A stretch of DNA of 64,000 nt from Ignavibacteria bacterium. Lineage in GTDB: Bacteria > Bacteroidota > Ignavibacteria > Ignavibacteriales > SURF-24. The notes below the pieces were generated by a model. It saw only the letters and a program-made list of their open reading frames with translations, had not been told where the DNA came from and searched no databases. The DNA is taken from positions 197,105 to 261,104 of the forward strand of contig JAAXKQ010000003.1 in NCBI GenBank assembly GCA_025612245.1, given 5' to 3'. The stretch's first letter is position 1; the number at the start of each line of letters is the position of its first letter. Both the position numbers and the translations under genes were made by a program. Shown one piece after another: positions 1 to 64,000 of this stretch.

Positions 1-1309
1 AGTATGAGAAGATCTTGTTACCCTTTGAATGATACTTGTCTGCCTGATCCTGACGGAGATCCTTCTGAATTACCGCTACATCAAGGAGGTCACCCATAGA
101 GTCATAAGTTTCATAATAGCCCGCGACAAAGACCTTGGCACCTGCTTCATGAACCGCCGTCCATGCAGGCCTCTGGCTTGTGAGTTCGGAGCCTCTGGCC
201 TCGTCAATACCGTAGACATAAAGGTCTTTATATCCGTACTGCGCCATTTTGTCCTTCCAGGATTTTACCTGCGACTTCAGGCTGCTCAGTGCTGAAGAGG
301 AGGTCGGATTGCCTGTACCCAGGCCGATAGTAAAGAGCTTGTCGTTAGGAAGGCCCACTTCTTTTCTTATCTGGAGATCCAAGTCAAGATTGTTGAGTAT
401 CTGGTATGTCGTAGGATAAAGAACTCCGTGGTCCTTTAAGTCCTGCATCTCTTTTTTGTACTGGTCGAGACTCTTTGTAGTATAGGAATACGGTACGCTT
501 ACCCACTTATCGGCATATCCATGGTAGTAGATGCTGTAGGTCAGGCGTGACTGGTCGAGATCGAATGGTAAAACCTCAATTTCAATCGGGAATGAGGTCA
601 CTGTTCCCTGGTCACTCGTAATTGTCATTGTTGTAGTATACTTCCCTGCTACGGCGTCATCGGGAATGTGAACTGTCATCCAGATCTGCCTGTTTGTAGT
701 TCCGTCGAGCGAGAAGGGCTGGAGTGTATCGGCATCCTTTACGGTTACGCTGCTATTGGGGAATGTCCTTCCGGGATCACTTATGTTCTCGTAGTACTGT
801 GAGCCATCTGAATTTTTTGTTACTAAAAGCAGGTTAGTCTGTGCTGAATAGTCAACCTTGATTAGATTGTCGTTTTTTACAAGCACTTCCTGAGTAAGGT
901 GCTTGTCAAGGCCCAGCGCCAGGGCGGACTGCACGGCCGACTGATACCATACTTTAACAATTGACACGTCAAGACGGTTGGCCGGGATTGTAGCCGCACC
1001 GTTCTTGAAATCCGTCCAGTTAAAACGGATGTTGTTGATCTGCCCCTTGGGCTGGATAAACAGCGAGAGGGATTCAAACTCCCCTCTTGCAACACGGACC
1101 GACATCTTTGATATCGGGGTTATTGTAGCCGGAGTATTCTTTCCCGTCAGTTCCTGGTGCAGTGTTGCCGGCATTGAGTATACGTCTAACAAAGCCGCAG
1201 CAGTATTGCTGGCTGATGCAGATTCGTTATTACTCTGTGCAAATATCTGCAGAGTAAGTATGCTGAGGAACAACATTATTACTAGGCCTCGAGTCGTAGT
1301 CTTGGTCAT
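1..1309 (-). CDS. Secreted GH123/DUF4091-like glycoside hydrolase (3' truncated by window edge)
   Basis: An open frame of about 436 codons runs leftward off the window, so the C-terminus is missing. The ATG at 1309 is followed by a signal peptide of about 25 residues ending IFAQ|S. An N-terminal beta-rich region (residues 40-260) and a TIM-barrel-like part with an adjacent Asp-Glu pair (D369-E370, context VYGIDEARG) resemble the DUF4091/GH123 family. That family uses a neighbouring Asp/Glu pair for substrate-assisted hydrolysis of N-acetylhexosaminides; this is family knowledge. The substrate here is inferred only. No sorting domain can be judged because the end is missing. An unrelated secreted TIM-barrel protein remains possible. 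Confidence 0.72.
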   Translation of the reverse strand, partial: MTKTTTRGLVIMLFLSILTLQIFAQSNNESASASNTAAALLDVYSMPATLHQELTGKNTPATITPISKMSVRVARGEFESLSLFIQPKGQINNIRFNWTDFKNGAATIPANRLDVSIVKVWYQSAVQSALALGLDKHLTQEVLVKNDNLIKVDYSAQTNLLLVTKNSDGSQYYENISDPGRTFPNSSVTVKDADTLQPFSLDGTTNRQIWMTVHIPDDAVAGKYTTTMTITSDQGTVTSFPIEIEVLPFDLDQSRLTYSIYYHGYADKWVSVPYSYTTKSLDQYKKEMQDLKDHGVLYPTTYQILNNLDLDLQIRKEVGLPNDKLFTIGLGTGNPTSSSALSSLKSQVKSWKDKMAQYGYKDLYVYGIDEARGSELTSQRPAWTAVHEAGAKVFVAGYYETYDSMGDLLDVAVIQKDLRQDQADKYHSKGNKIFSY

Positions 1310-1662
1310 CTTTTCATTCCTTTTATAATTGATCGTGACTTAGACTAGGCAACTCGGGTGCCATTTCAGGATCCTATGTTATTTTGTGCATAAAAGGGCT
1401 ATTTTCTCCTGTTCCGGCTAAAATTGTTGGCTAATAGTAAACATTTGAAGGATGTTTGAGGGAATAAAATTTACCCTAACTTCTTATCCTACAGCTACTT
1501 ACGTTTACAATAATTTTATAAAGGTCTTTTAAGAAAAAACGGGATTAAGTTAAGCCTTCTCCCTGCACAGGGGGGAAATAAATCAGCAGAAGCTTTACCC
1601 TCGCGTGGGAGAAAAAAAAAGCACCTCAAAAGGTGCCTTGGTCGGATAATTTAACCGGTTAT
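1310..1662. other. Intergenic region between two leftward genes
   Basis: This stretch of about 350 bases holds the terminator of the cyclase gene at 1612-1637 and presumably the promoter of the GH123-like gene, whose start is at 1309. I found no further gene, tRNA or recognisable riboswitch in it. Confidence 0.6.
1612..1637 (-). terminator. Rho-independent terminator of the PAS-cyclase gene
   Basis: Read leftward, GGCACCT and AGGTGC form a stem with a short loop (1621-1637) followed by nine Ts (1612-1620). It lies 26 bases past the stop of the cyclase gene. Confidence 0.9.
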
Positions 1663-2757
1663 TTATATTTTCGGGTTGTCTTCTTCCTGGAGGTTATCTT
1701 TCTGCGGGAGTTGCATCAAGGAATAGATCGACACGGGTTCAGTTTTGCCTTTAACCAGAATTCTCCTGTCAAAAAGGAATCTCTTACTTTCCTGAAGGCG
1801 CGAGAGCGTGGATTCTGTAATAAAAATGGTATTGGGCAAGGCAAGTTTTTCTATTCTGACGGCGGTATTTACAACGTCCCCGATTACGGTCAGTTCCTTC
1901 CTTGCCGGGGTGCCGATTTCAGCCTGAACAACGTTTCCGCTGTTTAAGGCTATCCTGACGTTTATTATTTCCCTGCCTTCATGTATGTAGCGCTGGTTGA
2001 GTTCGCCGAGTGCCTCGAGCATTTTTTCGGCCGCTTTTAAGGCGTCATTTGCGTCCACAAAAACAGCCATCAGGGCGTCCCCGATGAACTTATCTATGTC
2101 GCCGCAGCATTCCTTGATTACGGATTCACAAAGACCAAATATCTCGTTTAGCCTCTGGGCAACCACCTCAGGCGGATGCTTTTCCGAAAGCGCCGTAAAC
2201 TGCACAACGTCCAGGTAAAGTATGGTCATATCGATTTTTCTGGACTTTGTGTCGCTTCCGGAGAGAACCTGAGCCATGACTCTTTCTATTGTGGCGAAGG
2301 AAACATAGCGTTTCAGGATATTATTAAACTTCTCCTGCAGTATCCTGAGATCCTCTTCCTTTGAAATATCGCGGAAGACTTCAACGGCGGCAATAATTTC
2401 ATCATCCTTATTTTTTATGGGGGAAATATGGGCCATCACAGGAAAACGCTTGCCGTTTTTATGCTGCGGATATATTTTAATTTTTGTTGATTTGCCCTGT
2501 GTCAGTGCCAGTTCCAATGGACAGGTATCAATTCCTAAAGGTTCGCCATTTTCATCAATGTGCTTCAGTATGTCCTCGCTGCAACGGTAGCCAAGGACTT
2601 CCTCCGACTTATAGCCGGTCAGGTTTTCAGCGCCTTCATTCCAGAATATAATTTTTCTTTTCTCATCTACAACGTAAACACCGTCTGCAATCCCGTTCAG
2701 CACTACATCAAGCAGTGTATTTTTTCTGCTGATGTACTCTACAGAAACATCATCCAT
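1663..2757 (-). CDS. PAS domain-containing class III adenylate/guanylate cyclase
   Basis: This is a predicted soluble sensor that makes a cyclic nucleotide. A PAS domain (about residues 15-135, with FWNEGAENLTGY) is joined by a coiled-coil linker (about 136-170, ILQEKFNNILKRY) to a class III cyclase domain. Both metal-binding Asp residues are present (LYLDVVQFT and IGDALMAVF), as are the Lys preceding the second one (DKFIGDA) and the Asn/Arg transition-state pair (VVNTAVRIE). The pattern favours ATP as substrate, but guanylate cyclase cannot be excluded. The frame stays open to a TTG at 2811. The ATG at 2757 is chosen because AGAGAGGGAGAG lies just before it. There are no membrane segments. 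The target of the signal is unknown. Confidence 0.88.
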   Translation of the reverse strand: MDDVSVEYISRKNTLLDVVLNGIADGVYVVDEKRKIIFWNEGAENLTGYKSEEVLGYRCSEDILKHIDENGEPLGIDTCPLELALTQGKSTKIKIYPQHKNGKRFPVMAHISPIKNKDDEIIAAVEVFRDISKEEDLRILQEKFNNILKRYVSFATIERVMAQVLSGSDTKSRKIDMTILYLDVVQFTALSEKHPPEVVAQRLNEIFGLCESVIKECCGDIDKFIGDALMAVFVDANDALKAAEKMLEALGELNQRYIHEGREIINVRIALNSGNVVQAEIGTPARKELTVIGDVVNTAVRIEKLALPNTIFITESTLSRLQESKRFLFDRRILVKGKTEPVSIYSLMQLPQKDNLQEEDNPKI

Positions 2758-3037
2758 CGTTTTCTCTCCCTCTCTGATTGTGGCAGGTGATTCTGAAGTA
2801 TTAAATGACAATGATCATTCTCAAAATGGCCTTAAGGAAGGTCACTTTTTTCGCCCTATTTTTATGATATGAAGATTATTAAATAATAGCAACGAGATGC
2901 GCACAAATAAAAAATATTTTTATAATTTTTTCTGTTTTTCCCGTGCGGTGTAAAAAGAAGTTACCCGCATTGGAATTGTTAATGAAACGGATAGATATTA
3001 TTATACTTCTGGACGTGGTCTTACAGGAGGAAATGGT

Positions 3038-3214
3038 ATGCTGTACCTTGTACTTTTCGCCATACTTTGCGTTCTAGCAGGCTTCCTTCTTTCTATGCCT
3101 AAAGCCTTTGGAAGCTTATCCGGGCAGATCCAGGCAAAGTATATATATTTCCAAATAATTGTGATTTATATCGTTCTTATCTGGCTTCTGGTAAGACGTC
3201 TGATTCAAACGTAA
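3038..3214 (+). CDS. Small membrane protein, 58 residues
   Basis: The ATG at 3038 follows a near-perfect Shine-Dalgarno (ACAGGAGG, spacing about 8) and opens 58 codons to a TAA. The product has two hydrophobic segments, about residues 2-18 (LYLVLFAILCVLAG) and 36-50 (YFQIIVIYIVLIWLL). A short loop with GSLSGQIQAK separates them and the C-terminus is basic (RRLIQT). I do not recognise the family. It stands alone between the leftward cyclase and the CPBP protease gene. The strong ribosome site and the two-helix hairpin topology are the case for it being real. Confidence 0.6.
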   Translation: MLYLVLFAILCVLAGFLLSMPKAFGSLSGQIQAKYIYFQIIVIYIVLIWLLVRRLIQT

Positions 3215-3545
3215 CAATAAAAACACACGGCGAAAGCAGCTTCCAGGGGAGAGAAAAGTTTTCCGGCTCAATTACTTCCGGAAAAAACTTCTCCGGATAA
3301 AGCTCCCCAAATTCAGGCAAATTTAGTATAGTTTTTTTCAAAACCCTCAGTTTACACCTACCTAAAACATTTCTTCAGATCCGATTTTGCAGTTGTCCAT
3401 GTTTGCTGCATTATTTAACTTTATTAAGCTCAAGCTTAAATTTAGTTACTATAGTCATGAAGAAATGATATTGATTGGCTTTTCTGCATCCGGAATTTTC
3501 AGAAACCAGGCACCTGAATTATTTAACCGCATTTGGGGGAAATTA
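3215..3545. other. Region upstream of the CPBP protease gene
   Basis: This holds the leader of the CPBP gene. The protease frame stays open upstream through in-frame ATGs at 3399 and 3465 and a TTG at 3387, but none of these has a good ribosome site. Nothing else is recognised. Confidence 0.4.
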
Positions 3546-4337
3546 ATGGAAACTGAGAACGCAGGAAAAGAGATACCTGCTGCGAAGAACTTCTTTAAGG
3601 CAGTAACACTTTTAGCAAGCTTCTTTTTACTGGTAACACTTCTAAATCTGCTCCTGTACTTTCCGGCAAAATTCTTTCACCTGCTTCCGGACTTAAGATC
3701 ATTGTTTTCCCAGGCCTTGGCATTAGTGATACTAATCTTTCTCCAGAAGCCCCAGGCAGGTTTATGCAGAACTTTTTTTAATGTAAAAGCCCCTGTGCAG
3801 TTATATTTCATTATCGTACTGCTCTCCATTCTGCTGATGATAACAATGCTCCCTCTGGTTTCAAAACTCCCGGTCATCTATGATGCAAAAGAGGCATTCA
3901 ATGGGTTAAGTCTATCATTCCTGGTTGCCTATGGGGCCCTTGTTGTACCGATTCTTGAAGAAATTTTCTTTAGGGGAATAATTCTTGGGGACTTCCTCAG
4001 GATATATTCCAGTAAGAAGGCAATAATATATTCTGGCATCTTATTCGGGGCAGTCCATATAAACCCGCCCATGATTTTATTTGCATTTACCGGAGGACTA
4101 ATTTTAGGATGGCTTTACTGCAAAACAGGAACGCTTGTTCCCTGCATCGTATTGCACGCAACAACAAACGCCTTAAATGGAGTAATTTATCATTATCTTT
4201 CTCCTAGTGGAGCAATATTTGGCACGCATGGGTTCTTATACGTCATTTTTTATTTGGTCAGCCTTTCTTTACTGGTCGCCAGTCTAATATTTACAAACAG
4301 GCTTTTTAAGAAAGAAGAGCTTAAGGAGGCGCTTTAA
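3546..4337 (+). CDS. CPBP family intramembrane glutamic endopeptidase
   Basis: An integral membrane protease of the CAAX/CPBP (ABI) family with about seven or eight hydrophobic segments. The diagnostic motifs are in order: EEIFFRG (catalytic Glu pair and Arg), then FGAVHINPP (His), then HATTNALNG (His/Asn). The 263-residue form from ATG 3546 (preceded by GGGGGAA) matches the usual family size. The in-frame codons upstream would add about 50 residues of no clear homology. Members process prenylated or bacteriocin-like substrates or act in membrane-protein quality control; nothing nearby names the substrate here. A terminator follows at 4431. Confidence 0.85.
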   Translation: METENAGKEIPAAKNFFKAVTLLASFFLLVTLLNLLLYFPAKFFHLLPDLRSLFSQALALVILIFLQKPQAGLCRTFFNVKAPVQLYFIIVLLSILLMITMLPLVSKLPVIYDAKEAFNGLSLSFLVAYGALVVPILEEIFFRGIILGDFLRIYSSKKAIIYSGILFGAVHINPPMILFAFTGGLILGWLYCKTGTLVPCIVLHATTNALNGVIYHYLSPSGAIFGTHGFLYVIFYLVSLSLLVASLIFTNRLFKKEELKEAL

Positions 4338-4430
4338 TCTGACTTTTAGTACTTTCTGCTATTCTGAAAGCACGGGTCCTGTTAAAGCTGTAAAGGATAA
4401 AGGTACCCAGGAGGCTCCTGATAAAAGAAA

Positions 4431-4464
4431 AGCTCAGTGAATTCAAAAATTCACTGAGCTTTTT
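4431..4464 (+). terminator. Rho-independent terminator after the CPBP gene
   Basis: A 13-base stem (AGCTCAGTGAATT with AATTCACTGAGCT) and a 4-base loop are followed by TTTTT. It lies about 95 bases past the protease stop. A-rich sequence on the left side may let it work in both directions. Confidence 0.88.
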
Positions 4465-4513
4465 AATTCTAGTCAGATTTCACGCTCAAGAGCATCGCCT
4501 TGAGAGGTATTTG

Positions 4514-4586
<73 letters not shown>

Positions 4587-4610
4587 CTGACACGTATAAG
4601 GGATACTAAA

Positions 4611-4649
4611 TGGAAGACGTTGGCTTTTAAGACTTCAATCTTCCATTTT
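4611..4649 (-). terminator. Possible hairpin terminator after the COX24-like gene
   Basis: ATGGAAGA and TCTTCCAT form an 8-base stem around a loop of about 20 bases, just past the leftward stop at 4661. The T-run on the leftward side is poor, so this is a weak call. Confidence 0.3.
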
Positions 4650-4660
4650 TCACCAGTATA

Positions 4661-4756
4661 CTATCTTAATTTTTTCTTATGTCTGTTCTTCCTAAGTCTT
4701 TTTTTACGCTTGTGCGTTGCCATTTTATGACGTTTACGTTTTTTACCGCAGGGCAT
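4661..4756 (-). CDS. AURKAIP1/COX24 domain-containing small basic protein (31 residues)
   Basis: This 31-codon gene starts at ATG 4756 behind a strong ribosome site (GAAAGGAGG). The product is almost entirely Lys, Arg and His. It begins MPCGKKRKRHKMATHKRKK, which matches the short COX24_C/AURKAIP1-type proteins found throughout Bacteroidota and relatives and thought to belong to the small ribosomal subunit. That role is family knowledge; the match here is by motif. It is 12 bases downstream of the zinc-ribbon/TPR gene and is probably co-transcribed with it and HU. It is easily missed because of its size. Confidence 0.85.
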   Translation of the reverse strand: MPCGKKRKRHKMATHKRKKRLRKNRHKKKLR

Positions 4757-4768
4757 TTAAACCTCCTT

Positions 4769-5704
4769 TCATTTATGTGAATCTAATAATTCTTTTGCTT
4801 TCTTTCCAATCTCTGTTGTTGGATCTATTGTCACGGCCTTGTTCCACCAGATTTTTGCCGAATCGATACTTCCGGAAGCAAGGTTGATAATTCCCATATT
4901 AAAATTAGCTATCTGATGCCTTGGATTTATAGCAAGTCCTTTTCTCATTCTCGTCTTTGCAACATTGTACTGCTGCATCTCATAATAAACCACACCTAAA
5001 TCCACCTGTACATCGGCATTCATCGGATTCTTTCTTAAATACATCTGGTAATAAGGAACTGACCTATCCTTCATGCCTGAATCATTTAGCAGGTGAGCCA
5101 GTTCCAGAACTGTATTAAGATTTGTTGAATCCTTCCTTACTGCGGCTTCGAGCTCGTTTATCCTCTGCACATTTTCCAGGCTCATTGCAGGGTTACCTGC
5201 CTGTTCCTGCACGTTATTTCCATTTGAGCTTTCCGAACTGCTGAATACCCCGGCTCCCCACATAATCAAAACGCCAACAACCAACAGTCCTGCTATCATT
5301 CCCCAAAGCTGCACCGGACTCATCTTTTTGCCTGAAGATGCAGGCATTGCCTGTGGGGGTTTCTGTGCCTGGACTTTTTTTGCCGGTGGCGCCTGCTGAG
5401 GCTTTGGTTTCTGAACGGGGGCCTTAGCTTTAGGTTCTGCCGAGAGCTCTTTCAGAGGGGACTTTACTTCCCTTTTCTCACCGGTTTTTTCCCTTCCGGT
5501 TACTTTTGCTCCGCAAGAGGGGCAAAACAGAGAACCATCAGGTACTTCCTCACCGCATACATCACATATAATATACTTCTTTAATTCCTCAATTTCATCT
5601 TTTCCTGAATTATTCTCCTGAAACCCCTTCAAATCAACTCCGCAGGAAGGGCAGAAATTATATTCCTTATCAAGAGGATAATTACAATTCGGGCATTGTG
5701 TCAT
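4769..5704 (-). CDS. Zinc-ribbon, single-TM, TPR protein
   Basis: The N-terminus carries two four-Cys zinc ribbons (CPNCNYPL...FCPSCG and CDVCGEEV...FCPSCG; residues 4-65). A low-complexity linker rich in Lys, Pro, Gln and Ala (about 70-130) follows, then one membrane helix (about 135-155, GMIAGLLVVGVLIMWGAG), then three or four TPR repeats (about 180-305). The ribbons would face the cytoplasm and the TPRs the periplasm. Its ATG overlaps the stop of the HU gene by four bases (5701-5704), so the two are translationally coupled. The partner and function are unknown. The layout suggests a membrane scaffold. Confidence 0.78.
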   Translation of the reverse strand: MTQCPNCNYPLDKEYNFCPSCGVDLKGFQENNSGKDEIEELKKYIICDVCGEEVPDGSLFCPSCGAKVTGREKTGEKREVKSPLKELSAEPKAKAPVQKPKPQQAPPAKKVQAQKPPQAMPASSGKKMSPVQLWGMIAGLLVVGVLIMWGAGVFSSSESSNGNNVQEQAGNPAMSLENVQRINELEAAVRKDSTNLNTVLELAHLLNDSGMKDRSVPYYQMYLRKNPMNADVQVDLGVVYYEMQQYNVAKTRMRKGLAINPRHQIANFNMGIINLASGSIDSAKIWWNKAVTIDPTTEIGKKAKELLDSHK

Positions 5705-6009
5705 TTATTAACAACCAGTCTTTCTTCTTTTAAACCTTTATCAACGATCGCCTTAAAGTCCTTTGAGAACTTAAAACTCGGGACGTAATGCTCTTCGACG
5801 AATACTTTCTCACCTGTTTTGGGATTTCTGGCCAGACGGGCTTTTTTCTTTCTAACTTTATAGCTCCCGAAACCTCTGATCTCTATTCCTTTTCCCTCTT
5901 TTAAGGCCTCTATAACGGTATTCAGGAAGCCTTCGACAATAGCTTCAGTTTCTAATTTCGTAACTCCAGTTCCCAGTGCTATTTTTTCTACTATATCCGC
6001 CTTTGTCAT
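5701..6009 (-). CDS. HU/IHF family DNA-binding protein
   Basis: A 102-residue histone-like protein that binds and bends DNA as a dimer. It has the N-terminal helical dimerisation part (MTKADIVEKIALGTGV) and the beta-arm signature GFGSYKVRKKKARLARNPKTG, whose core is ARNPKTGE, with the usual Pro at the arm tip. The length is slightly over the usual 90-95 because of the C-terminal tail EERLVVNK. It is first in a leftward operon with the zinc-ribbon/TPR protein and the COX24-like peptide. HU and IHF subtypes cannot be separated with confidence. Confidence 0.93.
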   Translation of the reverse strand: MTKADIVEKIALGTGVTKLETEAIVEGFLNTVIEALKEGKGIEIRGFGSYKVRKKKARLARNPKTGEKVFVEEHYVPSFKFSKDFKAIVDKGLKEERLVVNK

Positions 6010-6241
6010 TATCAGCCCTTAAATTTCCATGTTTGTTTGAACAACTTTTCTATTAAAGTGCAGTAAGTTATTAAATTTTTTCATAAAATCCAACAAAATA
6101 AGTTCATAACTCGTTTAGATTCTGATGCTTAGGTTCGGATTATTTCAAATCACAACTTTCATGTCTCAAAATGATATCACTTCTCAATTTGAAACCACCT
6201 GTAAAATAAATTTATTTGTTTTTGCCCTGTGTCACAATATT

Positions 6242-6263
6242 CTCAATTGGCACAGGAATTGAG
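6242..6263. repeat. Inverted repeat upstream of the 6296 gene
   Basis: A 7-base perfect inverted repeat (CTCAATT and AATTGAG) with an 8-base spacer sits 33 bases upstream of the start at 6296. It could be an operator. No factor can be named. Confidence 0.35.
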
Positions 6264-6295
6264 TTTATTCCTGAAAAATCAATTGGGAGTAAAAA

Positions 6296-6745
6296 ATGGG
6301 TTTGTTACCAATTATCGGGAAAGCAGTCGGGTTATTTTCATTCTTGAGCATTACTGCTATTGCAATTTCATATATAATGTATAAAATGAGGGGCCCTAAG
6401 AATAAGCCTTATAACGACAGAAAACCTTTTAATAATTACCCGGTGCAGCAGAACTATATGCCGGCACTTCAGACTTCGTCATTTGAGACTCCGGCCTTCC
6501 AGAGCCCGGCGTATCAGAACGTACACTACAATGCCGAGGCTTATAATGAAAGAGCTGAGCTTCCGGAAAGAAGAATTCTCCCGGAAAGGCAGTACGTCCA
6601 GGAAAGGATGAACGTTCCGGAAAGAAGACAGGAAATGAAGTCTTCCCCAAGACAACAGAGCAAATTCCAGCTACTTCACTCAACGGAAGACGGCGAAATC
6701 AAGGCTTATCAACTCCCTACCGGCGGCTACAAATATTTTGCATAA
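6296..6745 (+). CDS. Unknown single-pass membrane protein with charged repeat region
   Basis: A 149-residue protein of no family I recognise. One N-terminal membrane helix (about residues 5-29, IIGKAVGLFSFLSITAIAIS) is followed by a Pro/Gln/Tyr/Asn-rich stretch. Then comes a repetitive charged region with recurring LPER/VPER/QERM units (about 82-110) and a C-terminus containing GEIKAYQLPTGGYKYFA. It looks anchored with a disordered cytoplasmic or periplasmic tail. The start follows TTGGGAGTAAAAA. A strong terminator follows at 6776, so it is a single-gene unit. The low complexity makes homology searches unreliable. Confidence 0.65.
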   Translation: MGLLPIIGKAVGLFSFLSITAIAISYIMYKMRGPKNKPYNDRKPFNNYPVQQNYMPALQTSSFETPAFQSPAYQNVHYNAEAYNERAELPERRILPERQYVQERMNVPERRQEMKSSPRQQSKFQLLHSTEDGEIKAYQLPTGGYKYFA

Positions 6746-6775
6746 ATTAAACTGAAACCAGATTCCATCTGACTA

Positions 6776-6803
6776 AAAAGCCGGGCAACTTGCCCGGCTT
6801 TTT
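6776..6803. terminator. Bidirectional Rho-independent terminator
   Basis: The stem is GCCGGGCAA/TTGCCCGGC, with AAAAA on the left and TTTTTG on the right. It can end both the rightward 6296 gene and the leftward TPR gene that stops at 6832. Confidence 0.9.
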
Positions 6804-6831
6804 GTTTTTCAGATCTCAGCTAAAATTTATT

Positions 6832-8445
6832 TCATAATTTGCTTTTAGCCTCGGCAACCAGCTTTGTCAGCTGCGCGCGGAATGACTCGTCGAGCCTTAT
6901 GGTAGACTCCCAGTCGTTTACCGCGTTTCTATAGCTCCGCATCTGATAGAAAATCAAGCCGCGGAGGAAATGAGCCTTGGCGTGATTAGGACTTAAACCA
7001 ATTACCTTATTAAGGTCATCCATTGCCTCGTTATAATTTTCCAGGTTTTTATTTGCATTAGCCCTCATAAAGTACTTTGCCGGATCATTCGGCTCTAGGT
7101 TAATGGCCTTGGAAAAATCCAGTATTGCCCCGTAGTAATCGCTTAAAGCGTATTTCATCCTTCCGCGCGCCATGTAAGCTTCCGAATAGTTCGGATTCAT
7201 GAGAGCTTTGGTAAAGTCGGCAATTGCCCCGTAATTATCCTGCAGCAGCGCCTTGGAGTTGCCCCGGTTCAGGTAATATTGGTAGTTCTCTGGGTTAAGC
7301 TCCAGCGCCCTGGAAAAATCCTTAATTGCGCCGTTGAAATCCTTCAGCCTGTGTTTTGCCATTCCCCTGCCGTTAAAAGCATCAGCCGATTCGGGGCAGA
7401 GTTCAATTGCTTTTGAAAAATGTTCCAGCGCAATACGGCAGTTCTTAAAGTTATTTTCAAGAAGCCCAAGGTTGTAGAAGATCTCATAGCTCGAGGAGTT
7501 AAGGCTGAGGGCTTTCATGTAGTCGTCCCTTGCACCCTCATAGTCGAAGAGTATTCTCCTGACATCCCCCCGTCTCATGTATGCCGTATAGTCCTGCGGG
7601 AAAGAATCTATCATTTGAGTAAAATCGCTTTCAGCTCCTTCGAAATCCCTTTTAAGGAGCTTAACAGAAGCCCTCAGCTCATAGCCCTTTGCATATGCCG
7701 GGTCTACCTTAAAGAGATCTTCCAGTAAAGAAAGCATCTCGTCGAAGTCTTCCTGCTTACTTTTAATTAGCGCCATGTAATAAATGGCATCCGGGCTTTT
7801 AGGTTTAATTTCAACGGCCTTTCTGAAGTTTTCCAGTGCGGAAGGGTAATTTTCCATTTCAAAATCAATTCTTCCCCTTAAAAAGTAGGAATTGGCGTGT
7901 GAGGGGTTGATCTTAATGGCCTTATTAAGATCCAGCAGGGCTTTCTTATAGTCCTGCAGCTTAAATTTGATGCGGCCCATGGAATAGAAAATGCCGGGGT
8001 TATCGGCGTGCAGTTCGGCTGCTGAGGCATAATCCTCACCTGCGCCGGCTAAATCTCCCGCATTTTCCCTCAACTCCCCTCTCTTCAGGTATGCAAGTGC
8101 ACTTTTTGAATTGCTAAGGATAAATTTATCATAGTCAGCAAGCGCCCCTTCCTTGTCCCCGAGTCCGCTTTTTGCCATGCCGCGGTTGTAATAAACCTTA
8201 ACGGAATAGGCTGGATCGATTTTTACGACGCTGTTAAAATCCCCAACGGCGCCCTCAAAATTTTCCAGGAAAAGGTTGGATAGCCCCCTTCCGTAAAGAG
8301 CCTGTATGTTGTTGGGCTCTTCCTGAAGTACCCTGCCGTATATTTCAACTGCCTCTTTATATTCACCTGCAGTATACTTTGCGGATGCCGCTTTAAGCAG
8401 CTTCTCCGACTCGTTCTTTGAGAACATTTCTTTCAGAAACCCCAT
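6832..8445 (-). CDS. Large tetratricopeptide-repeat protein
   Basis: A 537-residue protein built almost wholly of about fifteen 34-residue TPR units (for example NYSEAYMARGRMKYALSDYY and NPENYQYYLNRGNSKALLQ). No signal peptide is evident: the N-terminus MGFLKEMFSKNESEKLL is charged and amphipathic. It is therefore probably a cytoplasmic or peripherally attached scaffold. Repeat edges such as GAIKDFSRALEL and GAILDFSKAINL recur with few changes, which suggests recent internal duplication. It sits between an unknown membrane protein and an S9 peptidase and has its own transcription unit. No enzymatic domain is visible. Confidence 0.85.
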   Translation of the reverse strand: MGFLKEMFSKNESEKLLKAASAKYTAGEYKEAVEIYGRVLQEEPNNIQALYGRGLSNLFLENFEGAVGDFNSVVKIDPAYSVKVYYNRGMAKSGLGDKEGALADYDKFILSNSKSALAYLKRGELRENAGDLAGAGEDYASAAELHADNPGIFYSMGRIKFKLQDYKKALLDLNKAIKINPSHANSYFLRGRIDFEMENYPSALENFRKAVEIKPKSPDAIYYMALIKSKQEDFDEMLSLLEDLFKVDPAYAKGYELRASVKLLKRDFEGAESDFTQMIDSFPQDYTAYMRRGDVRRILFDYEGARDDYMKALSLNSSSYEIFYNLGLLENNFKNCRIALEHFSKAIELCPESADAFNGRGMAKHRLKDFNGAIKDFSRALELNPENYQYYLNRGNSKALLQDNYGAIADFTKALMNPNYSEAYMARGRMKYALSDYYGAILDFSKAINLEPNDPAKYFMRANANKNLENYNEAMDDLNKVIGLSPNHAKAHFLRGLIFYQMRSYRNAVNDWESTIRLDESFRAQLTKLVAEAKSKL

Positions 8446-8481
8446 AGTTCACCACCAGTTTTTCTTTGTCACACAGGAGTT

Positions 8482-8543
8482 AAAAAAAGAGAAAAAGAGC
8501 AGCCGGGATTTCCGTAGGACGGTCATCTTTTGCTCTTTTTCTC
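8482..8543 (-). terminator. Two-tier Rho-independent terminator of the S9 peptidase gene
   Basis: Read leftward, a 13-base stem (GAGAAAAAGAGCA with TGCTCTTTTTCTC) encloses a 29-base loop that contains its own small hairpin (CCGT-CCT-ACGG). The outer stem is followed by seven Ts. It lies 29 bases past the peptidase stop. Confidence 0.75.
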
Positions 8544-8571
8544 ATGCACAAAATTTATAATAAATTGTTTG

Positions 8572-10647
8572 TTACTTGCTGAAAGCCCTGTTTCTTATCA
8601 TCAAAGTCATATCATAGGGAGCAGGATCTCCGCCAAGGTATTTATGGAACCAGTCCAGGTGCGCATTATAATAAAGTGGCATCGATTTGACGTTATTCGG
8701 CCAGTGTCCGTCGTTCTTAAAGACGATGAGGCGGGAATCGATACCCAGCTTCTGAAGGCTGGTAAAGAACTCCAGGCTCTGTGTATAAGAGACCCTGTAA
8801 TCCCTTTCTCCCGTAATGATGAGTGCGGGTGTTGCAAAATTCTTTACGTACGCCGAAGGATCCCATTTTTCATACATTTTCGAATTCCAGGGCTGGCCTT
8901 TCTGGTCATATTCCGGGAACCAGAGTTCTTCTGTGGTCCCGTAGAATGACTTCAGGTCAAACAGTCCCATCATTGAAGCGATGCATTTGAAGCGCTTTGT
9001 ATGCCCCTCGAACCAATCCATCATGTATCCGCCGTAGGACCATCCCATGGCGCCCATGCGGTCTTTATCGACGTAAGGCAGCTTTTCAAGAGCGTCGGTA
9101 ACCTTCATCAGATCCTGGAACACCTTACCGCCGTAGTCGCCCGAGATGGCGTGAGTATATTCCTGCCCGTAGCCTGTCGAGCCGTGAGGGTTAGCAAAGG
9201 CAACAACGTATCCTGCACCGGGATAAACCTGCCAGTCGCCCCTGAAGGCATCCATCCACTGGCTCTGAGGTCCGCCGTGCACGTTGAGAATCAGGGGGTA
9301 TTTCTTCTTTGGATCGAAGTCGTGTGGCTTTACTATAAATACGTGCACGTCCTTTCCGTCTGCGCCCTTAACCCACATCTGTTCAGCTGGTCTTACGTCA
9401 ACCTCGTCCAGGAAGTCTTTGTTTGCAAAGGTAAGTTCCTTTACCTCTTTTGAAGCCATATCAAGGCTGTATAACTCGCCCGGCTTTTCAACCGTTCTTT
9501 TGTTATACACTATAAACTTTACCTGAGGCGAAAGCCCAAAGGATGAAACCGATTCGTCTGCGGTAACCTTGTCGATCTTTCCGGATTCAATGTTAACGCG
9601 GTAAAGCGGAGTGTAGCCTTTTACTTCCCCGGTAAAATAAATATCCTTTGAGTTGTCGGCCCACGCAAAGTCATCCACCCAGTTGTCAAACTTTTCTGTT
9701 ACGATCCTGCTTTTTCCGCTCTGGCGGTCGTAGATTGCAATTCTGAAGCGGTCCGACTCATAGTTAGGTATTACCTGTTTTCTGTATGCGATATATCTTC
9801 CGTCAGGCGAATAGATCGGATTGCCGTCCCAGCTCTTGTTCTCGGAAGTAATATTCTTTGCCTCGCCGCCCGTCAGAGGCACAAGCCAGAGGTCCGAGTT
9901 TGTTGATGAGGCAGGGTCCTTTACTCTCTTGGACATAAAGCAGAGCTCTTTGCTGTCTGGAGAAAAGTTAAATCCGATACCGCCTCCTAACTGAAATGTG
10001 GGTGACTCCCAGCTGCCGGGAGTAACATCGGTGTAGTTTTCCTTATCCAGGTTAAAAAGAATAATATGCGTAAATTTCCCGTCGGAATATTCTGTCCAGT
10101 GACGGAAGAGGAGCGCGTCGGCCATGTGGGCCTGAATGGGCCCTTTTTCCATTGCCTCTGTGTTTTCCTTGTTGCATTCCTGGTCTGCACCGCATTCAGG
10201 GAAGACCGATGAGGTAAAGGCAATCATCTTGCCGTCGGGCGACAGAACCGGGTCCGAGATTCCGCCATAGAAGTCGGTCAGCTTCTTTGCACTCCCGCCT
10301 GAGACGGGCTGATAGTAAAGCTGAACGCTTCCTTCCTTGGATGATAGATAGTACACTCCCTCCCCTTTATTGTCCCAGAAAGGATTGAACTCCGACTTTT
10401 CATCCGTGGCAAAGCCTTTATTTTCGGTTCCGTCCGCATTCATTATATAGATATCGGTATTGGTTTTCCCCTTCTCCATATCGGAAGTAGAAACTGTGTA
10501 CACAATTTTCTTCCCATCGGGAGAAAGCACAGGAGAGCCGACATTTTTAATTTTATAAAGATCTGCAATTGTAAATGCCCTTTTCTGGGCGAAAACGCTT
10601 GAAGAAATGAATGACAGGACGACTAAGAAAAGGATTTTTATTTTCAT
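8572..10647 (-). CDS. Secreted S9 family (prolyl oligopeptidase-like) peptidase
   Basis: A serine peptidase of the dipeptidyl/acylaminoacyl-peptidase type. The signal peptide is at residues 1-20 (KIKILFLVVLSFISSSVFAQ). An N-terminal seven-bladed propeller with WD40-like PD40 units (LSPDGKKIVYTV, YSPDGRYIAYRK) spans about 25-430. The alpha/beta-hydrolase domain (about 440-690) carries the nucleophile motif GWSYGGYM, the Asp in TGERDYRVS and the His in NDGHWP. The family trims short peptides in the periplasm. Start chosen: the frame stays open to 10695, but the ATG at 10647 begins the signal peptide and is preceded by GGATGAGA. It is divergent from the copper regulator. Confidence 0.92.
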   Translation of the reverse strand: MKIKILFLVVLSFISSSVFAQKRAFTIADLYKIKNVGSPVLSPDGKKIVYTVSTSDMEKGKTNTDIYIMNADGTENKGFATDEKSEFNPFWDNKGEGVYYLSSKEGSVQLYYQPVSGGSAKKLTDFYGGISDPVLSPDGKMIAFTSSVFPECGADQECNKENTEAMEKGPIQAHMADALLFRHWTEYSDGKFTHIILFNLDKENYTDVTPGSWESPTFQLGGGIGFNFSPDSKELCFMSKRVKDPASSTNSDLWLVPLTGGEAKNITSENKSWDGNPIYSPDGRYIAYRKQVIPNYESDRFRIAIYDRQSGKSRIVTEKFDNWVDDFAWADNSKDIYFTGEVKGYTPLYRVNIESGKIDKVTADESVSSFGLSPQVKFIVYNKRTVEKPGELYSLDMASKEVKELTFANKDFLDEVDVRPAEQMWVKGADGKDVHVFIVKPHDFDPKKKYPLILNVHGGPQSQWMDAFRGDWQVYPGAGYVVAFANPHGSTGYGQEYTHAISGDYGGKVFQDLMKVTDALEKLPYVDKDRMGAMGWSYGGYMMDWFEGHTKRFKCIASMMGLFDLKSFYGTTEELWFPEYDQKGQPWNSKMYEKWDPSAYVKNFATPALIITGERDYRVSYTQSLEFFTSLQKLGIDSRLIVFKNDGHWPNNVKSMPLYYNAHLDWFHKYLGGDPAPYDMTLMIRNRAFSK

Positions 10648-10860
10648 TATTCTCATCCGTTTCAAAATATTAATAACTTTAATTATGTAGGACAATAAAA
10701 TAGTGATTTTTTGTAATTAGTCCAATAATCCGATAAAAGACGGGCATTTGTCCTGCTGATTGAGGCCATTTTGTACGGGAGCTGTTTTTGTCCAAAATTT
10801 TGCCCGAATTTCAGCACCGGAACGCAATTTTTTGCATCTTATTGGTATATTTTAGAAAAA

Positions 10861-11439
10861 ATGGGTACAAGAGTGGAAAAAACGCTTTTAATTCGAAACA
10901 TGGTCTGCAACCGCTGCATCAAGGTGGTCAAAGAAGAACTTGAAAAGCTCGGCCTTGAAGTACTGGAAATTGAGCTTGGAGAAGTCAGAGTCAGAGCGGA
11001 TAACTTTCCTTATGATGAAATAAGGAAAGTGCTGGAAGAAAACGGCTTTGAGCTGATCGAGGATAAAAAAGCAGCACTAATAAACAGGGTTAAAAGCCTC
11101 ATTATCTCTCTCATTTATAACGACCGCCTGGAAACCATTGGCATGAATATCTCAGATTTCCTGGAAGAGAAGCTCAATACGGATTACCAGCACCTCAGCA
11201 CGCTTTTTTCTTCCGTAGAAAATATTACAATTGAACATTTTGTAATCCTTCAGAAACTGGAGCGGGCCAAGGAGCTCCTGAAGTATAACGAACTGACTTT
11301 AAGCGAAATTGCTTACCGGCTCGGCTACAGCTCGGTTCAGCACCTTTCCAGCCAGTTCAAGAAAGTAACCGGACTGACTGCAAGCGAGTTTAAGGCTCTT
11401 ACGGACAGCCGTAGAAAACCGATCGACAAGCTCACGTAA
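10861..11439 (+). CDS. HMA domain-AraC HTH fusion regulator, probable copper/heavy-metal sensor
   Basis: A 192-residue fusion. Residues 5-70 form a heavy-metal-associated ferredoxin-like domain with a CxxC pair (MVCNRC, C16 and C19). A helical linker follows, and residues about 105-190 form an AraC-type double helix-turn-helix (LTLSEIAYRLGYSSVQHLS, then FKKVTGLTASEFK). It is followed by genes for CopZ and CopA, so it is likely to sense Cu(I) through the HMA domain and control them. This is inference from fusion and neighbourhood. The frame is open further upstream to 10771, but that part is unconvincing and ATG 10861 begins the HMA fold. It is much shorter than classical AraC proteins. Confidence 0.85.
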   Translation: MGTRVEKTLLIRNMVCNRCIKVVKEELEKLGLEVLEIELGEVRVRADNFPYDEIRKVLEENGFELIEDKKAALINRVKSLIISLIYNDRLETIGMNISDFLEEKLNTDYQHLSTLFSSVENITIEHFVILQKLERAKELLKYNELTLSEIAYRLGYSSVQHLSSQFKKVTGLTASEFKALTDSRRKPIDKLT

Positions 11440-11493
11440 AAATTATATAACAGTTAGTTAAAATTTTGTAACGCTTCACTATGCGCTCATTTT

Positions 11494-11501
11494 TATCTTT
11501 G
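11494..11501 (+). promoter_or_regulatory. Candidate -7 promoter element upstream of copZ
   Basis: TATCTTTG matches the Bacteroidota TAnnTTTG element exactly, 77 bases before the CopZ start. The matching -33 TTTG is not at the ideal spacing (25 bases away), and it is uncertain whether this lineage uses the same consensus. Confidence 0.3.
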
Positions 11502-11577
11502 TATAGAAAATAAAATTATTAGAAATATCCGAACCGATATAGTAATTAAACAAAAACAATAATCCGGAGAAAGCACA

Positions 11578-11778
11578 ATGAAATCCGAAAAACTAAAAAT
11601 CGAAGGCATGAGCTGCAACCACTGCGTCATGCACGTAAAAAAGGAATTATCAAAGCTCGACATTAACATAAAAGACGTACAGATCGGCTCGGCCGACGTG
11701 GAGTACGATGAAAATAAAGTATCCAGGGATGATCTCGTAAAGGCCGTGGATGAAGCCGGATACAAAGTAATTATTTAA
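11578..11778 (+). CDS. copZ: Copper chaperone, HMA domain (CopZ-like)
   Basis: A stand-alone 66-residue heavy-metal-associated domain. The Cu(I)-binding loop GMSCNHC (C13, C16) and the C-terminal half DLVKAVDEAGYKV are typical of CopZ-type chaperones, which hand copper to a P-type ATPase in the cytoplasm. The start follows CCGGAGAAAGCACA. It lies 83 bases upstream of the CopA gene and 138 bases after the HMA-AraC regulator, which makes a three-gene copper homeostasis module. It could carry another soft metal, but the partner ATPase has the copper-type CPC motif. Confidence 0.9.
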   Translation: MKSEKLKIEGMSCNHCVMHVKKELSKLDINIKDVQIGSADVEYDENKVSRDDLVKAVDEAGYKVII

Positions 11779-11861
11779 CTAAAAACATTTTTTAGGTTAT
11801 TTTTAGGCTCAGTCCGGGGTCCCTGCTTTTCTCAGGGCCCCGGCAATACCTTGGAGGAATA

Positions 11862-14129
11862 ATGGATAAAGCATCGGTTAAAAGCTTACTGGAAAATCCA
11901 TCGCAGAAATTTTCACTTCCCGTCGAAGGAATGACCTGCGCAAGCTGTGTGGCAAGGGTGGAAAAGGCAATCGGGAAAGTAGAAGGAGTTAAAAACGTAG
12001 CGGTTAATTTTGCAACCGAAAAGGCAAGCTTTGAAATGGATCCTTCAAAGGCAGATCTGAGTAAAATCTCACAGATTGTTGAAGACGCGGGCTATAAGCT
12101 TAAACTTCCGGAAAAGACCACTGAGGCAGAGGAAGAAAAAGAAGATAACCAGTTCTATAAGGCTCTTACAAAAGACCTCTTATTTGCCCTCATTTTGACT
12201 CTTCCCGTATTTTTAATCAGCATGTCAATGGAATTTAGCTGGTTTCACCGTTTGTTCCCGGCTTCCGTAAACCATGAAAAGCTGATGGATTACATAAATA
12301 AGGTGCTGCTCATTCTTACTACTCCCATTGTCTTTATTTCAGGCAAAAGATTCTTTACGATATTCTGGAACAACCTGAAGCATTTTGCAGCAGACATGAA
12401 CTCACTGGTTGCAATAGGAACCGGAACTGCATACCTTTACAGCCTTGTAGCCACACTGTTCCCGGAGGTTATTGCCTCTTCAGGCAGAACGCCTCACGTT
12501 TATTACGATTCAACGGCAGTAATAATTACGCTTATTCTTACAGGGCGATGGCTTGAGAATCGCGCAAAGCAGAAAACGGGATCTGCAATTAAAAAGCTCC
12601 TGGAATTAAAGCCTAAAACGGCTTTTGTAGTGCGTAACAATGAGGAAGTAAAGCTTAAAATAGATGAGCTGGCATTAAAGGATATAGTTATAGTACGCCC
12701 GGGAGAAAAAATTCCGGCAGACGGCATTATTACAGATGGCCTGTCAACCGTGGATGAATCGATGATTACAGGGGAGGCAATTCCAGTCGAGAAAAGCCGT
12801 GGACAGAAAGTAATAGGCGGAACTATAAATAAAAACGGTTCCTTCCGGTTCGAAATCACTGCTCTCGGCAGGCAGTCCATACTCGGACAGATCATTAAAT
12901 ATGTCGAGGAAGCGCAGGGCTCCAAAGCTCCCATACAGAAGCTGGCAGATAAAATTGCTTCTGTATTTGTACCTGCTGTAGTGGCAATTGCACTTCTTAC
13001 ATTTATTGCCTGGATTATCTTTGGCGGCGCGGGTGCGTTTAACCTCGCACTCATAAACTTTGTGGCCGTTTTAATCATTGCCTGCCCGTGCGCACTGGGG
13101 CTTGCAACGCCGACGGCAATTATGGTTGGAACGGGCCTGGGAGCCGGTAACGGCATACTGATTAAAAATGGCGAAAGCCTCGAACACGCACACAAGATTA
13201 ATGTAATAGTACTCGATAAGACCGGCACCATAACCGAAGGAAAGCCCTCCGTTACAGACATTCTCTCCGATGGCATTACCGAAGAGGAGCTGCTTATAAT
13301 CGCATCTTCTGTAGAAAGCCGCTCCGAGCATCCGTTGGCTCAGGCAGTAGTGGAATTTGCAAAATCTAAAGGCCTCAGACCTGAAGACCCCGAATCCTTC
13401 AAGAACCTTCCGGGTCACGGAATTCAGGCTGTTACAGGCGGAAGGGCCGTTTTAATCGGCAATGAAAAGCTGATGCAAAACTACGCCCTGAAGCCCGATA
13501 AGTTTGCGGCCGATTTCGACAGGCTTTCCTCTGAGGGCAAAACGATCATCTTTGTTGCAATTGACGGCAGCCTCAAAGGGCTCCTTGCAATTGAAGACCC
13601 CATAAAGAGCACTTCAGAAGAGGCGATAAAGAAGCTTAAGAGCATGAACATAAAAGTTGTAATGCTGACCGGAGACAACAGAAAAACGGCCGCGGCAATT
13701 GCAAGGAGGATAGGAGTTGACGAGTTTTCAGCTGAAATCCTTCCAGAAGACAAGGCGCGTGAGGTTGCAAAGTACCAGGAAAACGGAAGCCTGGTGTCCA
13801 TGGTAGGTGACGGTATAAATGACGCCCCGGCGCTCGCTCAAAGCGACGTTGGTATTGCAATGGGTTCCGGAACGGACGTAGCAATTGAAACGGCCGATAT
13901 TACACTCCTTAAGAGCGACCTTGTGGGAGTTGCAGGCTCAATTCTGCTCTCAAGAAGAACCATAAAAACAATCAGGCAGAACCTGTTCTGGGCATTTATT
14001 TATAACGTACTTGGAATACCCCTGGCTGCCCTTGGACTTTTGAACCCCATGTTTGCTGCTCTTGCAATGTCCTTCAGCTCTGTTTCCGTGGTTACGAACT
14101 CACTCCGGCTAAGAAGCTTTAAGCTATAA
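11862..14129 (+). CDS. copA: Copper-translocating P-type ATPase (CopA)
   Basis: A P1B-type ATPase that exports Cu(I) across the inner membrane. It has one N-terminal HMA domain with GMTCASC (C26, C29), then eight predicted membrane helices. The transport motif CPC is at 408-410, the phosphorylation motif DKTGT has D452, the HP motif is SEHPLA, the nucleotide domain contains GHGIQA, and the hinge is [13 protein letters not shown]. The 755-residue length is normal for the one-HMA form. The start follows TTGGAGGAATA. A strong terminator follows at 14148. Confidence 0.96.
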
Positions 14130-14147
14130 GGCTTTTCTTAAAAAAAA

Positions 14148-14181
14148 AGATCGGAGCCGTAATTACGGCTCCGATCTTTTA
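14148..14181 (+). terminator. Rho-independent terminator of the copper operon
   Basis: A 13-base stem (AGATCGGAGCCGT/ACGGCTCCGATCT) with an AATT loop and a following T-run. An A-run on the left side could make it bidirectional. It lies 18 bases past the CopA stop. Confidence 0.93.
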
Positions 14182-14277
14182 CTTTTCTCAACCTTTTTTC
14201 TTTTTCACCTTTGCCTTTAGAATCCGTTCTATTTATCTTTTACATTAAAATCACAAATCAAATAGGATAGCTTTACA

Positions 14278-15753
14278 ATGCAAAGGCCCTCGAAATTCTT
14301 TCTGCTCCTGGTTTTCTTTTTCTTTTCAAATTGCCTGATGGCTGGAGACGGCACTTCACGTACTGAAATTGAGGCTTTCTTTAAGGCGCTTCTTGCAGGC
14401 CATGAAAACATGGACTCATTTGTTCAAGATACCGAACTTCAAAAGGCAAATCGCCTTGGCATTTCCTATGAAAACGTTCAACATAAATTCCTGATTTCTT
14501 ACGACATAGACCCGGAGGTAAAAAAGAAGGTAAACGAGGGGAACTTAAAATACGAGATCGAATATCAGGAGCTTGGGAAAGGCCTGACCAAAGCCACCTT
14601 CTCCCTGAAATCGGTGAGCTACAAAAGGGAATTCTTCTTCAAGAACGGCCGCCTGATCTCCCCTTCTTCCTACTACACTCAGGGCTGGAAAAGTTTCAGC
14701 ACAAAATACTTTAATTTCTTCATCAGCGACACTTCCCTGTTCAATAATTATTCGGCTGAAAAACTGGACTCATACGTTGAAGCAATGGGAAACCTCCTGA
14801 ACCTGACTAAGGATGACATGCAGCTTCTTGAGAAGAATAAAATAATTTACATACTCTGCAAGGACCAGGCAGAAATTGAAAAGCTTACGGGCTTTAATAC
14901 ACGAGGCATGTACACTCTTGCCTTTGATGAAGTTACAACCACCTTTAACTGCCACTTCCATGAGCTTTCACACCTCCTGATAAACTTCAGGCTGAGGAAA
15001 CTCCCCCTTTATACGCTGCCTTTCCTTCAGGAAGGCTTTGCTTCGGCTACAGGCGGCAGGGGCGGACTTACAAGAAGCATCATACTGGATGCCGGCTATT
15101 ACATGCAAAGCTCGGGCTATATTCCTTATAACTCAATACTGACAAAAAAGGATTTTACTTCCGAGGATGCTTCAATGACTTATCCTGTTGCGGCACTCTA
15201 TAATTACTTTCTCCTAAAAGAGCTCGGAATTGAGGCATACCTGGAACTTTACAGGAATATGAGCGGAAGCAGCGGCTTTGTTGACAGCCTCACAACCGCT
15301 TCCATAAGGCTTCCCTGGCAGGTGCGCTTTGAGGAATTCCTGAAGACTTATCGCTATCTCTCAGGCGTAAGCCTGGAGAAGAAGGGTACTGCCGGAAGAC
15401 TAATCTATGAAGGAGCCTCCGGAAAAATTTACGACTATGGAAATTTTTATTTCTTCCGCATAAAAAATAATATTGCCCTTTCAGGCACTGATGAAGCAGC
15501 CAGCTATAAAAGCAAAAAATTCCAGGAGATTTTTCCTAACATTTCCTATAAAGGGGAAAAATACTTAATTACTTCAAATGCAAGAGAAGTCAGCGTTTAT
15601 AACCTGTACACAAATAACCTGATTGCTTCCTACTCAACGGGATTTTCCTTAAACAGCCAAATGGTCCCGCTTCAGGATGGATATTACGAATTTTACATAA
15701 ACAAAGACATTTTTGACGAAGACCTGCAGCTTCTTCAGGCTTCGGGAATTTAA
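14278..15753 (+). CDS. Secreted gluzincin-like metallopeptidase (peptidase MA-like)
   Basis: A 491-residue exported protein. The signal peptide is at residues 1-22 (FFLLLVFFFFSNCLMAG). A zinc site fits the gluzincin pattern: HELSH (H228, E229, H232) and a downstream EGFAS with E252, the usual third ligand about 20 residues on. The surrounding fold resembles the peptidase MA-like group that sits near M1/M61. The N-terminal 100 residues and the C-terminal 130 residues match nothing I recognise. The substrate is unknown. It stands alone after the copper operon and before a cupin gene, 34 bases away. Calling it an active protease is inference from the metal site. Confidence 0.7.
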   Translation: MQRPSKFFLLLVFFFFSNCLMAGDGTSRTEIEAFFKALLAGHENMDSFVQDTELQKANRLGISYENVQHKFLISYDIDPEVKKKVNEGNLKYEIEYQELGKGLTKATFSLKSVSYKREFFFKNGRLISPSSYYTQGWKSFSTKYFNFFISDTSLFNNYSAEKLDSYVEAMGNLLNLTKDDMQLLEKNKIIYILCKDQAEIEKLTGFNTRGMYTLAFDEVTTTFNCHFHELSHLLINFRLRKLPLYTLPFLQEGFASATGGRGGLTRSIILDAGYYMQSSGYIPYNSILTKKDFTSEDASMTYPVAALYNYFLLKELGIEAYLELYRNMSGSSGFVDSLTTASIRLPWQVRFEEFLKTYRYLSGVSLEKKGTAGRLIYEGASGKIYDYGNFYFFRIKNNIALSGTDEAASYKSKKFQEIFPNISYKGEKYLITSNAREVSVYNLYTNNLIASYSTGFSLNSQMVPLQDGYYEFYINKDIFDEDLQLLQASGI

Positions 15754-15787
15754 TTTTTTTAAGTATGAAAATATATGAGGCTTATTT

Positions 15788-16150
15788 ATGAATAAATATG
15801 AACTCCAGACCGCCCCTTTCATCGTCCCTACAAATGACGGAAAACTGATTGAGGAACATTTCGGAAAAGCCAGCATCGATACGGGCGACTACAGTTTTGC
15901 ACACATGATTGCCCCTGCCGGCTGGAGCGAACCTTTCCAGACGCCGGAATTTGATGAAATCACTTACGTCATTTCAGGAAGAAAGATAATTGAAGTGGAC
16001 GGCAAGAAAATCCAGCTCTCAAGAAATGAGTCAATCTGCATAAAAAAAGGGACAAGGGTGAGGTATTCCAACCCGTTCGAAGAGCCGGTCGAATATGTAT
16101 CTGTCTGCATCCCTGCTTTCTCGGCTGAGAGGGTGAAAAGAGAGGGCTGA
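15788..16150 (+). CDS. Small cupin-domain protein
   Basis: A 120-residue single cupin fold, similar to EutQ-like and other stand-alone cupins. The first cupin motif is recognisable (GWSEPF...DEITYVISG) and the second is weaker (ISICIKKGTRVRYSN). The HxH metal ligands of the canonical motif are replaced (QTP) while the Glu remains. It may therefore bind no metal, or bind it differently. The start follows TGAGGCTTATTT. It could be co-transcribed with the metallopeptidase. The substrate is unknown. Confidence 0.75.
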   Translation: MNKYELQTAPFIVPTNDGKLIEEHFGKASIDTGDYSFAHMIAPAGWSEPFQTPEFDEITYVISGRKIIEVDGKKIQLSRNESICIKKGTRVRYSNPFEEPVEYVSVCIPAFSAERVKREG

Positions 16151-16206
16151 AGCCTTCAAAGATGGATTTTGGCAGCCTTTTTGAAAATAAATACTTGAAA
16201 TAAAAT

Positions 16207-16238
16207 GCCCTTAAAAAGCCACCTGGCTTTTTAAGGGC
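16207..16238. terminator. Strong hairpin between convergent genes, probable bidirectional terminator
   Basis: A 14-base perfect stem (GCCCTTAAAAAGCC with GGCTTTTTAAGGGC) and a 4-base loop ACCT. It lies between the cupin stop (16150) and the leftward IMPDH-like stop (16295). There is no T-run outside the stem, but the stem carries its own T5/A5 tract. Confidence 0.6.
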
Positions 16239-16294
16239 ACACGACTCTAAAAGGCTAAGATGATTAAGCGCGCCCGAGAAGGAAACGCACAGCC

Positions 16295-17311
16295 TTATAT
16301 CTTAGGCAGCCTTTCCAAAAAAGAGCTGTTACTTAAAACGGCAAAGGTTTCCGTTTTCCTGAGTTCCTCCAGCGTAAAGCAGTTCATATAGCTCATTGCG
16401 CTTTTCAGGCCGTCTGAGATCGCGTCAATTACGCTTTTTACCTGGCCTTTATATGGGACCATGGTCTCTTCACCTTCAATGAACTCGTTTCTCATCTTGA
16501 CGCCGAAAGAAGCCGAACCGCGGTACTTCTTCCACAATTGCCCGTTGTATTTAATAACTTCGCTCGGGGTTTCTTTTGTACCGGCCAGCATCCTGCCCAG
16601 CATTACAACGTCTGCTCCGAGTGCAATTGCCTTTGCAACGTCGCCCGGGCTCTTTATGCCGCCATCGGCGATAACCTTAATTTTAAGGTCATCTTTTTTC
16701 CTTGCAAAGATCACGCTCAGCAAAGAAGAGACCTGGCCAAGCCCGATACCGGTCTGAATTGAAGTGGTGCAAACGCTTCCGCTGCCGATTCCAACCCTAA
16801 CAGCGTCGGCTCCGGAGGAATCAAGTTGTTTTAGCGTGGCCCCGTGGGCGATATTTCCTACAATAAGTTTTGTGCCTCCAAATCTTTTCTTGATCTCTTC
16901 GGTTTTGTTTAATACAGCCCGGTTGTTTGCATTTGCAGTGTCTATGCAGATAACATAATTCCTCTCGGCAAGCTTTTCCACAACGTCCATCTCGGTATTA
17001 AGGGCAATCGATACTCCGCGCAGGTTAACGCCATCGTTTCCGTGCAGTATCTGCCCTAACGAGGAATCAAATCTATTCAGAATGCCAAGGCATCCAAGGG
17101 CAGTCAGTTCCTCTGCCATGGAAATTCCTGTGACTGTATCCATGGGGCTTGATACAACCGGAACGGCAAGATCAAGGCCCAGGAACTCACATTTGGTCGA
17201 AGCCTCGCTGCGGCTCTTAATCCTGGAAACCTCGGTTGGTATAAGACTTATGTCATCATAGGTCAGTGAGAAATGATATTCATTTAAGTCTTTTTTTGAG
17301 TATGTCTTCAT
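16295..17311 (-). CDS. IMP dehydrogenase/GMP reductase family protein lacking CBS domains
   Basis: A 338-residue TIM-barrel enzyme of purine nucleotide interconversion. The catalytic Cys loop is [10 protein letters not shown] (usual form GIGPGSICTT; the Pro is Ser here), phosphate binding is [14 protein letters not shown] and LGRMLAG, and the flap region is [11 protein letters not shown]. The length and the absence of CBS domains resemble GMP reductase and the short GuaB-type proteins rather than the 490-residue GuaB. The flap with E-G and VPYKG looks more like IMPDH. The direction of reaction is therefore undecided. The gene stands alone, 96 bases past the start codon of the oligoendopeptidase unit's terminator region. 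Confidence 0.82.
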
Positions 17312-17350
17312 TTTTTTCTCTTTTCAATGTTTTTAACATCAGACACAAAG

Positions 17351-17374
17351 AAGGCGAGGTCTTTACCTCGCCTT
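17351..17374 (-). terminator. Terminator hairpin after oligoendopeptidase F
   Basis: A 10-base stem (AAGGCGAGGT/ACCTCGCCTT) with a CTTT loop, 33 bases past the leftward stop at 17407. The T-rich tail is modest. Confidence 0.65.
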
Positions 17375-17406
17375 TTAATTTATTACTACTCAATATATGA
17401 GTTTAA

Positions 17407-19305
17407 TTATTTCTGGTCAAGGAGCTTTTCCATTTCATCCAGGAGCTCATTCATCTTGCTCATGGTCTGAAGTACAGGCTCTTTGGAGGTCATGTCCACT
17501 CCGGCTTTCTTCAGCACGTTGATCGGGTAATCGGAGCTTCCCGACTTCAGGAACTCAAGGTACCTGTCGATTGCGGGCTGACCTTCTTTCTTTATCTTTG
17601 CAACGAGCGCCTGCGAGGCCGCAAGCCCGGTAGCATACTGATAGACGTAAAAGTTATAGTAGAAGTGAGGTATCCTGGCCCACGTATAATCCTCCTCCTC
17701 GTCTATTACGACGTCCGGTCCCCAGTAGCGCTGGGTCAGTTCATGGTACATGGAGCATAACTTGTCCGGCGTCAGGGGCTCACCTTTCTCAACCTTATTG
17801 TGCACCATACCCTCAAATTCGGCAAAGCAAGCCTGGCGGTAGAAAGTTGAAGTGATGTTTGTCAGGTACTTTTCTATTAGTGCCAGCTTTTCTTCTTTAG
17901 ACTGCGCGTGGTCGATGAGGTAATCCAGAAGAAGCGCCTCATTTGCCGTGGAGGCAACCTCGGCAACAAAGATCGAATAATCGGCATAAGGATAAGGCTG
18001 TGTCCGTTCCGTATAGAAGGAATGCATATTATGCCCCATTTCATGCGCGAGCGTAAAGACGTCATTTAACTGGTTGTTCCAGTTAAGGAGCACATAAGGG
18101 TGAACGCCAAATGTTGTGCCCGAAGAGTATGCGCCGCTTCTTTTGCCCTTTGTTTCATATACGTCGATCCACCTGTTATCGAAGGCATTCCTGAGGTTTT
18201 TAATGTAGTCGCCTCCCATCGGTTTCAGGGCCTCCAGCACAACGCTTTTTCCCGTTTCAAAGTCATACTCTTTTTTAACTCCCGGAAACAGTGTCACATA
18301 GCTGTCGTAGATATGCAATTCATCCAGGCCAAGGGCCCTTTTCTTTATGCGGGCCCAGCGGTGCAGGGGCTCCAGGTTTTCATTTATGCTTTTAATCAGG
18401 TTGTCGTAAACAGTAACTGGAATATTATTTGCATCCAGAGCCGCTTCCTTGGAGGAATTATAGCGCCTTGCCCTGGAATAAAAAACGTGCGTCTTGACGT
18501 TGCCGCTAAAAAGCGTTGAAAGCGTGGTCTTATATTCCCTGAAAGGTTTGTAGAACCCGAGGTATACCCTTTTTCTGTATTCACGGTCCGTTGAAAAAAG
18601 CGCGGCGGAATACCTTCCGTGAGAAATCTGCACCTCGCGGCCTTCAGTATCCTTTACAACCGGGAACTGCATTTCGGCGTCGGTAAAAACGTTAAAAGTA
18701 CTGTAGGGTATGCCGCTTACCTCGGAACCCATGGCAAGGAGTTCCTCCTGTTCTTTAGAAAGCGTGTGCTCTTTGGTCCTGAAGAGGTTGTCAAACTGAT
18801 GGCGGTATAGCCTGAGGCCTTCAGACTGCCCGAAAAAGCTTTTTATTTTCTCCTCCGGCAGACTCAGAATCTCCGGGCGCATAAATGAGCTCAGTGCGGC
18901 AACTTTGGCCGAAAGAGCGCTTATGCGGTCGTACCTGGCGCGGTTTTCGGAATTTGCAAGGTCCAGATCCTTCGACAATGAAGAATAAAGGTAAAGCCTT
19001 GAGAGTTTCATTCCCATCTCATCGTCAAACTTCATCGCCTCAAAGAGCTCTTCGGCAGAGTTTCCAAGTTTCCCCTGGAAATTCTTGTACGCCTGGGCAT
19101 TTTCCTCAACCCAGCTGAAGTCCTTCTCCCAGAGCTCTGCCGTCTTGTAAATGTCCTCAAGATTCCAGGTATATTTTGCCTCCATCTCACCTCTTGCAGG
19201 AAGGCTTCCTGTTCCATCCTGCGCCATCAGGCAGTTTTCACAGAGGCTCGGAATAATTAAAGTCATAAATAATCCTGTAAATAAAAGTAAAAAATTTGTC
19301 TTCAT
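17407..19305 (-). CDS. pepF: Secreted oligoendopeptidase F (M3 family)
   Basis: A 632-residue zinc metallopeptidase of the M3B group that cleaves oligopeptides. The zinc site is TLAHEMGHNMHSF (HEMGH), with the downstream Glu in FVAEVASTANEALL. The family's N-terminal helical domain (about 40-200) precedes it. Unlike most PepF proteins, it begins with a signal peptide (residues 1-28, LLLFTGLFMTLIIPSLC). It is therefore probably periplasmic or surface-bound. The C-terminus is SKMNELLDEMEKLLDQK. It is transcribed alone and divergent from a histidine kinase. Confidence 0.93.
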   Translation of the reverse strand: MKTNFLLLFTGLFMTLIIPSLCENCLMAQDGTGSLPARGEMEAKYTWNLEDIYKTAELWEKDFSWVEENAQAYKNFQGKLGNSAEELFEAMKFDDEMGMKLSRLYLYSSLSKDLDLANSENRARYDRISALSAKVAALSSFMRPEILSLPEEKIKSFFGQSEGLRLYRHQFDNLFRTKEHTLSKEQEELLAMGSEVSGIPYSTFNVFTDAEMQFPVVKDTEGREVQISHGRYSAALFSTDREYRKRVYLGFYKPFREYKTTLSTLFSGNVKTHVFYSRARRYNSSKEAALDANNIPVTVYDNLIKSINENLEPLHRWARIKKRALGLDELHIYDSYVTLFPGVKKEYDFETGKSVVLEALKPMGGDYIKNLRNAFDNRWIDVYETKGKRSGAYSSGTTFGVHPYVLLNWNNQLNDVFTLAHEMGHNMHSFYTERTQPYPYADYSIFVAEVASTANEALLLDYLIDHAQSKEEKLALIEKYLTNITSTFYRQACFAEFEGMVHNKVEKGEPLTPDKLCSMYHELTQRYWGPDVVIDEEEDYTWARIPHFYYNFYVYQYATGLAASQALVAKIKKEGQPAIDRYLEFLKSGSSDYPINVLKKAGVDMTSKEPVLQTMSKMNELLDEMEKLLDQK

Positions 19306-19645
19306 AAGCCGCGCCTCCCAGTTTGATGATTACTGTCCTTTATAGCGCAAATTACCGCAAAAAATCATCAAAATCGAGCACGTTTATTAAATTAAGCAAT
19401 CAGCCCTTTCTTCTGCAAGTACCCTGGGGTCACATCCCAGTAAAAAGACTGGACTTCCGCAAGAAAATTTAAAATTTAATATTTTTTTTCGAATATTTAG
19501 TTAAATTAGTTATCACAATTATTTTACGGGGAATTTCCCATAGTAACTGAACTAAATATTACTTCGCACGGGATATTGTTTTTTTCGGGCAGTTTCCATA
19601 TCCTGTACGAAATCAAATTTCAACCTGGCATTATTCTTTATAAAT
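19306..19645. other. AT-rich divergent intergenic region
   Basis: About 340 bases between the leftward oligoendopeptidase and the rightward histidine kinase. It includes a very AT-rich tract near 19465-19490 and a short inverted repeat (CCAGT...ACTGG, about 19436-19451). It must hold both promoters, but I cannot place them with confidence. No gene is seen. Confidence 0.5.
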
Positions 19646-22399
19646 ATGATAAATAAAGACATCAAGTGCCTTCTTATAGCGCCTGAACGGCAAAAGCCGA
19701 AGCTGGAAGATAGAATCGGAAAAAACGGAACGGTTATTGACCTAATTCCTATGCCTGAAGATTCAGGACTGAAAAATTATCTTTCGGAGACGGACTACGA
19801 TGTCTGCCTGTTTTTTATTGACCAAGGCAGCCCCTGGTCAGATAAATTCACGGATTTTATCTCCTCGTGCCATGAGATTCCCTCCTTATTCATACTGGAA
19901 GATAAGAACTGCGAGCTCGCCTTTAAGCTTATGAAGTCCGGTGCCGGTGACGTCCTTTTCTTAGAAGAGTTTACAGACAAGACACTATTGGATTCCATAA
20001 AAAGGCTTCAGGGAAAGAACATCCTCAGCCAGTCGCCTCAGGAAGAAGGACTCCTGCTTGTTGACATGTTAAACTCCCTGTTCAAATCCACGCCCCTGGG
20101 CTTTGCAGTTTTCAACACACAAGGCTCCATGCTGGGCTTCAACAGCTCGTTTCAAAAAATCCTCGGCTTCAGCTCAGGCAAGCTCCTTTCAATGAAGCTA
20201 AGGGATATCTGCTATTCAGACTATGTCAACGAGGTTTATTACTACGACGACCTCATAAATGAAAAGATAGATCATTTTGAACTGGAAAGGCCCCTTTACA
20301 ACAAGGAAGGGAACCTGATCTGGTGCAGGATATTTGTAAGCCTTATTAAGGTCAAAAGCAGAGAACCTAAGCTCATGGTTATGACCATAAACAACACCAC
20401 AGAGAAAAAGCAGTCCTCTTTGCAGCTCGAAAAGGAGCGCTATTACCTGCAGAGGCTCATGGATAACATCCCGGATGCCATATATTTCAAGGACGCCGAG
20501 CACAGGTTTACAAAGGTAAGCAGGTATGTTCACTTAAAAAGCATTAAAGACTCGCGACAGGCAGTGGGTAAAACGGATTTTGACTTCTTTGCCAAAGAGC
20601 ACGCACAGGAAGCCTTTGAGGACGAAGAGAATATTATCAGGACGGGTAAACCGATCATAAACAAGGTTGAAAAGGAGACTTTCCCTAACGGCGACATAGC
20701 CTGGGTATCCTCCACAAAAGCTCCCCTTTTCGACAGCGACGGCAATGTAAACGGAATTGTGGGAATTTCAAGGGACGTCACTGAAATGAAACTTTCCGAG
20801 GAGGCGCTCTTAAAATCTGAAGAACGCTACCGCAACCTGGTGGAGTATATTCCGGACACAATTACGGTTATCTGTGAAAACAAGATCGTCTTCGTAAACT
20901 CTTCCGGACTGAGCCTCATGAAGGCCTCCAGCATGAAGGATTTGCTTAACAAGGATATCTTCAGCTGCATACATGCCCATTACCGCTCAGTTGCTGAACA
21001 TTTCATGGAAAAAATTCTAAAGCACGAGTCCCCTGCAAGGGCTAACAAGGTAAAACTTATCACGCTTTCCGGCGAAACAATTGACGCCGAGATGACGGGC
21101 ATTCCAACTACGTATAACGGAAAACCAGCAATTCAGCTCGTAACACGCGATATTACCGACCTTAAAAGGCAGGAGAAGATCAAGCAGACTACACTGAAGA
21201 TACTGCAGGCTTCCAACTATGCCAGTACTACGGATGAGCTTTTCAGGTATATCCATCAGGCTATCGGAAGCCTTATGCCCGTAAACAACTTTTATATCGC
21301 CCTTTTCGACGAAAAAAGCCAGATGCTCTCATTCCCTTACTGGATGGATGAGGAAGATGAGCAGATGCTTCCTAAAAAACCCGGAAGGGGCCTTACCGAA
21401 TATGTGCTCAGAAACGGTAAGGCAATACTCCTTACTGCGAAGGATGACCTGGAACTGCAGAAACAAGGCGAGGTCGACCTGGTAGGCTCCCCGGCCAGAA
21501 TATGGCTTGGCGTACCGCTTCAGATAAAGGATAAAACTATCGGCGTTATTGTAGTACAGGACTATAACCATGAGGACGCATACAACGAAACAGACAAGGA
21601 AACCCTTGAACTTATATCCTTTTCCGTCTCCCGTGCAATAGAAAGAAAGAAATCCGAAGAAGAGATACTCAACTACGTTCAGCAGCTCAAGGAAAGCAAT
21701 ACGACAAAGGACAGGTTCTTCTCCTTTATTTCACACGACCTGAGGGGCCCTTTCTCCTCACTTCTAGGCTTCTCGGAAATGATGCTTGAGGACTTTGATA
21801 ACCTTTCCCACCAGGACCTGAAAAAATATCTCGAAATTATAAACGCCACTTCAAAGAACCTTTATAATCTCCTCAATAACCTCCTTCAGTTCTCAAGGTT
21901 CCAGACCGGGAGGATTCAGTTTGTTCCTGTAAAGTGCAACCTTGGCGAGCTTATTGCTAAAAATATAGACCTTTTGAGCGGCAACGCTCTTAAGAAAGGA
22001 ATATGCCTTAAAAATGAAGCCGTAATTCGTGAAACTGCCTTTGTGGATGAGGAGATGATCAGTTCAGCTATACAGAACCTCATTACAAACGCGGTTAAGT
22101 TTACCCCCAGGAACGGGAGCATTACCGTAAAATGCACCAAAAGAGATCAGGAAAATGAGGCACTCGTTTCCATAAGCGATACCGGCGTCGGAATGGATAA
22201 GGATACGCTCGACAAGCTCTTCCGCATCGAAGTCATCCATTCTACCAGCGGAACGGAAAAAGAGCCCGGAACCGGCCTTGGACTCATTCTGACCAAGGAG
22301 TCAATCGAGAAAAATAACGGAAAACTGTGGGTTGAAAGTGCTCCCGGCAAGGGAAGCACATTCTATTTTACAATTCCGCTTTCTTTGCCAAAAGCTTAA
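19646..22399 (+). CDS. Hybrid-less sensor histidine kinase with REC-like, three PAS and GAF domains
   Basis: A 917-residue cytoplasmic sensor kinase. The order is a degenerate receiver-like N-terminus (about 5-125, no clear phospho-acceptor), PAS (140-255), PAS (265-385), PAS (390-505), GAF (515-668), HisKA with the phospho-accepting H697 (FISHDLRGPFSSLL), and an HATPase with N, G1 and G2 boxes (NLITNAVKFTP, DTGVGMD, GTGLGL). No membrane helices are visible. No response regulator is adjacent, so it is an orphan kinase. The stimulus is unknown; the PAS and GAF domains suggest small-molecule or redox input. Its stop overlaps the stop of convergent corA. Confidence 0.93.
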   Translation: MINKDIKCLLIAPERQKPKLEDRIGKNGTVIDLIPMPEDSGLKNYLSETDYDVCLFFIDQGSPWSDKFTDFISSCHEIPSLFILEDKNCELAFKLMKSGAGDVLFLEEFTDKTLLDSIKRLQGKNILSQSPQEEGLLLVDMLNSLFKSTPLGFAVFNTQGSMLGFNSSFQKILGFSSGKLLSMKLRDICYSDYVNEVYYYDDLINEKIDHFELERPLYNKEGNLIWCRIFVSLIKVKSREPKLMVMTINNTTEKKQSSLQLEKERYYLQRLMDNIPDAIYFKDAEHRFTKVSRYVHLKSIKDSRQAVGKTDFDFFAKEHAQEAFEDEENIIRTGKPIINKVEKETFPNGDIAWVSSTKAPLFDSDGNVNGIVGISRDVTEMKLSEEALLKSEERYRNLVEYIPDTITVICENKIVFVNSSGLSLMKASSMKDLLNKDIFSCIHAHYRSVAEHFMEKILKHESPARANKVKLITLSGETIDAEMTGIPTTYNGKPAIQLVTRDITDLKRQEKIKQTTLKILQASNYASTTDELFRYIHQAIGSLMPVNNFYIALFDEKSQMLSFPYWMDEEDEQMLPKKPGRGLTEYVLRNGKAILLTAKDDLELQKQGEVDLVGSPARIWLGVPLQIKDKTIGVIVVQDYNHEDAYNETDKETLELISFSVSRAIERKKSEEEILNYVQQLKESNTTKDRFFSFISHDLRGPFSSLLGFSEMMLEDFDNLSHQDLKKYLEIINATSKNLYNLLNNLLQFSRFQTGRIQFVPVKCNLGELIAKNIDLLSGNALKKGICLKNEAVIRETAFVDEEMISSAIQNLITNAVKFTPRNGSITVKCTKRDQENEALVSISDTGVGMDKDTLDKLFRIEVIHSTSGTEKEPGTGLGLILTKESIEKNNGKLWVESAPGKGSTFYFTIPLSLPKA

Positions 22400-23472
22400 A
22401 ACCACTTCTTCTTTTTGAAGTAAATAAAAAGCCCCAGCGAGACAATAAGCATTACTAAAAGCACCAGCGGATATCCCAGGTAATAGTTCAGCTCGGGCAT
22501 GTTGTACCTGCTTACACCTGTGTTGAAATTCATTCCATACAGCCCCGCAATAAAGTTTAACGGTATGAAAAAAGTGGATATTATGGTCAGCACCTTCATT
22601 ATCTCGTTTAATTTGTTGCTGACGCTGGAAAGGTAAATATCCATCAGACCGGCTGTCATTTCCCTGTAGTTCTCGTTTGTATCAATCAGCTGAACTACAT
22701 GATCGTAAAGATCCCTAAGGTAAGGCTGCGTGGACTTTGCAATGAGCTCCGACTCCAGCTTCTCCAGGCCTCCAATTACCTCCCTTAAGGGCCACACGGC
22801 ACGCCTGATGACTATCATCTCCCCTTTCAGCTTATATATCTTCTGCAGAGTCTGCTTTGTGGGGTTTTCCACCAGCTCATCCTCAATTGCCTCGATCTTA
22901 TCCCCAATTTTCTCAAGCACCGAAAAGTAATTATCCACTACCACGTCCAGAAGCCTGTAGGCCAGATAATCAGGGCCAAGTTCCCTCACCCTGCCCTTAT
23001 TCTTCTTCAGGTTCTCTCTTACAGCCCTGAAGTCATCGGTCTCGTTCTCCTGAAAGGATATGACGTAGTTCTTTCCTATCACAAGGCTCACCTGCTCCGA
23101 CTTCAGCAAGTCGGTTTCTTCATCAAAGGAAAGAATTTTCATTACCACAAAAATGTAGCTACCGTTATCCTCGGCCTTTGGGCGGTGTGAGGTATTCAAA
23201 ATATCCTCAAGAGTAAGGGGATGGATGTGGAATTTCTCCCCTATTAAGCCGACAGTCTCGGGGATATGAATCCCGTCTAGATTGATCCACTGGTTGGTTT
23301 CCAAGATTGGCTTTATCTGCTCCGGGCCTTCCAGTATCTTTTCGGAGAAATTCACCTTGTCGTATACTGCCGTGGTAATCTTTATGCCGTCACCGGTCCT
23401 GTCGCCCATGTAAATGAGACTTCCCGGCAGCTGTCCTACCTTTTTGCGCGAGTTCTTCAGAATTTTTTTCAT
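22396..23472 (-). CDS. corA: CorA-type magnesium/cobalt transporter
   Basis: A 358-residue pentameric inner-membrane divalent cation channel. The soluble N-terminal alpha/beta and long helical domain (about 1-290) precede two C-terminal membrane helices (about 300-318 and 332-352). The selectivity signature YGMNFN lies between them. A Lys-rich end (FKKKKWF) faces the cytoplasm. The length is normal. The gene is convergent with the histidine kinase, and the two stop codons share four bases (22396-22399). Mg2+ transport is family knowledge; Co2+ or Zn2+ are alternatives. Confidence 0.94.
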   Translation of the reverse strand: MKKILKNSRKKVGQLPGSLIYMGDRTGDGIKITTAVYDKVNFSEKILEGPEQIKPILETNQWINLDGIHIPETVGLIGEKFHIHPLTLEDILNTSHRPKAEDNGSYIFVVMKILSFDEETDLLKSEQVSLVIGKNYVISFQENETDDFRAVRENLKKNKGRVRELGPDYLAYRLLDVVVDNYFSVLEKIGDKIEAIEDELVENPTKQTLQKIYKLKGEMIVIRRAVWPLREVIGGLEKLESELIAKSTQPYLRDLYDHVVQLIDTNENYREMTAGLMDIYLSSVSNKLNEIMKVLTIISTFFIPLNFIAGLYGMNFNTGVSRYNMPELNYYLGYPLVLLVMLIVSLGLFIYFKKKKWF

Positions 23473-23572
23473 TAGATTTCAGTCTGTGGAAATTTTATAA
23501 TTAACTACTCAACAATTTAATAATTGTTGCTTATATTTGCTCTCAAATTCACGTTAAAATTCAGAGGTAACG

Positions 23573-24928
23573 GTGGAAGCACCCCTAAGAGAAAAAGAAG
23601 CCTTAATTAAAGGTGCCCAGGCCGGCAGAAAAAAAATATGGAATTTCCCGTTTTCATTCTGGATATCGAACCTGGTTGAACTCTTCGAAAGGTCGGCTTA
23701 CTATGCCGTCTTTATTGCAATAACATTGTACCTGACGCGCGTTGTGGGCTATAGCGACATCTGGGCAGCGTGGATAGGAGGCATTTTCTCTGCCGGACTT
23801 TACCTGCTTCCCCCCTTCAGCGGGGCATTTGCAGATAAGATCGGGTTCAGGAAAGCCGTAATACTTGCATTCTCACTCCTTTCAATCGGATATTTTACTC
23901 TTGGGGCCCTCCCCTACAAGGCCACCGTCTTGCCCGCAATTGTCATTCTCATGGTGGGCGGATCTTTCATTAAATCAATCATTACGGGCACGGTTGCCAA
24001 GACCACAAACCAGGAGAACCGCGCGCGTGCTTTCTCGATATTCTATGGAATGGTTAACATAGGATCATTCCTTGGGAAGACGTTTGCCTACCCCTTAAGA
24101 CTCAGGTGGGGTCTGGAGTCGATTAACTTTTATGCCGCTGCAATGACGATTCTGGCGCTGGTGGTTGTTTTTATTTTCTATAAGAATGTCGACGAGGCGG
24201 GCGAGGCCAAAAAGCTTAAGGATACGTGGAAAAGTTTTATTTCCATTCTGACGAACCTGAGGCTTCTGACGCTGATTCTGATCATAACAGGATTCTGGAT
24301 CATTCAGTCGCAGCTCTATGCCACAATGCCCAAGTATGTCCTCAGGACCGTAGGCGAAAGTGCTTCCCCGGAATGGATTGCAAACGTCAACCCTTTTGTC
24401 GTTATGATCTCCGTTGTATTTATTACCTCCTTAATGAGCAAGGTTAAGGCAATTACCAGCATGACCGTAGGCATGTTTCTAATGCCCATTTCAGCGCTTT
24501 GCATGGCCTCAAGCCCCTTGCTTGCATCCCTGACCGGAGGGCAGGTAGATTTCCTGGGGCTCTTCCAGGCTCACCCGGTAACCGTAATGATGATAATAGG
24601 CATCATATTCCAGGGGCTTGCAGAATGCTTTATTTCACCGCGCTACCTGGAGTTCTTCTCTCTTCAGGCTCCCAAAGGAGAAGAAGGCCTCTATATGGGG
24701 TTCAGCCATCTGCACTCCTTCTTTGCTTACCTGCTCGGATTCGGGATCTCGGGCTATCTGCTCACGGCTTACGTTCCGGAACGCGCCGGCCTCAGCCCAG
24801 TGGAGCTTAAGACGGCTTACATTCATGCGCATTACGTCTGGTATTACTTCGCGGCAATCGGCTTTACGGCTGCCATAGCACTGATCATATATAACAAGGT
24901 AACCAGCCGTATGGATAAAAAACATTAA
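23573..24928 (+). CDS. MFS transporter related to the POT/PTR family
   Basis: A 451-residue inner-membrane protein with about twelve hydrophobic helices. The first helix carries ELFERSAYY, close to the ExxERFxYY proton-coupling motif of POT peptide transporters. GAFADKIGFRKAV matches the loop 2-3 MFS signature (GxxaDrxGrR). The start is a GTG at 23573 behind CAGAGGTAAC. Peptide or other small-solute uptake is possible. The rest of the sequence is divergent, so the substrate is left open. It is followed by an unrelated HAD gene 117 bases on. Confidence 0.8.
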   Translation: MEAPLREKEALIKGAQAGRKKIWNFPFSFWISNLVELFERSAYYAVFIAITLYLTRVVGYSDIWAAWIGGIFSAGLYLLPPFSGAFADKIGFRKAVILAFSLLSIGYFTLGALPYKATVLPAIVILMVGGSFIKSIITGTVAKTTNQENRARAFSIFYGMVNIGSFLGKTFAYPLRLRWGLESINFYAAAMTILALVVVFIFYKNVDEAGEAKKLKDTWKSFISILTNLRLLTLILIITGFWIIQSQLYATMPKYVLRTVGESASPEWIANVNPFVVMISVVFITSLMSKVKAITSMTVGMFLMPISALCMASSPLLASLTGGQVDFLGLFQAHPVTVMMIIGIIFQGLAECFISPRYLEFFSLQAPKGEEGLYMGFSHLHSFFAYLLGFGISGYLLTAYVPERAGLSPVELKTAYIHAHYVWYYFAAIGFTAAIALIIYNKVTSRMDKKH

Positions 24929-25045
24929 CGGACTCATCCGGGTCCTTAAAACTTTAGGTCATGAGCTTTATTTTCCCGTGAATGTTTCGATTATAATGTG
25001 GGAAATGGATTTTGAACATACTTATTTCTGGAGAAGAGGGATAAT

Positions 25046-26422
25046 ATGATAAATAAAAAACTTCTAAGCAGTGATGAGATCCAGGAAATAATGCCTGAGC
25101 TGGGTCTTGAGTTTGCAGTAGTTCATAACCCCGCTCTGGTTTACCCGGAAACCGAACTGCTTCCGCTTGCACCCAAAATTACAGCTCCGCAAAAAGAGCT
25201 CTCGGCAGTAGTCCTGGACCTTGAAGGGGCTGCCTGCACGACGGTTGATTTGCGGCTCCATTCGCTTGAGTATGTCATCCGTTCAATCAGCGGAAGGCTT
25301 TCCAGGGATGAGTGGAAAGGGCTTGACCCGTTATTGGACTATCCCAATCTTCTTGGCATCAGCGTCTCAGAGCAGATCCGCTACCTCATACAGCGCTACC
25401 ATAATTTCATTAAGTCCGATCAGATGAAAGATGCTTATTTTAATTCGGTACTCTGGACCAGCATCCTAAGCCACGACGAGGAACGAAAGCTTGAAGCCGG
25501 GCACAGCCTGGAATATTTCGGGCTTCAGGATATGCTCAAAGACAGCAAGTTCAACGAACTCGTCATACAGAAGGAATTTAACAAGTACAATTCCAACATC
25601 ATCACCAATTACTTCGTGCACAAATACGGCAGCCTGCTGAACCTTCAGAATTTCGAGAACTCCATAAGAGCTGCTGCGGAAATATTTTACAGGCATTATC
25701 ACCAAACACTTGAGCTGATAAAGTATGGCGAGGGCTCTAACCTGGCTGAAAAGCTGACCGGAAAGAGCGATATGCCGCTTATAAGGCCCCTGGCCTCAGT
25801 TTCCCTGCTCTTTGCCCTCGTGAAAGGATGGCTTGGTGAGGAGGTCGATTACCTCTTTGATGAATTAAACCAGGAGCTTAAACTTAAAAGCAGCCAGGTC
25901 TACCGGATAAGCAGTCCGGCGGAAGCCAGGCTGAAACTGAAAAAGCTGGGCAGGCATTTCGAGACTCACCCGGTAAAGATTGCACTTGCTACCTCATCGG
26001 CTTCCTATGAAGCCGGCATTGTACTTGAGGAGCTCTTTAACGTAATTTCCCACGAGATAAGAAAGTGGAAATTGCCACAGGCAAAAAAAGACCTCCTTTT
26101 AGGAAAGTTTTCCGACTTCAGGAACGTAGTTGACGTTTTTGTTACAGGAAGCCAGTCCAGTAAGATGAGGCCCAAACCCCACCGCGACCTTTTCAGCTTG
26201 GCCTTAGGCAAGCTCGGTTTGCCAAGGAGCATGTTCCACCAGGTACTGGGCTTTGAAGACTCAGAGAACGGAATCATTGCACTCCGGGCCTCGGGCATCG
26301 GACTTGCCGCTGCGGTGCCTTTTGCAAAAAGCACGCGGAACGACTTTTCTGCGGCAGCATTCATACTACCCGGGGGCATAAGCGAGGCAATACTGAATCA
26401 CGACCTGTTCATAAGTCTTTAG
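25046..26422 (+). CDS. HAD-superfamily hydrolase, beta-phosphoglucomutase-like, with large insertion
   Basis: A 458-residue protein. Four HAD motifs are recognisable in order: VVLDLEGAA (motif I, nucleophile D58, but the usual second Asp is Glu), LATSSAS (II), RPKPHRDLF (III, Lys) and VLGFEDSENGIIALRASG (IV). The FEDS...G..A..AG pattern is that of the beta-phosphoglucomutase/phosphatase branch. The family normally has about 220 residues. Here about 240 extra helical residues separate motifs I and II, and there is a 45-residue N-terminal extension. The gene is followed by aldose epimerase, which fits a sugar-phosphate substrate. That is inference. Confidence 0.75.
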   Translation: MINKKLLSSDEIQEIMPELGLEFAVVHNPALVYPETELLPLAPKITAPQKELSAVVLDLEGAACTTVDLRLHSLEYVIRSISGRLSRDEWKGLDPLLDYPNLLGISVSEQIRYLIQRYHNFIKSDQMKDAYFNSVLWTSILSHDEERKLEAGHSLEYFGLQDMLKDSKFNELVIQKEFNKYNSNIITNYFVHKYGSLLNLQNFENSIRAAAEIFYRHYHQTLELIKYGEGSNLAEKLTGKSDMPLIRPLASVSLLFALVKGWLGEEVDYLFDELNQELKLKSSQVYRISSPAEARLKLKKLGRHFETHPVKIALATSSASYEAGIVLEELFNVISHEIRKWKLPQAKKDLLLGKFSDFRNVVDVFVTGSQSSKMRPKPHRDLFSLALGKLGLPRSMFHQVLGFEDSENGIIALRASGIGLAAAVPFAKSTRNDFSAAAFILPGGISEAILNHDLFISL

Positions 26423-26509
26423 ACAATATTTTATACTATAAGTATATTAGTTGGATTTTTTATAAATTTGTAGTTAAAATAAACCTATAGAACAAATTTT
26501 GGAGTAGTT

Positions 26510-27529
26510 TTGAGCAGATACATTCATACGGAAGGAAAATTCGGCAGTTTCAAAACTATAATCCTGAAAGATACTCTTTCAGGCACCAGCACCGAAATTG
26601 CACTCAGAGGCGCTACTCTGCTGAACTATTTTATCCCCCTAAAGGGAAAACTCTTCAACATAATTGACGGCTACCAGACTCCCAGAGAGTTCGAGGAGTT
26701 AAGCGGAGCCCGTTCATGCATAATGGCACCGTTCTCAAACAGAATCAAGGACGGATTCTACGAGTTTGATGACGCCCAGCACCAGATGTACAACCCCGTA
26801 AACCCGCAGCGCGAGCCGATACACGGCTTTGTAAGGATCCTTGATTTTGAGGTAAAGAAAATTACAACCGACGAGAATAAGGCTGAACTGATTCTCTTTA
26901 CGAGCAAGATCAGAAAAGGGGCCTTCAAGGGATATCCTTACTCGGTTGACGTTGAAGTCAGATTCCTTCTGAAGGATAATGAGCTGCACGTCGAGATAAC
27001 AGGTCACAACAAGGGCTCTGAGCCTGCGCTGTTTGGCTCAGGCTGGCACCCGTATTTTAAGACCTCAGAGGAAGGCGTCGATCACCTGGTTCTGACCGTT
27101 CCAGCCTCAAAGGTCATCATGGTGGATGAAAAGCTGATACCATTAAGAGGCGAGGATGCTTATCTGCCGATTGACCAAAACCCCGAGGCCGACTTCCGCC
27201 CGTCAAAAGACATCTACCAGAATACAATTGGCGACCGGGAAGTCAACTACTGCTATTCCGACCTTCAGCCCGGGAAAGACGGACTTATCAGGTCCTCAAT
27301 CCGCGACCCCAAAAACGGGCTTAAAATTACCGTGTTCCAGAAAGGCGGGGTATTCTACGCTTATTCGGCCGACGAGGCCAAATACCGTCCGAGAAAGTCT
27401 ATTGCACTCGAACCGGTACAATACATTACCAATTCCTATAACCGCCCAGAACTGAAGGACAAGATGACGCTTAAACCCGGATGCTCGGTTACTTTCAGTT
27501 TCGGAGTGGCAACAGAAATTCTGAGATAA
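26510..27529 (+). CDS. galM: Aldose 1-epimerase (mutarotase) family protein
   Basis: A 339-residue protein that interconverts alpha- and beta-anomers of hexoses, or acts on a related sugar. It has the family's beta-sandwich signatures: REPIHGFVR (first His), GSGWHPYF (second His) and SIALEPVQYI (the catalytic Glu), plus NRIKDGFYEF near the N-terminus. The start is a TTG at 26510 behind TTTTGGAGTAG, because no ATG fits. It is downstream of the HAD hydrolase (88 bases) and upstream of the UDP-GlcNAc 2-epimerase, so it is in a sugar-handling neighbourhood. Its precise sugar is not shown. Confidence 0.9.
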   Translation: MSRYIHTEGKFGSFKTIILKDTLSGTSTEIALRGATLLNYFIPLKGKLFNIIDGYQTPREFEELSGARSCIMAPFSNRIKDGFYEFDDAQHQMYNPVNPQREPIHGFVRILDFEVKKITTDENKAELILFTSKIRKGAFKGYPYSVDVEVRFLLKDNELHVEITGHNKGSEPALFGSGWHPYFKTSEEGVDHLVLTVPASKVIMVDEKLIPLRGEDAYLPIDQNPEADFRPSKDIYQNTIGDREVNYCYSDLQPGKDGLIRSSIRDPKNGLKITVFQKGGVFYAYSADEAKYRPRKSIALEPVQYITNSYNRPELKDKMTLKPGCSVTFSFGVATEILR

Positions 27530-27543
27530 AACCTTTTTGCTTT

Positions 27544-27572
27544 GGCAGGCCTTTACGTTATAAAGGCCTGCC
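27544..27572 (+). terminator. Hairpin after aldose epimerase
   Basis: A 12-base perfect stem (GGCAGGCCTTTA/TAAAGGCCTGCC) with a 5-base loop, 15 bases past the galM stop. No clean T-run follows, so strength is uncertain. Confidence 0.6.
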
Positions 27573-27783
27573 ATTCCTCGTACCCGTCTTCCTTTCCAAA
27601 AATCTTCCATTTTATTTTACTTCAATTGAATTCTTATAAATATAAATTTGGTCTTTTAAGTCTAATCCGGTAATTTTGAAAGGCGGTTTTTTCGCGCCAA
27701 CTGAGGTGCACTAAAATTCCGCACATTTTTTTTCGACGATTAATGATCAATATTCCCCACTTAACAACATAAGGATGAGATAA

Positions 27784-28980
27784 TTGAAAAAGATTGCAGT
27801 TATATTCGGGACACGCCCGGACACTATAAAAATGGCGCCTATAATACAGGAGATAAAAAAGAACAGTAAACATTTTGAACTATTGACCATCGCTACCGCC
27901 CAGCACAGGCAGATGCTCGACCAGGTACTTCAGGTCTTCGAGATTAAACCCGACTACGACCTGAACATAATGAAACCGAAGCAGACGCTTGCTTCAATTA
28001 CAAAAAACACAATTGAAGAGCTGGACAACGTCTTCAGCAAGGAAAAGCCGGACATGGTTCTGGTTCAGGGGGATACAACTACAACATTCGTAGGAAGCCT
28101 GGCCGCCTTCTACAGGCAGATTCCCGTGGGACATATTGAAGCCGGACTCAGGACAAACGACAAGGCAAACCCTTTTCCCGAAGAGATCAACAGGAGACTT
28201 ACAAGCGCAATTACAGACCTGCACTTTGCCCCCACGGAAACGGCAAAGAAAGCCCTTTTGAAGGAGAACATCGATCCTTCGGCCGTTTTCGTCACCGGCA
28301 ACACGGTCATTGACGCCTTAAAGGTTTCTGTAAAGAAAAATTACAGATTTTCGATAATGAAGTTGAATAAACTCATCAGTCAGAAAAAGAGAATTGTACT
28401 GCTTACGATGCACCGGAGGGAAAACTGGGGAGAACCGATGCAGGGAGCGTGCAATGCCGTAAAAAGACTTGCTGAGGCTTATCCGGATCTGAATTTCGTT
28501 TTTCCGGTGCATCTTAACCCGATTGTCAGGGACGTCGTATTCCCTACTCTCGGCAACATTGAAAACGTACACCTGATTGAACCGCTGGACTATCTGGACT
28601 TTGTTAATCTTATGGCAAAGTCGTACCTGATCATAACCGATTCGGGCGGCGTACAGGAAGAAGGACCTCACTTCGGAATACCGATTCTGGTACTAAGAAA
28701 GGTAACCGAACGCCCCGAGGCCGTTAAGTTCGGAACGGTTAAACTGGTAGGACTGGATGAAGGCAAGATCTTCTCGACGGCAAAAAAACTCCTGGATAAT
28801 AAGGACTATTATAATAAGATAGCTTCAGCCGTAAACCCTTATGGGGACGGGCTTTCGGCAAAAAGGACGTTGCAGATCATCAAGAATTACTTTGGCCTTT
28901 CCAAAGCTTCCGTAAATGAGTTCATCCCCAAGGCCGGAAATAAAAAGGCCGGAAGGAAAATTTCCGGAAACAAAAAATAA
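27784..28980 (+). CDS. wecB: UDP-N-acetylglucosamine 2-epimerase (non-hydrolysing)
   Basis: A 398-residue cytoplasmic enzyme that converts UDP-GlcNAc to UDP-ManNAc, or a WbpI-type variant that acts on UDP-sugar acids. Its signatures are GTRPDTIKMAPI (the usual Glu is Asp), GDTTTTFVGSLAAF, GHIEAGLRT, TMHRRENWGEP and TDSGGVQEEGP. The TTG start at 27784 is preceded by AAGGATGAGATAA. The last 25 residues form a Lys/Gly-rich tail (KAGNKKAGRKISGNKK) beyond the family fold. It is transcribed toward the 29157 deacetylase gene and ends before a terminator. It could supply sugar to either polysaccharide locus in the window. Confidence 0.9.
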   Translation: MKKIAVIFGTRPDTIKMAPIIQEIKKNSKHFELLTIATAQHRQMLDQVLQVFEIKPDYDLNIMKPKQTLASITKNTIEELDNVFSKEKPDMVLVQGDTTTTFVGSLAAFYRQIPVGHIEAGLRTNDKANPFPEEINRRLTSAITDLHFAPTETAKKALLKENIDPSAVFVTGNTVIDALKVSVKKNYRFSIMKLNKLISQKKRIVLLTMHRRENWGEPMQGACNAVKRLAEAYPDLNFVFPVHLNPIVRDVVFPTLGNIENVHLIEPLDYLDFVNLMAKSYLIITDSGGVQEEGPHFGIPILVLRKVTERPEAVKFGTVKLVGLDEGKIFSTAKKLLDNKDYYNKIASAVNPYGDGLSAKRTLQIIKNYFGLSKASVNEFIPKAGNKKAGRKISGNKK

Positions 28981-29023
28981 AGGACGGGGTAAAATACCGC
29001 GTTAGATGTACTCTGAATGATTA

Positions 29024-29070
29024 AACCGGATCTGGGGGCTTCCCTCCGGCGCGAAGCCTCAGATCCGGTT
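29024..29070 (+). terminator. Terminator-like hairpin after wecB
   Basis: AACCGGATCT and AGATCCGGTT pair perfectly, and an inner GGCTTC/GAAGCC extends the stem. The tail is TTGTTTCTCC. It lies 44 bases past the wecB stop. Confidence 0.7.
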
Positions 29071-29156
29071 GTTTCTCCTCAGGCAATTAATTCTATAAGA
29101 GCATTCTCTTTTCCCGGAGAATCAGGCTCTTTATATTCCACTTTAACAGAAAACGT

Positions 29157-32100
29157 ATGAGACATTATAAAATTTTTTTTCTTGTACTACTTACATTACT
29201 GACTGCCTCACTGAACTTTGCAGCAGAAAATGGCACTAAGAAAGTACTTATAGTTGTTCAGGGCAGTTCAAGCCTTAAAAACCATGCAATTGGAGACGCC
29301 CGCCAGCTGGCAACACTGATGGGGCATTTCAGGACAGACGTCACCTATAAAGGCGTTGATGAATACAAACCCAAAGAATTAAATAACTACGATTACACGT
29401 TCTATATAGGCTTCTATGTAAAAAATTCCGTTCCGCAGAGGTTTGTTGACGACGTCCTTAGGACGAATAAGCCCGTAATATGGATGAATACCGGTATGGT
29501 TGAATCCTCCAGAAATAACGCCTTTAAGAGCAAATACGGCTTCAGCATCTCGCGCATAGACTCCTCGTACCAGTTCGACCTGGTTAAGTCGGGCAAAAAG
29601 GTCTTTACAAAGGGTGAAGGCAAGAATAACCTCGTGGAGATACTGGACAGGAAAAAAGTTGAGGTGCTGGCTACGGCTTATGCAACAAGAAAGAAAGTTG
29701 AGGTCCCTTACATAGTCAGGTCCCAGAATCTTCTTTACGTAGCCGATTCCCCGTTTGCCTATGCTACAGAGACGGACCGCTATCTTCTCTTTGCAGATAT
29801 GCTGCACGATATACTGCACGAAAACCACGAATCCTCTCACTCGGCAATTTTGAGAATCGAGGACATCAATCCTACGGACAGCCCGGATAAGATAAGAGAA
29901 GTGGTGGACGTTTTGTCCGAACGAGGAATTCCATTTCTTGTAGGAGTAATTCCTTTTTATGTAAACCCGGGCGACGGCACAAGGCTGAGCCTTTCTGACA
30001 AGCCCGACCTAGTCGATGCGCTTAAATACGCGGTCCAAAACGGAGGGTCTATCGTCATGCACGGCTCGACTCACCAGTACAGGGGCATTACGGCAGGCGA
30101 TTTTGAATTCTGGGACGGCAACGCTGACCAGCCGATTAAAAACCAGACCGAAGCCGATATCAGGCAAAAAGTTGAAATGGGCATACAGGAGCTGATGAAA
30201 AACGGCCTGTACCCGGTTGCCTGGGAAACCCCTCACTATACGGCATCTTTCCTTCTTTATAAGACCGTGAGCAAGTATTTCAGTACCGCCGTTGAACAGA
30301 GGCTTGCAATTGAAAGCTCCGACTACAGCCAGTATTTCCCGTACATTATAAATAAAGATCTTTTCGGACAGCAGATATTTCCGGAAAACCTGGGCTACGT
30401 CCCCCTTGAAAAGGATATCAACATCAGCCGTAAATATGTCCAGAACATCATCAAGGGAGCAAAAGTTAACCTTAACGTGCGCGACGGCTTTGCAGCCTGC
30501 TTCTTTCACTCGTTTCTGGACGTAAGCCTGCTCGAAGAACTCGTCGACGGCGTACGGGCCCAGGGCTACACGTATATCGACCTTAAAGACTACAATAACT
30601 GGGTCAGGACGAACAACCGCATAGTCCTTACCGGCTCTCAGACTTACTCGCTCAGCCTGACGGACCAGTACCTGACGGAATCATACATTAATGATAAGGG
30701 CGAGGTAATAAGAAAAACTATCTCCGATAATAAACTGAGCGGGCTCATCACAAAAGACATTAAGCTCAAGCCCGGGGAACTCTACAAGGCTGAACCGATT
30801 GAGTTCAGGGAATATGAACCCTCATTTTTTGAGAAGATAGTAAACTACTTCAAGAAACTCTTCGACAGCCTCTTCCATAGAGAAGAAAAATGGAGCAATG
30901 CACACGTTGCAGTGCTGTGGAACCATTACGCCAATGGCGCAGCATACAACGACCAGGCATCCCTGGTTTCAGTCTTTAAGAGCGTCAACATTAACGTAGA
31001 TACTATATTTACCGGCGAGCCCATAAACCTTTCAAATTACAACGTACTTCTGGTCCCCTACGCTGCCGTAGATTCACTGCAGCCTAAGGATTATGACATT
31101 ATAACACAGTACGTTGCAAATGGCGGAAATATAATTACAGACACCAAAAACGAAGTGGCAAAGGAACTGGGCATAAAGTTCAGCACTACGAATATTAAAG
31201 TGCATGGAGTAAGGGATAAGTACTTCATGGAAGAAAAGATATTCTGGAAAGAAGGCGAACTGATGAACAAGTTTGATGTTGAAGGCAAGGTCGACGAAGT
31301 CTTCAGCACGGATAACATTTCAGGCGCCCCGGTGGAGATCGGCAAGCAGTTCGGCCAAGGCAAGGTATTGTTTATTGGTTCCCGGTTTGATCCGCACTCA
31401 CTGCACGGATACAGCCTTTACCCGTTTTTGATGGAACACGTAAGGAAGTATTTTCACATGAGGCCCGCCGTAAGGCGCGATAACCTGGAGGTTTATTTCG
31501 ATCCCGGATTCAGGCACAATATGAGTACCGAGGACCTTATTAAGCAGTGGGTTCACCAGGGGATCAGAATTATCCACGTGGCCGGATGGCATGAGTACCC
31601 GAAATATACCTACGACTACAAAAAACTCATTGAGCTGGCGCACGCAAACGGAATACTGGTCTATGCATGGCTGGAACCCCCGCAGGTAAGCCTCAAGTTC
31701 TGGCAGCAGCATCCGGAGTGGAGAGAGAAAAACTACAAGGGCGAGAACGTCAGGCCTTCCTGGCGCTACCCGGTTGCACTTACAGATCCGGAATGCCTGA
31801 AGGCAATGACCGGGGAATTCAATAAATTCCTTTATTCCTATCAGTGGGACGGCGTCAACCTTGCAGAGCTTTATTTTGAAGCCGGAAAGGGGCTCGAAAA
31901 TCCAAACCTCTTTACACCAATGCATCCGAGCGCACAGAAGGAATTCAGACAGAGATACAACCTGGACCTGAAGAAAATATTTACGCCAGGATCTGGTTCT
32001 TACTGGAAGACAAATTCCTATGTAAAGAACGCCGTTACAGAATACAGGATCAATAAGCTCTCGGAAATCTACGACCGCCTTCTGGGCGCATTCTCCGGCG

Positions 32101-33098
32101 TCGCACGCAACAAGAAAGGCTTCCAGGTAATAGTAACTGCAATGGACAGCTACGGCTCACCTGAATTAAAGGACTATATCGGCGTTGATATGGAGAAGAT
32201 ACTTGCCCTGCAGAAAAAGTATAATTTCCTGCTCCAGGTGGAGGATCCTCAGAACCTCTGGTCAACAGACCCGATGCGCTATGTCGAAATCGGGAAGAAA
32301 TATGACGCTTTAATCGGCGACAGCACAAAGTTACTGCTCGATCTTAATATACTTACTTTCAGGAACAACGAGTCTTTTGCTACTCCGTTCCCGACACAGA
32401 TACAGACCGGTACAGAGAGCTTCCTGCTCGTAAAGGCAGCCTCCTTAGGCGCTCCAAGGCTTACAATTTATGCCGAGTCCAGTGTAAACCCGCAGGACAT
32501 GTTCTTTTTGCCCTATGCGCTTGCCAGTGACGTGGAATACTCCTTTACAGGAAACGGATACCAGACAAATGCGCCCTACTCATTCTTTATCCGTCTGCCC
32601 AAGGACGTGCAGGAGATTCTGCTGGACGGAAATCCGATTGCCCCTTCAAGGGAAAACTCGTTTTTAATACCGGCCGGAAGACATTTTATAAAGCTGAATA
32701 AAAACATCACTAATACATTCTCAACTCATGAGCTTCAGACAAGGATCATGTCGTTTACCGGAAACATACTTTCGGTTAACTACGGAATGCAGAAGGTCAG
32801 CTTCGAATATCAGTCCGAGGCACGCACCAGCATTTCGCTCAACCGCGAACCCACCAGCCTTAAGGTCGACGGTAAGGAATGCGGCTTTGCCGTTCTGAAG
32901 GGAAATGACTGCTACAGCATATTCCTTCCGACTGGAAGACACCAGGTGGAACTTGTTGCCGGGAACGCATTCTCCTACGGGATCAACCTGACGAGCTTGT
33001 GGTCTTCAAACGGAATTGCAATCTTCGGTTCCATTGCAATCATGATGCTCCTGGTAATGTATTTTACGATGAAGATATATAAGAGAAAATACCGCTGA
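29157..33098 (+). CDS. Multidomain membrane-anchored deacetylase/glycoside-hydrolase-like protein (DUF2334 + TIM barrel)
   Basis: This 1313-residue protein is probably periplasmic, tethered to the inner membrane. The signal peptide is 1-22. A Rossmann-like part (about 27-210) is followed by a DUF2334 deacetylase (about 225-495) with its metal site (RIEDINP near 233, HGSTH at 302-306, a later WETPHY and FFHSFLD). Next are a second Rossmann/GATase-like domain (about 580-765), a TIM-barrel glycosidase-like domain (about 775-1090, with WDGVNLAELYFE near 897), a beta-rich region, and a C-terminal membrane helix (about 1278-1300) before KIYKRKYR. Deacetylase plus hydrolase in one protein resembles PgaB and PelA. 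It precedes a GT2 synthase. No activity is proven. Confidence 0.82.
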   Translation: MRHYKIFFLVLLTLLTASLNFAAENGTKKVLIVVQGSSSLKNHAIGDARQLATLMGHFRTDVTYKGVDEYKPKELNNYDYTFYIGFYVKNSVPQRFVDDVLRTNKPVIWMNTGMVESSRNNAFKSKYGFSISRIDSSYQFDLVKSGKKVFTKGEGKNNLVEILDRKKVEVLATAYATRKKVEVPYIVRSQNLLYVADSPFAYATETDRYLLFADMLHDILHENHESSHSAILRIEDINPTDSPDKIREVVDVLSERGIPFLVGVIPFYVNPGDGTRLSLSDKPDLVDALKYAVQNGGSIVMHGSTHQYRGITAGDFEFWDGNADQPIKNQTEADIRQKVEMGIQELMKNGLYPVAWETPHYTASFLLYKTVSKYFSTAVEQRLAIESSDYSQYFPYIINKDLFGQQIFPENLGYVPLEKDINISRKYVQNIIKGAKVNLNVRDGFAACFFHSFLDVSLLEELVDGVRAQGYTYIDLKDYNNWVRTNNRIVLTGSQTYSLSLTDQYLTESYINDKGEVIRKTISDNKLSGLITKDIKLKPGELYKAEPIEFREYEPSFFEKIVNYFKKLFDSLFHREEKWSNAHVAVLWNHYANGAAYNDQASLVSVFKSVNINVDTIFTGEPINLSNYNVLLVPYAAVDSLQPKDYDIITQYVANGGNIITDTKNEVAKELGIKFSTTNIKVHGVRDKYFMEEKIFWKEGELMNKFDVEGKVDEVFSTDNISGAPVEIGKQFGQGKVLFIGSRFDPHSLHGYSLYPFLMEHVRKYFHMRPAVRRDNLEVYFDPGFRHNMSTEDLIKQWVHQGIRIIHVAGWHEYPKYTYDYKKLIELAHANGILVYAWLEPPQVSLKFWQQHPEWREKNYKGENVRPSWRYPVALTDPECLKAMTGEFNKFLYSYQWDGVNLAELYFEAGKGLENPNLFTPMHPSAQKEFRQRYNLDLKKIFTPGSGSYWKTNSYVKNAVTEYRINKLSEIYDRLLGAFSGVARNKKGFQVIVTAMDSYGSPELKDYIGVDMEKILALQKKYNFLLQVEDPQNLWSTDPMRYVEIGKKYDALIGDSTKLLLDLNILTFRNNESFATPFPTQIQTGTESFLLVKAASLGAPRLTIYAESSVNPQDMFFLPYALASDVEYSFTGNGYQTNAPYSFFIRLPKDVQEILLDGNPIAPSRENSFLIPAGRHFIKLNKNITNTFSTHELQTRIMSFTGNILSVNYGMQKVSFEYQSEARTSISLNREPTSLKVDGKECGFAVLKGNDCYSIFLPTGRHQVELVAGNAFSYGINLTSLWSSNGIAIFGSIAIMMLLVMYFTMKIYKRKYR

Positions 33099-33181
33099 AA
33101 AAGACTCTCTTAAAAAAAGAAAACTGCAGACCTTGGCACCCTGGAAAAACAGGATTCGATTTGCAACGACATAAATTGTTT

Positions 33182-33209
33182 TGCCGGGGAAGCTTAAGCT
33201 TCCCCGGCA
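33182..33209. terminator. 28-base perfect palindrome between the deacetylase and synthase genes
   Basis: TGCCGGGGAAGCTT is followed at once by its own reverse complement. It would form a very stable hairpin with a TTAA loop, 84 bases after the deacetylase stop and 91 before the GT2 start. No T-run follows, so it may be a partial terminator, an mRNA-stabilising hairpin or a protein-binding site. Confidence 0.6.
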
Positions 33210-33299
33210 GAATAAATGTGTAAGTTTCCAGGGGTCTCCGTTGCCTGCAGCTTTAAGAATTAATACTTATTGCTGTTCTATTTAATAAAAGGAAAATCA

Positions 33300-34625
33300 A
33301 TGTCAGTCTTAGAAGTAGATTTAAGCTTTTTGTTCGTTGTTGCTGTCATACTGATATGGTTCATGATAGGCTATCAGTTTATCCTTACCGTATACGGTTA
33401 CTTCAACTACATGAAATCACTGAAGGAAAAGAAGGAAGTGGACAGTAAGGAATACGACCTCCCTTCCTGCAGCATTCTTATTCCTGCACACAATGAGGAT
33501 AAGGTAATAGGCCATACAATTGAAGCAATGCTAAGGTTAAACTATCCCAAAGATAAACTTGAAATTATTGTCATTAACGACGGCTCGAAGGACAGGACAA
33601 AGGAGATCATTGAGCACTATGCCTCTTTGGACAGCCGCGTTGTGCTCTATGACGTTCCTAAGGGAGAAGGCGGCAAAGGTAAATCGCGCGCGCTTAACCT
33701 CGGCATTAAGCAGGCCAAAAGCGAAATCATTGCCATCTATGACGCAGATAACACACCGGATGAAAACGCGCTGAAGTACCTGGTAATTCAGCTTACTACG
33801 CACAAGGAACTGGGCGCGGTGCTTGGTAAATTCAGGACTGTCAACAAAAACACGAACCTCCTTACAAAATTCATCAACATTGAGACGCTGAGCTTCCAGT
33901 CGATGCTTCAGGCAGGAAGATGGCAGATGCACAGGATTGCCACGCTGCCTGGAACAAACTTCGTCATGTGGAGCTCACTCATAAAGAAGCTCGGAGGCTG
34001 GGATGAAGAGGCCCTTACGGAAGACTCCGAACTCAGCATCAGAATTTACCAGGAAGGCTATAAGATTAAATTTATCCCGTACGCAATTACCTACGAACAG
34101 GAACCGCAGGAATGGAAGGTCTGGATCAGGCAGCGCATGAGATGGGTAAGAGGCAATAATTACGTCATCGCCAAATTCTTTAAGCATATACCAAAGTTCA
34201 AGAACAAGCGCCTGGCCTTTGACCTTTTATATAACCTTTCCCTTTATTACGTGTTCTTTGCTGCAATTCTTATCTCAGACGTGCTTTTTATTATAAGCGC
34301 GATGAACCTTGTAAGCATTGCCCTTCCGGGGCCCTATACGTTTGTATGGATCATGGCATTCTTCCTTTTCATACTCGAAATTACGCTTGCCATTTCATTC
34401 GATGAAGAGGAAAGCTTTAAGAACGTTTTTCTCATAATACTCAGCTATTTCAGCTACTGCCAGCTCTGGATTTATATTGTCCTTAAAGCTATTTATTCCG
34501 AATACATTAAGAAAGAAAAACGCACGTGGGATAAAACCGTAAGGTTTGAAGTTAAGCCTTCACAGCTGCCCCATCAGGCGGAAGTTTTAAGTAAGGAGCT
34601 GACAGATGAACGGCAGAACAAATAA
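33300..34625 (+). CDS. Processive family 2 glycosyltransferase (PgaC/BcsA-like synthase)
   Basis: A 441-residue inner-membrane polysaccharide synthase. The N-terminal helix is at about 7-30, followed by a GT-A catalytic domain with INDGSKDRTKE, the DxD motif in YDADNTPD, the catalytic TED (LTEDSELS) and the processivity motif QRMRW. Three to four C-terminal helices follow (about 295-420). The motif set is that of PgaC, NodC and hyaluronan-type enzymes that polymerise a beta-linked sugar. The start chosen is ATG 33300 behind AAAAGGAAAAT, not the upstream TTG at 33270. Its last 20 bases overlap the outer-membrane barrel gene, so the pair is coupled. Confidence 0.92.
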   Translation: MSVLEVDLSFLFVVAVILIWFMIGYQFILTVYGYFNYMKSLKEKKEVDSKEYDLPSCSILIPAHNEDKVIGHTIEAMLRLNYPKDKLEIIVINDGSKDRTKEIIEHYASLDSRVVLYDVPKGEGGKGKSRALNLGIKQAKSEIIAIYDADNTPDENALKYLVIQLTTHKELGAVLGKFRTVNKNTNLLTKFINIETLSFQSMLQAGRWQMHRIATLPGTNFVMWSSLIKKLGGWDEEALTEDSELSIRIYQEGYKIKFIPYAITYEQEPQEWKVWIRQRMRWVRGNNYVIAKFFKHIPKFKNKRLAFDLLYNLSLYYVFFAAILISDVLFIISAMNLVSIALPGPYTFVWIMAFFLFILEITLAISFDEEESFKNVFLIILSYFSYCQLWIYIVLKAIYSEYIKKEKRTWDKTVRFEVKPSQLPHQAEVLSKELTDERQNK

Positions 34626-35946
34626 AACATTTATACTTGCAGCAGCCCTGGTCGTATTGCTTTCTTCCAGGGCTTTTTCACAGTTCTCATTCTACGGCAA
34701 TACGAGCTTCGGATACAACGAAAATCCGCTTTATAATTACCAGAAAAAGCCGGACCAGCTGAAGCAGTCTTACCTGGAAATGAATTATCTTAAACAATTT
34801 GAAAGTTCAAAATTGTCTTTTAGCTATGTCAGCGGGCTCATGCTCTTTAACCAGCTAAGCGACAGAAATTTCTACGAGCACAACATTTTCGCCAGATACA
34901 ACCTGAGGCTTTCCAAGAAAAGCCTCAGCAAGCCTGAAGAGGCTTCATCCCCGGAAAGCTCTTCCGACTCCACGGCTGAAATAAATGGCCAAGAAGAGAA
35001 TGCATCAGAAGAAGATGCCTCCGCCGAAAGCATCATGGAAGATTCAAGCGCCAGTTACCTGGGCTTTACACTGCAGGCAGGAGCCCGGCACGACAAGACT
35101 GCATTCAAGGAATTCGACAACTTCGGCTCAGGCTTCAGCCTTTCATACAAGACACAGCCCTGGGACGCATTCTCGCTCCGGATCAGCAATTCAGCAGGCT
35201 TAAGAAATTACTCCTACATCTCCGAACTCTCAAACCTGACGGACCAGCTCTCCATCCAGATATTCAACAGGTATAACGGCTCTTACCAGTACGGAATCTC
35301 TTTTTCTGGCGGTATTAAATATTATACCCGGTCCATGTACGACACCACAAAGTTTGAAAGCAAGAGGAGCTTTAACCAGAAAAGCCAGGGGAAGGGAAAA
35401 CTGGGTTCAAAGATATCCGTCCCATCTTCAAAACAGATACTCCTGGAGCCGCAGGAAAACGGCACCTCGCAGTTTACTGCAGGCGTATTTTTCAATAAAA
35501 ACTGGGAAACGTCAACCTCATTAAAGACAAATTTCCTTTACAGGTTTAACCCCAGGACTCTTACAAGATATCTTGCCCAGTATGCCAATACGTCCATGCT
35601 TTCTGAAGACATATATAACGACTTTTTCAGCTACCAGGGCTTTGAGGCTAAAGTTTCTCTTTACCAGCCCCTGCCCTGGAGTCTTCAGATGTCCGTGGAG
35701 TACAATTTCCAGCAGAAAAACTTTGAAGCCCCGGCGCTTAACCTGGAGGGCGTACAGATAGGAAGCGAGAAGCGCTCGGACCTGGCAAATTCAGTTGAGC
35801 TCTACCTTTCAAGAGGCTTTAGCCTCTTTGAGGGATTTGACCTGGATTTGATGCTAGGAGCAGGAATCCTAAGGAACCAGTCAAACGACGATTACAACGA
35901 TTTTTCATCTTATCACTTAACAGGAACAATAGGCATAGGATTCTAA
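34606..35946 (+). CDS. Predicted outer-membrane beta-barrel protein of a polysaccharide locus
   Basis: A 446-residue exported protein. The signal peptide is 1-26 (ALVVLLSSRAFSQ). The body is rich in alternating aromatic/polar beta-strands (FSFYGNTSFGYNENP, LSLYQPLPWSLQMS-like segments). The last strand ends GTIGIGF, a typical C-terminal Phe. An acidic low-complexity insert (about 105-148, many Glu, Ser and Asp) looks like a large loop. I know no named family for it. Its gene overlaps the GT2 gene and is four bases from the YCF48 gene. By position it is the best candidate for the export pore, as PgaA and PelB are in other systems. Confidence 0.72.
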   Translation: MNGRTNKTFILAAALVVLLSSRAFSQFSFYGNTSFGYNENPLYNYQKKPDQLKQSYLEMNYLKQFESSKLSFSYVSGLMLFNQLSDRNFYEHNIFARYNLRLSKKSLSKPEEASSPESSSDSTAEINGQEENASEEDASAESIMEDSSASYLGFTLQAGARHDKTAFKEFDNFGSGFSLSYKTQPWDAFSLRISNSAGLRNYSYISELSNLTDQLSIQIFNRYNGSYQYGISFSGGIKYYTRSMYDTTKFESKRSFNQKSQGKGKLGSKISVPSSKQILLEPQENGTSQFTAGVFFNKNWETSTSLKTNFLYRFNPRTLTRYLAQYANTSMLSEDIYNDFFSYQGFEAKVSLYQPLPWSLQMSVEYNFQQKNFEAPALNLEGVQIGSEKRSDLANSVELYLSRGFSLFEGFDLDLMLGAGILRNQSNDDYNDFSSYHLTGTIGIGF

Positions 35947-35950
35947 TGAA

Positions 35951-38074
35951 ATGAAAATAAAAATAATTCTTCTTTTACTGACCATGCTTGGCATGACGGC
36001 TCAGGCCGAGGACTGGCGGTGGCAGAACCCAAAGCCACAGTCTAATACGCTCTGGGCGGTATCATTCTTCAACGAATATTACGGCTACGCAGTTGGCGGC
36101 TGCGGCACAATCATGTTCAGCCCCGACGGCGGGAAAAGCTGGGAAGTACAGTTTGAAGCCATTACAGACACACTCAGGAGCATTTCCGTTGTAGATTCAA
36201 TAACAGCCTTTATTGCAGGCGATGACGGCTCCATTTTTGCTACAACAAACGGCGGTACCACCTGGAACCAGCAGAACGACAAAAACGGAACCCCGCTAAA
36301 TCCCAATGGACTTAACTCAATTTTCTTTACTTCCAAATCAACCGGATGGGCTGCCGGAGATAACGGGACAATTCTTTCGACCTTAAACGGCGGAAAGTCC
36401 TGGTCGGCCCAGACCTCGGGCGTTCCTTCAACCGTAAACATTAACTCAATTTTCTTTACCAGCAGTTCGAACGGATGGGCTGTCGGTTCCGGCGGAACCG
36501 TTCTCTACACTACCAACGGCGGAAGCAGCTGGCTTTCAAAGGCCATGGGTGAAAACGCCTCAGTCATTAACTCAACCGTAAAATTCCTTGACGCCTCAAC
36601 AGGTTTTATACTGGGTTATAACGGCCAGAGCGGCGTAGCTTACATTACTCGCAACGGAGGAGCAAGCTGGAGCCAGGTAGGAATAAGCGCCCAGGGCGGC
36701 TTAAATGACATTACGTTCCTTTCTTCCTCGGAATTCTGGATTTCAGGAGACAACGGACTCATGCTTCACTCCTTAAACTCGGGCGTCACATGGAATAATG
36801 AACCACTTAACACCTATGCCTCGGTGCATGGACTTTCGGCTGTCTCAGGCTCACTATGCGCTGTAGGAGAGTTCGGCCTTATTGCCGGCAGGCAAGGAAA
36901 TAGCACCTGGAACTTCATAAATTCGGGAACAATTCCCAGCATTAACTGGATAGCATTTGGCGACCAGTTCCACGGCTATGCCGGAGGACAGTACGGCTAC
37001 ATGGTTAAAACAGATGACGGAGGAAAGACCTGGACCGAAATTACCAAGGGAATTACGGGCGATTCTTTCTACGGGGCTTCCGCCATCGGGAAAGACAACC
37101 TATGGGTCGTTGGTGATATGGGAATTCTTCTTCATACTTCCGACGGCGGACAAAACTGGTCGCAGCAGATTAACACACTGCAGGACGCCGTAACAATTGA
37201 AGCCGTAAGCTTTACAGACGCCCTTAACGGCTGGGCCGTAGGTGACCAGGGTAAGCTCATACATACGACAAACGGCATAAACTGGACGTACCAGAATCCC
37301 AATACTAAGAATGTCCTCTTCGGCATTAAGTTCGTGGATACTCAAAACGGCTGGATTTGCGGAGAGAACGGACTCATAATGCGTACTCAGAACGGAGGAC
37401 TCAGCTGGACAAAACAGAACGAAAACTCCTCTTACGCACTTTTGTCCGTTGACTTTAGAGACTTAAATAACGGGTATGCTTCGGGCACTAACGGCACTAT
37501 ACTCAAGACCATAAACGGCGGAAGCAGCTGGGTGCGCCTTAATACAAATACAACCGCCACTATTAACTCGGTTGTAAGCAGGTCCGAAAATGTTGTCTAT
37601 GCCACCGCTGACGCCGGGCTTGTCTTGCACAGCAGCGACGGAGGCCAGTCCTGGAGCGAGGAGTTTGCTTCAACGGCATACGACCTGTTTGCAACTTATA
37701 TGCTTAACGACTCAACGCTCTGGATCGGGGGCGACATGGGTACAATACTGGCAAAAGGGGACGCTTCAGCTATTACTTCGGTAAAAGATGATATCCATTC
37801 GGCTTCTCCCGTAGCCTTCAGGCTTTCACAGAACTACCCGAATCCGTTTAATCCTGAAACCACAATCAGGTTCTCGCTCCCCTCTTCAGGAAACGTGACA
37901 CTCAGGGTCATTGACATACTGGGGCGTGAGGTCTCAAGGCTTCTTGATGGCTTTAAGTCTGCAGGTGACTACTCGATTCACTTTGATGCACACGGGCTCT
38001 CAAGCGGAATATATTTCTATGAGCTTAGAGAAGGTTCATTTACAGAAATTAAAAAGATGTCGCTCCTGAAATAA
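35951..38074 (+). CDS. YCF48-repeat protein with T9SS type A sorting domain
   Basis: A 707-residue secreted protein. The signal peptide is 1-19. About fourteen YCF48/Hcf136-like propeller repeats (about 22-610) carry the units GWAVG-GGTVLYTTNGGSSW and GYASGTNGTILKT; the repeats suggest two seven-bladed propellers. The C-terminal 85 residues form a type IX secretion sorting domain (QNYPNPFNPETTIRFSLP). It is therefore exported through the T9SS to the cell surface. Its gene begins four bases after the barrel gene and closes the operon before a bidirectional terminator. Propeller domains bind ligands; a carbohydrate or adhesin role is inference. Confidence 0.92.
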   Translation: MKIKIILLLLTMLGMTAQAEDWRWQNPKPQSNTLWAVSFFNEYYGYAVGGCGTIMFSPDGGKSWEVQFEAITDTLRSISVVDSITAFIAGDDGSIFATTNGGTTWNQQNDKNGTPLNPNGLNSIFFTSKSTGWAAGDNGTILSTLNGGKSWSAQTSGVPSTVNINSIFFTSSSNGWAVGSGGTVLYTTNGGSSWLSKAMGENASVINSTVKFLDASTGFILGYNGQSGVAYITRNGGASWSQVGISAQGGLNDITFLSSSEFWISGDNGLMLHSLNSGVTWNNEPLNTYASVHGLSAVSGSLCAVGEFGLIAGRQGNSTWNFINSGTIPSINWIAFGDQFHGYAGGQYGYMVKTDDGGKTWTEITKGITGDSFYGASAIGKDNLWVVGDMGILLHTSDGGQNWSQQINTLQDAVTIEAVSFTDALNGWAVGDQGKLIHTTNGINWTYQNPNTKNVLFGIKFVDTQNGWICGENGLIMRTQNGGLSWTKQNENSSYALLSVDFRDLNNGYASGTNGTILKTINGGSSWVRLNTNTTATINSVVSRSENVVYATADAGLVLHSSDGGQSWSEEFASTAYDLFATYMLNDSTLWIGGDMGTILAKGDASAITSVKDDIHSASPVAFRLSQNYPNPFNPETTIRFSLPSSGNVTLRVIDILGREVSRLLDGFKSAGDYSIHFDAHGLSSGIYFYELREGSFTEIKKMSLLK

Positions 38075-38095
38075 ATTTGTCAGGAGATAAAAAAA

Positions 38096-38129
38096 AGGCA
38101 TACGCTTTCTAAGGCGTATGCCTTTTTTT
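38096..38129. terminator. Bidirectional Rho-independent terminator
   Basis: A 9-base stem (GGCATACGC/GCGTATGCC) with an 8-base loop, flanked by seven A's on the left and seven Ts on the right. It serves both the rightward YCF48 gene and the leftward SIMPL gene. Confidence 0.95.
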
Positions 38130-38139
38130 ATGAAGAAAA

Positions 38140-38871
38140 TTACTCCAGCTGGAATGAGGCTGAAATTACGGCCGTTATTTCCTTGTCAATTGAGCTCAAA
38201 TCATTTACCCCGTAATCGGAGACCATGTTGGAAAACCTGGGCGTAATCTGAATGACACCCATCCTTGCCGATTTAATTGCCCCCAGCGACCTGTTTGTAG
38301 CCTGTGCAATCCTTTCAGCCCGGTTAATTGCATCCTTGGCGGCTTCTGCCTGTATTTCAATTTTCAGCCCTGCAATTTTTGTATAATGATATTCAGGCAT
38401 CTCAACCATAAAGCTCACTCCCTTTTGAACCAGCGAACTGATATCGAGTGAAACCTCTCTTATTTTCTGAACATCGTTTGAACTGACCTCAATTCTCTGG
38501 CTGTAGTTATAATCCAGAATGCGTCCGGTCTGCACGCCGCCCGGGCCCATTTCATAGACCGGATATGAAGAGATGGTATAGAAGGTAATCTTATCCTGCG
38601 AGAACCCCTTGGAAGTCAGATAACTGACTACTATAGGCTTCTGCCTGTTTAACTCGTTATACGCGGCTTCAGCCGTTGCAGCACGCGAAGAAAGCGTTCC
38701 TCTTAAGAATCCTAAGTCGGAGGTAATTTCCTTCTTTGCCGAACCGGTTACCGTAATTGTCTGATCGGCTTTCCTGTTTGCGCGCCATGTAAGCGCAATA
38801 ATGAAAGCGCAAAGGATCAATCCGGCAGCAAGGACTGCTGCCGGAATAAGAAACTGATTTTTTTCTTTCAT
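38140..38871 (-). CDS. SIMPL (DUF541) domain protein
   Basis: A 243-residue protein with an N-terminal membrane helix (about residues 9-29, IPAAVLAAGLILCAFIIAL) and a periplasmic SIMPL/DUF541 domain (about 35-243). Its hallmarks are ITVTGSAKKEI at the start and AAKDAINRAERIAQ and GVIQITPR toward the end. The family forms rings or cages and includes E. coli YggE and BP26, linked to stress protection. The biochemical role is unknown. It is a single gene, convergent with the YCF48 gene and upstream of pyrC by about 100 bases of leader. Confidence 0.9.
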   Translation of the reverse strand: MKEKNQFLIPAAVLAAGLILCAFIIALTWRANRKADQTITVTGSAKKEITSDLGFLRGTLSSRAATAEAAYNELNRQKPIVVSYLTSKGFSQDKITFYTISSYPVYEMGPGGVQTGRILDYNYSQRIEVSSNDVQKIREVSLDISSLVQKGVSFMVEMPEYHYTKIAGLKIEIQAEAAKDAINRAERIAQATNRSLGAIKSARMGVIQITPRFSNMVSDYGVNDLSSIDKEITAVISASFQLE

Positions 38872-38974
38872 GCCAGTGGTGTCCCGTATTTAGTTTCAAA
38901 AAGGGAATGAACACTACATTTTAAGAACTGGAGGAATAAATCGCAAAACAATTATTCAAAAAAACGCCGGAAAA

Positions 38975-40264
38975 TTAAATTGCAAAGAATTTGTCGTCAA
39001 AGAACATCTTCCCCCTGTTTATGACGCCCAAGGCTTTGCCGGTCAAAAGGCGCTTATCGAAGGGAGAGTTTTTTGACCTCGACTTAAATGCCTTGACGTC
39101 TACGGTCCAGACAACTTCCGGGTCAATAATGGTAAGGTTTGCAATTTCACCCTCTGCAAATTTCGGAACCGGTATGTTCAGTATTTTGCGCGGATTAATT
39201 GCCATTTTCTCTACGAGCTCTTCCATGTTAAGGATTTTCTTACTCAGAAGTTCGCTTAATGCAAGTCCAAGCTCTGTTTCAAGTCCCACGATGCCGTTAG
39301 GAGCGTATATAAACTCCATTTCCTTCTCCTCGATCGAATGAGGCGCATGGTCGCTTGCAATGGCGTCTATGGTGCCGTCTTTTAAGCCTTCCAGTATGGC
39401 TTCCACGTCCTGGCGTGTCCTTAAGGGAGGGTTCATCTTTGTATTGGTATCATAGGTTTTCAGGGCCTCTTCTGTAAGCGAGAAGTGGTGCGGAGTAACC
39501 TCAGAAGTAACATTAACGCCTCTTTTCTTTGCCTGCCTCAGTATCTCAACGGAATTCTTTGTACTTATGTGGGCAATATGGATTTTCCCGCCCGTGTATT
39601 CAGCCATCATGATGTCACGCATTACCACCAGGTCCTCTGCAATCGAAGGCATCGGGGGAAGGCCAAGGAAGGTTGAAGTAACCCCTTCGTTCATTGCACC
39701 CCCTTCAAGCGACTCATCCTCGCAGTGCTCAATTATTGGAAGCCTGTACATGGAAGCATACTCAAAGGCTAGCCTCAGCATTTTTGCATTCTTTACGGCA
39801 CATCCGTCGTCTGAAAAGGCAACAACTCCGGCTTCACTCAATTCCGCCATCGGGGAAAGGGCCTCCCCCTTGCGTCCCATTGTCACCGCGCCAACGGGAT
39901 AGACGTCAACCAGGTGGTTTCTAGCCTTCTCCTTGATGAAGCTTACAATCTCGGCCGAGTCGATTGCAGGGCTTGTATTTGGCATGCAGGCAAGCCCGGT
40001 AAAGCCGCCTGCAGAGGCGCTGTTGCAGCCCGTAACGACTGTTTCTTCATCTTCCCTTCCGGGCTCTCTTAGGTGCACGTGCATGTCGAAAAGCCCCGGG
40101 ACCACGTATTTATTGTTCAGCTCAAAGACCCTTGCATCCTTTGCCTCACCGGCAGCAACAGTGCCAATCCTGGTAATTACACCGTCAACTATGAGCAGGT
40201 CACTATTCTGGTTTAATTTCTGCTCCGGATTAAGCAGCCTTACATTTTTAAGTATTATTTTCAT
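38975..40264 (-). CDS. pyrC: Dihydroorotase (class I)
   Basis: A 429-residue zinc amidohydrolase that catalyses the third step of UMP synthesis, the cyclisation of carbamoyl aspartate. The metal and catalytic residues are in order: [10 protein letters not shown] (two His), FSDDG (Asp), IIEHCED (His), IAHISTKN (His) and ASDHAPHS (catalytic Asp and His). The length matches class I. Its ATG overlaps the stop of pyrB by the ATGA junction (40261-40264), so the two are translated together. No signal peptide. Confidence 0.96.
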
Positions 40265-41196
40265 CTTCCGTCCGCCTTGTTTAATGTTCCTAATAAGTAA
40301 AGCACAGCCATTCTGACGGCCACACCGTTTGTCACCTGATCGAGTATGATCTGATAAGGCCCGTCTGCAACTTCAGAAGAGATCTCAACCCCGCGGTTTA
40401 TAGGTCCGGGGTGCAGTATAACTATATCCTTTCCGTTTTTCTCGAGCCTTTCTGAAGTAATGCCGAAGTAGTTATGGTATTCTCTCAGGCTCGGGAATAA
40501 GCCCCCTGCCTGGCGTTCCAGTTGAATTCTTAGTACGTTAAGCACGTCGTTTTCCCTGATGGCCTGGTCGATGTTGTAGATGACCTTGACGCCCAGCTTT
40601 TCGATTTCCCTGGGAATCATTGTTGCAGGGCCGCAGAGTGAAACCTCGGCACCCATGGCCCTCAAGCCGAAAATGTTTGAAAGTGCAACGCGGCTGTGCG
40701 AAATGTCCCCCACGATACAGACCTTCAGGCCCTCCAGGCGCCCGAATTTCTCCCTGATCGAATACATATCGAGCAAAGCCTGTGTGGGATGTTCATGTGC
40801 GCCGTCGCCGGCATTTATAACGTGTGCATCCGAAATCCTGGTCAGGAACTGCGGCACGCCGGCCGAGGCATGCCTTACGACTATCATGTCAACCTTCATG
40901 GCCTCGATATTCTTTACTGTGTCCTTAAAGGTCTCCCCTTTTTTCGTGCTGCTGGTAGAGGCAGAAAAGTTCACCGTGTCGGCAGAAAGGCGCTTCTGTG
41001 CCAGCTCGAATGAGATGCGCGTACGCGTGGAGTTCTCAAAGAAAAGGTTTACCACCGTCTTGCCCTGAAGTGTCGGGACTTTCTTAATCGGTCTTTCCAG
41101 CACTTCCCTGAAAGTAACCGCCGTATCGAGTATCAGTTGTATATCTTCCCTTGGAACACCCTGTAAACCCAGTAGATGTCTGCTTGATAAAGGCAT
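40261..41196 (-). CDS. pyrB: Aspartate carbamoyltransferase catalytic subunit
   Basis: A 311-residue transcarbamylase, the second step of pyrimidine synthesis. The carbamoyl-phosphate loop STRTRISFE is intact. HPTQALLD and the aspartate-loop part LRIQLERQ are also present. The regulatory subunit PyrI is not adjacent. It follows pyrR, with an 82-base gap that contains a strong terminator, and it overlaps pyrC. Regulation by read-through or attenuation at that terminator is possible. Confidence 0.96.
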
Positions 41197-41240
41197 GTAA
41201 TTTTCTCTCTTTAATGATTTACTTAAATTTTATTTTTGTT

Positions 41241-41270
41241 AAAAAAAAGGCGAAACAGGTGTTTCGCCTT
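41241..41270 (-). terminator. Intercistronic terminator between pyrR and pyrB
   Basis: Read leftward, a stem GGCGAAAC/GTTTCGCC with a 4-base loop (41249-41268) is followed by eight Ts. It lies 10 bases after the pyrR stop and 45 bases before pyrB. Confidence 0.9.
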
Positions 41271-41278
41271 GAAAAGAA

Positions 41279-41824
41279 CTATTCTTTCGAAATATCTATC
41301 AAATAGACAGCATCTTCGTCGTCTACTTCTTTCATCTTGACCTTTACTTCCTCATTGATTGAAGTAGGAATGCTCTTGCCGATAAAGTCCCCCCTGATCG
41401 GCAGCTCGCGGTGCCCTCGGTCAACCAGAACGCAGAGCTGAATTGTATTCGGGCGCCCCAGATCCATCAGGGCATCGAGTGCTGACCTGACGGTCCTGCC
41501 CGTATAAAGGACGTCGTCAATTAAGATCACGTCTTTTTCATTGATGTCGAACGTTATATTGGTCACCGAAACCTGGGGCTGCTTGAGCCTTTTGCGGAAG
41601 TCATCCCTGTAGAGCGTAACGTCCAGCACTCCGTAAGGAGGCTCTGTCTGGTCAATTTCCTTAATTTTCTCCAGTAACCTTCTGGAAATAAACTCCCCGC
41701 GTGTGCGCATTCCAATCAGCGCCAGATTTTTTGTACCCTTGTTCCGCTCCAGTATCTCGTGCGCAAGGCGCGTTAGCGTACGGTTCATACCTTCCTGGTC
41801 AATAATTTTGGCTTTAATGTTCAT
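41279..41824 (-). CDS. pyrR: Bifunctional pyr regulatory protein PyrR/uracil phosphoribosyltransferase
   Basis: A 181-residue type I phosphoribosyltransferase fold. The PRPP-binding motif VILIDDVLYTGRTVRSAL and LVDRGHRELPIRGDFIGK match PyrR. In Bacillus, PyrR binds pyr mRNA with UMP to favour termination and also makes UMP from uracil. The ATG at 41824 gives the usual PyrR length and follows AAGGAGG with an 11-base spacer; the in-frame ATG at 41851 would add nine residues. It is first in the pyrR-pyrB-pyrC order. I see no PyrR-binding loop in its leader. Confidence 0.93.
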   Translation of the reverse strand: MNIKAKIIDQEGMNRTLTRLAHEILERNKGTKNLALIGMRTRGEFISRRLLEKIKEIDQTEPPYGVLDVTLYRDDFRKRLKQPQVSVTNITFDINEKDVILIDDVLYTGRTVRSALDALMDLGRPNTIQLCVLVDRGHRELPIRGDFIGKSIPTSINEEVKVKMKEVDDEDAVYLIDISKE

Positions 41825-42018
41825 ATACAAAAAATCCTCCTTGACCAGCATAAACTCAGGCCGCGGAGGTTCTCCATTTTGTTTTTAGGTTTTAATTTCT
41901 TGTTGTTCATCTTTCTTTACCTCACGGGATAAAATTAAAAGAATATCGTTCTGCACTAACTTATGAGAATTTTATTAAAAAGTAAAGGGGGCATAAGACA
42001 AGGCCGAAAAATGACATA

Positions 42019-42037
42019 AAAAGCCGGGAATGCCGGA
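42019..42037 (-). terminator. Weak hairpin terminator after the 42047 gene
   Basis: Read leftward, CCGG-CATTC-CCGG is followed by TTTTTA. The stem is only four to five bases, all GC. Confidence 0.35.
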
Positions 42038-42046
42038 GAAAAAGGA

Positions 42047-43339
42047 CTACTCAAGGATAATTCCGTTTTGAGAAAGCTTTTTCATCAGCTCTTCAAATTT
42101 ATTTGTCTTAACCGAGCCGTAGAACTGCCCGTCCTCAAGGAATACCATCCTGGCGTAGGAGGAAGGATCTTCGGCGTCGCCGTCAGAGTCGCTAAGGAAA
42201 ATATCCTCCCCGTTTCGGTTCTTAAGCGAAATGGAAAGGTATGCGTCAATTTCATTCATACTTGACGAAAGGTTCAGCAATTCAATCGGCAGCCTCAGCC
42301 TCAGCGTAAAATCCCCCGGAAACTTTCCTGTAAGCGTGACATCCTGCGCCCTTTTTAGCCTGTAATTACTTCCAATTATGTTAATCAGCCTTGCCTCAGC
42401 CGGATTTACCAGGTTAAACTGCACGCTAATTTTTGCCACATCCTCATCCGTACTTTCCCTGAACTTCTCCCCTCTTCGCGTGGCTCCCTTGATCAGTCTT
42501 TCTATAGAGCGGTCAAAGCAGAGGGTCAGTTCATTTAGCCTCAAAGAATCGACCTGTTTTAAGAACTTGGCGTTTAAGGTAACGTCCACCACCAGGCTGG
42601 CATCGTCACCCTGCGACCCATCGCGTGAGACCGTTACAATACCCCAGGCTTCTCCGCCCGGCTTTGAGTCGCCCCACTGCCAGCTCCTGTCAATTGTTAC
42701 GCTGCGGTCATAGCCAGTATAAATGTTCCTTTTCAGGCCGTAAACCGGATGGTAAAAGTATTTGGATTTCTTGTACTCGTTCAGCGTATTGACGTCGTAA
42801 TAGCCCGTAAAGGCCTGCAGGTTTTTATAGTTATTATAGCGTTCGACCCCGATCTCGCTTTTCTTATTTAGTGGCCTTACCTGCGTCCTGTAATAATCCA
42901 CGAGCGCAAGTTCATTTTTCAGAAAACTGTAGCCCGTAATGGCCCAGCTTTTATCCTCAATTTTCTGCGTTATATAACAGACCCTGTTATTTATGCTGAA
43001 GCCGATTTCAATTGGCAGCTCATAGAATTTCATCGTATCGGAATGCACGAGGACGTAGTGCTTCAGGGAGTCGCAGAACATGTAGACGTAAATGCTCCTG
43101 TCGTGCTTGTTAAGGGGCCTTACGGCCATGGCAAGGTCGTTCTTGCCGTCGCCGGAAAAGTCGGCATAGTCGAGTGCCGTAATGACAAAATTCTTCGGCA
43201 ACACGTTACCTTTCAGTTCAAGCAGCGCGTCCCGGTTCAAGGAACCCTTGCTTATGGTCAGAAATTCCTCGAATGTAATCGTCTGTGCTGAGAGGATTCC
43301 CGAAAATAGTATCAGTAGATATAATGTCTTTCTAATCAT
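42047..43339 (-). CDS. Unknown exported protein with an FG-GAP/VCBS-like repeat
   Basis: A protein of 430 residues. The signal peptide is at 1-19 (LYLLILFSGILSAQ). One calcium-loop-like FG-GAP/VCBS unit lies near residues 40-70 (DYADFSGDGKNDLAMA). The second half contains a beta-sandwich-like stretch (about 185-400), including SDGDAEDPSSYA, an acidic loop of Asp residues that may also bind calcium. I know no family. The ATG at 43339 directly precedes the signal peptide, so the longer frame to 43375 is rejected. It is transcribed between the OmpA gene and pyrR. A surface or periplasmic binding role is only a guess. Confidence 0.7.
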   Translation of the reverse strand: MIRKTLYLLILFSGILSAQTITFEEFLTISKGSLNRDALLELKGNVLPKNFVITALDYADFSGDGKNDLAMAVRPLNKHDRSIYVYMFCDSLKHYVLVHSDTMKFYELPIEIGFSINNRVCYITQKIEDKSWAITGYSFLKNELALVDYYRTQVRPLNKKSEIGVERYNNYKNLQAFTGYYDVNTLNEYKKSKYFYHPVYGLKRNIYTGYDRSVTIDRSWQWGDSKPGGEAWGIVTVSRDGSQGDDASLVVDVTLNAKFLKQVDSLRLNELTLCFDRSIERLIKGATRRGEKFRESTDEDVAKISVQFNLVNPAEARLINIIGSNYRLKRAQDVTLTGKFPGDFTLRLRLPIELLNLSSSMNEIDAYLSISLKNRNGEDIFLSDSDGDAEDPSSYARMVFLEDGQFYGSVKTNKFEELMKKLSQNGIILE

Positions 43340-43424
43340 GTTGCATAAAAAAGGGTTACAATCTGTAACCCTCAATAAATCCAGAAAATCAATAATTCCT
43401 GTAAACTGTTCAAAATTAAATATA

Positions 43425-44564
43425 TTAATTTAAAATCTTAAATTCTATCCTGCGGTTGAGTACCCTGCCTTCCGGGGTTTTGTTGCTGCCTACAGGATTC
43501 TGTGAGCCCAGGCCGACTGCAGTAAGCCTTTCTGCTGCAACCCCGTGGCTTACCAGGTAATCCTTTACGGCATTTGCCCTTTTGAGCGAAAGGTTGAGGT
43601 TATACGTGTCGGATCCTGTGTCATCCGTATAGCCCTGTATTTCAATCTTGATATCCGGATTCTGCAGGAGCATCTGTGCCGCGTTGTAAAGAATGGGATA
43701 AGATTCGGTTTTGAATTCCGCGCTTCCAAAATCAAAGGTCACGCCTACAAGCTGCCAGTTTGGTTTTGCTTCCTTGGGAAGAACCGGCTCATTCCTTTTT
43801 ACAATTTCCTCAATTCTGTCGTAGTCCACGTTTGCTTCACCCGGCTTGGTCTGGTACTTTTTAACAATATCTTCAATCCGGTCGTAATCAATTTGAGGGG
43901 CTTCTTTCTTTTCCCCGGTCCCAACTCCCCCATAAAGGTCGCAGAGCTTGGAGGGTTCACCCTTAAAAAAGTAATAAACTACTCCAAGCCTCAGCGAGGC
44001 ATATGTATCATAAGTCCCGCCAAAAAGCCCGTTGTTGTTCCCCGAGGTAAGTCCGTCAATCCTGCTCGTAGCAGGCGTGTTATAGTCAAACTCCGTCTGC
44101 AGCTTCCAGTCTTCAGACAGGTACCACTCGGCGCCAAGTCCTACATTGATCAGATAATCCCTCAAGAATTTTTTCGGAATTCCCGGACTAACAGCATTGC
44201 TCACCTTGAAGAAAAAGCCGCCCACGCCGGCCAGGATATACGGACACACAGGCTCACAGGGAGCCAGATAGTAAAACAGGTCCAGGTTACCGCTTAAAAT
44301 GTCTGTTTTTTCTGTAATTGCCCCGTACTTTCCCTCAAGGCGCATATAATTGCCGGATAACCTGAGTCCCACGTGCTCAGAGAAATTCCTTTGGAAGGAA
44401 TGGTAAATGCCGTAGTTGGACTCACTTGGAGAGATCCCGGAACTGATATACCTTGGATAAAGGAAACCGAAGGCATAAGTCCAACTGTTCTGTGCAAGCT
44501 GGGCAAAACCCTCGCCTGCCCAAAAGGCCATAAATGCCAGTGTTAATATGATTTTTAATTTCAT
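43425..44564 (-). CDS. OmpA-family outer-membrane protein
   Basis: A 379-residue protein. The signal peptide is 1-21. An eight-stranded barrel-like N-terminal domain (about 22-205) precedes a linker (about 210-265) with a duplicated unit (DYDRIEDIVKK and DYDRIEEIVKR). The C-terminal OmpA domain (about 270-379) binds peptidoglycan through its IEIQGYTDDTGSDTYNLNL and GRVLNRRIEF signatures. It anchors the outer membrane to the cell wall. The ATG at 44564 is preceded by GCGGGGCTGT; the frame is open a few codons further. It is a single gene upstream of the FG-GAP-like gene. Confidence 0.92.
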   Translation of the reverse strand: MKLKIILTLAFMAFWAGEGFAQLAQNSWTYAFGFLYPRYISSGISPSESNYGIYHSFQRNFSEHVGLRLSGNYMRLEGKYGAITEKTDILSGNLDLFYYLAPCEPVCPYILAGVGGFFFKVSNAVSPGIPKKFLRDYLINVGLGAEWYLSEDWKLQTEFDYNTPATSRIDGLTSGNNNGLFGGTYDTYASLRLGVVYYFFKGEPSKLCDLYGGVGTGEKKEAPQIDYDRIEDIVKKYQTKPGEANVDYDRIEEIVKRNEPVLPKEAKPNWQLVGVTFDFGSAEFKTESYPILYNAAQMLLQNPDIKIEIQGYTDDTGSDTYNLNLSLKRANAVKDYLVSHGVAAERLTAVGLGSQNPVGSNKTPEGRVLNRRIEFKILN

Positions 44565-45238
44565 ACAGCCCCGCATATAATAATCTCTTCAGCCCCAAAA
44601 AAAGAGAGAGAAAGACAATAGTTTTATTGAAACTGGTTTTATTCATTAAAATTTACATAAATATAAAAGCGGGCTGGTGCAGGTATAAAAATCAAACGTA
44701 TTCAAAACTGTTTCGTAGTCTTTAAGCACAAAATCACGGCATTTTACAATTAAATCAAAATAAACCGCCCGGAGGAGAACTGGCCAATTAGTACCAGTTA
44801 GCCAATTAATACTTTGTAAGTTAAAGATATATAGCTTCTAAGTCAATAAAGCCCGGAGACAGACAATAATATTTTAGAGCGCTTCTTTTTACGGGAACTC
44901 AGTCCCGGATTACCAGGAGATATAAGTTAAACGTTCCATTTTTATGCCACCTTGAAAACCGTGCTTTTCATGTCTTCCTGTGCGCACTTAAAGAAGCATA
45001 TTCCAGGGGCAAATTTATGTGCACTAAAATGGCACTTTCAGGCCCCAAAAAGAGATAAATATTTCCCCTCATTTTCCGCGAAAATGCTTCAAAATGTGAA
45101 CTTTTCGGATAAAATAATGGTTTTTATTTGCGAATGTCCGTCGCTATATTCATATCCTGAAAGGGTGATAAAACAGGTGAATTTAAGGGATGGAAACCAG
45201 AGTGAAAGATAGACCAAAAGAAAGGTAAAGGTAAAAAG
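44565..45238. other. Long non-coding region before the Gp157/SSAP pair
   Basis: About 670 bases with no convincing gene; one weak rightward frame (44952-45212) has no known similarity. The region includes a short repeat cluster at 44778-44812 and a purine-rich leader before the start at 45239 (AGAAAGGTAAAGGTAAAAAG). It should hold the OmpA promoter and the promoter of the phage-type pair. Confidence 0.5.
44778..44812. repeat. Direct and inverted short repeats, possible operator
   Basis: GCCAATTAGTAC (44783-44794) and GCCAATTAATAC (44801-44812) are direct repeats 18 bases apart, about two turns of DNA minus three bases. AACTGG (44778-44783) and CCAGTT (44794-44799) form an inverted pair across the first copy. 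Confidence 0.45.
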
Positions 45239-45757
45239 ATGAGCGATACTTTCAAACTTTTTCAGATTGATCAGGATGTTCAGGGGCTGCTCGACTCCGA
45301 AGCCAGTTATTCCGAGGATACAGGAGAACTCTTGCCTGAGATCCGTGAAAAGCTGGAAACTCTTAGCCAGTCGCGTTCGGATCTGATATATGATCTGGCA
45401 CAGTACAATCTTTACTGTGCCGATCTTGAAGAAATGGTAAAAAAGGAGATACGCCGGCTTCAGGCGCTTCAGAGTAAGCTTCAGAAGAAATCTGAATCTG
45501 TAAAAAAGACGCTCAAAGCGTTCATTCCTGAAGGTGAAAGCGTTGATTTCGGGACTGTAAAAATAAGCTGGCGAAAATCCTCGCACGTTATTACCGATGA
45601 GGTGCTCGACCTGGAAGAACTCGAAAAAGCTTGTCCTCAGCTTGTTAAGCACTCGCGTGAACTTAAAAAAGAGGAAGTAAAGAATTATTTCAAGGCAACT
45701 GGACTGGTACCGCTCGGCTGCGAAATAATTGAAAAAAACAATCTTATCATTGGGTAA
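45239..45757 (+). CDS. Siphovirus Gp157-like protein
   Basis: A 172-residue protein of the Gp157 family found in siphophages near recombination genes. The N-terminal half is helical and coiled-coil (about 30-105, LSQSRSDLIYDLAQYNLYCADL, then RRLQALQSKLQKKSESVKKTL). The second half carries the family's small beta unit ISWRKSSHVIT and the ending GLVPLGCEIIEKNN. Its role in phages is unclear; it has been linked to host resistance and recombination. It is 21 bases upstream of the SSAP gene and certainly in the same operon. No integrase, capsid or other phage gene is nearby. Confidence 0.82.
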   Translation: MSDTFKLFQIDQDVQGLLDSEASYSEDTGELLPEIREKLETLSQSRSDLIYDLAQYNLYCADLEEMVKKEIRRLQALQSKLQKKSESVKKTLKAFIPEGESVDFGTVKISWRKSSHVITDEVLDLEELEKACPQLVKHSRELKKEEVKNYFKATGLVPLGCEIIEKNNLIIG

Positions 45758-45778
45758 AAACCATTAGGAGAAGAAACT

Positions 45779-46675
45779 ATGGAAAATGCTGTTTCAAGCT
45801 ATGAACAGAATAATATGCAGAATATTGCCGAAAATGAGACTTCAAACCTGACCCCGTTTAACAATATGTACCAGAAGGCAAGCCTTCTTACGGTAACCGA
45901 AAAGGAGCAGAAAGCCCTCGAAGCACCTCTCAACCCGGATGAAGTTGAAATACGCCCCGACGGACTAATCTATTACCCGCAGGTCTTTTATCGCGAAAAG
46001 CTGAATTCAATCTTTGGAATCGGGCAATGGGCGCTCATTCAGCACTCGATCTCAAAAATCGGCAATACGCTCTGCTTCGACGGTTCACTTTATGTAAGGG
46101 GATGCTTCGTCAGCCGCGCACTCGGCGAACATGAATACTATGAAAACAACAGGAATACGAGCTGGGCTTCGGTCTATGAGGCCGCCAAAAGCGACTGCCT
46201 GGTAAGGTGCTGCAAGGATCTGGGAATCGCAAAAGAATTGTGGCAGCCTGCATACGGGCGCGATTGGGTTAAAAAATATGCCGTGAAGGTCTTTGTTGAA
46301 GTAAAAGACCGCCAGACCGGCAAGACCGAAACCAAAGCTCAGTGGAGAAGAAAAGACGCCGATCCGTTCTGGAATGAGAAAGGCATAGTACCCGGCTCAA
46401 AGTATGAGCCTCCTCAGCAGAAAAAATCTCATACCACCCCGGCGGCCCAGGCCGAGGCTCCTCAGGCCGGAACTTTTACGGAAGCTGAACCCCAAAATCT
46501 GGTTGATTCTGTAAGGGATACACTGCCAAAGCTGAATAACCTGAGCGAAATAAAGGACTACTGGGAGGAAATCTTCCCCCTTTATAATAAACTGCCGGTT
46601 GAATCCAAAAGGATCGTCAACAAGGAGTTCAAGTACTATAGAGACGCCGTAAAATCCTCCGGATTGTTCCACTGA
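45779..46675 (+). CDS. Mgm101/Rad52-like single-strand annealing protein
   Basis: A 298-residue protein whose core (about 50-200) fits the Mgm101/Rad52 superfamily of annealing recombinases. DGLIYYPQVFYREKLNSIFG, IGQWALIQH, SKSDCLVRCCKDLGIA-like and ELWQPAYGRDWVKKY are the recognisable parts. These proteins bind single-stranded DNA and pair complementary strands, usually in phages and mitochondria. The N-terminus is Asn-rich and the C-terminus (about 205-298) has a Pro/Ala/Gln linker and a helical end of unknown function. It follows Gp157 with a strong ribosome site (TTAGGAGAAG). The assignment is by motif reading and not searched. Confidence 0.78.
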   Translation: MENAVSSYEQNNMQNIAENETSNLTPFNNMYQKASLLTVTEKEQKALEAPLNPDEVEIRPDGLIYYPQVFYREKLNSIFGIGQWALIQHSISKIGNTLCFDGSLYVRGCFVSRALGEHEYYENNRNTSWASVYEAAKSDCLVRCCKDLGIAKELWQPAYGRDWVKKYAVKVFVEVKDRQTGKTETKAQWRRKDADPFWNEKGIVPGSKYEPPQQKKSHTTPAAQAEAPQAGTFTEAEPQNLVDSVRDTLPKLNNLSEIKDYWEEIFPLYNKLPVESKRIVNKEFKYYRDAVKSSGLFH

Positions 46676-46710
46676 TAATCCACGAAGACTAATTGTCTCC
46701 AATAAGCAAA

Positions 46711-46739
46711 AGCAGGCATAGAAAAATGCCTGCTTTTTT
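46711..46739 (+). terminator. Rho-independent terminator after the SSAP gene
   Basis: A 9-base stem (AGCAGGCAT/ATGCCTGCT) with a 6-base loop, followed by TTTTTT. It lies 36 bases past the SSAP stop and closes the two-gene unit. Confidence 0.92.
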
Positions 46740-46948
46740 GCTTCCACACCCGAGAAAAAGCTCGGAATAACACCACTTAAAGCTGCCTGGAATAAAGAAT
46801 CCAGAGAAGGTATGAATACATTTGGGCAATATTAACCACACTTTAAACTTAAACTTTTTATAAAAAGTTACTTTTTACTCCGATTTAAGCATATCAAAGA
46901 TGGCACTTTTCTTTCCTGAACTTGAACGAAATTTTAAGGACAGGAAAG

Positions 46949-48910
46949 ATGAAAAAAGGAATAATTTTACTATCACTACTATTTGTTTTACTATTCATGA
47001 CCAATACGAGCTGGGCTATTAACTACTTTGTCAATGCCGCAAGTGGCAACGACGCCAACTCAGGAAGATCGACAACTCTCCCCTGGAAAACCATACAGAA
47101 AGCTGCAAACTCCATGGCTTCGGGCGATACCTGCTTTGTAAGCCCAGGCAGCTACCCGGAAAGAATAAACGTAAGCAGATCAGGCGCACAGGGCGCTCCC
47201 ATCGTCTTTAAGGCGCTTGGAAGCGGAGTGGTGACAAAAGGCTTTACAGTCATTGCAAATTACGTTACGGTTGACGGTTTTGAGGTCACGGAAACAAGCC
47301 GTACAAGCTGGGTGGACGGAACGGGATTCCACATTAAAGGCCAGTACGTGAAAATCCTGAATAACTACATTCATATTACATACCGTGAAGGCATCAGGCT
47401 TGGGGATGATCCAAGTTCTTCAGTTACAAACAACTGCCTCCTACAGAACAATAAAATCATACGCGTAGGCCACTCCGGAATTCTTGTCTGCGGCGTAAAT
47501 AACGTGGTAAAGGGAAATGAAATTGCGGGGGTTGTGCAGTGGGCTGTAACAAATCCGCAGAACCTGGATGCCGTGGGACTGAGATTCTTTGGAACGGGAC
47601 ACATAATCTGCAATAACTACATTCATGACATCATGCTCGGCGACCCTGAGAACGGTAATGCACCTCACGTCGATGCAGTACAGACCTGGGGCCCTGCAAC
47701 ATACATTACAATTGAAAATAATACTTTTGCCATGGGAGAGCCGACCTTGAACAAACAGATATCCATGGTTACAGAGGTTAATGCTCCGGTTAATGACCTT
47801 ACATACAGAAACAACGTCTGCTACAACACCTTAAGAGGCCTTAATATTTACGGCTCTCACGTCTCCGGCACTTCAACCCCGATTGAAAACCTGAAGGTCG
47901 AGAACAACACCTTTGACGGCTTTTTGGATAACCCGGTTGAAATGCACGACTGCCCGAATGCCAAGGTGATGAATAATGTCTTCTATAACACAAAAGAGCT
48001 CTTTATAGACACCAAAACCGCTTCTTCGGGCCTCCAGATAGGCTATAACAGCTTTTACCATACTGACGGCACACTTCCCGCGGGAACTCATTATCAGGGC
48101 GACATATGGGGTTCAGATCCCAAATTTGTAAGCCTATCACAGAGGGATTACCGCCTTCAGACAACCTCTGCACTCATCGACAAGGGCGTTACTCTTTCTG
48201 ACGTCACTGCAGACCTTAGCGGTACGGCCAGACCTCAGGGCCTGGGTTTTGATATGGGCGCCTACGAAACGTCTTCTTCCTCGGTTGTTGTCTCACCTAC
48301 AACCGACATCTCTTCTCCAAAGGTTATTGGTGCCAGCCTGACCTCATCTTTCAGGCTTACAGTTACATTCTCCGAAAAAGTTTCCTCAGCTGAAGCCCTA
48401 ATAAAGTCTAACTACAGCATTTCCGGCGGAATTTCAGTTAAAAGCATCTCAATGAATTCAACACAGGACGGGGTTATTATTTCCACCTCAAAGCACAAAA
48501 GAGGAGTAATATATACTGTAACGGTAAGCAACGTAAAGGACCTGGCCGGAAACGTAATTTCATCCTTCGACAACAAGGCACAGTATCAGCTCGCAATAAG
48601 CAAGGAAGCCGATGATGCCCAGGCTGAAGACGAAGAAACTTCACCCGAGACTTACCAGCTCAGTCAGAACTTCCCGAATCCCTTCAACCCGTCAACCGTT
48701 ATAAAGTATTCTGTTCCCGAGAACTCATTCGTTACTCTTAAGGTCTACGACATGCTGGGTAAAGAAGTTGCAACCCTCGTAAATGAACAGAAGTCCAGGG
48801 GGAACTATGAAATCCAGTTCGACGCAAGTAAGCTTTCAAGCGGAACGTATATTTACCAGATGAAGACAAATAATTTCATCGAGAATAAAAAGATGATACT
48901 TGAGAAGTAA
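46949..48910 (+). CDS. Right-handed beta-helix protein with T9SS sorting domain
   Basis: A 653-residue secreted protein. The signal peptide is 1-24 (ending NTSWA). The N-terminus YFVNAASGNDANSGRS is the DUF1565-type start of pectate-lyase-like proteins, and parallel beta-helix coils (about 50-430) follow with NNYIH and NNTF turns. An Ig-like/SbsA-like domain (about 455-545) precedes the T9SS type A domain (about 565-653, NFPNPFNPSTVIKYSVPE). It is therefore surface-exported by type IX secretion. It is paralogous to the 50157 protein. A polysaccharide lyase or epimerase role is suggested by fold and locus; no catalytic residues can be named. ATG 46949 is chosen for its ribosome site and signal peptide. 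Confidence 0.9.
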   Translation: MKKGIILLSLLFVLLFMTNTSWAINYFVNAASGNDANSGRSTTLPWKTIQKAANSMASGDTCFVSPGSYPERINVSRSGAQGAPIVFKALGSGVVTKGFTVIANYVTVDGFEVTETSRTSWVDGTGFHIKGQYVKILNNYIHITYREGIRLGDDPSSSVTNNCLLQNNKIIRVGHSGILVCGVNNVVKGNEIAGVVQWAVTNPQNLDAVGLRFFGTGHIICNNYIHDIMLGDPENGNAPHVDAVQTWGPATYITIENNTFAMGEPTLNKQISMVTEVNAPVNDLTYRNNVCYNTLRGLNIYGSHVSGTSTPIENLKVENNTFDGFLDNPVEMHDCPNAKVMNNVFYNTKELFIDTKTASSGLQIGYNSFYHTDGTLPAGTHYQGDIWGSDPKFVSLSQRDYRLQTTSALIDKGVTLSDVTADLSGTARPQGLGFDMGAYETSSSSVVVSPTTDISSPKVIGASLTSSFRLTVTFSEKVSSAEALIKSNYSISGGISVKSISMNSTQDGVIISTSKHKRGVIYTVTVSNVKDLAGNVISSFDNKAQYQLAISKEADDAQAEDEETSPETYQLSQNFPNPFNPSTVIKYSVPENSFVTLKVYDMLGKEVATLVNEQKSRGNYEIQFDASKLSSGTYIYQMKTNNFIENKKMILEK

Positions 48911-48914
48911 ACCA

Positions 48915-50009
48915 TCAGAATTTCTTCTTTCTTAAGTATTCACCTGCATTTACAATGATCCTGCTGGAGATGCTCCAGCAGGATTCATATTGACCTGAAA
49001 ACAGGACTTCTTTTCCCCCCATGCCTGCCTTGAAGCGGTAGCCCCCCGGGTTATTTTCAGGATCGATTCCACCAAGGTCGTACTCCAGGGCTCCATTTTC
49101 TTTCATCCATTTTATCAGCTCCCACTGGAGCAGGTAGGCACCGAGCAGTTCACGTCCTTCCTTGTTTGCAGCTGCAAGCAGGCATATTCCCCTGTTCCCA
49201 ATTAAAGAGCCTACAAGCCCTGCAACCGCCCTTCCCTGCGAACTGCAGATTAGTATGCGCATCTTGTGCCTTTCGGGAAGGTTTTTCTGTATTTCAATAA
49301 AGGTGTCAATATCGGCTGCTGCAGGAATATCTTTCATTAAAAGGAGCTCCCTGTATAACCCTTTGAACTTCAGGAAAAGATCGCTTCCCGTTCCTTCAAA
49401 CACCTGAAGCTCATTTCTTTCTGCAACATTCAGCCTGTTCCGCCATTTGTGATGAAACCGGCTCCTGATTTCAGGAATCGTAGGCTCAAGGCCGAGTATA
49501 ATTGTCCTCTGCGGCTTATAGGAGTCATTTTTCACGTAAAAGGAATTCCTGAAGACCTCTTCAAATTGCCTCTCTTCCTCTATAGACATTCCCGGAACAA
49601 GTCTGAGCATCAGTTTTCTTTTTATTGCATATTCATTATTAAGCGCCTTTAATATCCCTTCCAGTACTTTTTTATCCCACGCAAAGCCCTTTTTTTTCCA
49701 TACAGGGCCAAAGAAAACGTATGCGATTCCTCTATGCAAAAAAGGAAGCGTTAGTATCCTTACCCCGGCAAGAGCCATAACGGAGCCTTTTTCTTTCAGA
49801 ACCACGTGACTAATTTTCCTGCCTCCGGGGAAATATTTTCCGTAAGCCCAGCTCTGGTATATGCTCGCATCCTCAAAAAGGTCAAGATAACCTTCCCAAA
49901 GCTCTTCATCCACCAGGTCGGTTTCAATGAGCATGTTGCCTGGAATTTCAGAGCGGTATGGTCTTTTCCTATGTGCTAAGTCTAAAGTTGTCCGGGTACT
50001 TAATTTCAT
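48915..50009 (-). CDS. FemAB/GNAT-type acyl transferase of the polysaccharide locus
   Basis: A 364-residue protein with two GNAT-like halves, the fold of FemABX peptidyl transferases and of FemAB-like proteins in exopolysaccharide loci. Recognisable parts are YQSWAYGKYFPGG near residue 52, FGPVW near 95, the central SRFHHKWRNRLNVAER and the late LQWELIKWMKENG...YDLGGIDP that ends the second fold. The likely reaction is transfer of an aminoacyl or acyl group to a sugar or lipid-linked precursor; the donor is unknown. The gene is convergent with the beta-helix gene (four bases between stops) and divergent from the second beta-helix gene. Confidence 0.83.
   Translation of the reverse strand: MKLSTRTTLDLAHRKRPYRSEIPGNMLIETDLVDEELWEGYLDLFEDASIYQSWAYGKYFPGGRKISHVVLKEKGSVMALAGVRILTLPFLHRGIAYVFFGPVWKKKGFAWDKKVLEGILKALNNEYAIKRKLMLRLVPGMSIEEERQFEEVFRNSFYVKNDSYKPQRTIILGLEPTIPEIRSRFHHKWRNRLNVAERNELQVFEGTGSDLFLKFKGLYRELLLMKDIPAAADIDTFIEIQKNLPERHKMRILICSSQGRAVAGLVGSLIGNRGICLLAAANKEGRELLGAYLLQWELIKWMKENGALEYDLGGIDPENNPGGYRFKAGMGGKEVLFSGQYESCWSISSRIIVNAGEYLRKKKF
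48960..48982. repeat. Perfect hairpin inside the end of the FemAB-like gene
   Basis: CCTGCTGGAG and CTCCAGCAGG form a perfect 10-base inverted repeat with a 3-base loop, 50 bases past the stop of the beta-helix gene. It could end or protect that mRNA within the opposing gene. No T-run follows. Confidence 0.5.
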
Positions 50010-50156
50010 TGCCTTTACTTTATTTCTTTTTGTTTTCCACTGTTACATTTTTCCACTGGCTTGCTTTATTGGCCTTAATGTTTCTATTATATAGTTAAAA
50101 CTTCTTTTTAGGACTTTTCTCAGAACATAAATTACATAAAAACAGGTTTTTCAGTA

Positions 50157-51509
50157 ATGAATAGACAATTCTGCTTTTCCGGAGGATTCCAAAGGTTTTT
50201 AATACTGGTCACTTTTCTTTTGCTCACCGGCTGCGGACGGGATTCGGCACACACATATTATGTCGATTGTAAAAAAGGAAGCGATTCCAATTCCGGCAGA
50301 TCGGCTTCAAACGCATTTAGGACCATTCGGAAAGCTTCCGAGGTCATCTCTCCGGGTGAGGTGTGCATAGTAAAAAAAGGTAATTACCCCGAAAGGGTTT
50401 ATATCCATACTTCCGGCACTAAAGAAAACCCAATTACCTTCAAAGCTTCAGGAAAAGGCGTCGTTACAAAGGGTTTTACCGTTGAAGCCGATTTTGTAAG
50501 AATTGAGGGCTTTGAAATCACCTCTACTTCCCCCAAGGGATGGAAAGAAGGAGCCGGAATTCACTTAAAAGGTCGCGGCTGCAGGCTTACTAATAACTAC
50601 ATACACGACGTGTTCTTAGAGGGAATCCGCCTTGGAGACGACCTTACTTCAGCCTCTACCAGCAACTGCCTGGTAAGCGGAAACAGAATGATCCGCTGCG
50701 GACAGGCAGGCATTCAGATCTGCGGACAAAACAATAGGGTCGAAAATAACGAGATTTCCGGTACGGTGCAGTGGTCAAAAACTAACCCACAGAAACTTGA
50801 TGCCGATGGCATGAGGTTCTTCGGTTCAGGGCACGTAATAAAAAAAAACCGCGTACATAGTATTCTCTTAAGCGACCCTGAAAACAGCGATCAGCCTCAC
50901 ATAGACTGCGCACAGACCTGGGGACCCGCAAGCAATATTGTCTTTGAAGACAATGACTTCAGCCTCGGAGAGAATACGCTCAACAAGGAGATCATCATGA
51001 TAACCGAAGTCACTCCGCCGGTCGGAAACATTATATTCAGGAACAACATATTCCACGACGCCTTCAGGGGCCTTAATATTTTCGGTTCCCACGCCCCCGG
51101 GCATCCGAGCCCCATAGTAGACGTAAAAATTCTGAACAACACATTTGCCGGCTTTTCAGACAACGCATTTGAACTGCACGATACGCACGATGCAAAGGTC
51201 ATAAATAACATTTTCTACGAATGCACTTCAATTTTTGTCGACCCCAAAAGCAGAAATGCGAACCTTGAATCGGGCTATAACTGCTACTACCGGAAAGGAG
51301 GCAGACAAACCCGGGGAGTTAAAGCTTCTCCTTCGGACTTAATAAACGTAAACCCTGAATTTCAGGATCCAGCAAAAAAGAACTTCCGCCTCAGGAGCTC
51401 TTCTCCGCTTAAGGGCCGGGGAAAAGTTTTATATGAAACAGGAACGGATTTACCCGGAAAATCCATAAAAAAAACAAAAGCTCCGGACATAGGGGCATTT
51501 ATTCCTTGA
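50157..51509 (+). CDS. Right-handed beta-helix lipoprotein
   Basis: A 450-residue paralogue of the 46949 protein (close to half identical by eye from the N-terminal YYVDCKKGSDSNSGRS through FGSHAPG). It has a lipoprotein signal peptide with lipobox LLTGC (Cys23) instead of a plain signal, and it ends after the beta-helix at about 450 with no Ig-like or T9SS part. It should be lipid-anchored at the periplasmic or outer face of the outer membrane. A polysaccharide-active role is suggested by fold and context. Its 3' end overlaps the convergent deacetylase gene by 11 bases (51499-51509). Confidence 0.88.
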   Translation: MNRQFCFSGGFQRFLILVTFLLLTGCGRDSAHTYYVDCKKGSDSNSGRSASNAFRTIRKASEVISPGEVCIVKKGNYPERVYIHTSGTKENPITFKASGKGVVTKGFTVEADFVRIEGFEITSTSPKGWKEGAGIHLKGRGCRLTNNYIHDVFLEGIRLGDDLTSASTSNCLVSGNRMIRCGQAGIQICGQNNRVENNEISGTVQWSKTNPQKLDADGMRFFGSGHVIKKNRVHSILLSDPENSDQPHIDCAQTWGPASNIVFEDNDFSLGENTLNKEIIMITEVTPPVGNIIFRNNIFHDAFRGLNIFGSHAPGHPSPIVDVKILNNTFAGFSDNAFELHDTHDAKVINNIFYECTSIFVDPKSRNANLESGYNCYYRKGGRQTRGVKASPSDLINVNPEFQDPAKKNFRLRSSSPLKGRGKVLYETGTDLPGKSIKKTKAPDIGAFIP

Positions 51510-52395
51510 TGCCCGACAGACTGTCCTCGGGCACTGAAGTACCTTCTTCCGGACTTTGCTCTACCCTTCTTCTTCTTCGCCTCGACTTTATTCGTATCAG
51601 CTTTTCCTTCAGAATCCTCAGGTAATTAAGCCACGCATAAGCTCCCAGGATCTTTAGCTTAAATTCCAGGAGTGAGTCCGAAGGATCGGTTCTTACCCTG
51701 CCTAAAAGCAACCCCTTCAACTCTGAAGAAGAAACTTCATAGCCGATTGAAAACAGCCTTTTATAACCCGCTTCCCGTGCAGCTTTCAGCATACTGCAGT
51801 TTAAGTCGCCATAAGGGAACGAGAACATCTCTACAGGCTTTCCCGTTACGGCCTCCAGGACTTCCTTCGACTTTAGGAATTCCTCCTTTACCTCCAGAGA
51901 GTCCATTTTTGTCATCATCCTGTGCAAATAGGAGTGAGACCCAATTTGAACAAGGTGCCCCGGAAGGCGTTTTATTTCACGAGCTCTCATTACCTCTTCA
52001 TTTCCATCCTGGAAACTCGTATTGGTCCTCCAGTTGGGTTTCCTGCCTAGGAATTTTACGGGAAAGAACAAGGCACAGGGTATTCCATGCCTTATCAGTT
52101 CAGGAAGAGCATTCCTGAGGAGGCAGTTAAAACCGTCATCAAAGGTAATAATTACATAGTTCTTCCCTGCCTGGAGTTTTCCCATATAGTCGGCTCTTAT
52201 GGGTTGAACCGTTTTCTTAAGCAGTTTAATCTGCCTGATGAACTTTTCTTTTTCGTCGTCCCTGACGGAATGGTAATAAATCACCTGGCATCTTCCTGAG
52301 GGTTTTCTTCCTGAAAGGAAAAGCAAGGCATTCTTAAGCAGGAGAAACAGCCTGAAAAGAATGCTTATTAGTATTTTTATTCTGCGGTATTTCAC
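51499..52395 (-). CDS. Polysaccharide deacetylase (CE4 NodB-like)
   Basis: A 298-residue CE4 deacetylase with an N-terminal membrane helix (about residues 5-25, ILISILFRLFLLLKNALLFL). The NodB domain (about 40-225) holds motif 1 ITFDDGF (catalytic and metal Asp), motif 2 IGSHSYLH (His pair HSYLH) and motif 3 FSFPYGD. It would remove N-acetyl groups from polysaccharide near the membrane. The C-terminal tail has RIKSRRRRRRVEQ, a strong basic run. The start is a GTG at 52395 that shares one base with the stop of the GT2 gene (TAGTG). It is late in the capsule operon. Confidence 0.9.
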   Translation of the reverse strand: MKYRRIKILISILFRLFLLLKNALLFLSGRKPSGRCQVIYYHSVRDDEKEKFIRQIKLLKKTVQPIRADYMGKLQAGKNYVIITFDDGFNCLLRNALPELIRHGIPCALFFPVKFLGRKPNWRTNTSFQDGNEEVMRAREIKRLPGHLVQIGSHSYLHRMMTKMDSLEVKEEFLKSKEVLEAVTGKPVEMFSFPYGDLNCSMLKAAREAGYKRLFSIGYEVSSSELKGLLLGRVRTDPSDSLLEFKLKILGAYAWLNYLRILKEKLIRIKSRRRRRRVEQSPEEGTSVPEDSLSGIKE

Positions 52396-53315
52396 TAGAC
52401 CTGGTATTCTTTGTTTTTTGCGGTTTTTGAAGCCTTAAAAGGGGCCTTGAAGTAAACGATATTTGCTATTCGTTCTATCTGTTCTTTTCTCACATAGCGC
52501 ACAAAATCGCTTGAGACCGGTCTTTCCTCCTTCTTCAAAGTTGTCCACCAGAATCCGGCAAAGCGGCATATACTTCCTATAACGTAAGGCTTTTCCTTCA
52601 TTCTGAAGATGCATTTTAAGACCTGGAAGAACGGGTGATAGCCCAGAGAATACTCAACTGCTCCCTGGCGGAACTTGAAATTCAACACGTTCAGCACGGC
52701 TGTTCCCGTTCTGCGGTGGTGAAGAACCATGAGGTGTGAGATGGATTTTACCTGCCAGCCATGCATCCTGACAGAAATTTCAGCCACACCATCCTCCCCT
52801 CCGTTGGCAATTGGCGTAAGCCCACCAAGCCTGTCGAAACACTCGCGCCTGAAGAACTGAATTGCATTACCCACGCTGTTTCCGCTGTTGATCCCTTTGT
52901 GCATCTTCCCGTCGTAAAGGTCAAATATCTGCCCTCCCGCAAGCCCAAGGTCCGGATCCTTGTCAAATTCACTTATAAGCTTTTTATAGTAATCAGGCTC
53001 AAAGGTAATGTCGGCATCCAGTATGCCGAGAAAGTCGTATTCCAGGTCCCTGAGCATGTCGTATCCGATATTGATTGCATAGACTTTCGAGGCAAAATTC
53101 CTCCCTTCGGCACTCGTTACCCTGTGAAGCTGAATAAAATCATGTTCCGCCTCATAGCGGCTTACTATTTCATCTGTACAGTCTGTAGATCCGTCACTTA
53201 CAATTACCCATTTAAGAGGAAGAACGGACTGCTTTAACACGGACTTTATTGTGTTTTCAATGAATATCTCCTCATTTTTTGCAGCTGTGATCAGTACGTA
53301 TGAAGTCTTCTTCAT
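52395..53315 (-). CDS. Family 2 glycosyltransferase
   Basis: A 306-residue cytoplasmic or membrane-associated glycosyltransferase that adds one sugar to a lipid-linked repeat unit. The GT-A fold is visible from VLITAAKNEEIFIENT through VSDGSTDCTDE, the DxD-type LDADITFEPD and GGEDGVAEI in the acceptor region. The C-terminus lacks the multi-helix bundle of processive synthases. ATG 53315 is chosen over the TTG at 53330 because GGAGAATAAATCT precedes it. The start is four bases after the Wzy-like stop. The donor sugar is unknown. Confidence 0.9.
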   Translation of the reverse strand: MKKTSYVLITAAKNEEIFIENTIKSVLKQSVLPLKWVIVSDGSTDCTDEIVSRYEAEHDFIQLHRVTSAEGRNFASKVYAINIGYDMLRDLEYDFLGILDADITFEPDYYKKLISEFDKDPDLGLAGGQIFDLYDGKMHKGINSGNSVGNAIQFFRRECFDRLGGLTPIANGGEDGVAEISVRMHGWQVKSISHLMVLHHRRTGTAVLNVLNFKFRQGAVEYSLGYHPFFQVLKCIFRMKEKPYVIGSICRFAGFWWTTLKKEERPVSSDFVRYVRKEQIERIANIVYFKAPFKASKTAKNKEYQV

Positions 53316-53319
53316 AGAT

Positions 53320-54648
53320 TTATTCTCCAATCAGATAAGGGGTTTGCACAAGGTCATTTGGCCTTAAGATGGCTGCCCTTCCTGCCAATACCCATGCAAT
53401 CCAAAAAAATACCGAGTTAATTGAGTTACCTCCGGTTATTGCGGACTCGGCAAAGTTGGACAGAAGGATCATTATAATCATAGAAATTATTAAAGCCTTG
53501 TAGTCACTGGCCGGCGTAAAGCTGACGCGCCACAAAGGAATAAGCAATATTATGCACCACAGGACGAATGCCAGGAGGCCAACGCCAATTGCGACAGAAA
53601 TATAGCCGTTATGAAGTGAGCTCCTGGAGCTGCCCGCCCAGAGTGAATTCTTCGGATCATAAAACCTGGCGTCTTCCCAGACCTTTCCTTCAACCGAGTA
53701 TCCGTAGCCCTGAAGGGGTCTCTCTGAAATTAAAATTCCGGCTCCCTGCCAGAATTCCTCTCTTCCGGTAAGATCCGTCAGTTTCCGGTCGCCTTCGCGT
53801 TCAAAGACCTGAGGCTTGAATTGCACAAAGATTACGGCAAGCAGTATGAACAAAGCCGCCGTAAGCCCCGCCTTCAGCACCTTTTTTTGCACTAAAAACC
53901 AGGTGATCAGTCCTGCAACTGCCACAACAATCGATGTTCTCGATCCCGAAAGGTAATGCATAGAAACGGTCAATAACAAAAGAGCTACGAGAATAAGCCT
54001 TGTATTCAGGTTTTCTGACCTCCCCAATTTCCACAGTAGCACGGGATAAGAAAGCATGCAGAATCCGCCCAGAGTGTTCGGGTGGTCCCAGAGCCCGAGG
54101 AATCTTTCCTCGGCTTCCCACCACCAGACTCTTGAAGGCAAGAGTACAAGCGCCAGTGAGTTGATAATTACCGAGATAGCGACAAAGAAAAATATGACGT
54201 TCAGTGCCTTCTCAAACTGCTCTTCTTCCTTAAGCCAGCTGTCGAAGCCGAGCAAAAATCCCCCGAGAGCGAAAAAAGAGGCCGTCCGTATGAATGTAAA
54301 CTCTTTGTCAATTGAATAGCTGACGGATAAAAGCGCAAACACGAGAAACAAACCAAGCAGAAGAAAATGCACAGGCATTCTTCCCTTGTTTACGGGCAAG
54401 AGCCTCAGGTATTTTACAATGCCCGCAATACCCGTAAGAGCAAGTATCCCGATCCTCAGGTACGAGCCCGGACCGCCTTCAGCCTGGTAGTCGAATGACG
54501 GAAGGTTATTGAAGAATACTGCCGAAATCCAGGGAGAGACAATGACCAAAAAGAGCGCCGTTTCGAACCTTACTATGCACAAGTATACAATGCCAAGCGC
54601 AATTGTGGACGTAATTAAGATTGAAAAAATGAGATAAAGATCAGTCAT
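53320..54648 (-). CDS. O-antigen ligase/polymerase family membrane protein (Wzy-like)
   Basis: A 442-residue integral membrane protein with ten to twelve hydrophobic segments and a large periplasmic loop (about 285-350) that contains GRxxFWxxG-type features (TGREEFWQGAGILI and GYGYSVEG). It also has HPNTLGGF, common in the Wzy_C ligase/polymerase family. In this locus, with Wzx, Wza and Wzc, the polymerase role is likely, but a ligase cannot be excluded. Its ATG overlaps the end of the Wzx gene (ATGA, 54645-54648). Confidence 0.86.
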   Translation of the reverse strand: MTDLYLIFSILITSTIALGIVYLCIVRFETALFLVIVSPWISAVFFNNLPSFDYQAEGGPGSYLRIGILALTGIAGIVKYLRLLPVNKGRMPVHFLLLGLFLVFALLSVSYSIDKEFTFIRTASFFALGGFLLGFDSWLKEEEQFEKALNVIFFFVAISVIINSLALVLLPSRVWWWEAEERFLGLWDHPNTLGGFCMLSYPVLLWKLGRSENLNTRLILVALLLLTVSMHYLSGSRTSIVVAVAGLITWFLVQKKVLKAGLTAALFILLAVIFVQFKPQVFEREGDRKLTDLTGREEFWQGAGILISERPLQGYGYSVEGKVWEDARFYDPKNSLWAGSSRSSLHNGYISVAIGVGLLAFVLWCIILLIPLWRVSFTPASDYKALIISMIIMILLSNFAESAITGGNSINSVFFWIAWVLAGRAAILRPNDLVQTPYLIGE

Positions 54649-56150
54649 AGGTTTTCACCAGTCAGTTGCTTTTCACCCGTCAGTTGTTTTTCTGTGGTGG
54701 TGGTGGCGTCCCTGGTTTTTACTAACCCCAGCAGAAAATCTTTCTCCCCTTTTTGGAGGAATCTGCCTTTAAGCAGCAAAAGACCTGTTGCGAGCAAAAT
54801 TAAAAGCATGACGGGGTAATAAAAGAGCGGGGGCAAGTTTCTAAAAGTAAATGCATTTACAAGCAGAACTATGAACGCCAGAGCTATCAAGGTGATCCGT
54901 TTGGTCTCGAGTTTCAGACTGAAATACCTGGAACCCTGAGCTATAAGGAGCAGGGCAATTGCAAACATGGTAAAATTAAAAACTACAATGAGCCCCGTTA
55001 TTCCATAATGCCTGATAAATAAATAATTTAACACAACGCTTAAAAGACTCATGCTGAATACTATCAGGCCTGTTATGTGAGTTTTATTCTTTGTGTGAAG
55101 CAGCGACTGCCCCACATAATGCAGCCCCTGTGCCGCAATTCCCGGGAGAAGAAGGAATATGAAGAGATATGCCCCCCGGTATTCAGGCGGGGCAATAATT
55201 CCAAGCAGGCTTCGGAATATAAATACGATCAGAAAACCTGTTACTGTAAAAGTAAGAAGCAGGTAAGTCGTAAGCCTCGCGATAATTGTCCTGATCTCAG
55301 GGTTATTAAGATTACTGAACACAAAAGGTTCGTAAGCCATCTGAAACGGAAGAATTACAACCATCTCGGCAATCGAGGCTATCTTGAAGGCCAGTGAGTA
55401 AATAGCCACCTGTTCGAGGCTTGCAAAGTAGCCCAGGAAGTATACTGCCGAAGTGTTCATTAAAAGGTTTCCAGCCATGGCAAATATGAGTGGGAAGCCG
55501 AATTTTAAGAGCATAAAGAACAGCTTTGATGAAACAGTGAGCCCGTGCTTAAGAAAAATAATGAAGGTTACAACCGCCCATATAAGCCCATAGGATAAAA
55601 TCTGCGAAATCAGAATACCCTGAATTCCCATTCTCCACTTTACAAGAAATAGCAGGCTTCCAGCAACGAGCATTACCGAGGCAGCCAGGTTTATTACCAT
55701 AAAAGCCAGTCCCTGGTTTTTAGCCCTGTAGTATGAAATTATATTAATGCATAGCGACTGTGCAACTGCAGTAAGGCAGCTTAGGCCTATGTAGCCCGAA
55801 ATGTCCTCCATATGGAGCAGATAATGCAGCAGGGGGCTTAGCAGATAGATTGTGATTATAGTTGTCAGAATGCCGCCCAGAATGTTTACGGCGAGGGCAC
55901 TTCCCAGGAATTCCTTCAGTCGGTTTTCAGTTTCATACTTTGCCATAAACCTCATCATCCCGCTCCTTATGCCGAAATCCACAATTGTCACGAGTATCTG
56001 TATCGTAAGCAGAAGTGTCGCAAGGAGGCCATAGTCCGAGATCGAAAGGTAATGAGTATAGAGCGGAATCAGCAAAAATGATGATGCCCTTAATACTACT
56101 GTTCCTACCGAATAAACAACTGCGTTCCTGCCAAATATCTTCAGATTCAA
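54645..56150 (-). CDS. Oligosaccharide flippase (Wzx-type)
   Basis: A 501-residue inner-membrane protein of the polysaccharide biosynthesis/MATE-like transporter group, with about fourteen hydrophobic helices. It would flip undecaprenyl-linked repeat units to the periplasm. The N-terminus is typical (NAVVYSVGTVVLRASSFLLI). It starts with TTG at 56150, and AAGAGG lies seven bases before it; no ATG fits. The soluble tail ends with a duplicated KQLTGE segment that is probably disordered. It sits between the Wzy-like gene and the GT4 gene in the leftward operon. Confidence 0.9.
   Translation of the reverse strand: MNLKIFGRNAVVYSVGTVVLRASSFLLIPLYTHYLSISDYGLLATLLLTIQILVTIVDFGIRSGMMRFMAKYETENRLKEFLGSALAVNILGGILTTIITIYLLSPLLHYLLHMEDISGYIGLSCLTAVAQSLCINIISYYRAKNQGLAFMVINLAASVMLVAGSLLFLVKWRMGIQGILISQILSYGLIWAVVTFIIFLKHGLTVSSKLFFMLLKFGFPLIFAMAGNLLMNTSAVYFLGYFASLEQVAIYSLAFKIASIAEMVVILPFQMAYEPFVFSNLNNPEIRTIIARLTTYLLLTFTVTGFLIVFIFRSLLGIIAPPEYRGAYLFIFLLLPGIAAQGLHYVGQSLLHTKNKTHITGLIVFSMSLLSVVLNYLFIRHYGITGLIVVFNFTMFAIALLLIAQGSRYFSLKLETKRITLIALAFIVLLVNAFTFRNLPPLFYYPVMLLILLATGLLLLKGRFLQKGEKDFLLGLVKTRDATTTTEKQLTGEKQLTGENL
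54652..54687. repeat. Two-copy 18-base tandem repeat at the end of wzx
   Basis: Two nearly identical 18-base units, differing at two bases, encode the tail KQLTGE-KQLTGE. The change is in frame and does not disturb the ATGA overlap with the polymerase gene. Confidence 0.8.
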
Positions 56151-56208
56151 AGCCCGGCCTCTTAAAATAATTCTTTTACTGATACTGACTAATTTTTCTC
56201 ATGCTGCC

Positions 56209-57381
56209 CTAAATACTTTCCACCAGCTTAAGGTAGCGCCTGCCCATAACGGTGCCAGAGATTGCGCTTACCACCTCGTTAGCCTTTTGCGAAATCTCAA
56301 GGCGTTTTTCAGGATTCAGGCATAATTCTATGATGCCCTTGGCAAAGTCACCTGCACTGTCTGCCCGGGCAAACCTGATGCTGCCCTCGTCAAAAATGAG
56401 TGAAAGAGAATATAGCCTTGAGGCAACTACGGGAAGTCCTGTTGCGGCATATTCAAAAGTTTTCGTGGATAAGGCCAGGTTCATATATTGGTCATTGACA
56501 TAGGGGACAAGTCCGATGTCGCTTTTCCTGATGATTTCATGTATCTCTTCAAGGCTGCGCGTGCCGTTGAGAAAAACCACGCCCTGAAGTCCCAAATCTT
56601 TGATTTTACTTTCCAGTTTTTTTCTGTAATCGTTGTCGTACCGGCCGTAGACGTTAAGCGTGCTGCCGGGAATTTTATTTTCTACAATTGCGAGGGCCTC
56701 GATTGCCGTGTGCAGGCCGAATCTTTCGGCTACGGTGCCGTGGTAAAGGAGCTTTGCCCCGCTTTCAATTGCTTTAAAGCTCCTGTGGCAATCGAACCGG
56801 AATATTCCGGGATCGGCCGTATTTAGAACGAGCGTAATCTTAGCCGGGTCATTCCCCCTTTCAACCAGTTTTTCCCTGCAGGCATCGGTTACTGTAATAA
56901 GATGATCCGCAAAGTCACATGAGAGCTTTTCAATTTTCCTTACGGCCTTCATCATAAAGGAACTTTTCTTTTCCGGCCACTTGGTCTCAAAAAGCTCGGG
57001 CGTAAGGTCGTGAATGTCAAGAATGAGTTTTTTCCCCATGAGTTTCTGCAGGGCGCCCGAAAAAACCAGGTAGTCGGGCATATTGTGTATCTGAATGAGG
57101 CTGTAGTTCCTTTTCATAGACAAAGTCTGGATCTTAAAAATGGCCAGGAGTGTAAAGACAACAGAAAGCCACATATAGCTTAGAATGCTTTCCTTGTTCA
57201 CGCTCTTCATTATCCTGTGGACCGTTACGAGCCCGATTCTCTCATTTTTCGGTTCATCAGCCTCCCTGAGGCAAATGATGTCGACCTCAAAGCCTGCTTC
57301 TTCAAGCACTTCTGCCTGCCTCCTTACACGGGGATCGTAAGGGTAGGCAGACAGGACAACCATACAAACCGTTTCAGACAC
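56209..57381 (-). CDS. Family 4 glycosyltransferase
   Basis: A 390-residue GT-B enzyme of the GT4 family. The N-domain has the usual beginning (VVLSAYPYDPRVRRQAEVLEE), where YPYDPRVRR is the acceptor-side signature. The C-domain has YHGTVAERFGLHTAIEAL and the donor-binding E-x7-E motif region (KTFEYAATGLPVVASRL). It starts with GTG at 57381 behind AGGTAAGAAAAA. It should add a sugar to the lipid-linked repeat unit. Donor and linkage are unknown. Confidence 0.92.
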   Translation of the reverse strand: MSETVCMVVLSAYPYDPRVRRQAEVLEEAGFEVDIICLREADEPKNERIGLVTVHRIMKSVNKESILSYMWLSVVFTLLAIFKIQTLSMKRNYSLIQIHNMPDYLVFSGALQKLMGKKLILDIHDLTPELFETKWPEKKSSFMMKAVRKIEKLSCDFADHLITVTDACREKLVERGNDPAKITLVLNTADPGIFRFDCHRSFKAIESGAKLLYHGTVAERFGLHTAIEALAIVENKIPGSTLNVYGRYDNDYRKKLESKIKDLGLQGVVFLNGTRSLEEIHEIIRKSDIGLVPYVNDQYMNLALSTKTFEYAATGLPVVASRLYSLSLIFDEGSIRFARADSAGDFAKGIIELCLNPEKRLEISQKANEVVSAISGTVMGRRYLKLVESI

Positions 57382-57416
57382 TTTTTCTTACCTCTTCTTT
57401 GTTGCCTTTTTCATGT

Positions 57417-59330
57417 TCAGATATAGCTTACCTGCATCTTCATTTTTTCCGGAGCAAGGAATATCTCGGCCCATTTTTCAATTGAAAGCAGCAGGTAAAG
57501 AAACCGCTTATGGTCCGCCTTGTTATGCCTGTGCTCATAGAACATGCGGTCGACAGCCTTTTTATTCAGGTAATTTTTTGTAATTGAGTTTTGTGAATTT
57601 AGGTAATCCAGGAGCTCATCGCCAAGCGAATCCTTGAGCCACAATTCCACCGGATCCTGAAAACCAATCTTCCTCTGGTGAACAATGTCTTTTGGCAGAT
57701 AATATTCGCAGACCTTCTTGTGAATATATTTTCCCGACTTTCCTTTGATCTTTAGAGTAGCCGGAATGCTCAAAGCCGTGGAAGCAAATTCTACGTCCAG
57801 GAAAGGAACCCTGCCTTCTATGCTTGCCGCCATTGCCATCTTGTCCTGAACGAGGAGCAGGTTCTCAGAAAGCGAACTGAACATGTCATAGAGAAACATT
57901 TTTTCCACGGTTGACCCGTGTATGCTGTCGTGGAGTATTTTTTCCACCTCGTTTTCATAATCCTCTTCGTGCGAGTATTCGAAGAGTTCGCTGTTAAAAA
58001 TTTTTTTCCTTTCCTCGTAATTCAGTATGCATGCTGCGCTCGTGATCCTTTTAAGGTCGCTATCCTGCCCGAGAAAATCTGCAAAGCGCGAGAGCTTTTT
58101 CTTTTTATTCAGTGAAATGGGCAGCATCAGTATATATTTCATAATCTGTGGTTTAAGGAAAGAGTACCTGTTTCTATAGAATGCCCCCAGGTGCCTGTCG
58201 TAGCCGCCGAAGGGCTCATCGGCCCCCTGCCCGTTTAAGAGCACCTTTACGGTTCCCTTTGCCAGTTCTGTGACAAAATAAACGGCAACTGCGGATTCGT
58301 TGCCAAGCGGTTCCTCCAGGTGCCACAGGTACTGTTTCAGAAAGTCGGAATAGTCCTTTGCAGTAATAACCCTGTGATGGAAGACTGCCCCGAACATTGC
58401 CGCGTTGGCCTCGGCCCTTTTAATCTCGTTATTTTCTTCTTTTCCGCCTTCAAAGCCTATCGTAAAAGCGTGTACACCACGCCCTACATAGCGGCTCATT
58501 AGTGCAAGTATGGAACCCGAATCGATGCCTCCGCTGAGCGATATTCCTACAGGCACGTCGGACATCATCTGCCTTTTTACGGCCAGTTCGAGTCCGTTTC
58601 TTAACACCTCAATCCATTCGGCTTCGCTCCTTCCTGAGTCAATTTCAATTGCCCTGTCCCAGTAAGGCTTCAGGCAAAAGCCCTCCTTTTCTCCTATGGT
58701 AAGAAAGTTGGTTGCCGGAAGCTTGTTTATTTTGTCTAGGAGTGTATATGGAGCAGGCGTATGCCTGAATGTAAGGCAGAGGTTTAATGAGGCAGGGTTA
58801 ATTTCACCCGGAACTTTTGTGTAATAAAGTATCGATTTTAATTCGGAAGCAAAAACCAGCTTTTCGCCATCGACGTAATAGTAAAGCGGTTTTACACCGA
58901 AATGATCGCGTGCAAGCAGCATCCTTCTTTTTACTGAATCCCAGATCGCAAAGGCAAATATTCCGTTAAGCCTTGAAAGAAACTCATCTCCGAACTCCTC
59001 GTAGGCATGTATTAAAACTTCAGTATCCGACTTGCTCCTGAAGACGTGCCCTTTCTTAAGAAGATAGTTCTTTATTTCCTGGTAGTTATAAATCTCCCCG
59101 TTAAAAGTAATCCAGATCGTCTCATCCTCGTTACACATGGGCTGATCACCCGTGGCTAAATCTATAATGGAAAGCCTCCTGTGACCCAGGCCTACGCCTG
59201 AGTTCTGGTCAACAAAGTAGCCTTCACCATCCGGACCGCGGTGGCTCATCAGGCGTGTAGACTGCCTGAGCAAATTCTGATCTATTGGACTATGGTTCTT
59301 AAAGTTAAAGACCCCGAATATCCCGCACAT
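57417..59330 (-). CDS. asnB: Glutamine-hydrolysing asparagine synthetase-like protein (AsnB family)
   Basis: A 637-residue protein with an N-terminal Ntn glutaminase (Cys2, MCGIFGVF; GLGHRRLSIIDL; RSKSDTEVLI) and a C-terminal ATP-binding synthetase domain with the PP-loop SLSGGIDSGS. It releases ammonia from glutamine and forms amides through an AMP intermediate. In exopolysaccharide loci such proteins are thought to amidate uronic acids or other carboxylates rather than make asparagine. That is inference from position between GT4 and Wzc. The length is that of the AsnB subgroup found in such loci. Confidence 0.92.
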   Translation of the reverse strand: MCGIFGVFNFKNHSPIDQNLLRQSTRLMSHRGPDGEGYFVDQNSGVGLGHRRLSIIDLATGDQPMCNEDETIWITFNGEIYNYQEIKNYLLKKGHVFRSKSDTEVLIHAYEEFGDEFLSRLNGIFAFAIWDSVKRRMLLARDHFGVKPLYYYVDGEKLVFASELKSILYYTKVPGEINPASLNLCLTFRHTPAPYTLLDKINKLPATNFLTIGEKEGFCLKPYWDRAIEIDSGRSEAEWIEVLRNGLELAVKRQMMSDVPVGISLSGGIDSGSILALMSRYVGRGVHAFTIGFEGGKEENNEIKRAEANAAMFGAVFHHRVITAKDYSDFLKQYLWHLEEPLGNESAVAVYFVTELAKGTVKVLLNGQGADEPFGGYDRHLGAFYRNRYSFLKPQIMKYILMLPISLNKKKKLSRFADFLGQDSDLKRITSAACILNYEERKKIFNSELFEYSHEEDYENEVEKILHDSIHGSTVEKMFLYDMFSSLSENLLLVQDKMAMAASIEGRVPFLDVEFASTALSIPATLKIKGKSGKYIHKKVCEYYLPKDIVHQRKIGFQDPVELWLKDSLGDELLDYLNSQNSITKNYLNKKAVDRMFYEHRHNKADHKRFLYLLLSIEKWAEIFLAPEKMKMQVSYI

Positions 59331-59443
59331 ATTATTTTTTTCTCCCTTGTCTTAGCTTTAACCGTTTTTTGTTTTTAGTTAATTGAACTTTTTTGAGCCA
59401 TTAAAATTCCATAATAAAGACGATGAAACGTTGTACCGGATGC

Positions 59444-62038
59444 TTACTTTTTTAGTAATCCCCTGCCGTATGTACCCCTTGCATCCCTCTGATTTGGCTT
59501 CTCCTTGAGGCTTTTCTTGCCGGCTTTATCGCTGTAAGCATACCCATAGCCGTAACCGTAACGGTGCCTGAAGGAGGATTTTCCGATGTCGCAGGCATTG
59601 ATTAGTATGCCGCTGATATTGATTCCGGCATCCCTCATCTCCATCATTCCCCAGCTTACGCTGTCCTTAAATGATTTGCCGGGCCTGAGTATCAGAACTG
59701 CATCCTTAATATATTTCCCCAGTACGAGCACGTCGACAACCCTTGTAATTGGCGGAGTATCGATGAGTACATATTCAAACGAGGAAGTGCTTATCATCTC
59801 AATAAGCTGCTCCATTTTGAGGCTGCCAAACAGTCTGCTTGAGTCCTCTGTTGTGCCGCCCGCTGTCACCATCTTAAGGTTCTGAATTTCATTTTCCCCT
59901 TTTCCAAGCGGAATCTGATAAGTATTAAATGACGTCTGTCCGTCTGAAAGGAAATTTATCAGCCCCGGAGAATCAACCTTAAGGTTGAAAGCCTTTGTCA
60001 GCGAGGCCTTCTTCAGGTCACAGTCTATCATCAGTACCTTCTTGTTCGACTGTGCAAGTGAAATGGCAAAGTTAGATACAATTGAAGTTTTTCCCGTATC
60101 CTCTTCACAGCTCGTAAACATTATGATTTTCTTACCCGGAAATCTTGTCTCCAGCTTTGTCTGAAGCACCCTGTAGCTTTCACGGAAGCCTTCCTGATCA
60201 CTCATGAGAGTAACAAACCTCTCGTGGTAATGCGTAGAGTTAAAAATTCTTTTAAGCACCTCTTTAGGGTAGTGCGGAATAATTGCAAATATCGGGATGT
60301 CATACTCGTTTTCCACGTGGTCGGCATCAATCATCCTCCTGCTTTTTACTTCCTGCACCGTCATTCCTATAAGTCCTATGAATATTCCTGCAATGAGCCC
60401 GAGGCCCAGGTTCAGCGTTTTTTTAGGATGTATAGGTCTATCCGGCTCATGTGCCGGATCCAGAATTACAATGTCCTGCAGCCTTGAGAGTTCAGCAATG
60501 CGCATTTCTTCCCTTTTATCCAGTAGCATTGTGAATATCTTGTCGTATACATTCTTCTGCCGCGTGAGCTCGGCCAGGCGGCTTTCATCAGGTGGAAGAG
60601 CCTTTATCATTCCGGAATACTTTGCCGTAAGCCCGTTTAACTCGTTCTGCTTTTTCTTAGCCGAGCTAATTATTATCTGGTATGCCGTCAGCGTATTTTT
60701 GTTGTACGTTGAAAGCTTGCTTTTTATCTGGCTGATCCTCTGGTCCAGATTTACGACGTCAGGGTGGCTTTCTTTCCTGGTCTGAAGAAGTTCAACTCTT
60801 TGAACTTCAAGGTCCGAGAGCTGCCTGAGGAGATTTGAGAAAGGCGAGTTTGATTCCTCGTTGTTCTCTGGAGTGAGGTAAGTCTGATCGATGTAGCCCC
60901 TTGTCTTGAGCTCACTTTGCATCTGCGCAAGCTTATTCTCGCGGTCTGTCAGCTCAAGGTCCGTTTTGATCTTCTCGGCTTCAAGGCTGCTTAAGAAGTC
61001 GACAAGATTCTTTGAATTTTCATCTATTGAGGTCAGTCTTTTGGCAGATTTGAATTCGCTTAGGTTTTTCTCCGCGTTCTTAAGCTTTTCCGATACGTCA
61101 TTAAGCTGTTTATCCACAAAGTCAAATGAGTAGCGAATATTATCTTTCTGCTGTTTGATCCTCGTGCTTCTGAATTTTTCAGCTGCCGTATTGGCAATCA
61201 GCTGTGCCGTGTACGGTGATGAGCTCTGGGCGGAGATCCTGAAGATATCAGTTTTAACGATGTGCTCCACGGTAATTGATTTTCCAAGCCTGTCGAGCGT
61301 CTCTTCAGTGTTATTTATCTGAAAATAAATCCTGCTTCCCGGGCGTGCTCCCGGCCAGTCGATTTTTATATACTTACCCGGCAGGTTAAATGCCGCATAG
61401 GAATGTTTTCCTGAAGCGGGTTCATTTTCCAGATCATCATCATATGCTTTCTTAAGGAAACTGCTGTCAATTGAGGTCTGAAGCAGGCTGTCGTTCCGGG
61501 CGTCATAAATTCCGTAGGTGTTCCCGGCCGTCTTTGCAATAAAGAAAGAAGAAGATGCCTTTGAAGGCGTAACCTTTAGCATTTCGAAAGCCGGCATAAA
61601 GCCTGCCTGACCGTTCTTAAGATAGTTCCTCGCATAATCCACGGCAGATGAATTTATTTTTAAGGTATTGCCCCCGGGCTGTATAATCCTGTCTATGGTG
61701 AGGTTGAGCTTAAGTTCCTCAACAATGCTCTTAAGAACATCTCTTGTTTTGACGAGCTCCATTTCGGTTTCAATTTCATCCTGCGTCTGAAGTAGCACGA
61801 GGCTCTTAAAGTCGTCGCCCCCGCCGGATTTATCAGCACCGGTCCTGTCTTTCTTCAGCATTACGGATGCCTCAAAGACAGGCTTTGAAAGGGTGTTATA
61901 CAAAAATGCAGCCAAAAGGAGTGTAATTACAGAAACGAGTAAAGTTTTCTTTCTTCTGTTGATTATCTGGAATAATTCCGGTAATGTAAATTCTTCCTTT
62001 TTTTTGCTGCCAGGAGCATGATTCAACAACTTGGACAT
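59444..62038 (-). CDS. Wzc-type polysaccharide co-polymerase and BY-kinase
   Basis: An 864-residue chain-length regulator with a tyrosine kinase. A first membrane helix (about 36-53) and a Wzz domain (about 20-110 and onward) are followed by a long coiled coil (about 290-480, GNVR-like). A second membrane helix is at about 535-557 (NLGLGLIAGIFIGLIGMTV). The cytoplasmic kinase has Walker A EDTGKTSIVSNFA, Walker A' VLMIDCDLKK and Walker B VLIDTPP. The C-terminus carries clustered tyrosines (RYGYGYGYAYSDK), the autophosphorylation site type of the family. It works with the Wza protein encoded downstream to assemble and export polysaccharide. Confidence 0.95.
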   Translation of the reverse strand: MSKLLNHAPGSKKKEEFTLPELFQIINRRKKTLLVSVITLLLAAFLYNTLSKPVFEASVMLKKDRTGADKSGGGDDFKSLVLLQTQDEIETEMELVKTRDVLKSIVEELKLNLTIDRIIQPGGNTLKINSSAVDYARNYLKNGQAGFMPAFEMLKVTPSKASSSFFIAKTAGNTYGIYDARNDSLLQTSIDSSFLKKAYDDDLENEPASGKHSYAAFNLPGKYIKIDWPGARPGSRIYFQINNTEETLDRLGKSITVEHIVKTDIFRISAQSSSPYTAQLIANTAAEKFRSTRIKQQKDNIRYSFDFVDKQLNDVSEKLKNAEKNLSEFKSAKRLTSIDENSKNLVDFLSSLEAEKIKTDLELTDRENKLAQMQSELKTRGYIDQTYLTPENNEESNSPFSNLLRQLSDLEVQRVELLQTRKESHPDVVNLDQRISQIKSKLSTYNKNTLTAYQIIISSAKKKQNELNGLTAKYSGMIKALPPDESRLAELTRQKNVYDKIFTMLLDKREEMRIAELSRLQDIVILDPAHEPDRPIHPKKTLNLGLGLIAGIFIGLIGMTVQEVKSRRMIDADHVENEYDIPIFAIIPHYPKEVLKRIFNSTHYHERFVTLMSDQEGFRESYRVLQTKLETRFPGKKIIMFTSCEEDTGKTSIVSNFAISLAQSNKKVLMIDCDLKKASLTKAFNLKVDSPGLINFLSDGQTSFNTYQIPLGKGENEIQNLKMVTAGGTTEDSSRLFGSLKMEQLIEMISTSSFEYVLIDTPPITRVVDVLVLGKYIKDAVLILRPGKSFKDSVSWGMMEMRDAGINISGILINACDIGKSSFRHRYGYGYGYAYSDKAGKKSLKEKPNQRDARGTYGRGLLKK

Positions 62039-62113
62039 TTTATATTCTCCACATCTTAAGATTAAAGGACAGAAAAATCAGTTCAGCCATATAAGTCCTT
62101 TTATTTAATTGCC

Positions 62114-62722
62114 TTACTTCCTTACAAACAGTGCAACCAGTGTAACCAGTATGCCTGCCCCCGAGACTATCATGGCAATATTTCTTGCCCCCACCCACCA
62201 TTTTCTTGGCACATAAAGCCTGTCACCCGAAGTCAGGTTCAGGTCGTCTTTATTGTCACCCTCTTCAATTATCCTGGCGGCATCAACCTTAATTTCCCTG
62301 TCATTGCGAATGATGTACATGTCGCCTAAATCCGCATCACTGGTTTCCCCTCCTGCCAGGGCCAGGAGGTCGGAGATTTTCTCCACACCGGTAGAATAAT
62401 AGGAGCCCGGGGTTTTTACTTCTCCCAGTACGTTGATTCTATAGAGAGGGCGCACTGAAACTTCAGGCTTCCTGTATAGGGAATCGTATTTTGTGATTAT
62501 TTCATTTTTCAAGCTCTCAAAACTCCTGTTTTCGGTCTTGAGCGTTCCTATAAAGGGCAGCTGCAGTAGGCGGTCCTGCTGAATAAAATAATCGCCCGAG
62601 ATCTTATCGGTTATGTTAAAGAAAGCCAGCCTTACCCCGTCGCCGGGGTTAAGCGACTGTGCCCACAAGCTCTCAAGAGCGGCAAAAAAGAGAAGAATAA
62701 AAACTGCCGGATATCTTTTCAT
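62114..62722 (-). CDS. Polysaccharide export protein (Wza-like, SLBB)
   Basis: A 202-residue export protein. The signal peptide is 1-20 (VFILLFFAALESLWAQ). A poly_export domain (about 24-90, LNPGDGVRLAFF) and one SLBB domain (about 95-165, VLGEVKTPGSYYSTG) follow, and a C-terminal membrane helix (about 178-197, IAMIVSGAGILVTLVALFV). It is shorter than E. coli Wza and has no lipobox Cys. The C-terminal helix may span the outer membrane, as in related short exporters. ATG 62722 follows AGGATTTGATC. It is directly upstream of wzc. Confidence 0.92.
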   Translation of the reverse strand: MKRYPAVFILLFFAALESLWAQSLNPGDGVRLAFFNITDKISGDYFIQQDRLLQLPFIGTLKTENRSFESLKNEIITKYDSLYRKPEVSVRPLYRINVLGEVKTPGSYYSTGVEKISDLLALAGGETSDADLGDMYIIRNDREIKVDAARIIEEGDNKDDLNLTSGDRLYVPRKWWVGARNIAMIVSGAGILVTLVALFVRK

Positions 62723-62773
62723 GATCAAATCCTGTTTGATAAAACCTACCTTTTAATTACTACTTTCTTAAAA

Positions 62774-63286
62774 TTACTTAATGATGGAAGTAATGAGCGA
62801 AGAAGGTTCCGAGGGTTCGTTCCTGACTTTTATAATGCGTGCCGGAACCCCGGCAACAATTGCGTTAGGCGGAACGTCCTTTGTTACTACGGCCCCGGCC
62901 CCTACGATTGCATTCTCGCCAATGGTCAGTCCGCAGAGTATTGTAGCCGAGGAGCCGATGGAGGCTCCCTTTTTTACAAACGTCTCAATTACTTTCCAGT
63001 CATTCTCAGCCTGCATGCTGCCGTCCTCGTTGGTCGAATGTGGGTACTTATCGTTAATGAAAGTGACATTGTGACCTACAAAGACGTCATCTTCTATGTG
63101 GACTCCCTCACAGATAAAAGTGTGAGTGGAAATTTTGCAGTTTCTGCCTATGGTTGCATTTTTCTGGATCTCTACAAAAGTGCCCACTTTTGTATTGTCG
63201 CCTATTGAGCAGCCGTAAAGATTCACAAAATCAAATATCTTTACGTTTTGGCCGAGCTTTACGTCTTTAATATTTTTATAGTCCAT
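62774..63286 (-). CDS. Hexapeptide-repeat acyltransferase (WbpD/WlbB-like)
   Basis: A 170-residue left-handed beta-helix transferase built from [LIV]-G-x-x-x-x hexapeptides ([20 protein letters not shown]). The loop [14 protein letters not shown] is characteristic of the N-acetyltransferases that act on 3-amino UDP-sugars, such as WbpD and WlbB. The C-terminal [21 protein letters not shown] closes the helix over acetyl-CoA. Its gene overlaps the end of the Gfo/Idh/MocA gene by 11 bases, which is the classic dehydrogenase-acetyltransferase arrangement for diacetamido uronic acids. The exact sugar is inferred. Confidence 0.9.
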
Positions 63287-64000
63287 TGCTCATAATCCTG
63301 ATTTTCTTTATGAAATCCTCTCTTTCGAATGTCTTTACCGCGGGCTTTATTATCTCTTTCTCCTCCAGCTCGATAAGGCATCCCCTGTTCTTAATGGACT
63401 TGTCCGAAGCCTCAAGTATCCTTACCACCTCCAGGCCGTCATGGCCGTTTGTAAGGGGCTGGCGTCCTTCCTTTATGGCTGAGACGAATTCCTTCACTCC
63501 CAGGGCCAGAGCTTCGGTCTGAATTACCTTCGGAGAATACATGTCGCCAATTCTGTACTGCACGAGCGCCTTGCGGATCTTTTCTTTTGAGGAAAGCATT
63601 TCAATTCCGCAGTCGTACACCTTAATTTTTTCTGAATTTTCCATGTCGTCATAGACAAGCATTTTTTTCGTGCCCACGAGTATCATCCTCCTGATCTTTA
63701 CCGGAGAGGTCCAGTTTACGTGGAAGTGAGCAAAACAGTCCTCGCTTTTGAAGTGGATTGAGATGTGGGCTATGTTTTCCTGGTCGTAGTAATTTGCAAT
63801 TCCGTTTGCCGTTACTGCAACGGGAGTTTTATCCTTTAACACATAATTCATTATTGCCAGGTCATGAGGAACAAGGTCCCAGATTACATTCACGTCGTGC
63901 TGAAAAAGCCCAAGGTTAATTCTGACGGAATCGAAATAAATGATATCCCCCAGCTCACCACTTTCAACAATCTCTTTTATCTTTTTTACCGCCCCCGCAT
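63276..64000 (-). CDS. Gfo/Idh/MocA family oxidoreductase (N-terminus beyond window)
   Basis: At least 240 residues are visible; the frame is open to the right edge, so the NAD-binding half lies outside. A GTG at 63893 is in frame, but upstream codons [20 protein letters not shown] are clearly part of the fold, so it is not the start. The visible part has the substrate-domain features [14 protein letters not shown] and [13 protein letters not shown]. Paired with the acetyltransferase, it resembles WbpB/WlbA, which oxidise the 3-position of UDP-GlcNAcA. The overlap with the next gene is 11 bases. Confidence 0.88.

Follow-up and report, generated by a model that had tools for sequence, protein, structure and literature searches.

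On the forward strand of the 64,000-nucleotide stretch of DNA analysed here (the window), five open reading frames follow one another rightward and encode a UDP-GlcNAc 2-epimerase, a 1313-residue protein that joins a deacetylase to a glycoside hydrolase (hereafter CE/GH), a GT2 synthase, a predicted outer-membrane barrel and a YCF48-repeat protein (Table 1). All five, which a preliminary description had already placed and assigned to these domains, were confirmed in position and in content. That description had also called the last three genes overlapping or four bases apart, and this is borne out by an overlap of 20 nt between the GT2 and barrel genes and a spacing of 4 nt between the barrel and YCF48 genes. 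Its view of the locus as a single rightward run is correct for the gene order but may not extend to a single transcript, as 176 nt separate the epimerase from the CE/GH gene and about 200 nt separate the latter from the GT2 gene, with one inverted repeat in each gap. A scan for terminators gave no excess over shuffled sequences, and hence the operon borders were judged solely from gap length and from these repeats. Because the long gaps carry inverted repeats, the run may comprise two or three transcription units in this genome, and the gaps before the CE/GH and GT2 genes count against regarding it as one machine.

Table 1. Features of the five-gene locus (positions within the window)
Feature	Position	Strand	Remarks
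Non-hydrolysing UDP-GlcNAc 2-epimerase, WecB type	27784..28980	+	TIGR00236, PF02350; putative UDP-ManNAc supply
Inverted repeat, epimerase–CE/GH gap	29024..29070	.	Possible terminator or attenuator, without T tract
CE/GH, 1313-aa deacetylase + glycoside hydrolase, secreted, C-terminal membrane anchor (predicted)	29157..33098	+	
DUF2334 deacetylase domain, aa 229-465	29841..30551	+	PF10096; E235, D236, H302, H306 invariant
GH153/GH42-like TIM-barrel hydrolase domain, aa 774-1125	31476..32531	+	Fold + conserved acids
Inverted repeat, 20-nt arms, CE/GH–GT2 gap	33176..33215	.	Single copy in window
GT2 processive synthase, PgaC-like	33300..34625	+	Likely ATG start 33300
16-stranded outer-membrane beta-barrel, signal peptide, putative export pore	34606..35946	+	Predicted structure
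YCF48-repeat beta-propeller, C-terminal T9SS sorting domain; putative partner at the cell surface	35951..38074	+	

Computation established which genes are present, their domains and predicted folds, and the conservation of both the catalytic residues and the neighbourhood. The epimerase scores 505 bits against the wecB profile TIGR00236 (cutoff 210) and matches PF02350 with an E-value of 3e-121. The CE/GH protein is composed of a Rossmann-like domain, a DUF2334 deacetylase (PF10096 at residues 230-465, E 7e-49; B. subtilis was positive in a control with this family), a GH42M-like domain at residues 607-749 and a TIM-barrel. The four DUF2334 residues listed in Table 1 are invariant in 49 sequences. 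In the hydrolase domain D898 is invariant and E904 and E1029/D1030 are nearly so; these are the candidate catalytic acids, and the rows of the CE/GH alignment span mostly residues 772-1143. An AF2 model of residues 1-1200 has a pLDDT of 88; the best solved structure for its TIM-barrel is the hydrolase of PgaB (GH153, Z 22.6), the whole of PgaB aligns structurally over residues 226-1107, and the top Foldseek match is PelA (9cgy). By sequence the protein has no significant similarity to PgaB and no match in the PDB; its residues 48-475 are 29% identical to a stand-alone DUF2334 protein from an nfr-type locus. With hydrophobic segments at residues 6-24 and 1287-1305, it looks like a periplasmic enzyme anchored in the inner membrane.

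Alignment of the GT2 with 24 relatives, in which the motifs DGS, DAD, ED and QRxRW (QxxRW) are invariant, moves its likely start to the ATG in Table 1 from a TTG at 33270. It reaches 180 bits against the PgaC/IcaA equivalog profile, under the curated cutoff of 422, and 99.8% against PgaC by hhalign; it is not NfrB-like (24 bits against the E. coli protein) and no MshEN domain was found in it. Judged by its sequence, it is homologous to PgaC/IcaA but lies outside the equivalog, as a distinct PgaC-like family of processive synthases. This family is sharply bounded: among 395 genomes of the phylum there are 15 matches of at least 746 bits, all in genomes that carry CE/GH, and the next match is at 183 bits. 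The barrel protein (446 aa, no TPR) matches neither Pfam nor the PgaA profile; its predicted structure has 16 strands, matching the pores of PgaA, BcsC and PelB in size, with a mean pLDDT of 79 that is mostly above 90 within the strands. It superposes on PgaA (4y25; Z 17.5, rmsd 4.5, 270 residues aligned), PelB (9h80; Z 17.1, rmsd 4.0, 261) and BcsC (6tzk; Z 16.6, rmsd 4.6, 284). The preliminary description had held that a barrel predicted to be a TonB or adhesin protein would overturn the single-system reading; both identities were rejected, as the model has 16 strands rather than the 22 of a TonB receptor and contains no plug. The last protein combines YCF48 repeats with a Por_Secre_tail in the domain search, and SprA, a core component of the T9SS, is encoded in the genome.

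The most constant element of the locus in other genomes is the succession of CE/GH and GT2. Of the 71 independent eligible loci, which span Ignavibacteria, Kryptoniota, Bacteroidales, one spirochaete, Acidobacteria and others, 70 have the GT2 gene directly after CE/GH and in the same orientation. The spacing is usually between -14 and +50 nt, and the two genes overlap or abut in most relatives. Among 80 independent loci, 34 have a WecB-type epimerase gene directly upstream of CE/GH, and it is the commonest upstream neighbour across Ignavibacteria, Bacteroidales and the spirochaete. All five genes are found again in exactly this order in three loci of related uncultured bacteria (L124, L135 and L143). 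Two distant loci (L195 and L201) have another signal-peptide protein after the GT2, 277-302 aa long and barrel-like to the eye, followed by a propeller of the FG-GAP type whose match to the T9SS tail is weak; the slots of barrel and propeller are thus the same but are filled by other families. A 287-aa protein that follows the GT2 in Bacteroidales (L144) was considered as a homologue of the barrel and set aside, homology not being shown (1.3%). The conserved core is CE/GH–GT2, with the epimerase next, and the barrel and YCF48 protein are lineage-specific partners. The earlier proposal that the GT2, barrel and YCF48 genes would be kept as neighbours holds for other Ignavibacteria but not as a general rule. 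Similarly, the proposal of one machine agrees with the gene order and with the predicted barrel, but the last two genes fall outside its conserved core.

We consider it likely that the locus encodes a synthase-dependent exopolysaccharide machine. By domains, predicted folds and gene order it follows the general plan of such systems, with a processive GT2, a periplasmic modifying enzyme and a predicted outer-membrane pore. The c-di-GMP co-polymerase or domain and the TPR scaffold of that plan have no counterpart among the five proteins: a domain search found no PilZ, GGDEF, TPR or BcsB-like domain in them and no PilZ across the whole genome, as the preliminary description had anticipated for c-di-GMP domains. 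The lack of a TPR protein, a co-polymerase and a c-di-GMP receptor in the locus counts against this interpretation. From the parts we infer a polymer, the sugar it is made of and what the barrel and the propeller do. WecB would convert UDP-GlcNAc to UDP-ManNAc, which the inner-membrane GT2 would polymerise, passing the chain to the periplasm. There the DUF2334 domain of the anchored CE/GH may strip some of the N-acetyl groups, and its PgaB-like hydrolase domain may trim or free the chains. In this lineage the 16-stranded barrel would serve as the exit pore in the outer membrane, and the propeller, secreted by the T9SS, would lie outside the cell, perhaps retaining the polymer.

On this scheme the product is probably poly-ManNAc, deacetylated in part, and for the sugar itself we put the chance of ManNAc at about even. 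A Comamonadaceae plasmid unites wecB with DUF2334, NfrA-like and DUF4434/YbcH-like genes and an NfrB 40% identical to that of E. coli, and on a Streptomyces plasmid wecB adjoins GT2 and DUF2334 genes. The E. coli Nfr pathway depends on UDP-ManNAc made by WecB (PMC8669472, PMC8669469), and together with the plasmid associations this supports ManNAc. The same machine could instead make PNAG or another hexosamine polymer, with the epimerase serving another pathway or a minor component, a reading that we regard as possible but rather unlikely. PgaC/IcaA is the best characterised match of the GT2 and the PgaB GH153 domain is the nearest hydrolase fold; the epimerase is non-adjacent in 46 of the 80 loci, and some 13 kb from the locus the window holds a Wzx/Wzy-type cluster that could consume UDP-ManNAc; the last two points also weigh against our main interpretation. 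Nonetheless, the epimerase remains the commonest upstream neighbour, DUF2334 and wecB are co-located in unrelated phyla, and a second wecB in the genome, clustered with a nucleotide-sugar dehydrogenase, is there for other uses.

Less probable is that the machine consists of CE/GH and the GT2 alone, with or without the epimerase, and that the barrel forms with the YCF48 protein an independent surface pair of outer-membrane and T9SS type, adjacent by chance. The barrel family is missing from 26 of the 30 genomes that have the core without a linked barrel; the barrel lies upstream or on the opposite strand in some loci (L163, L170 and L148), and a paralogue adjoins regulators elsewhere. Its fold is also non-specific, since porins and FhaC/CdiB barrels fit it as well as or better than the polysaccharide exporters; this and the family's absence from the 26 genomes count against the exopolysaccharide machine too. 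Its absence from many core-bearing genomes rules out the barrel as an essential universal part, and there the exit route must be provided by other proteins. Against chance adjacency, however, all 29 genomes with barrel matches at E<1e-9 carry CE/GH (found in 46 of 197 genomes; hypergeometric p 4e-23, kinship not corrected for), mostly with the barrel inside the locus. Its overlap with the GT2 gene, or a 4-nt spacing, recurs in many loci, and barrel and CE/GH distances are correlated (Mantel r 0.92), weak evidence as the species tree was not corrected for. It is improbable that the glycan stays on the envelope as a glycolipid or wall polymer edited by CE/GH, as the predicted C-terminal anchor and the lack of a TPR scaffold or of an export pore common to all loci might suggest, because a QxxRW processive synthase with a deacetylase-hydrolase protein is the plan of PNAG export, both activities also occur in PelA, and the hydrolase fold is nearest to PgaB.

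The exopolysaccharide machine that we favour looks like a previously undescribed system for making, trimming and secreting a sugar polymer. A survey of 2020 lists only five synthase-dependent exopolysaccharides and mentions neither Ignavibacteria nor Bacteroidetes in its main text (PMC7112194); the locus would add a machine common to environmental Ignavibacteria, Kryptoniota, Bacteroidales and Acidobacteria. DUF2334, for whose function no detailed treatment was found in the literature searched, would gain a concrete and testable role as a putative periplasmic deacetylase of hexosamine polymers. The logic of a ManNAc polymer, as in the pathway for the receptor of phage N4, would be linked to other phyla, and a partnership between the T9SS and polysaccharide export is raised as a possibility. 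With considerable reserve, we suggest a further Gram-negative synthase-dependent class, in which a fusion of DUF2334 with a GH153-like domain, together with a GT2 family of its own, would produce partly deacetylated poly-N-acetylmannosamine, with a TPR-less 16-stranded pore for export, a T9SS propeller holding the polymer and no PilZ-type control by c-di-GMP.

The preliminary description had compared the locus with Pga and Pel and thereby missed nearer systems of the ManNAc type, namely NfrAB-YbcH with WecB in E. coli and Pss and YdaJKLMN in Listeria and Bacillus. DUF2334 is present in Bacillus YdaL, and the product of Listeria Pss is a ManNAc polymer. The shared features are a GT2 of the PgaC/IcaA-like kind in the Listeria system (pssA-E; cf. 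PssC), which further includes a BcsB-like protein and, as its c-di-GMP receptor, a degenerate GGDEF protein (PMC4125290), and a putative glycosyl hydrolase, YdaJ, in the Bacillus one (PMC13274460). Unlike these systems, whose hosts are Gram-positive and whose synthases are GT2 proteins of the PssC/YdaM type, ours, although it has a GT2, has no BcsB-like or GGDEF domain among its five proteins. PelA combines hydrolase, alpha/beta, deacetylase and beta-rich domains (PMC12022489) and tops the structural matches of CE/GH, as PelB appears among those of the barrel; however, the order of hydrolase and deacetylase is reversed, a GT2 replaces the Pel GT4/PelG set, PelF, PelG, PelD and PelE are absent from the five proteins, and there is no PelC and no TPR on the barrel. 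The cellulose (Bcs) system, built on BcsA, BcsB and BcsC, differs in the PilZ domain of BcsA, missing from our GT2 as from the genome, and in BcsB, to which no domain of the five proteins corresponds.

The earlier statement that the roles of Pga and Pel are filled here by different families is not wholly correct: it fails for the hydrolase fold and for the PgaC-like GT2. By sequence, no significant match places any of the proteins with PgaA, NfrA, PgaB or NfrB. Compared with PgaABCD of E. coli, the barrel has no TPR domain, there is no PgaD or other small membrane protein within the run, DUF2334 takes the place of a CE4 deacetylase, CE/GH carries a membrane anchor and two additional domains, one Rossmann-like and one GH42M-like, and the epimerase and T9SS propeller are additions. 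The two systems nonetheless share a PgaC-like GT2 and, by prediction, a 16-stranded outer-membrane barrel; CE/GH resembles PgaB in fold, though not in sequence, as a single putative periplasmic protein with an N-terminal deacetylase and a C-terminal GH153-like hydrolase. The E. coli phage N4 receptor pathway (NGR; NfrA-NfrB-YbcH with WecB) differs in its MshEN-bearing synthase, its TPR barrel with NfrA_C and its DUF4434 protein, and the deacetylase-hydrolase fusion is peculiar to our locus. Both have a processive GT2 and an outer-membrane barrel, DUF2334 occurs within the nfr-type locus of the Comamonadaceae plasmid, and WecB-made UDP-ManNAc is the substrate proposed, here from the linkage of wecB. 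The nearest known logic is hence that of PgaB and PgaC joined to the Nfr pathway of E. coli with its WecB-made UDP-ManNAc.

The locus is conserved and is laid out like a synthase-dependent exopolysaccharide system. Five rightward ORFs had been claimed between 27784 and 38074 in the preliminary description, and all five proved to be real. Pfam and NCBIfam identify a WecB-type epimerase, a DUF2334 protein with a GH42M-like segment (CE/GH, the predicted deacetylase-hydrolase), a GT2, and a protein with YCF48 repeats and a T9SS sorting domain; the barrel protein has no family match in either. The GT2 and barrel genes overlap by 20 nt and 4 nt separate the barrel and YCF48 genes. However, the gaps ahead of CE/GH (176 nt) and ahead of GT2 (about 200 nt, counted from its likely ATG) each contain an inverted repeat, so that it is uncertain whether the five genes form a single transcript in this genome.

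Features of the locus and its surroundings
Feature	Coordinates	Strand	Content
Unassigned protein	25046-26422		458 aa; weak HAD match at C-terminus only, remainder without family
Epimerase	27784-28980	+	
CE/GH	29157-33098	+	1313 aa
GT2 synthase	33300-34625	+	
Barrel	34606-35946	+	
YCF48 propeller	35951-38074	+	
Gam-like/Mgm101 pair	45239-46675	+	Mu Gam-like end-protection protein beside Mgm101-family (annealing-type) protein
Wzx/Wzy-type cluster	51499-63893	-	O-antigen ligase/Wzy-like, flippase-like, asparagine synthase, Wzz/tyrosine-kinase-like

Within the class, CE/GH, a protein of some 1300 aa, is present in 46 of 197 genomes, and all 29 genomes with barrel matches at E < 1e-9 are among them. 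In class locus maps CE/GH adjoins GT2, frequently with overlaps of 4 or 8 nt, and the barrel, YCF48 and epimerase genes are often close by. When 84,980 species genomes were scanned, 128 CE/GH relatives emerged, from which 80 loci were kept; their record titles, which give MAG labels, name Ignavibacteria, Kapaibacteria, Kryptoniota, Bacteroidales, a spirochaete MAG, Acidobacteria/Terriglobia and unplaced bacteria. GT2 lies directly 3' of CE/GH in 70 of the 71 loci with enough sequence, the sole exception (L136) having a small ORF between them. The epimerase is immediately upstream of CE/GH in 34 of the 80, and strong matches to the barrel and YCF48 occur in 22 and 13. The order proposed earlier as one machine recurs complete in L124 (71% identity), L135 and L143, and its GT2-barrel-YCF48 triple also in L131, L132, L133 and L152. 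Three Bacteroidales loci (L145, L151, L182) carry, past GT2 on the opposite strand, a further ORF, roughly 730 aa long, that matches CE/GH at 554-570 bits; aligned in detail, the L182 copy corresponds to the GH half only.

The AlphaFold2 model of CE/GH residues 1-1200 (mean pLDDT 88) has PelA as its top Foldseek match, and the top five in VIA-align are PgaB hydrolase-domain structures (Z 21.9-22.6; rmsd 3.8-4.2 over 311-321 aligned residues, within 774-1146). Next comes whole PgaB, aligned across residues 226-1107 at a large rmsd; we take this to mean that both domains match but are arranged differently. GH42 enzymes are not far behind (Z about 20), and fold alone thus leaves the hydrolase family unsettled. 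Deacetylase residues D236, H302 and H306 do not vary among 49 sequences; a stretch resembling a signal sequence (6-24) and a membrane segment at the C-terminus (1287-1305) point to a probable periplasmic location with anchoring in the inner membrane. The GT2, though PgaC-like, is a separate family: catalytic motifs and QxxRW are retained in all 24 aligned relatives, and its profile splits 395 phylum genomes cleanly, with 15 matches of at least 746 bits, all in CE/GH-bearing genomes, and the next at 183. The L214 genome (G000 contig C36) also encodes a 1124-aa deacetylase-GT2 fusion (L214:7302-10673), with PgaC-like and PdaB/PgdA-like parts, a candidate separate polysaccharide synthase.

In the barrel model, 16 strands are accompanied by a signal peptide and disordered loops. 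Many barrels of 16 strands match it, PgaA, PelB and BcsC among them; porins and two-partner secretion barrels match equally well, so the predicted fold permits an export pore without proving one. Among the 30 CE/GH genomes with no such barrel at the locus, 26 are without the family anywhere in the genome. Two distant lineages have in the barrel/YCF48 position a different signal-peptide protein, a barrel as judged by eye only, then an FG-GAP propeller that weakly matches a T9SS tail, which suggests that unrelated families fill these slots in different lineages. A shorter barrel paralogue (about 380 aa; L088, L102, L131, L133, L143, L123) has, in some loci, a DUF4382 protein or two-component sigma-54 regulators as neighbours and is at times immediately 5' of CE/GH.

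DUF2334 is found with wecB and GT2 outside the CE/GH group as well. One Comamonadaceae plasmid run comprises wecB, an NfrB homologue (40% identity to E. coli NfrB), DUF2334, a TPR-NfrA_C protein and a protein of DUF4434, the family of E. coli YbcH; on a Streptomyces plasmid wecB and a GT2 gene run divergently to DUF2334 and a GH113-like gene. Nfr requires WecB, and a ManNAc polymer has been proposed as its product (PMC8669472, PMC8669469). A second wecB in the window genome is clustered with a nucleotide-sugar dehydrogenase, so the copy at the locus could be dedicated to it. From this co-location, the Nfr precedent and the second wecB we infer, with about even confidence, a ManNAc polymer. Locus L220 (plasmid CP099603.1), a wecB-nfrB-DUF2334-nfrA-ybcH-type cluster, is an nfr-type locus with a deacetylase and has an EAL protein nearby.

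The reported lack of a visible c-di-GMP domain holds for the five proteins, and PilZ is absent from the whole genome. T9SS secretion of the YCF48 propeller is plausible because SprA is present; that it binds the polymer is a guess. About 13 kb from the locus lies a second polysaccharide cluster, of Wzx/Wzy type, and the Gam-like/Mgm101 pair is possibly a phage or mobile-element remnant.

No description of the CE/GH-GT2 locus was found in the literature searched. Compared with Pga, Nfr, Pss, Pel and Bcs, the locus departs from several of their defining features and is therefore classed with none of them.
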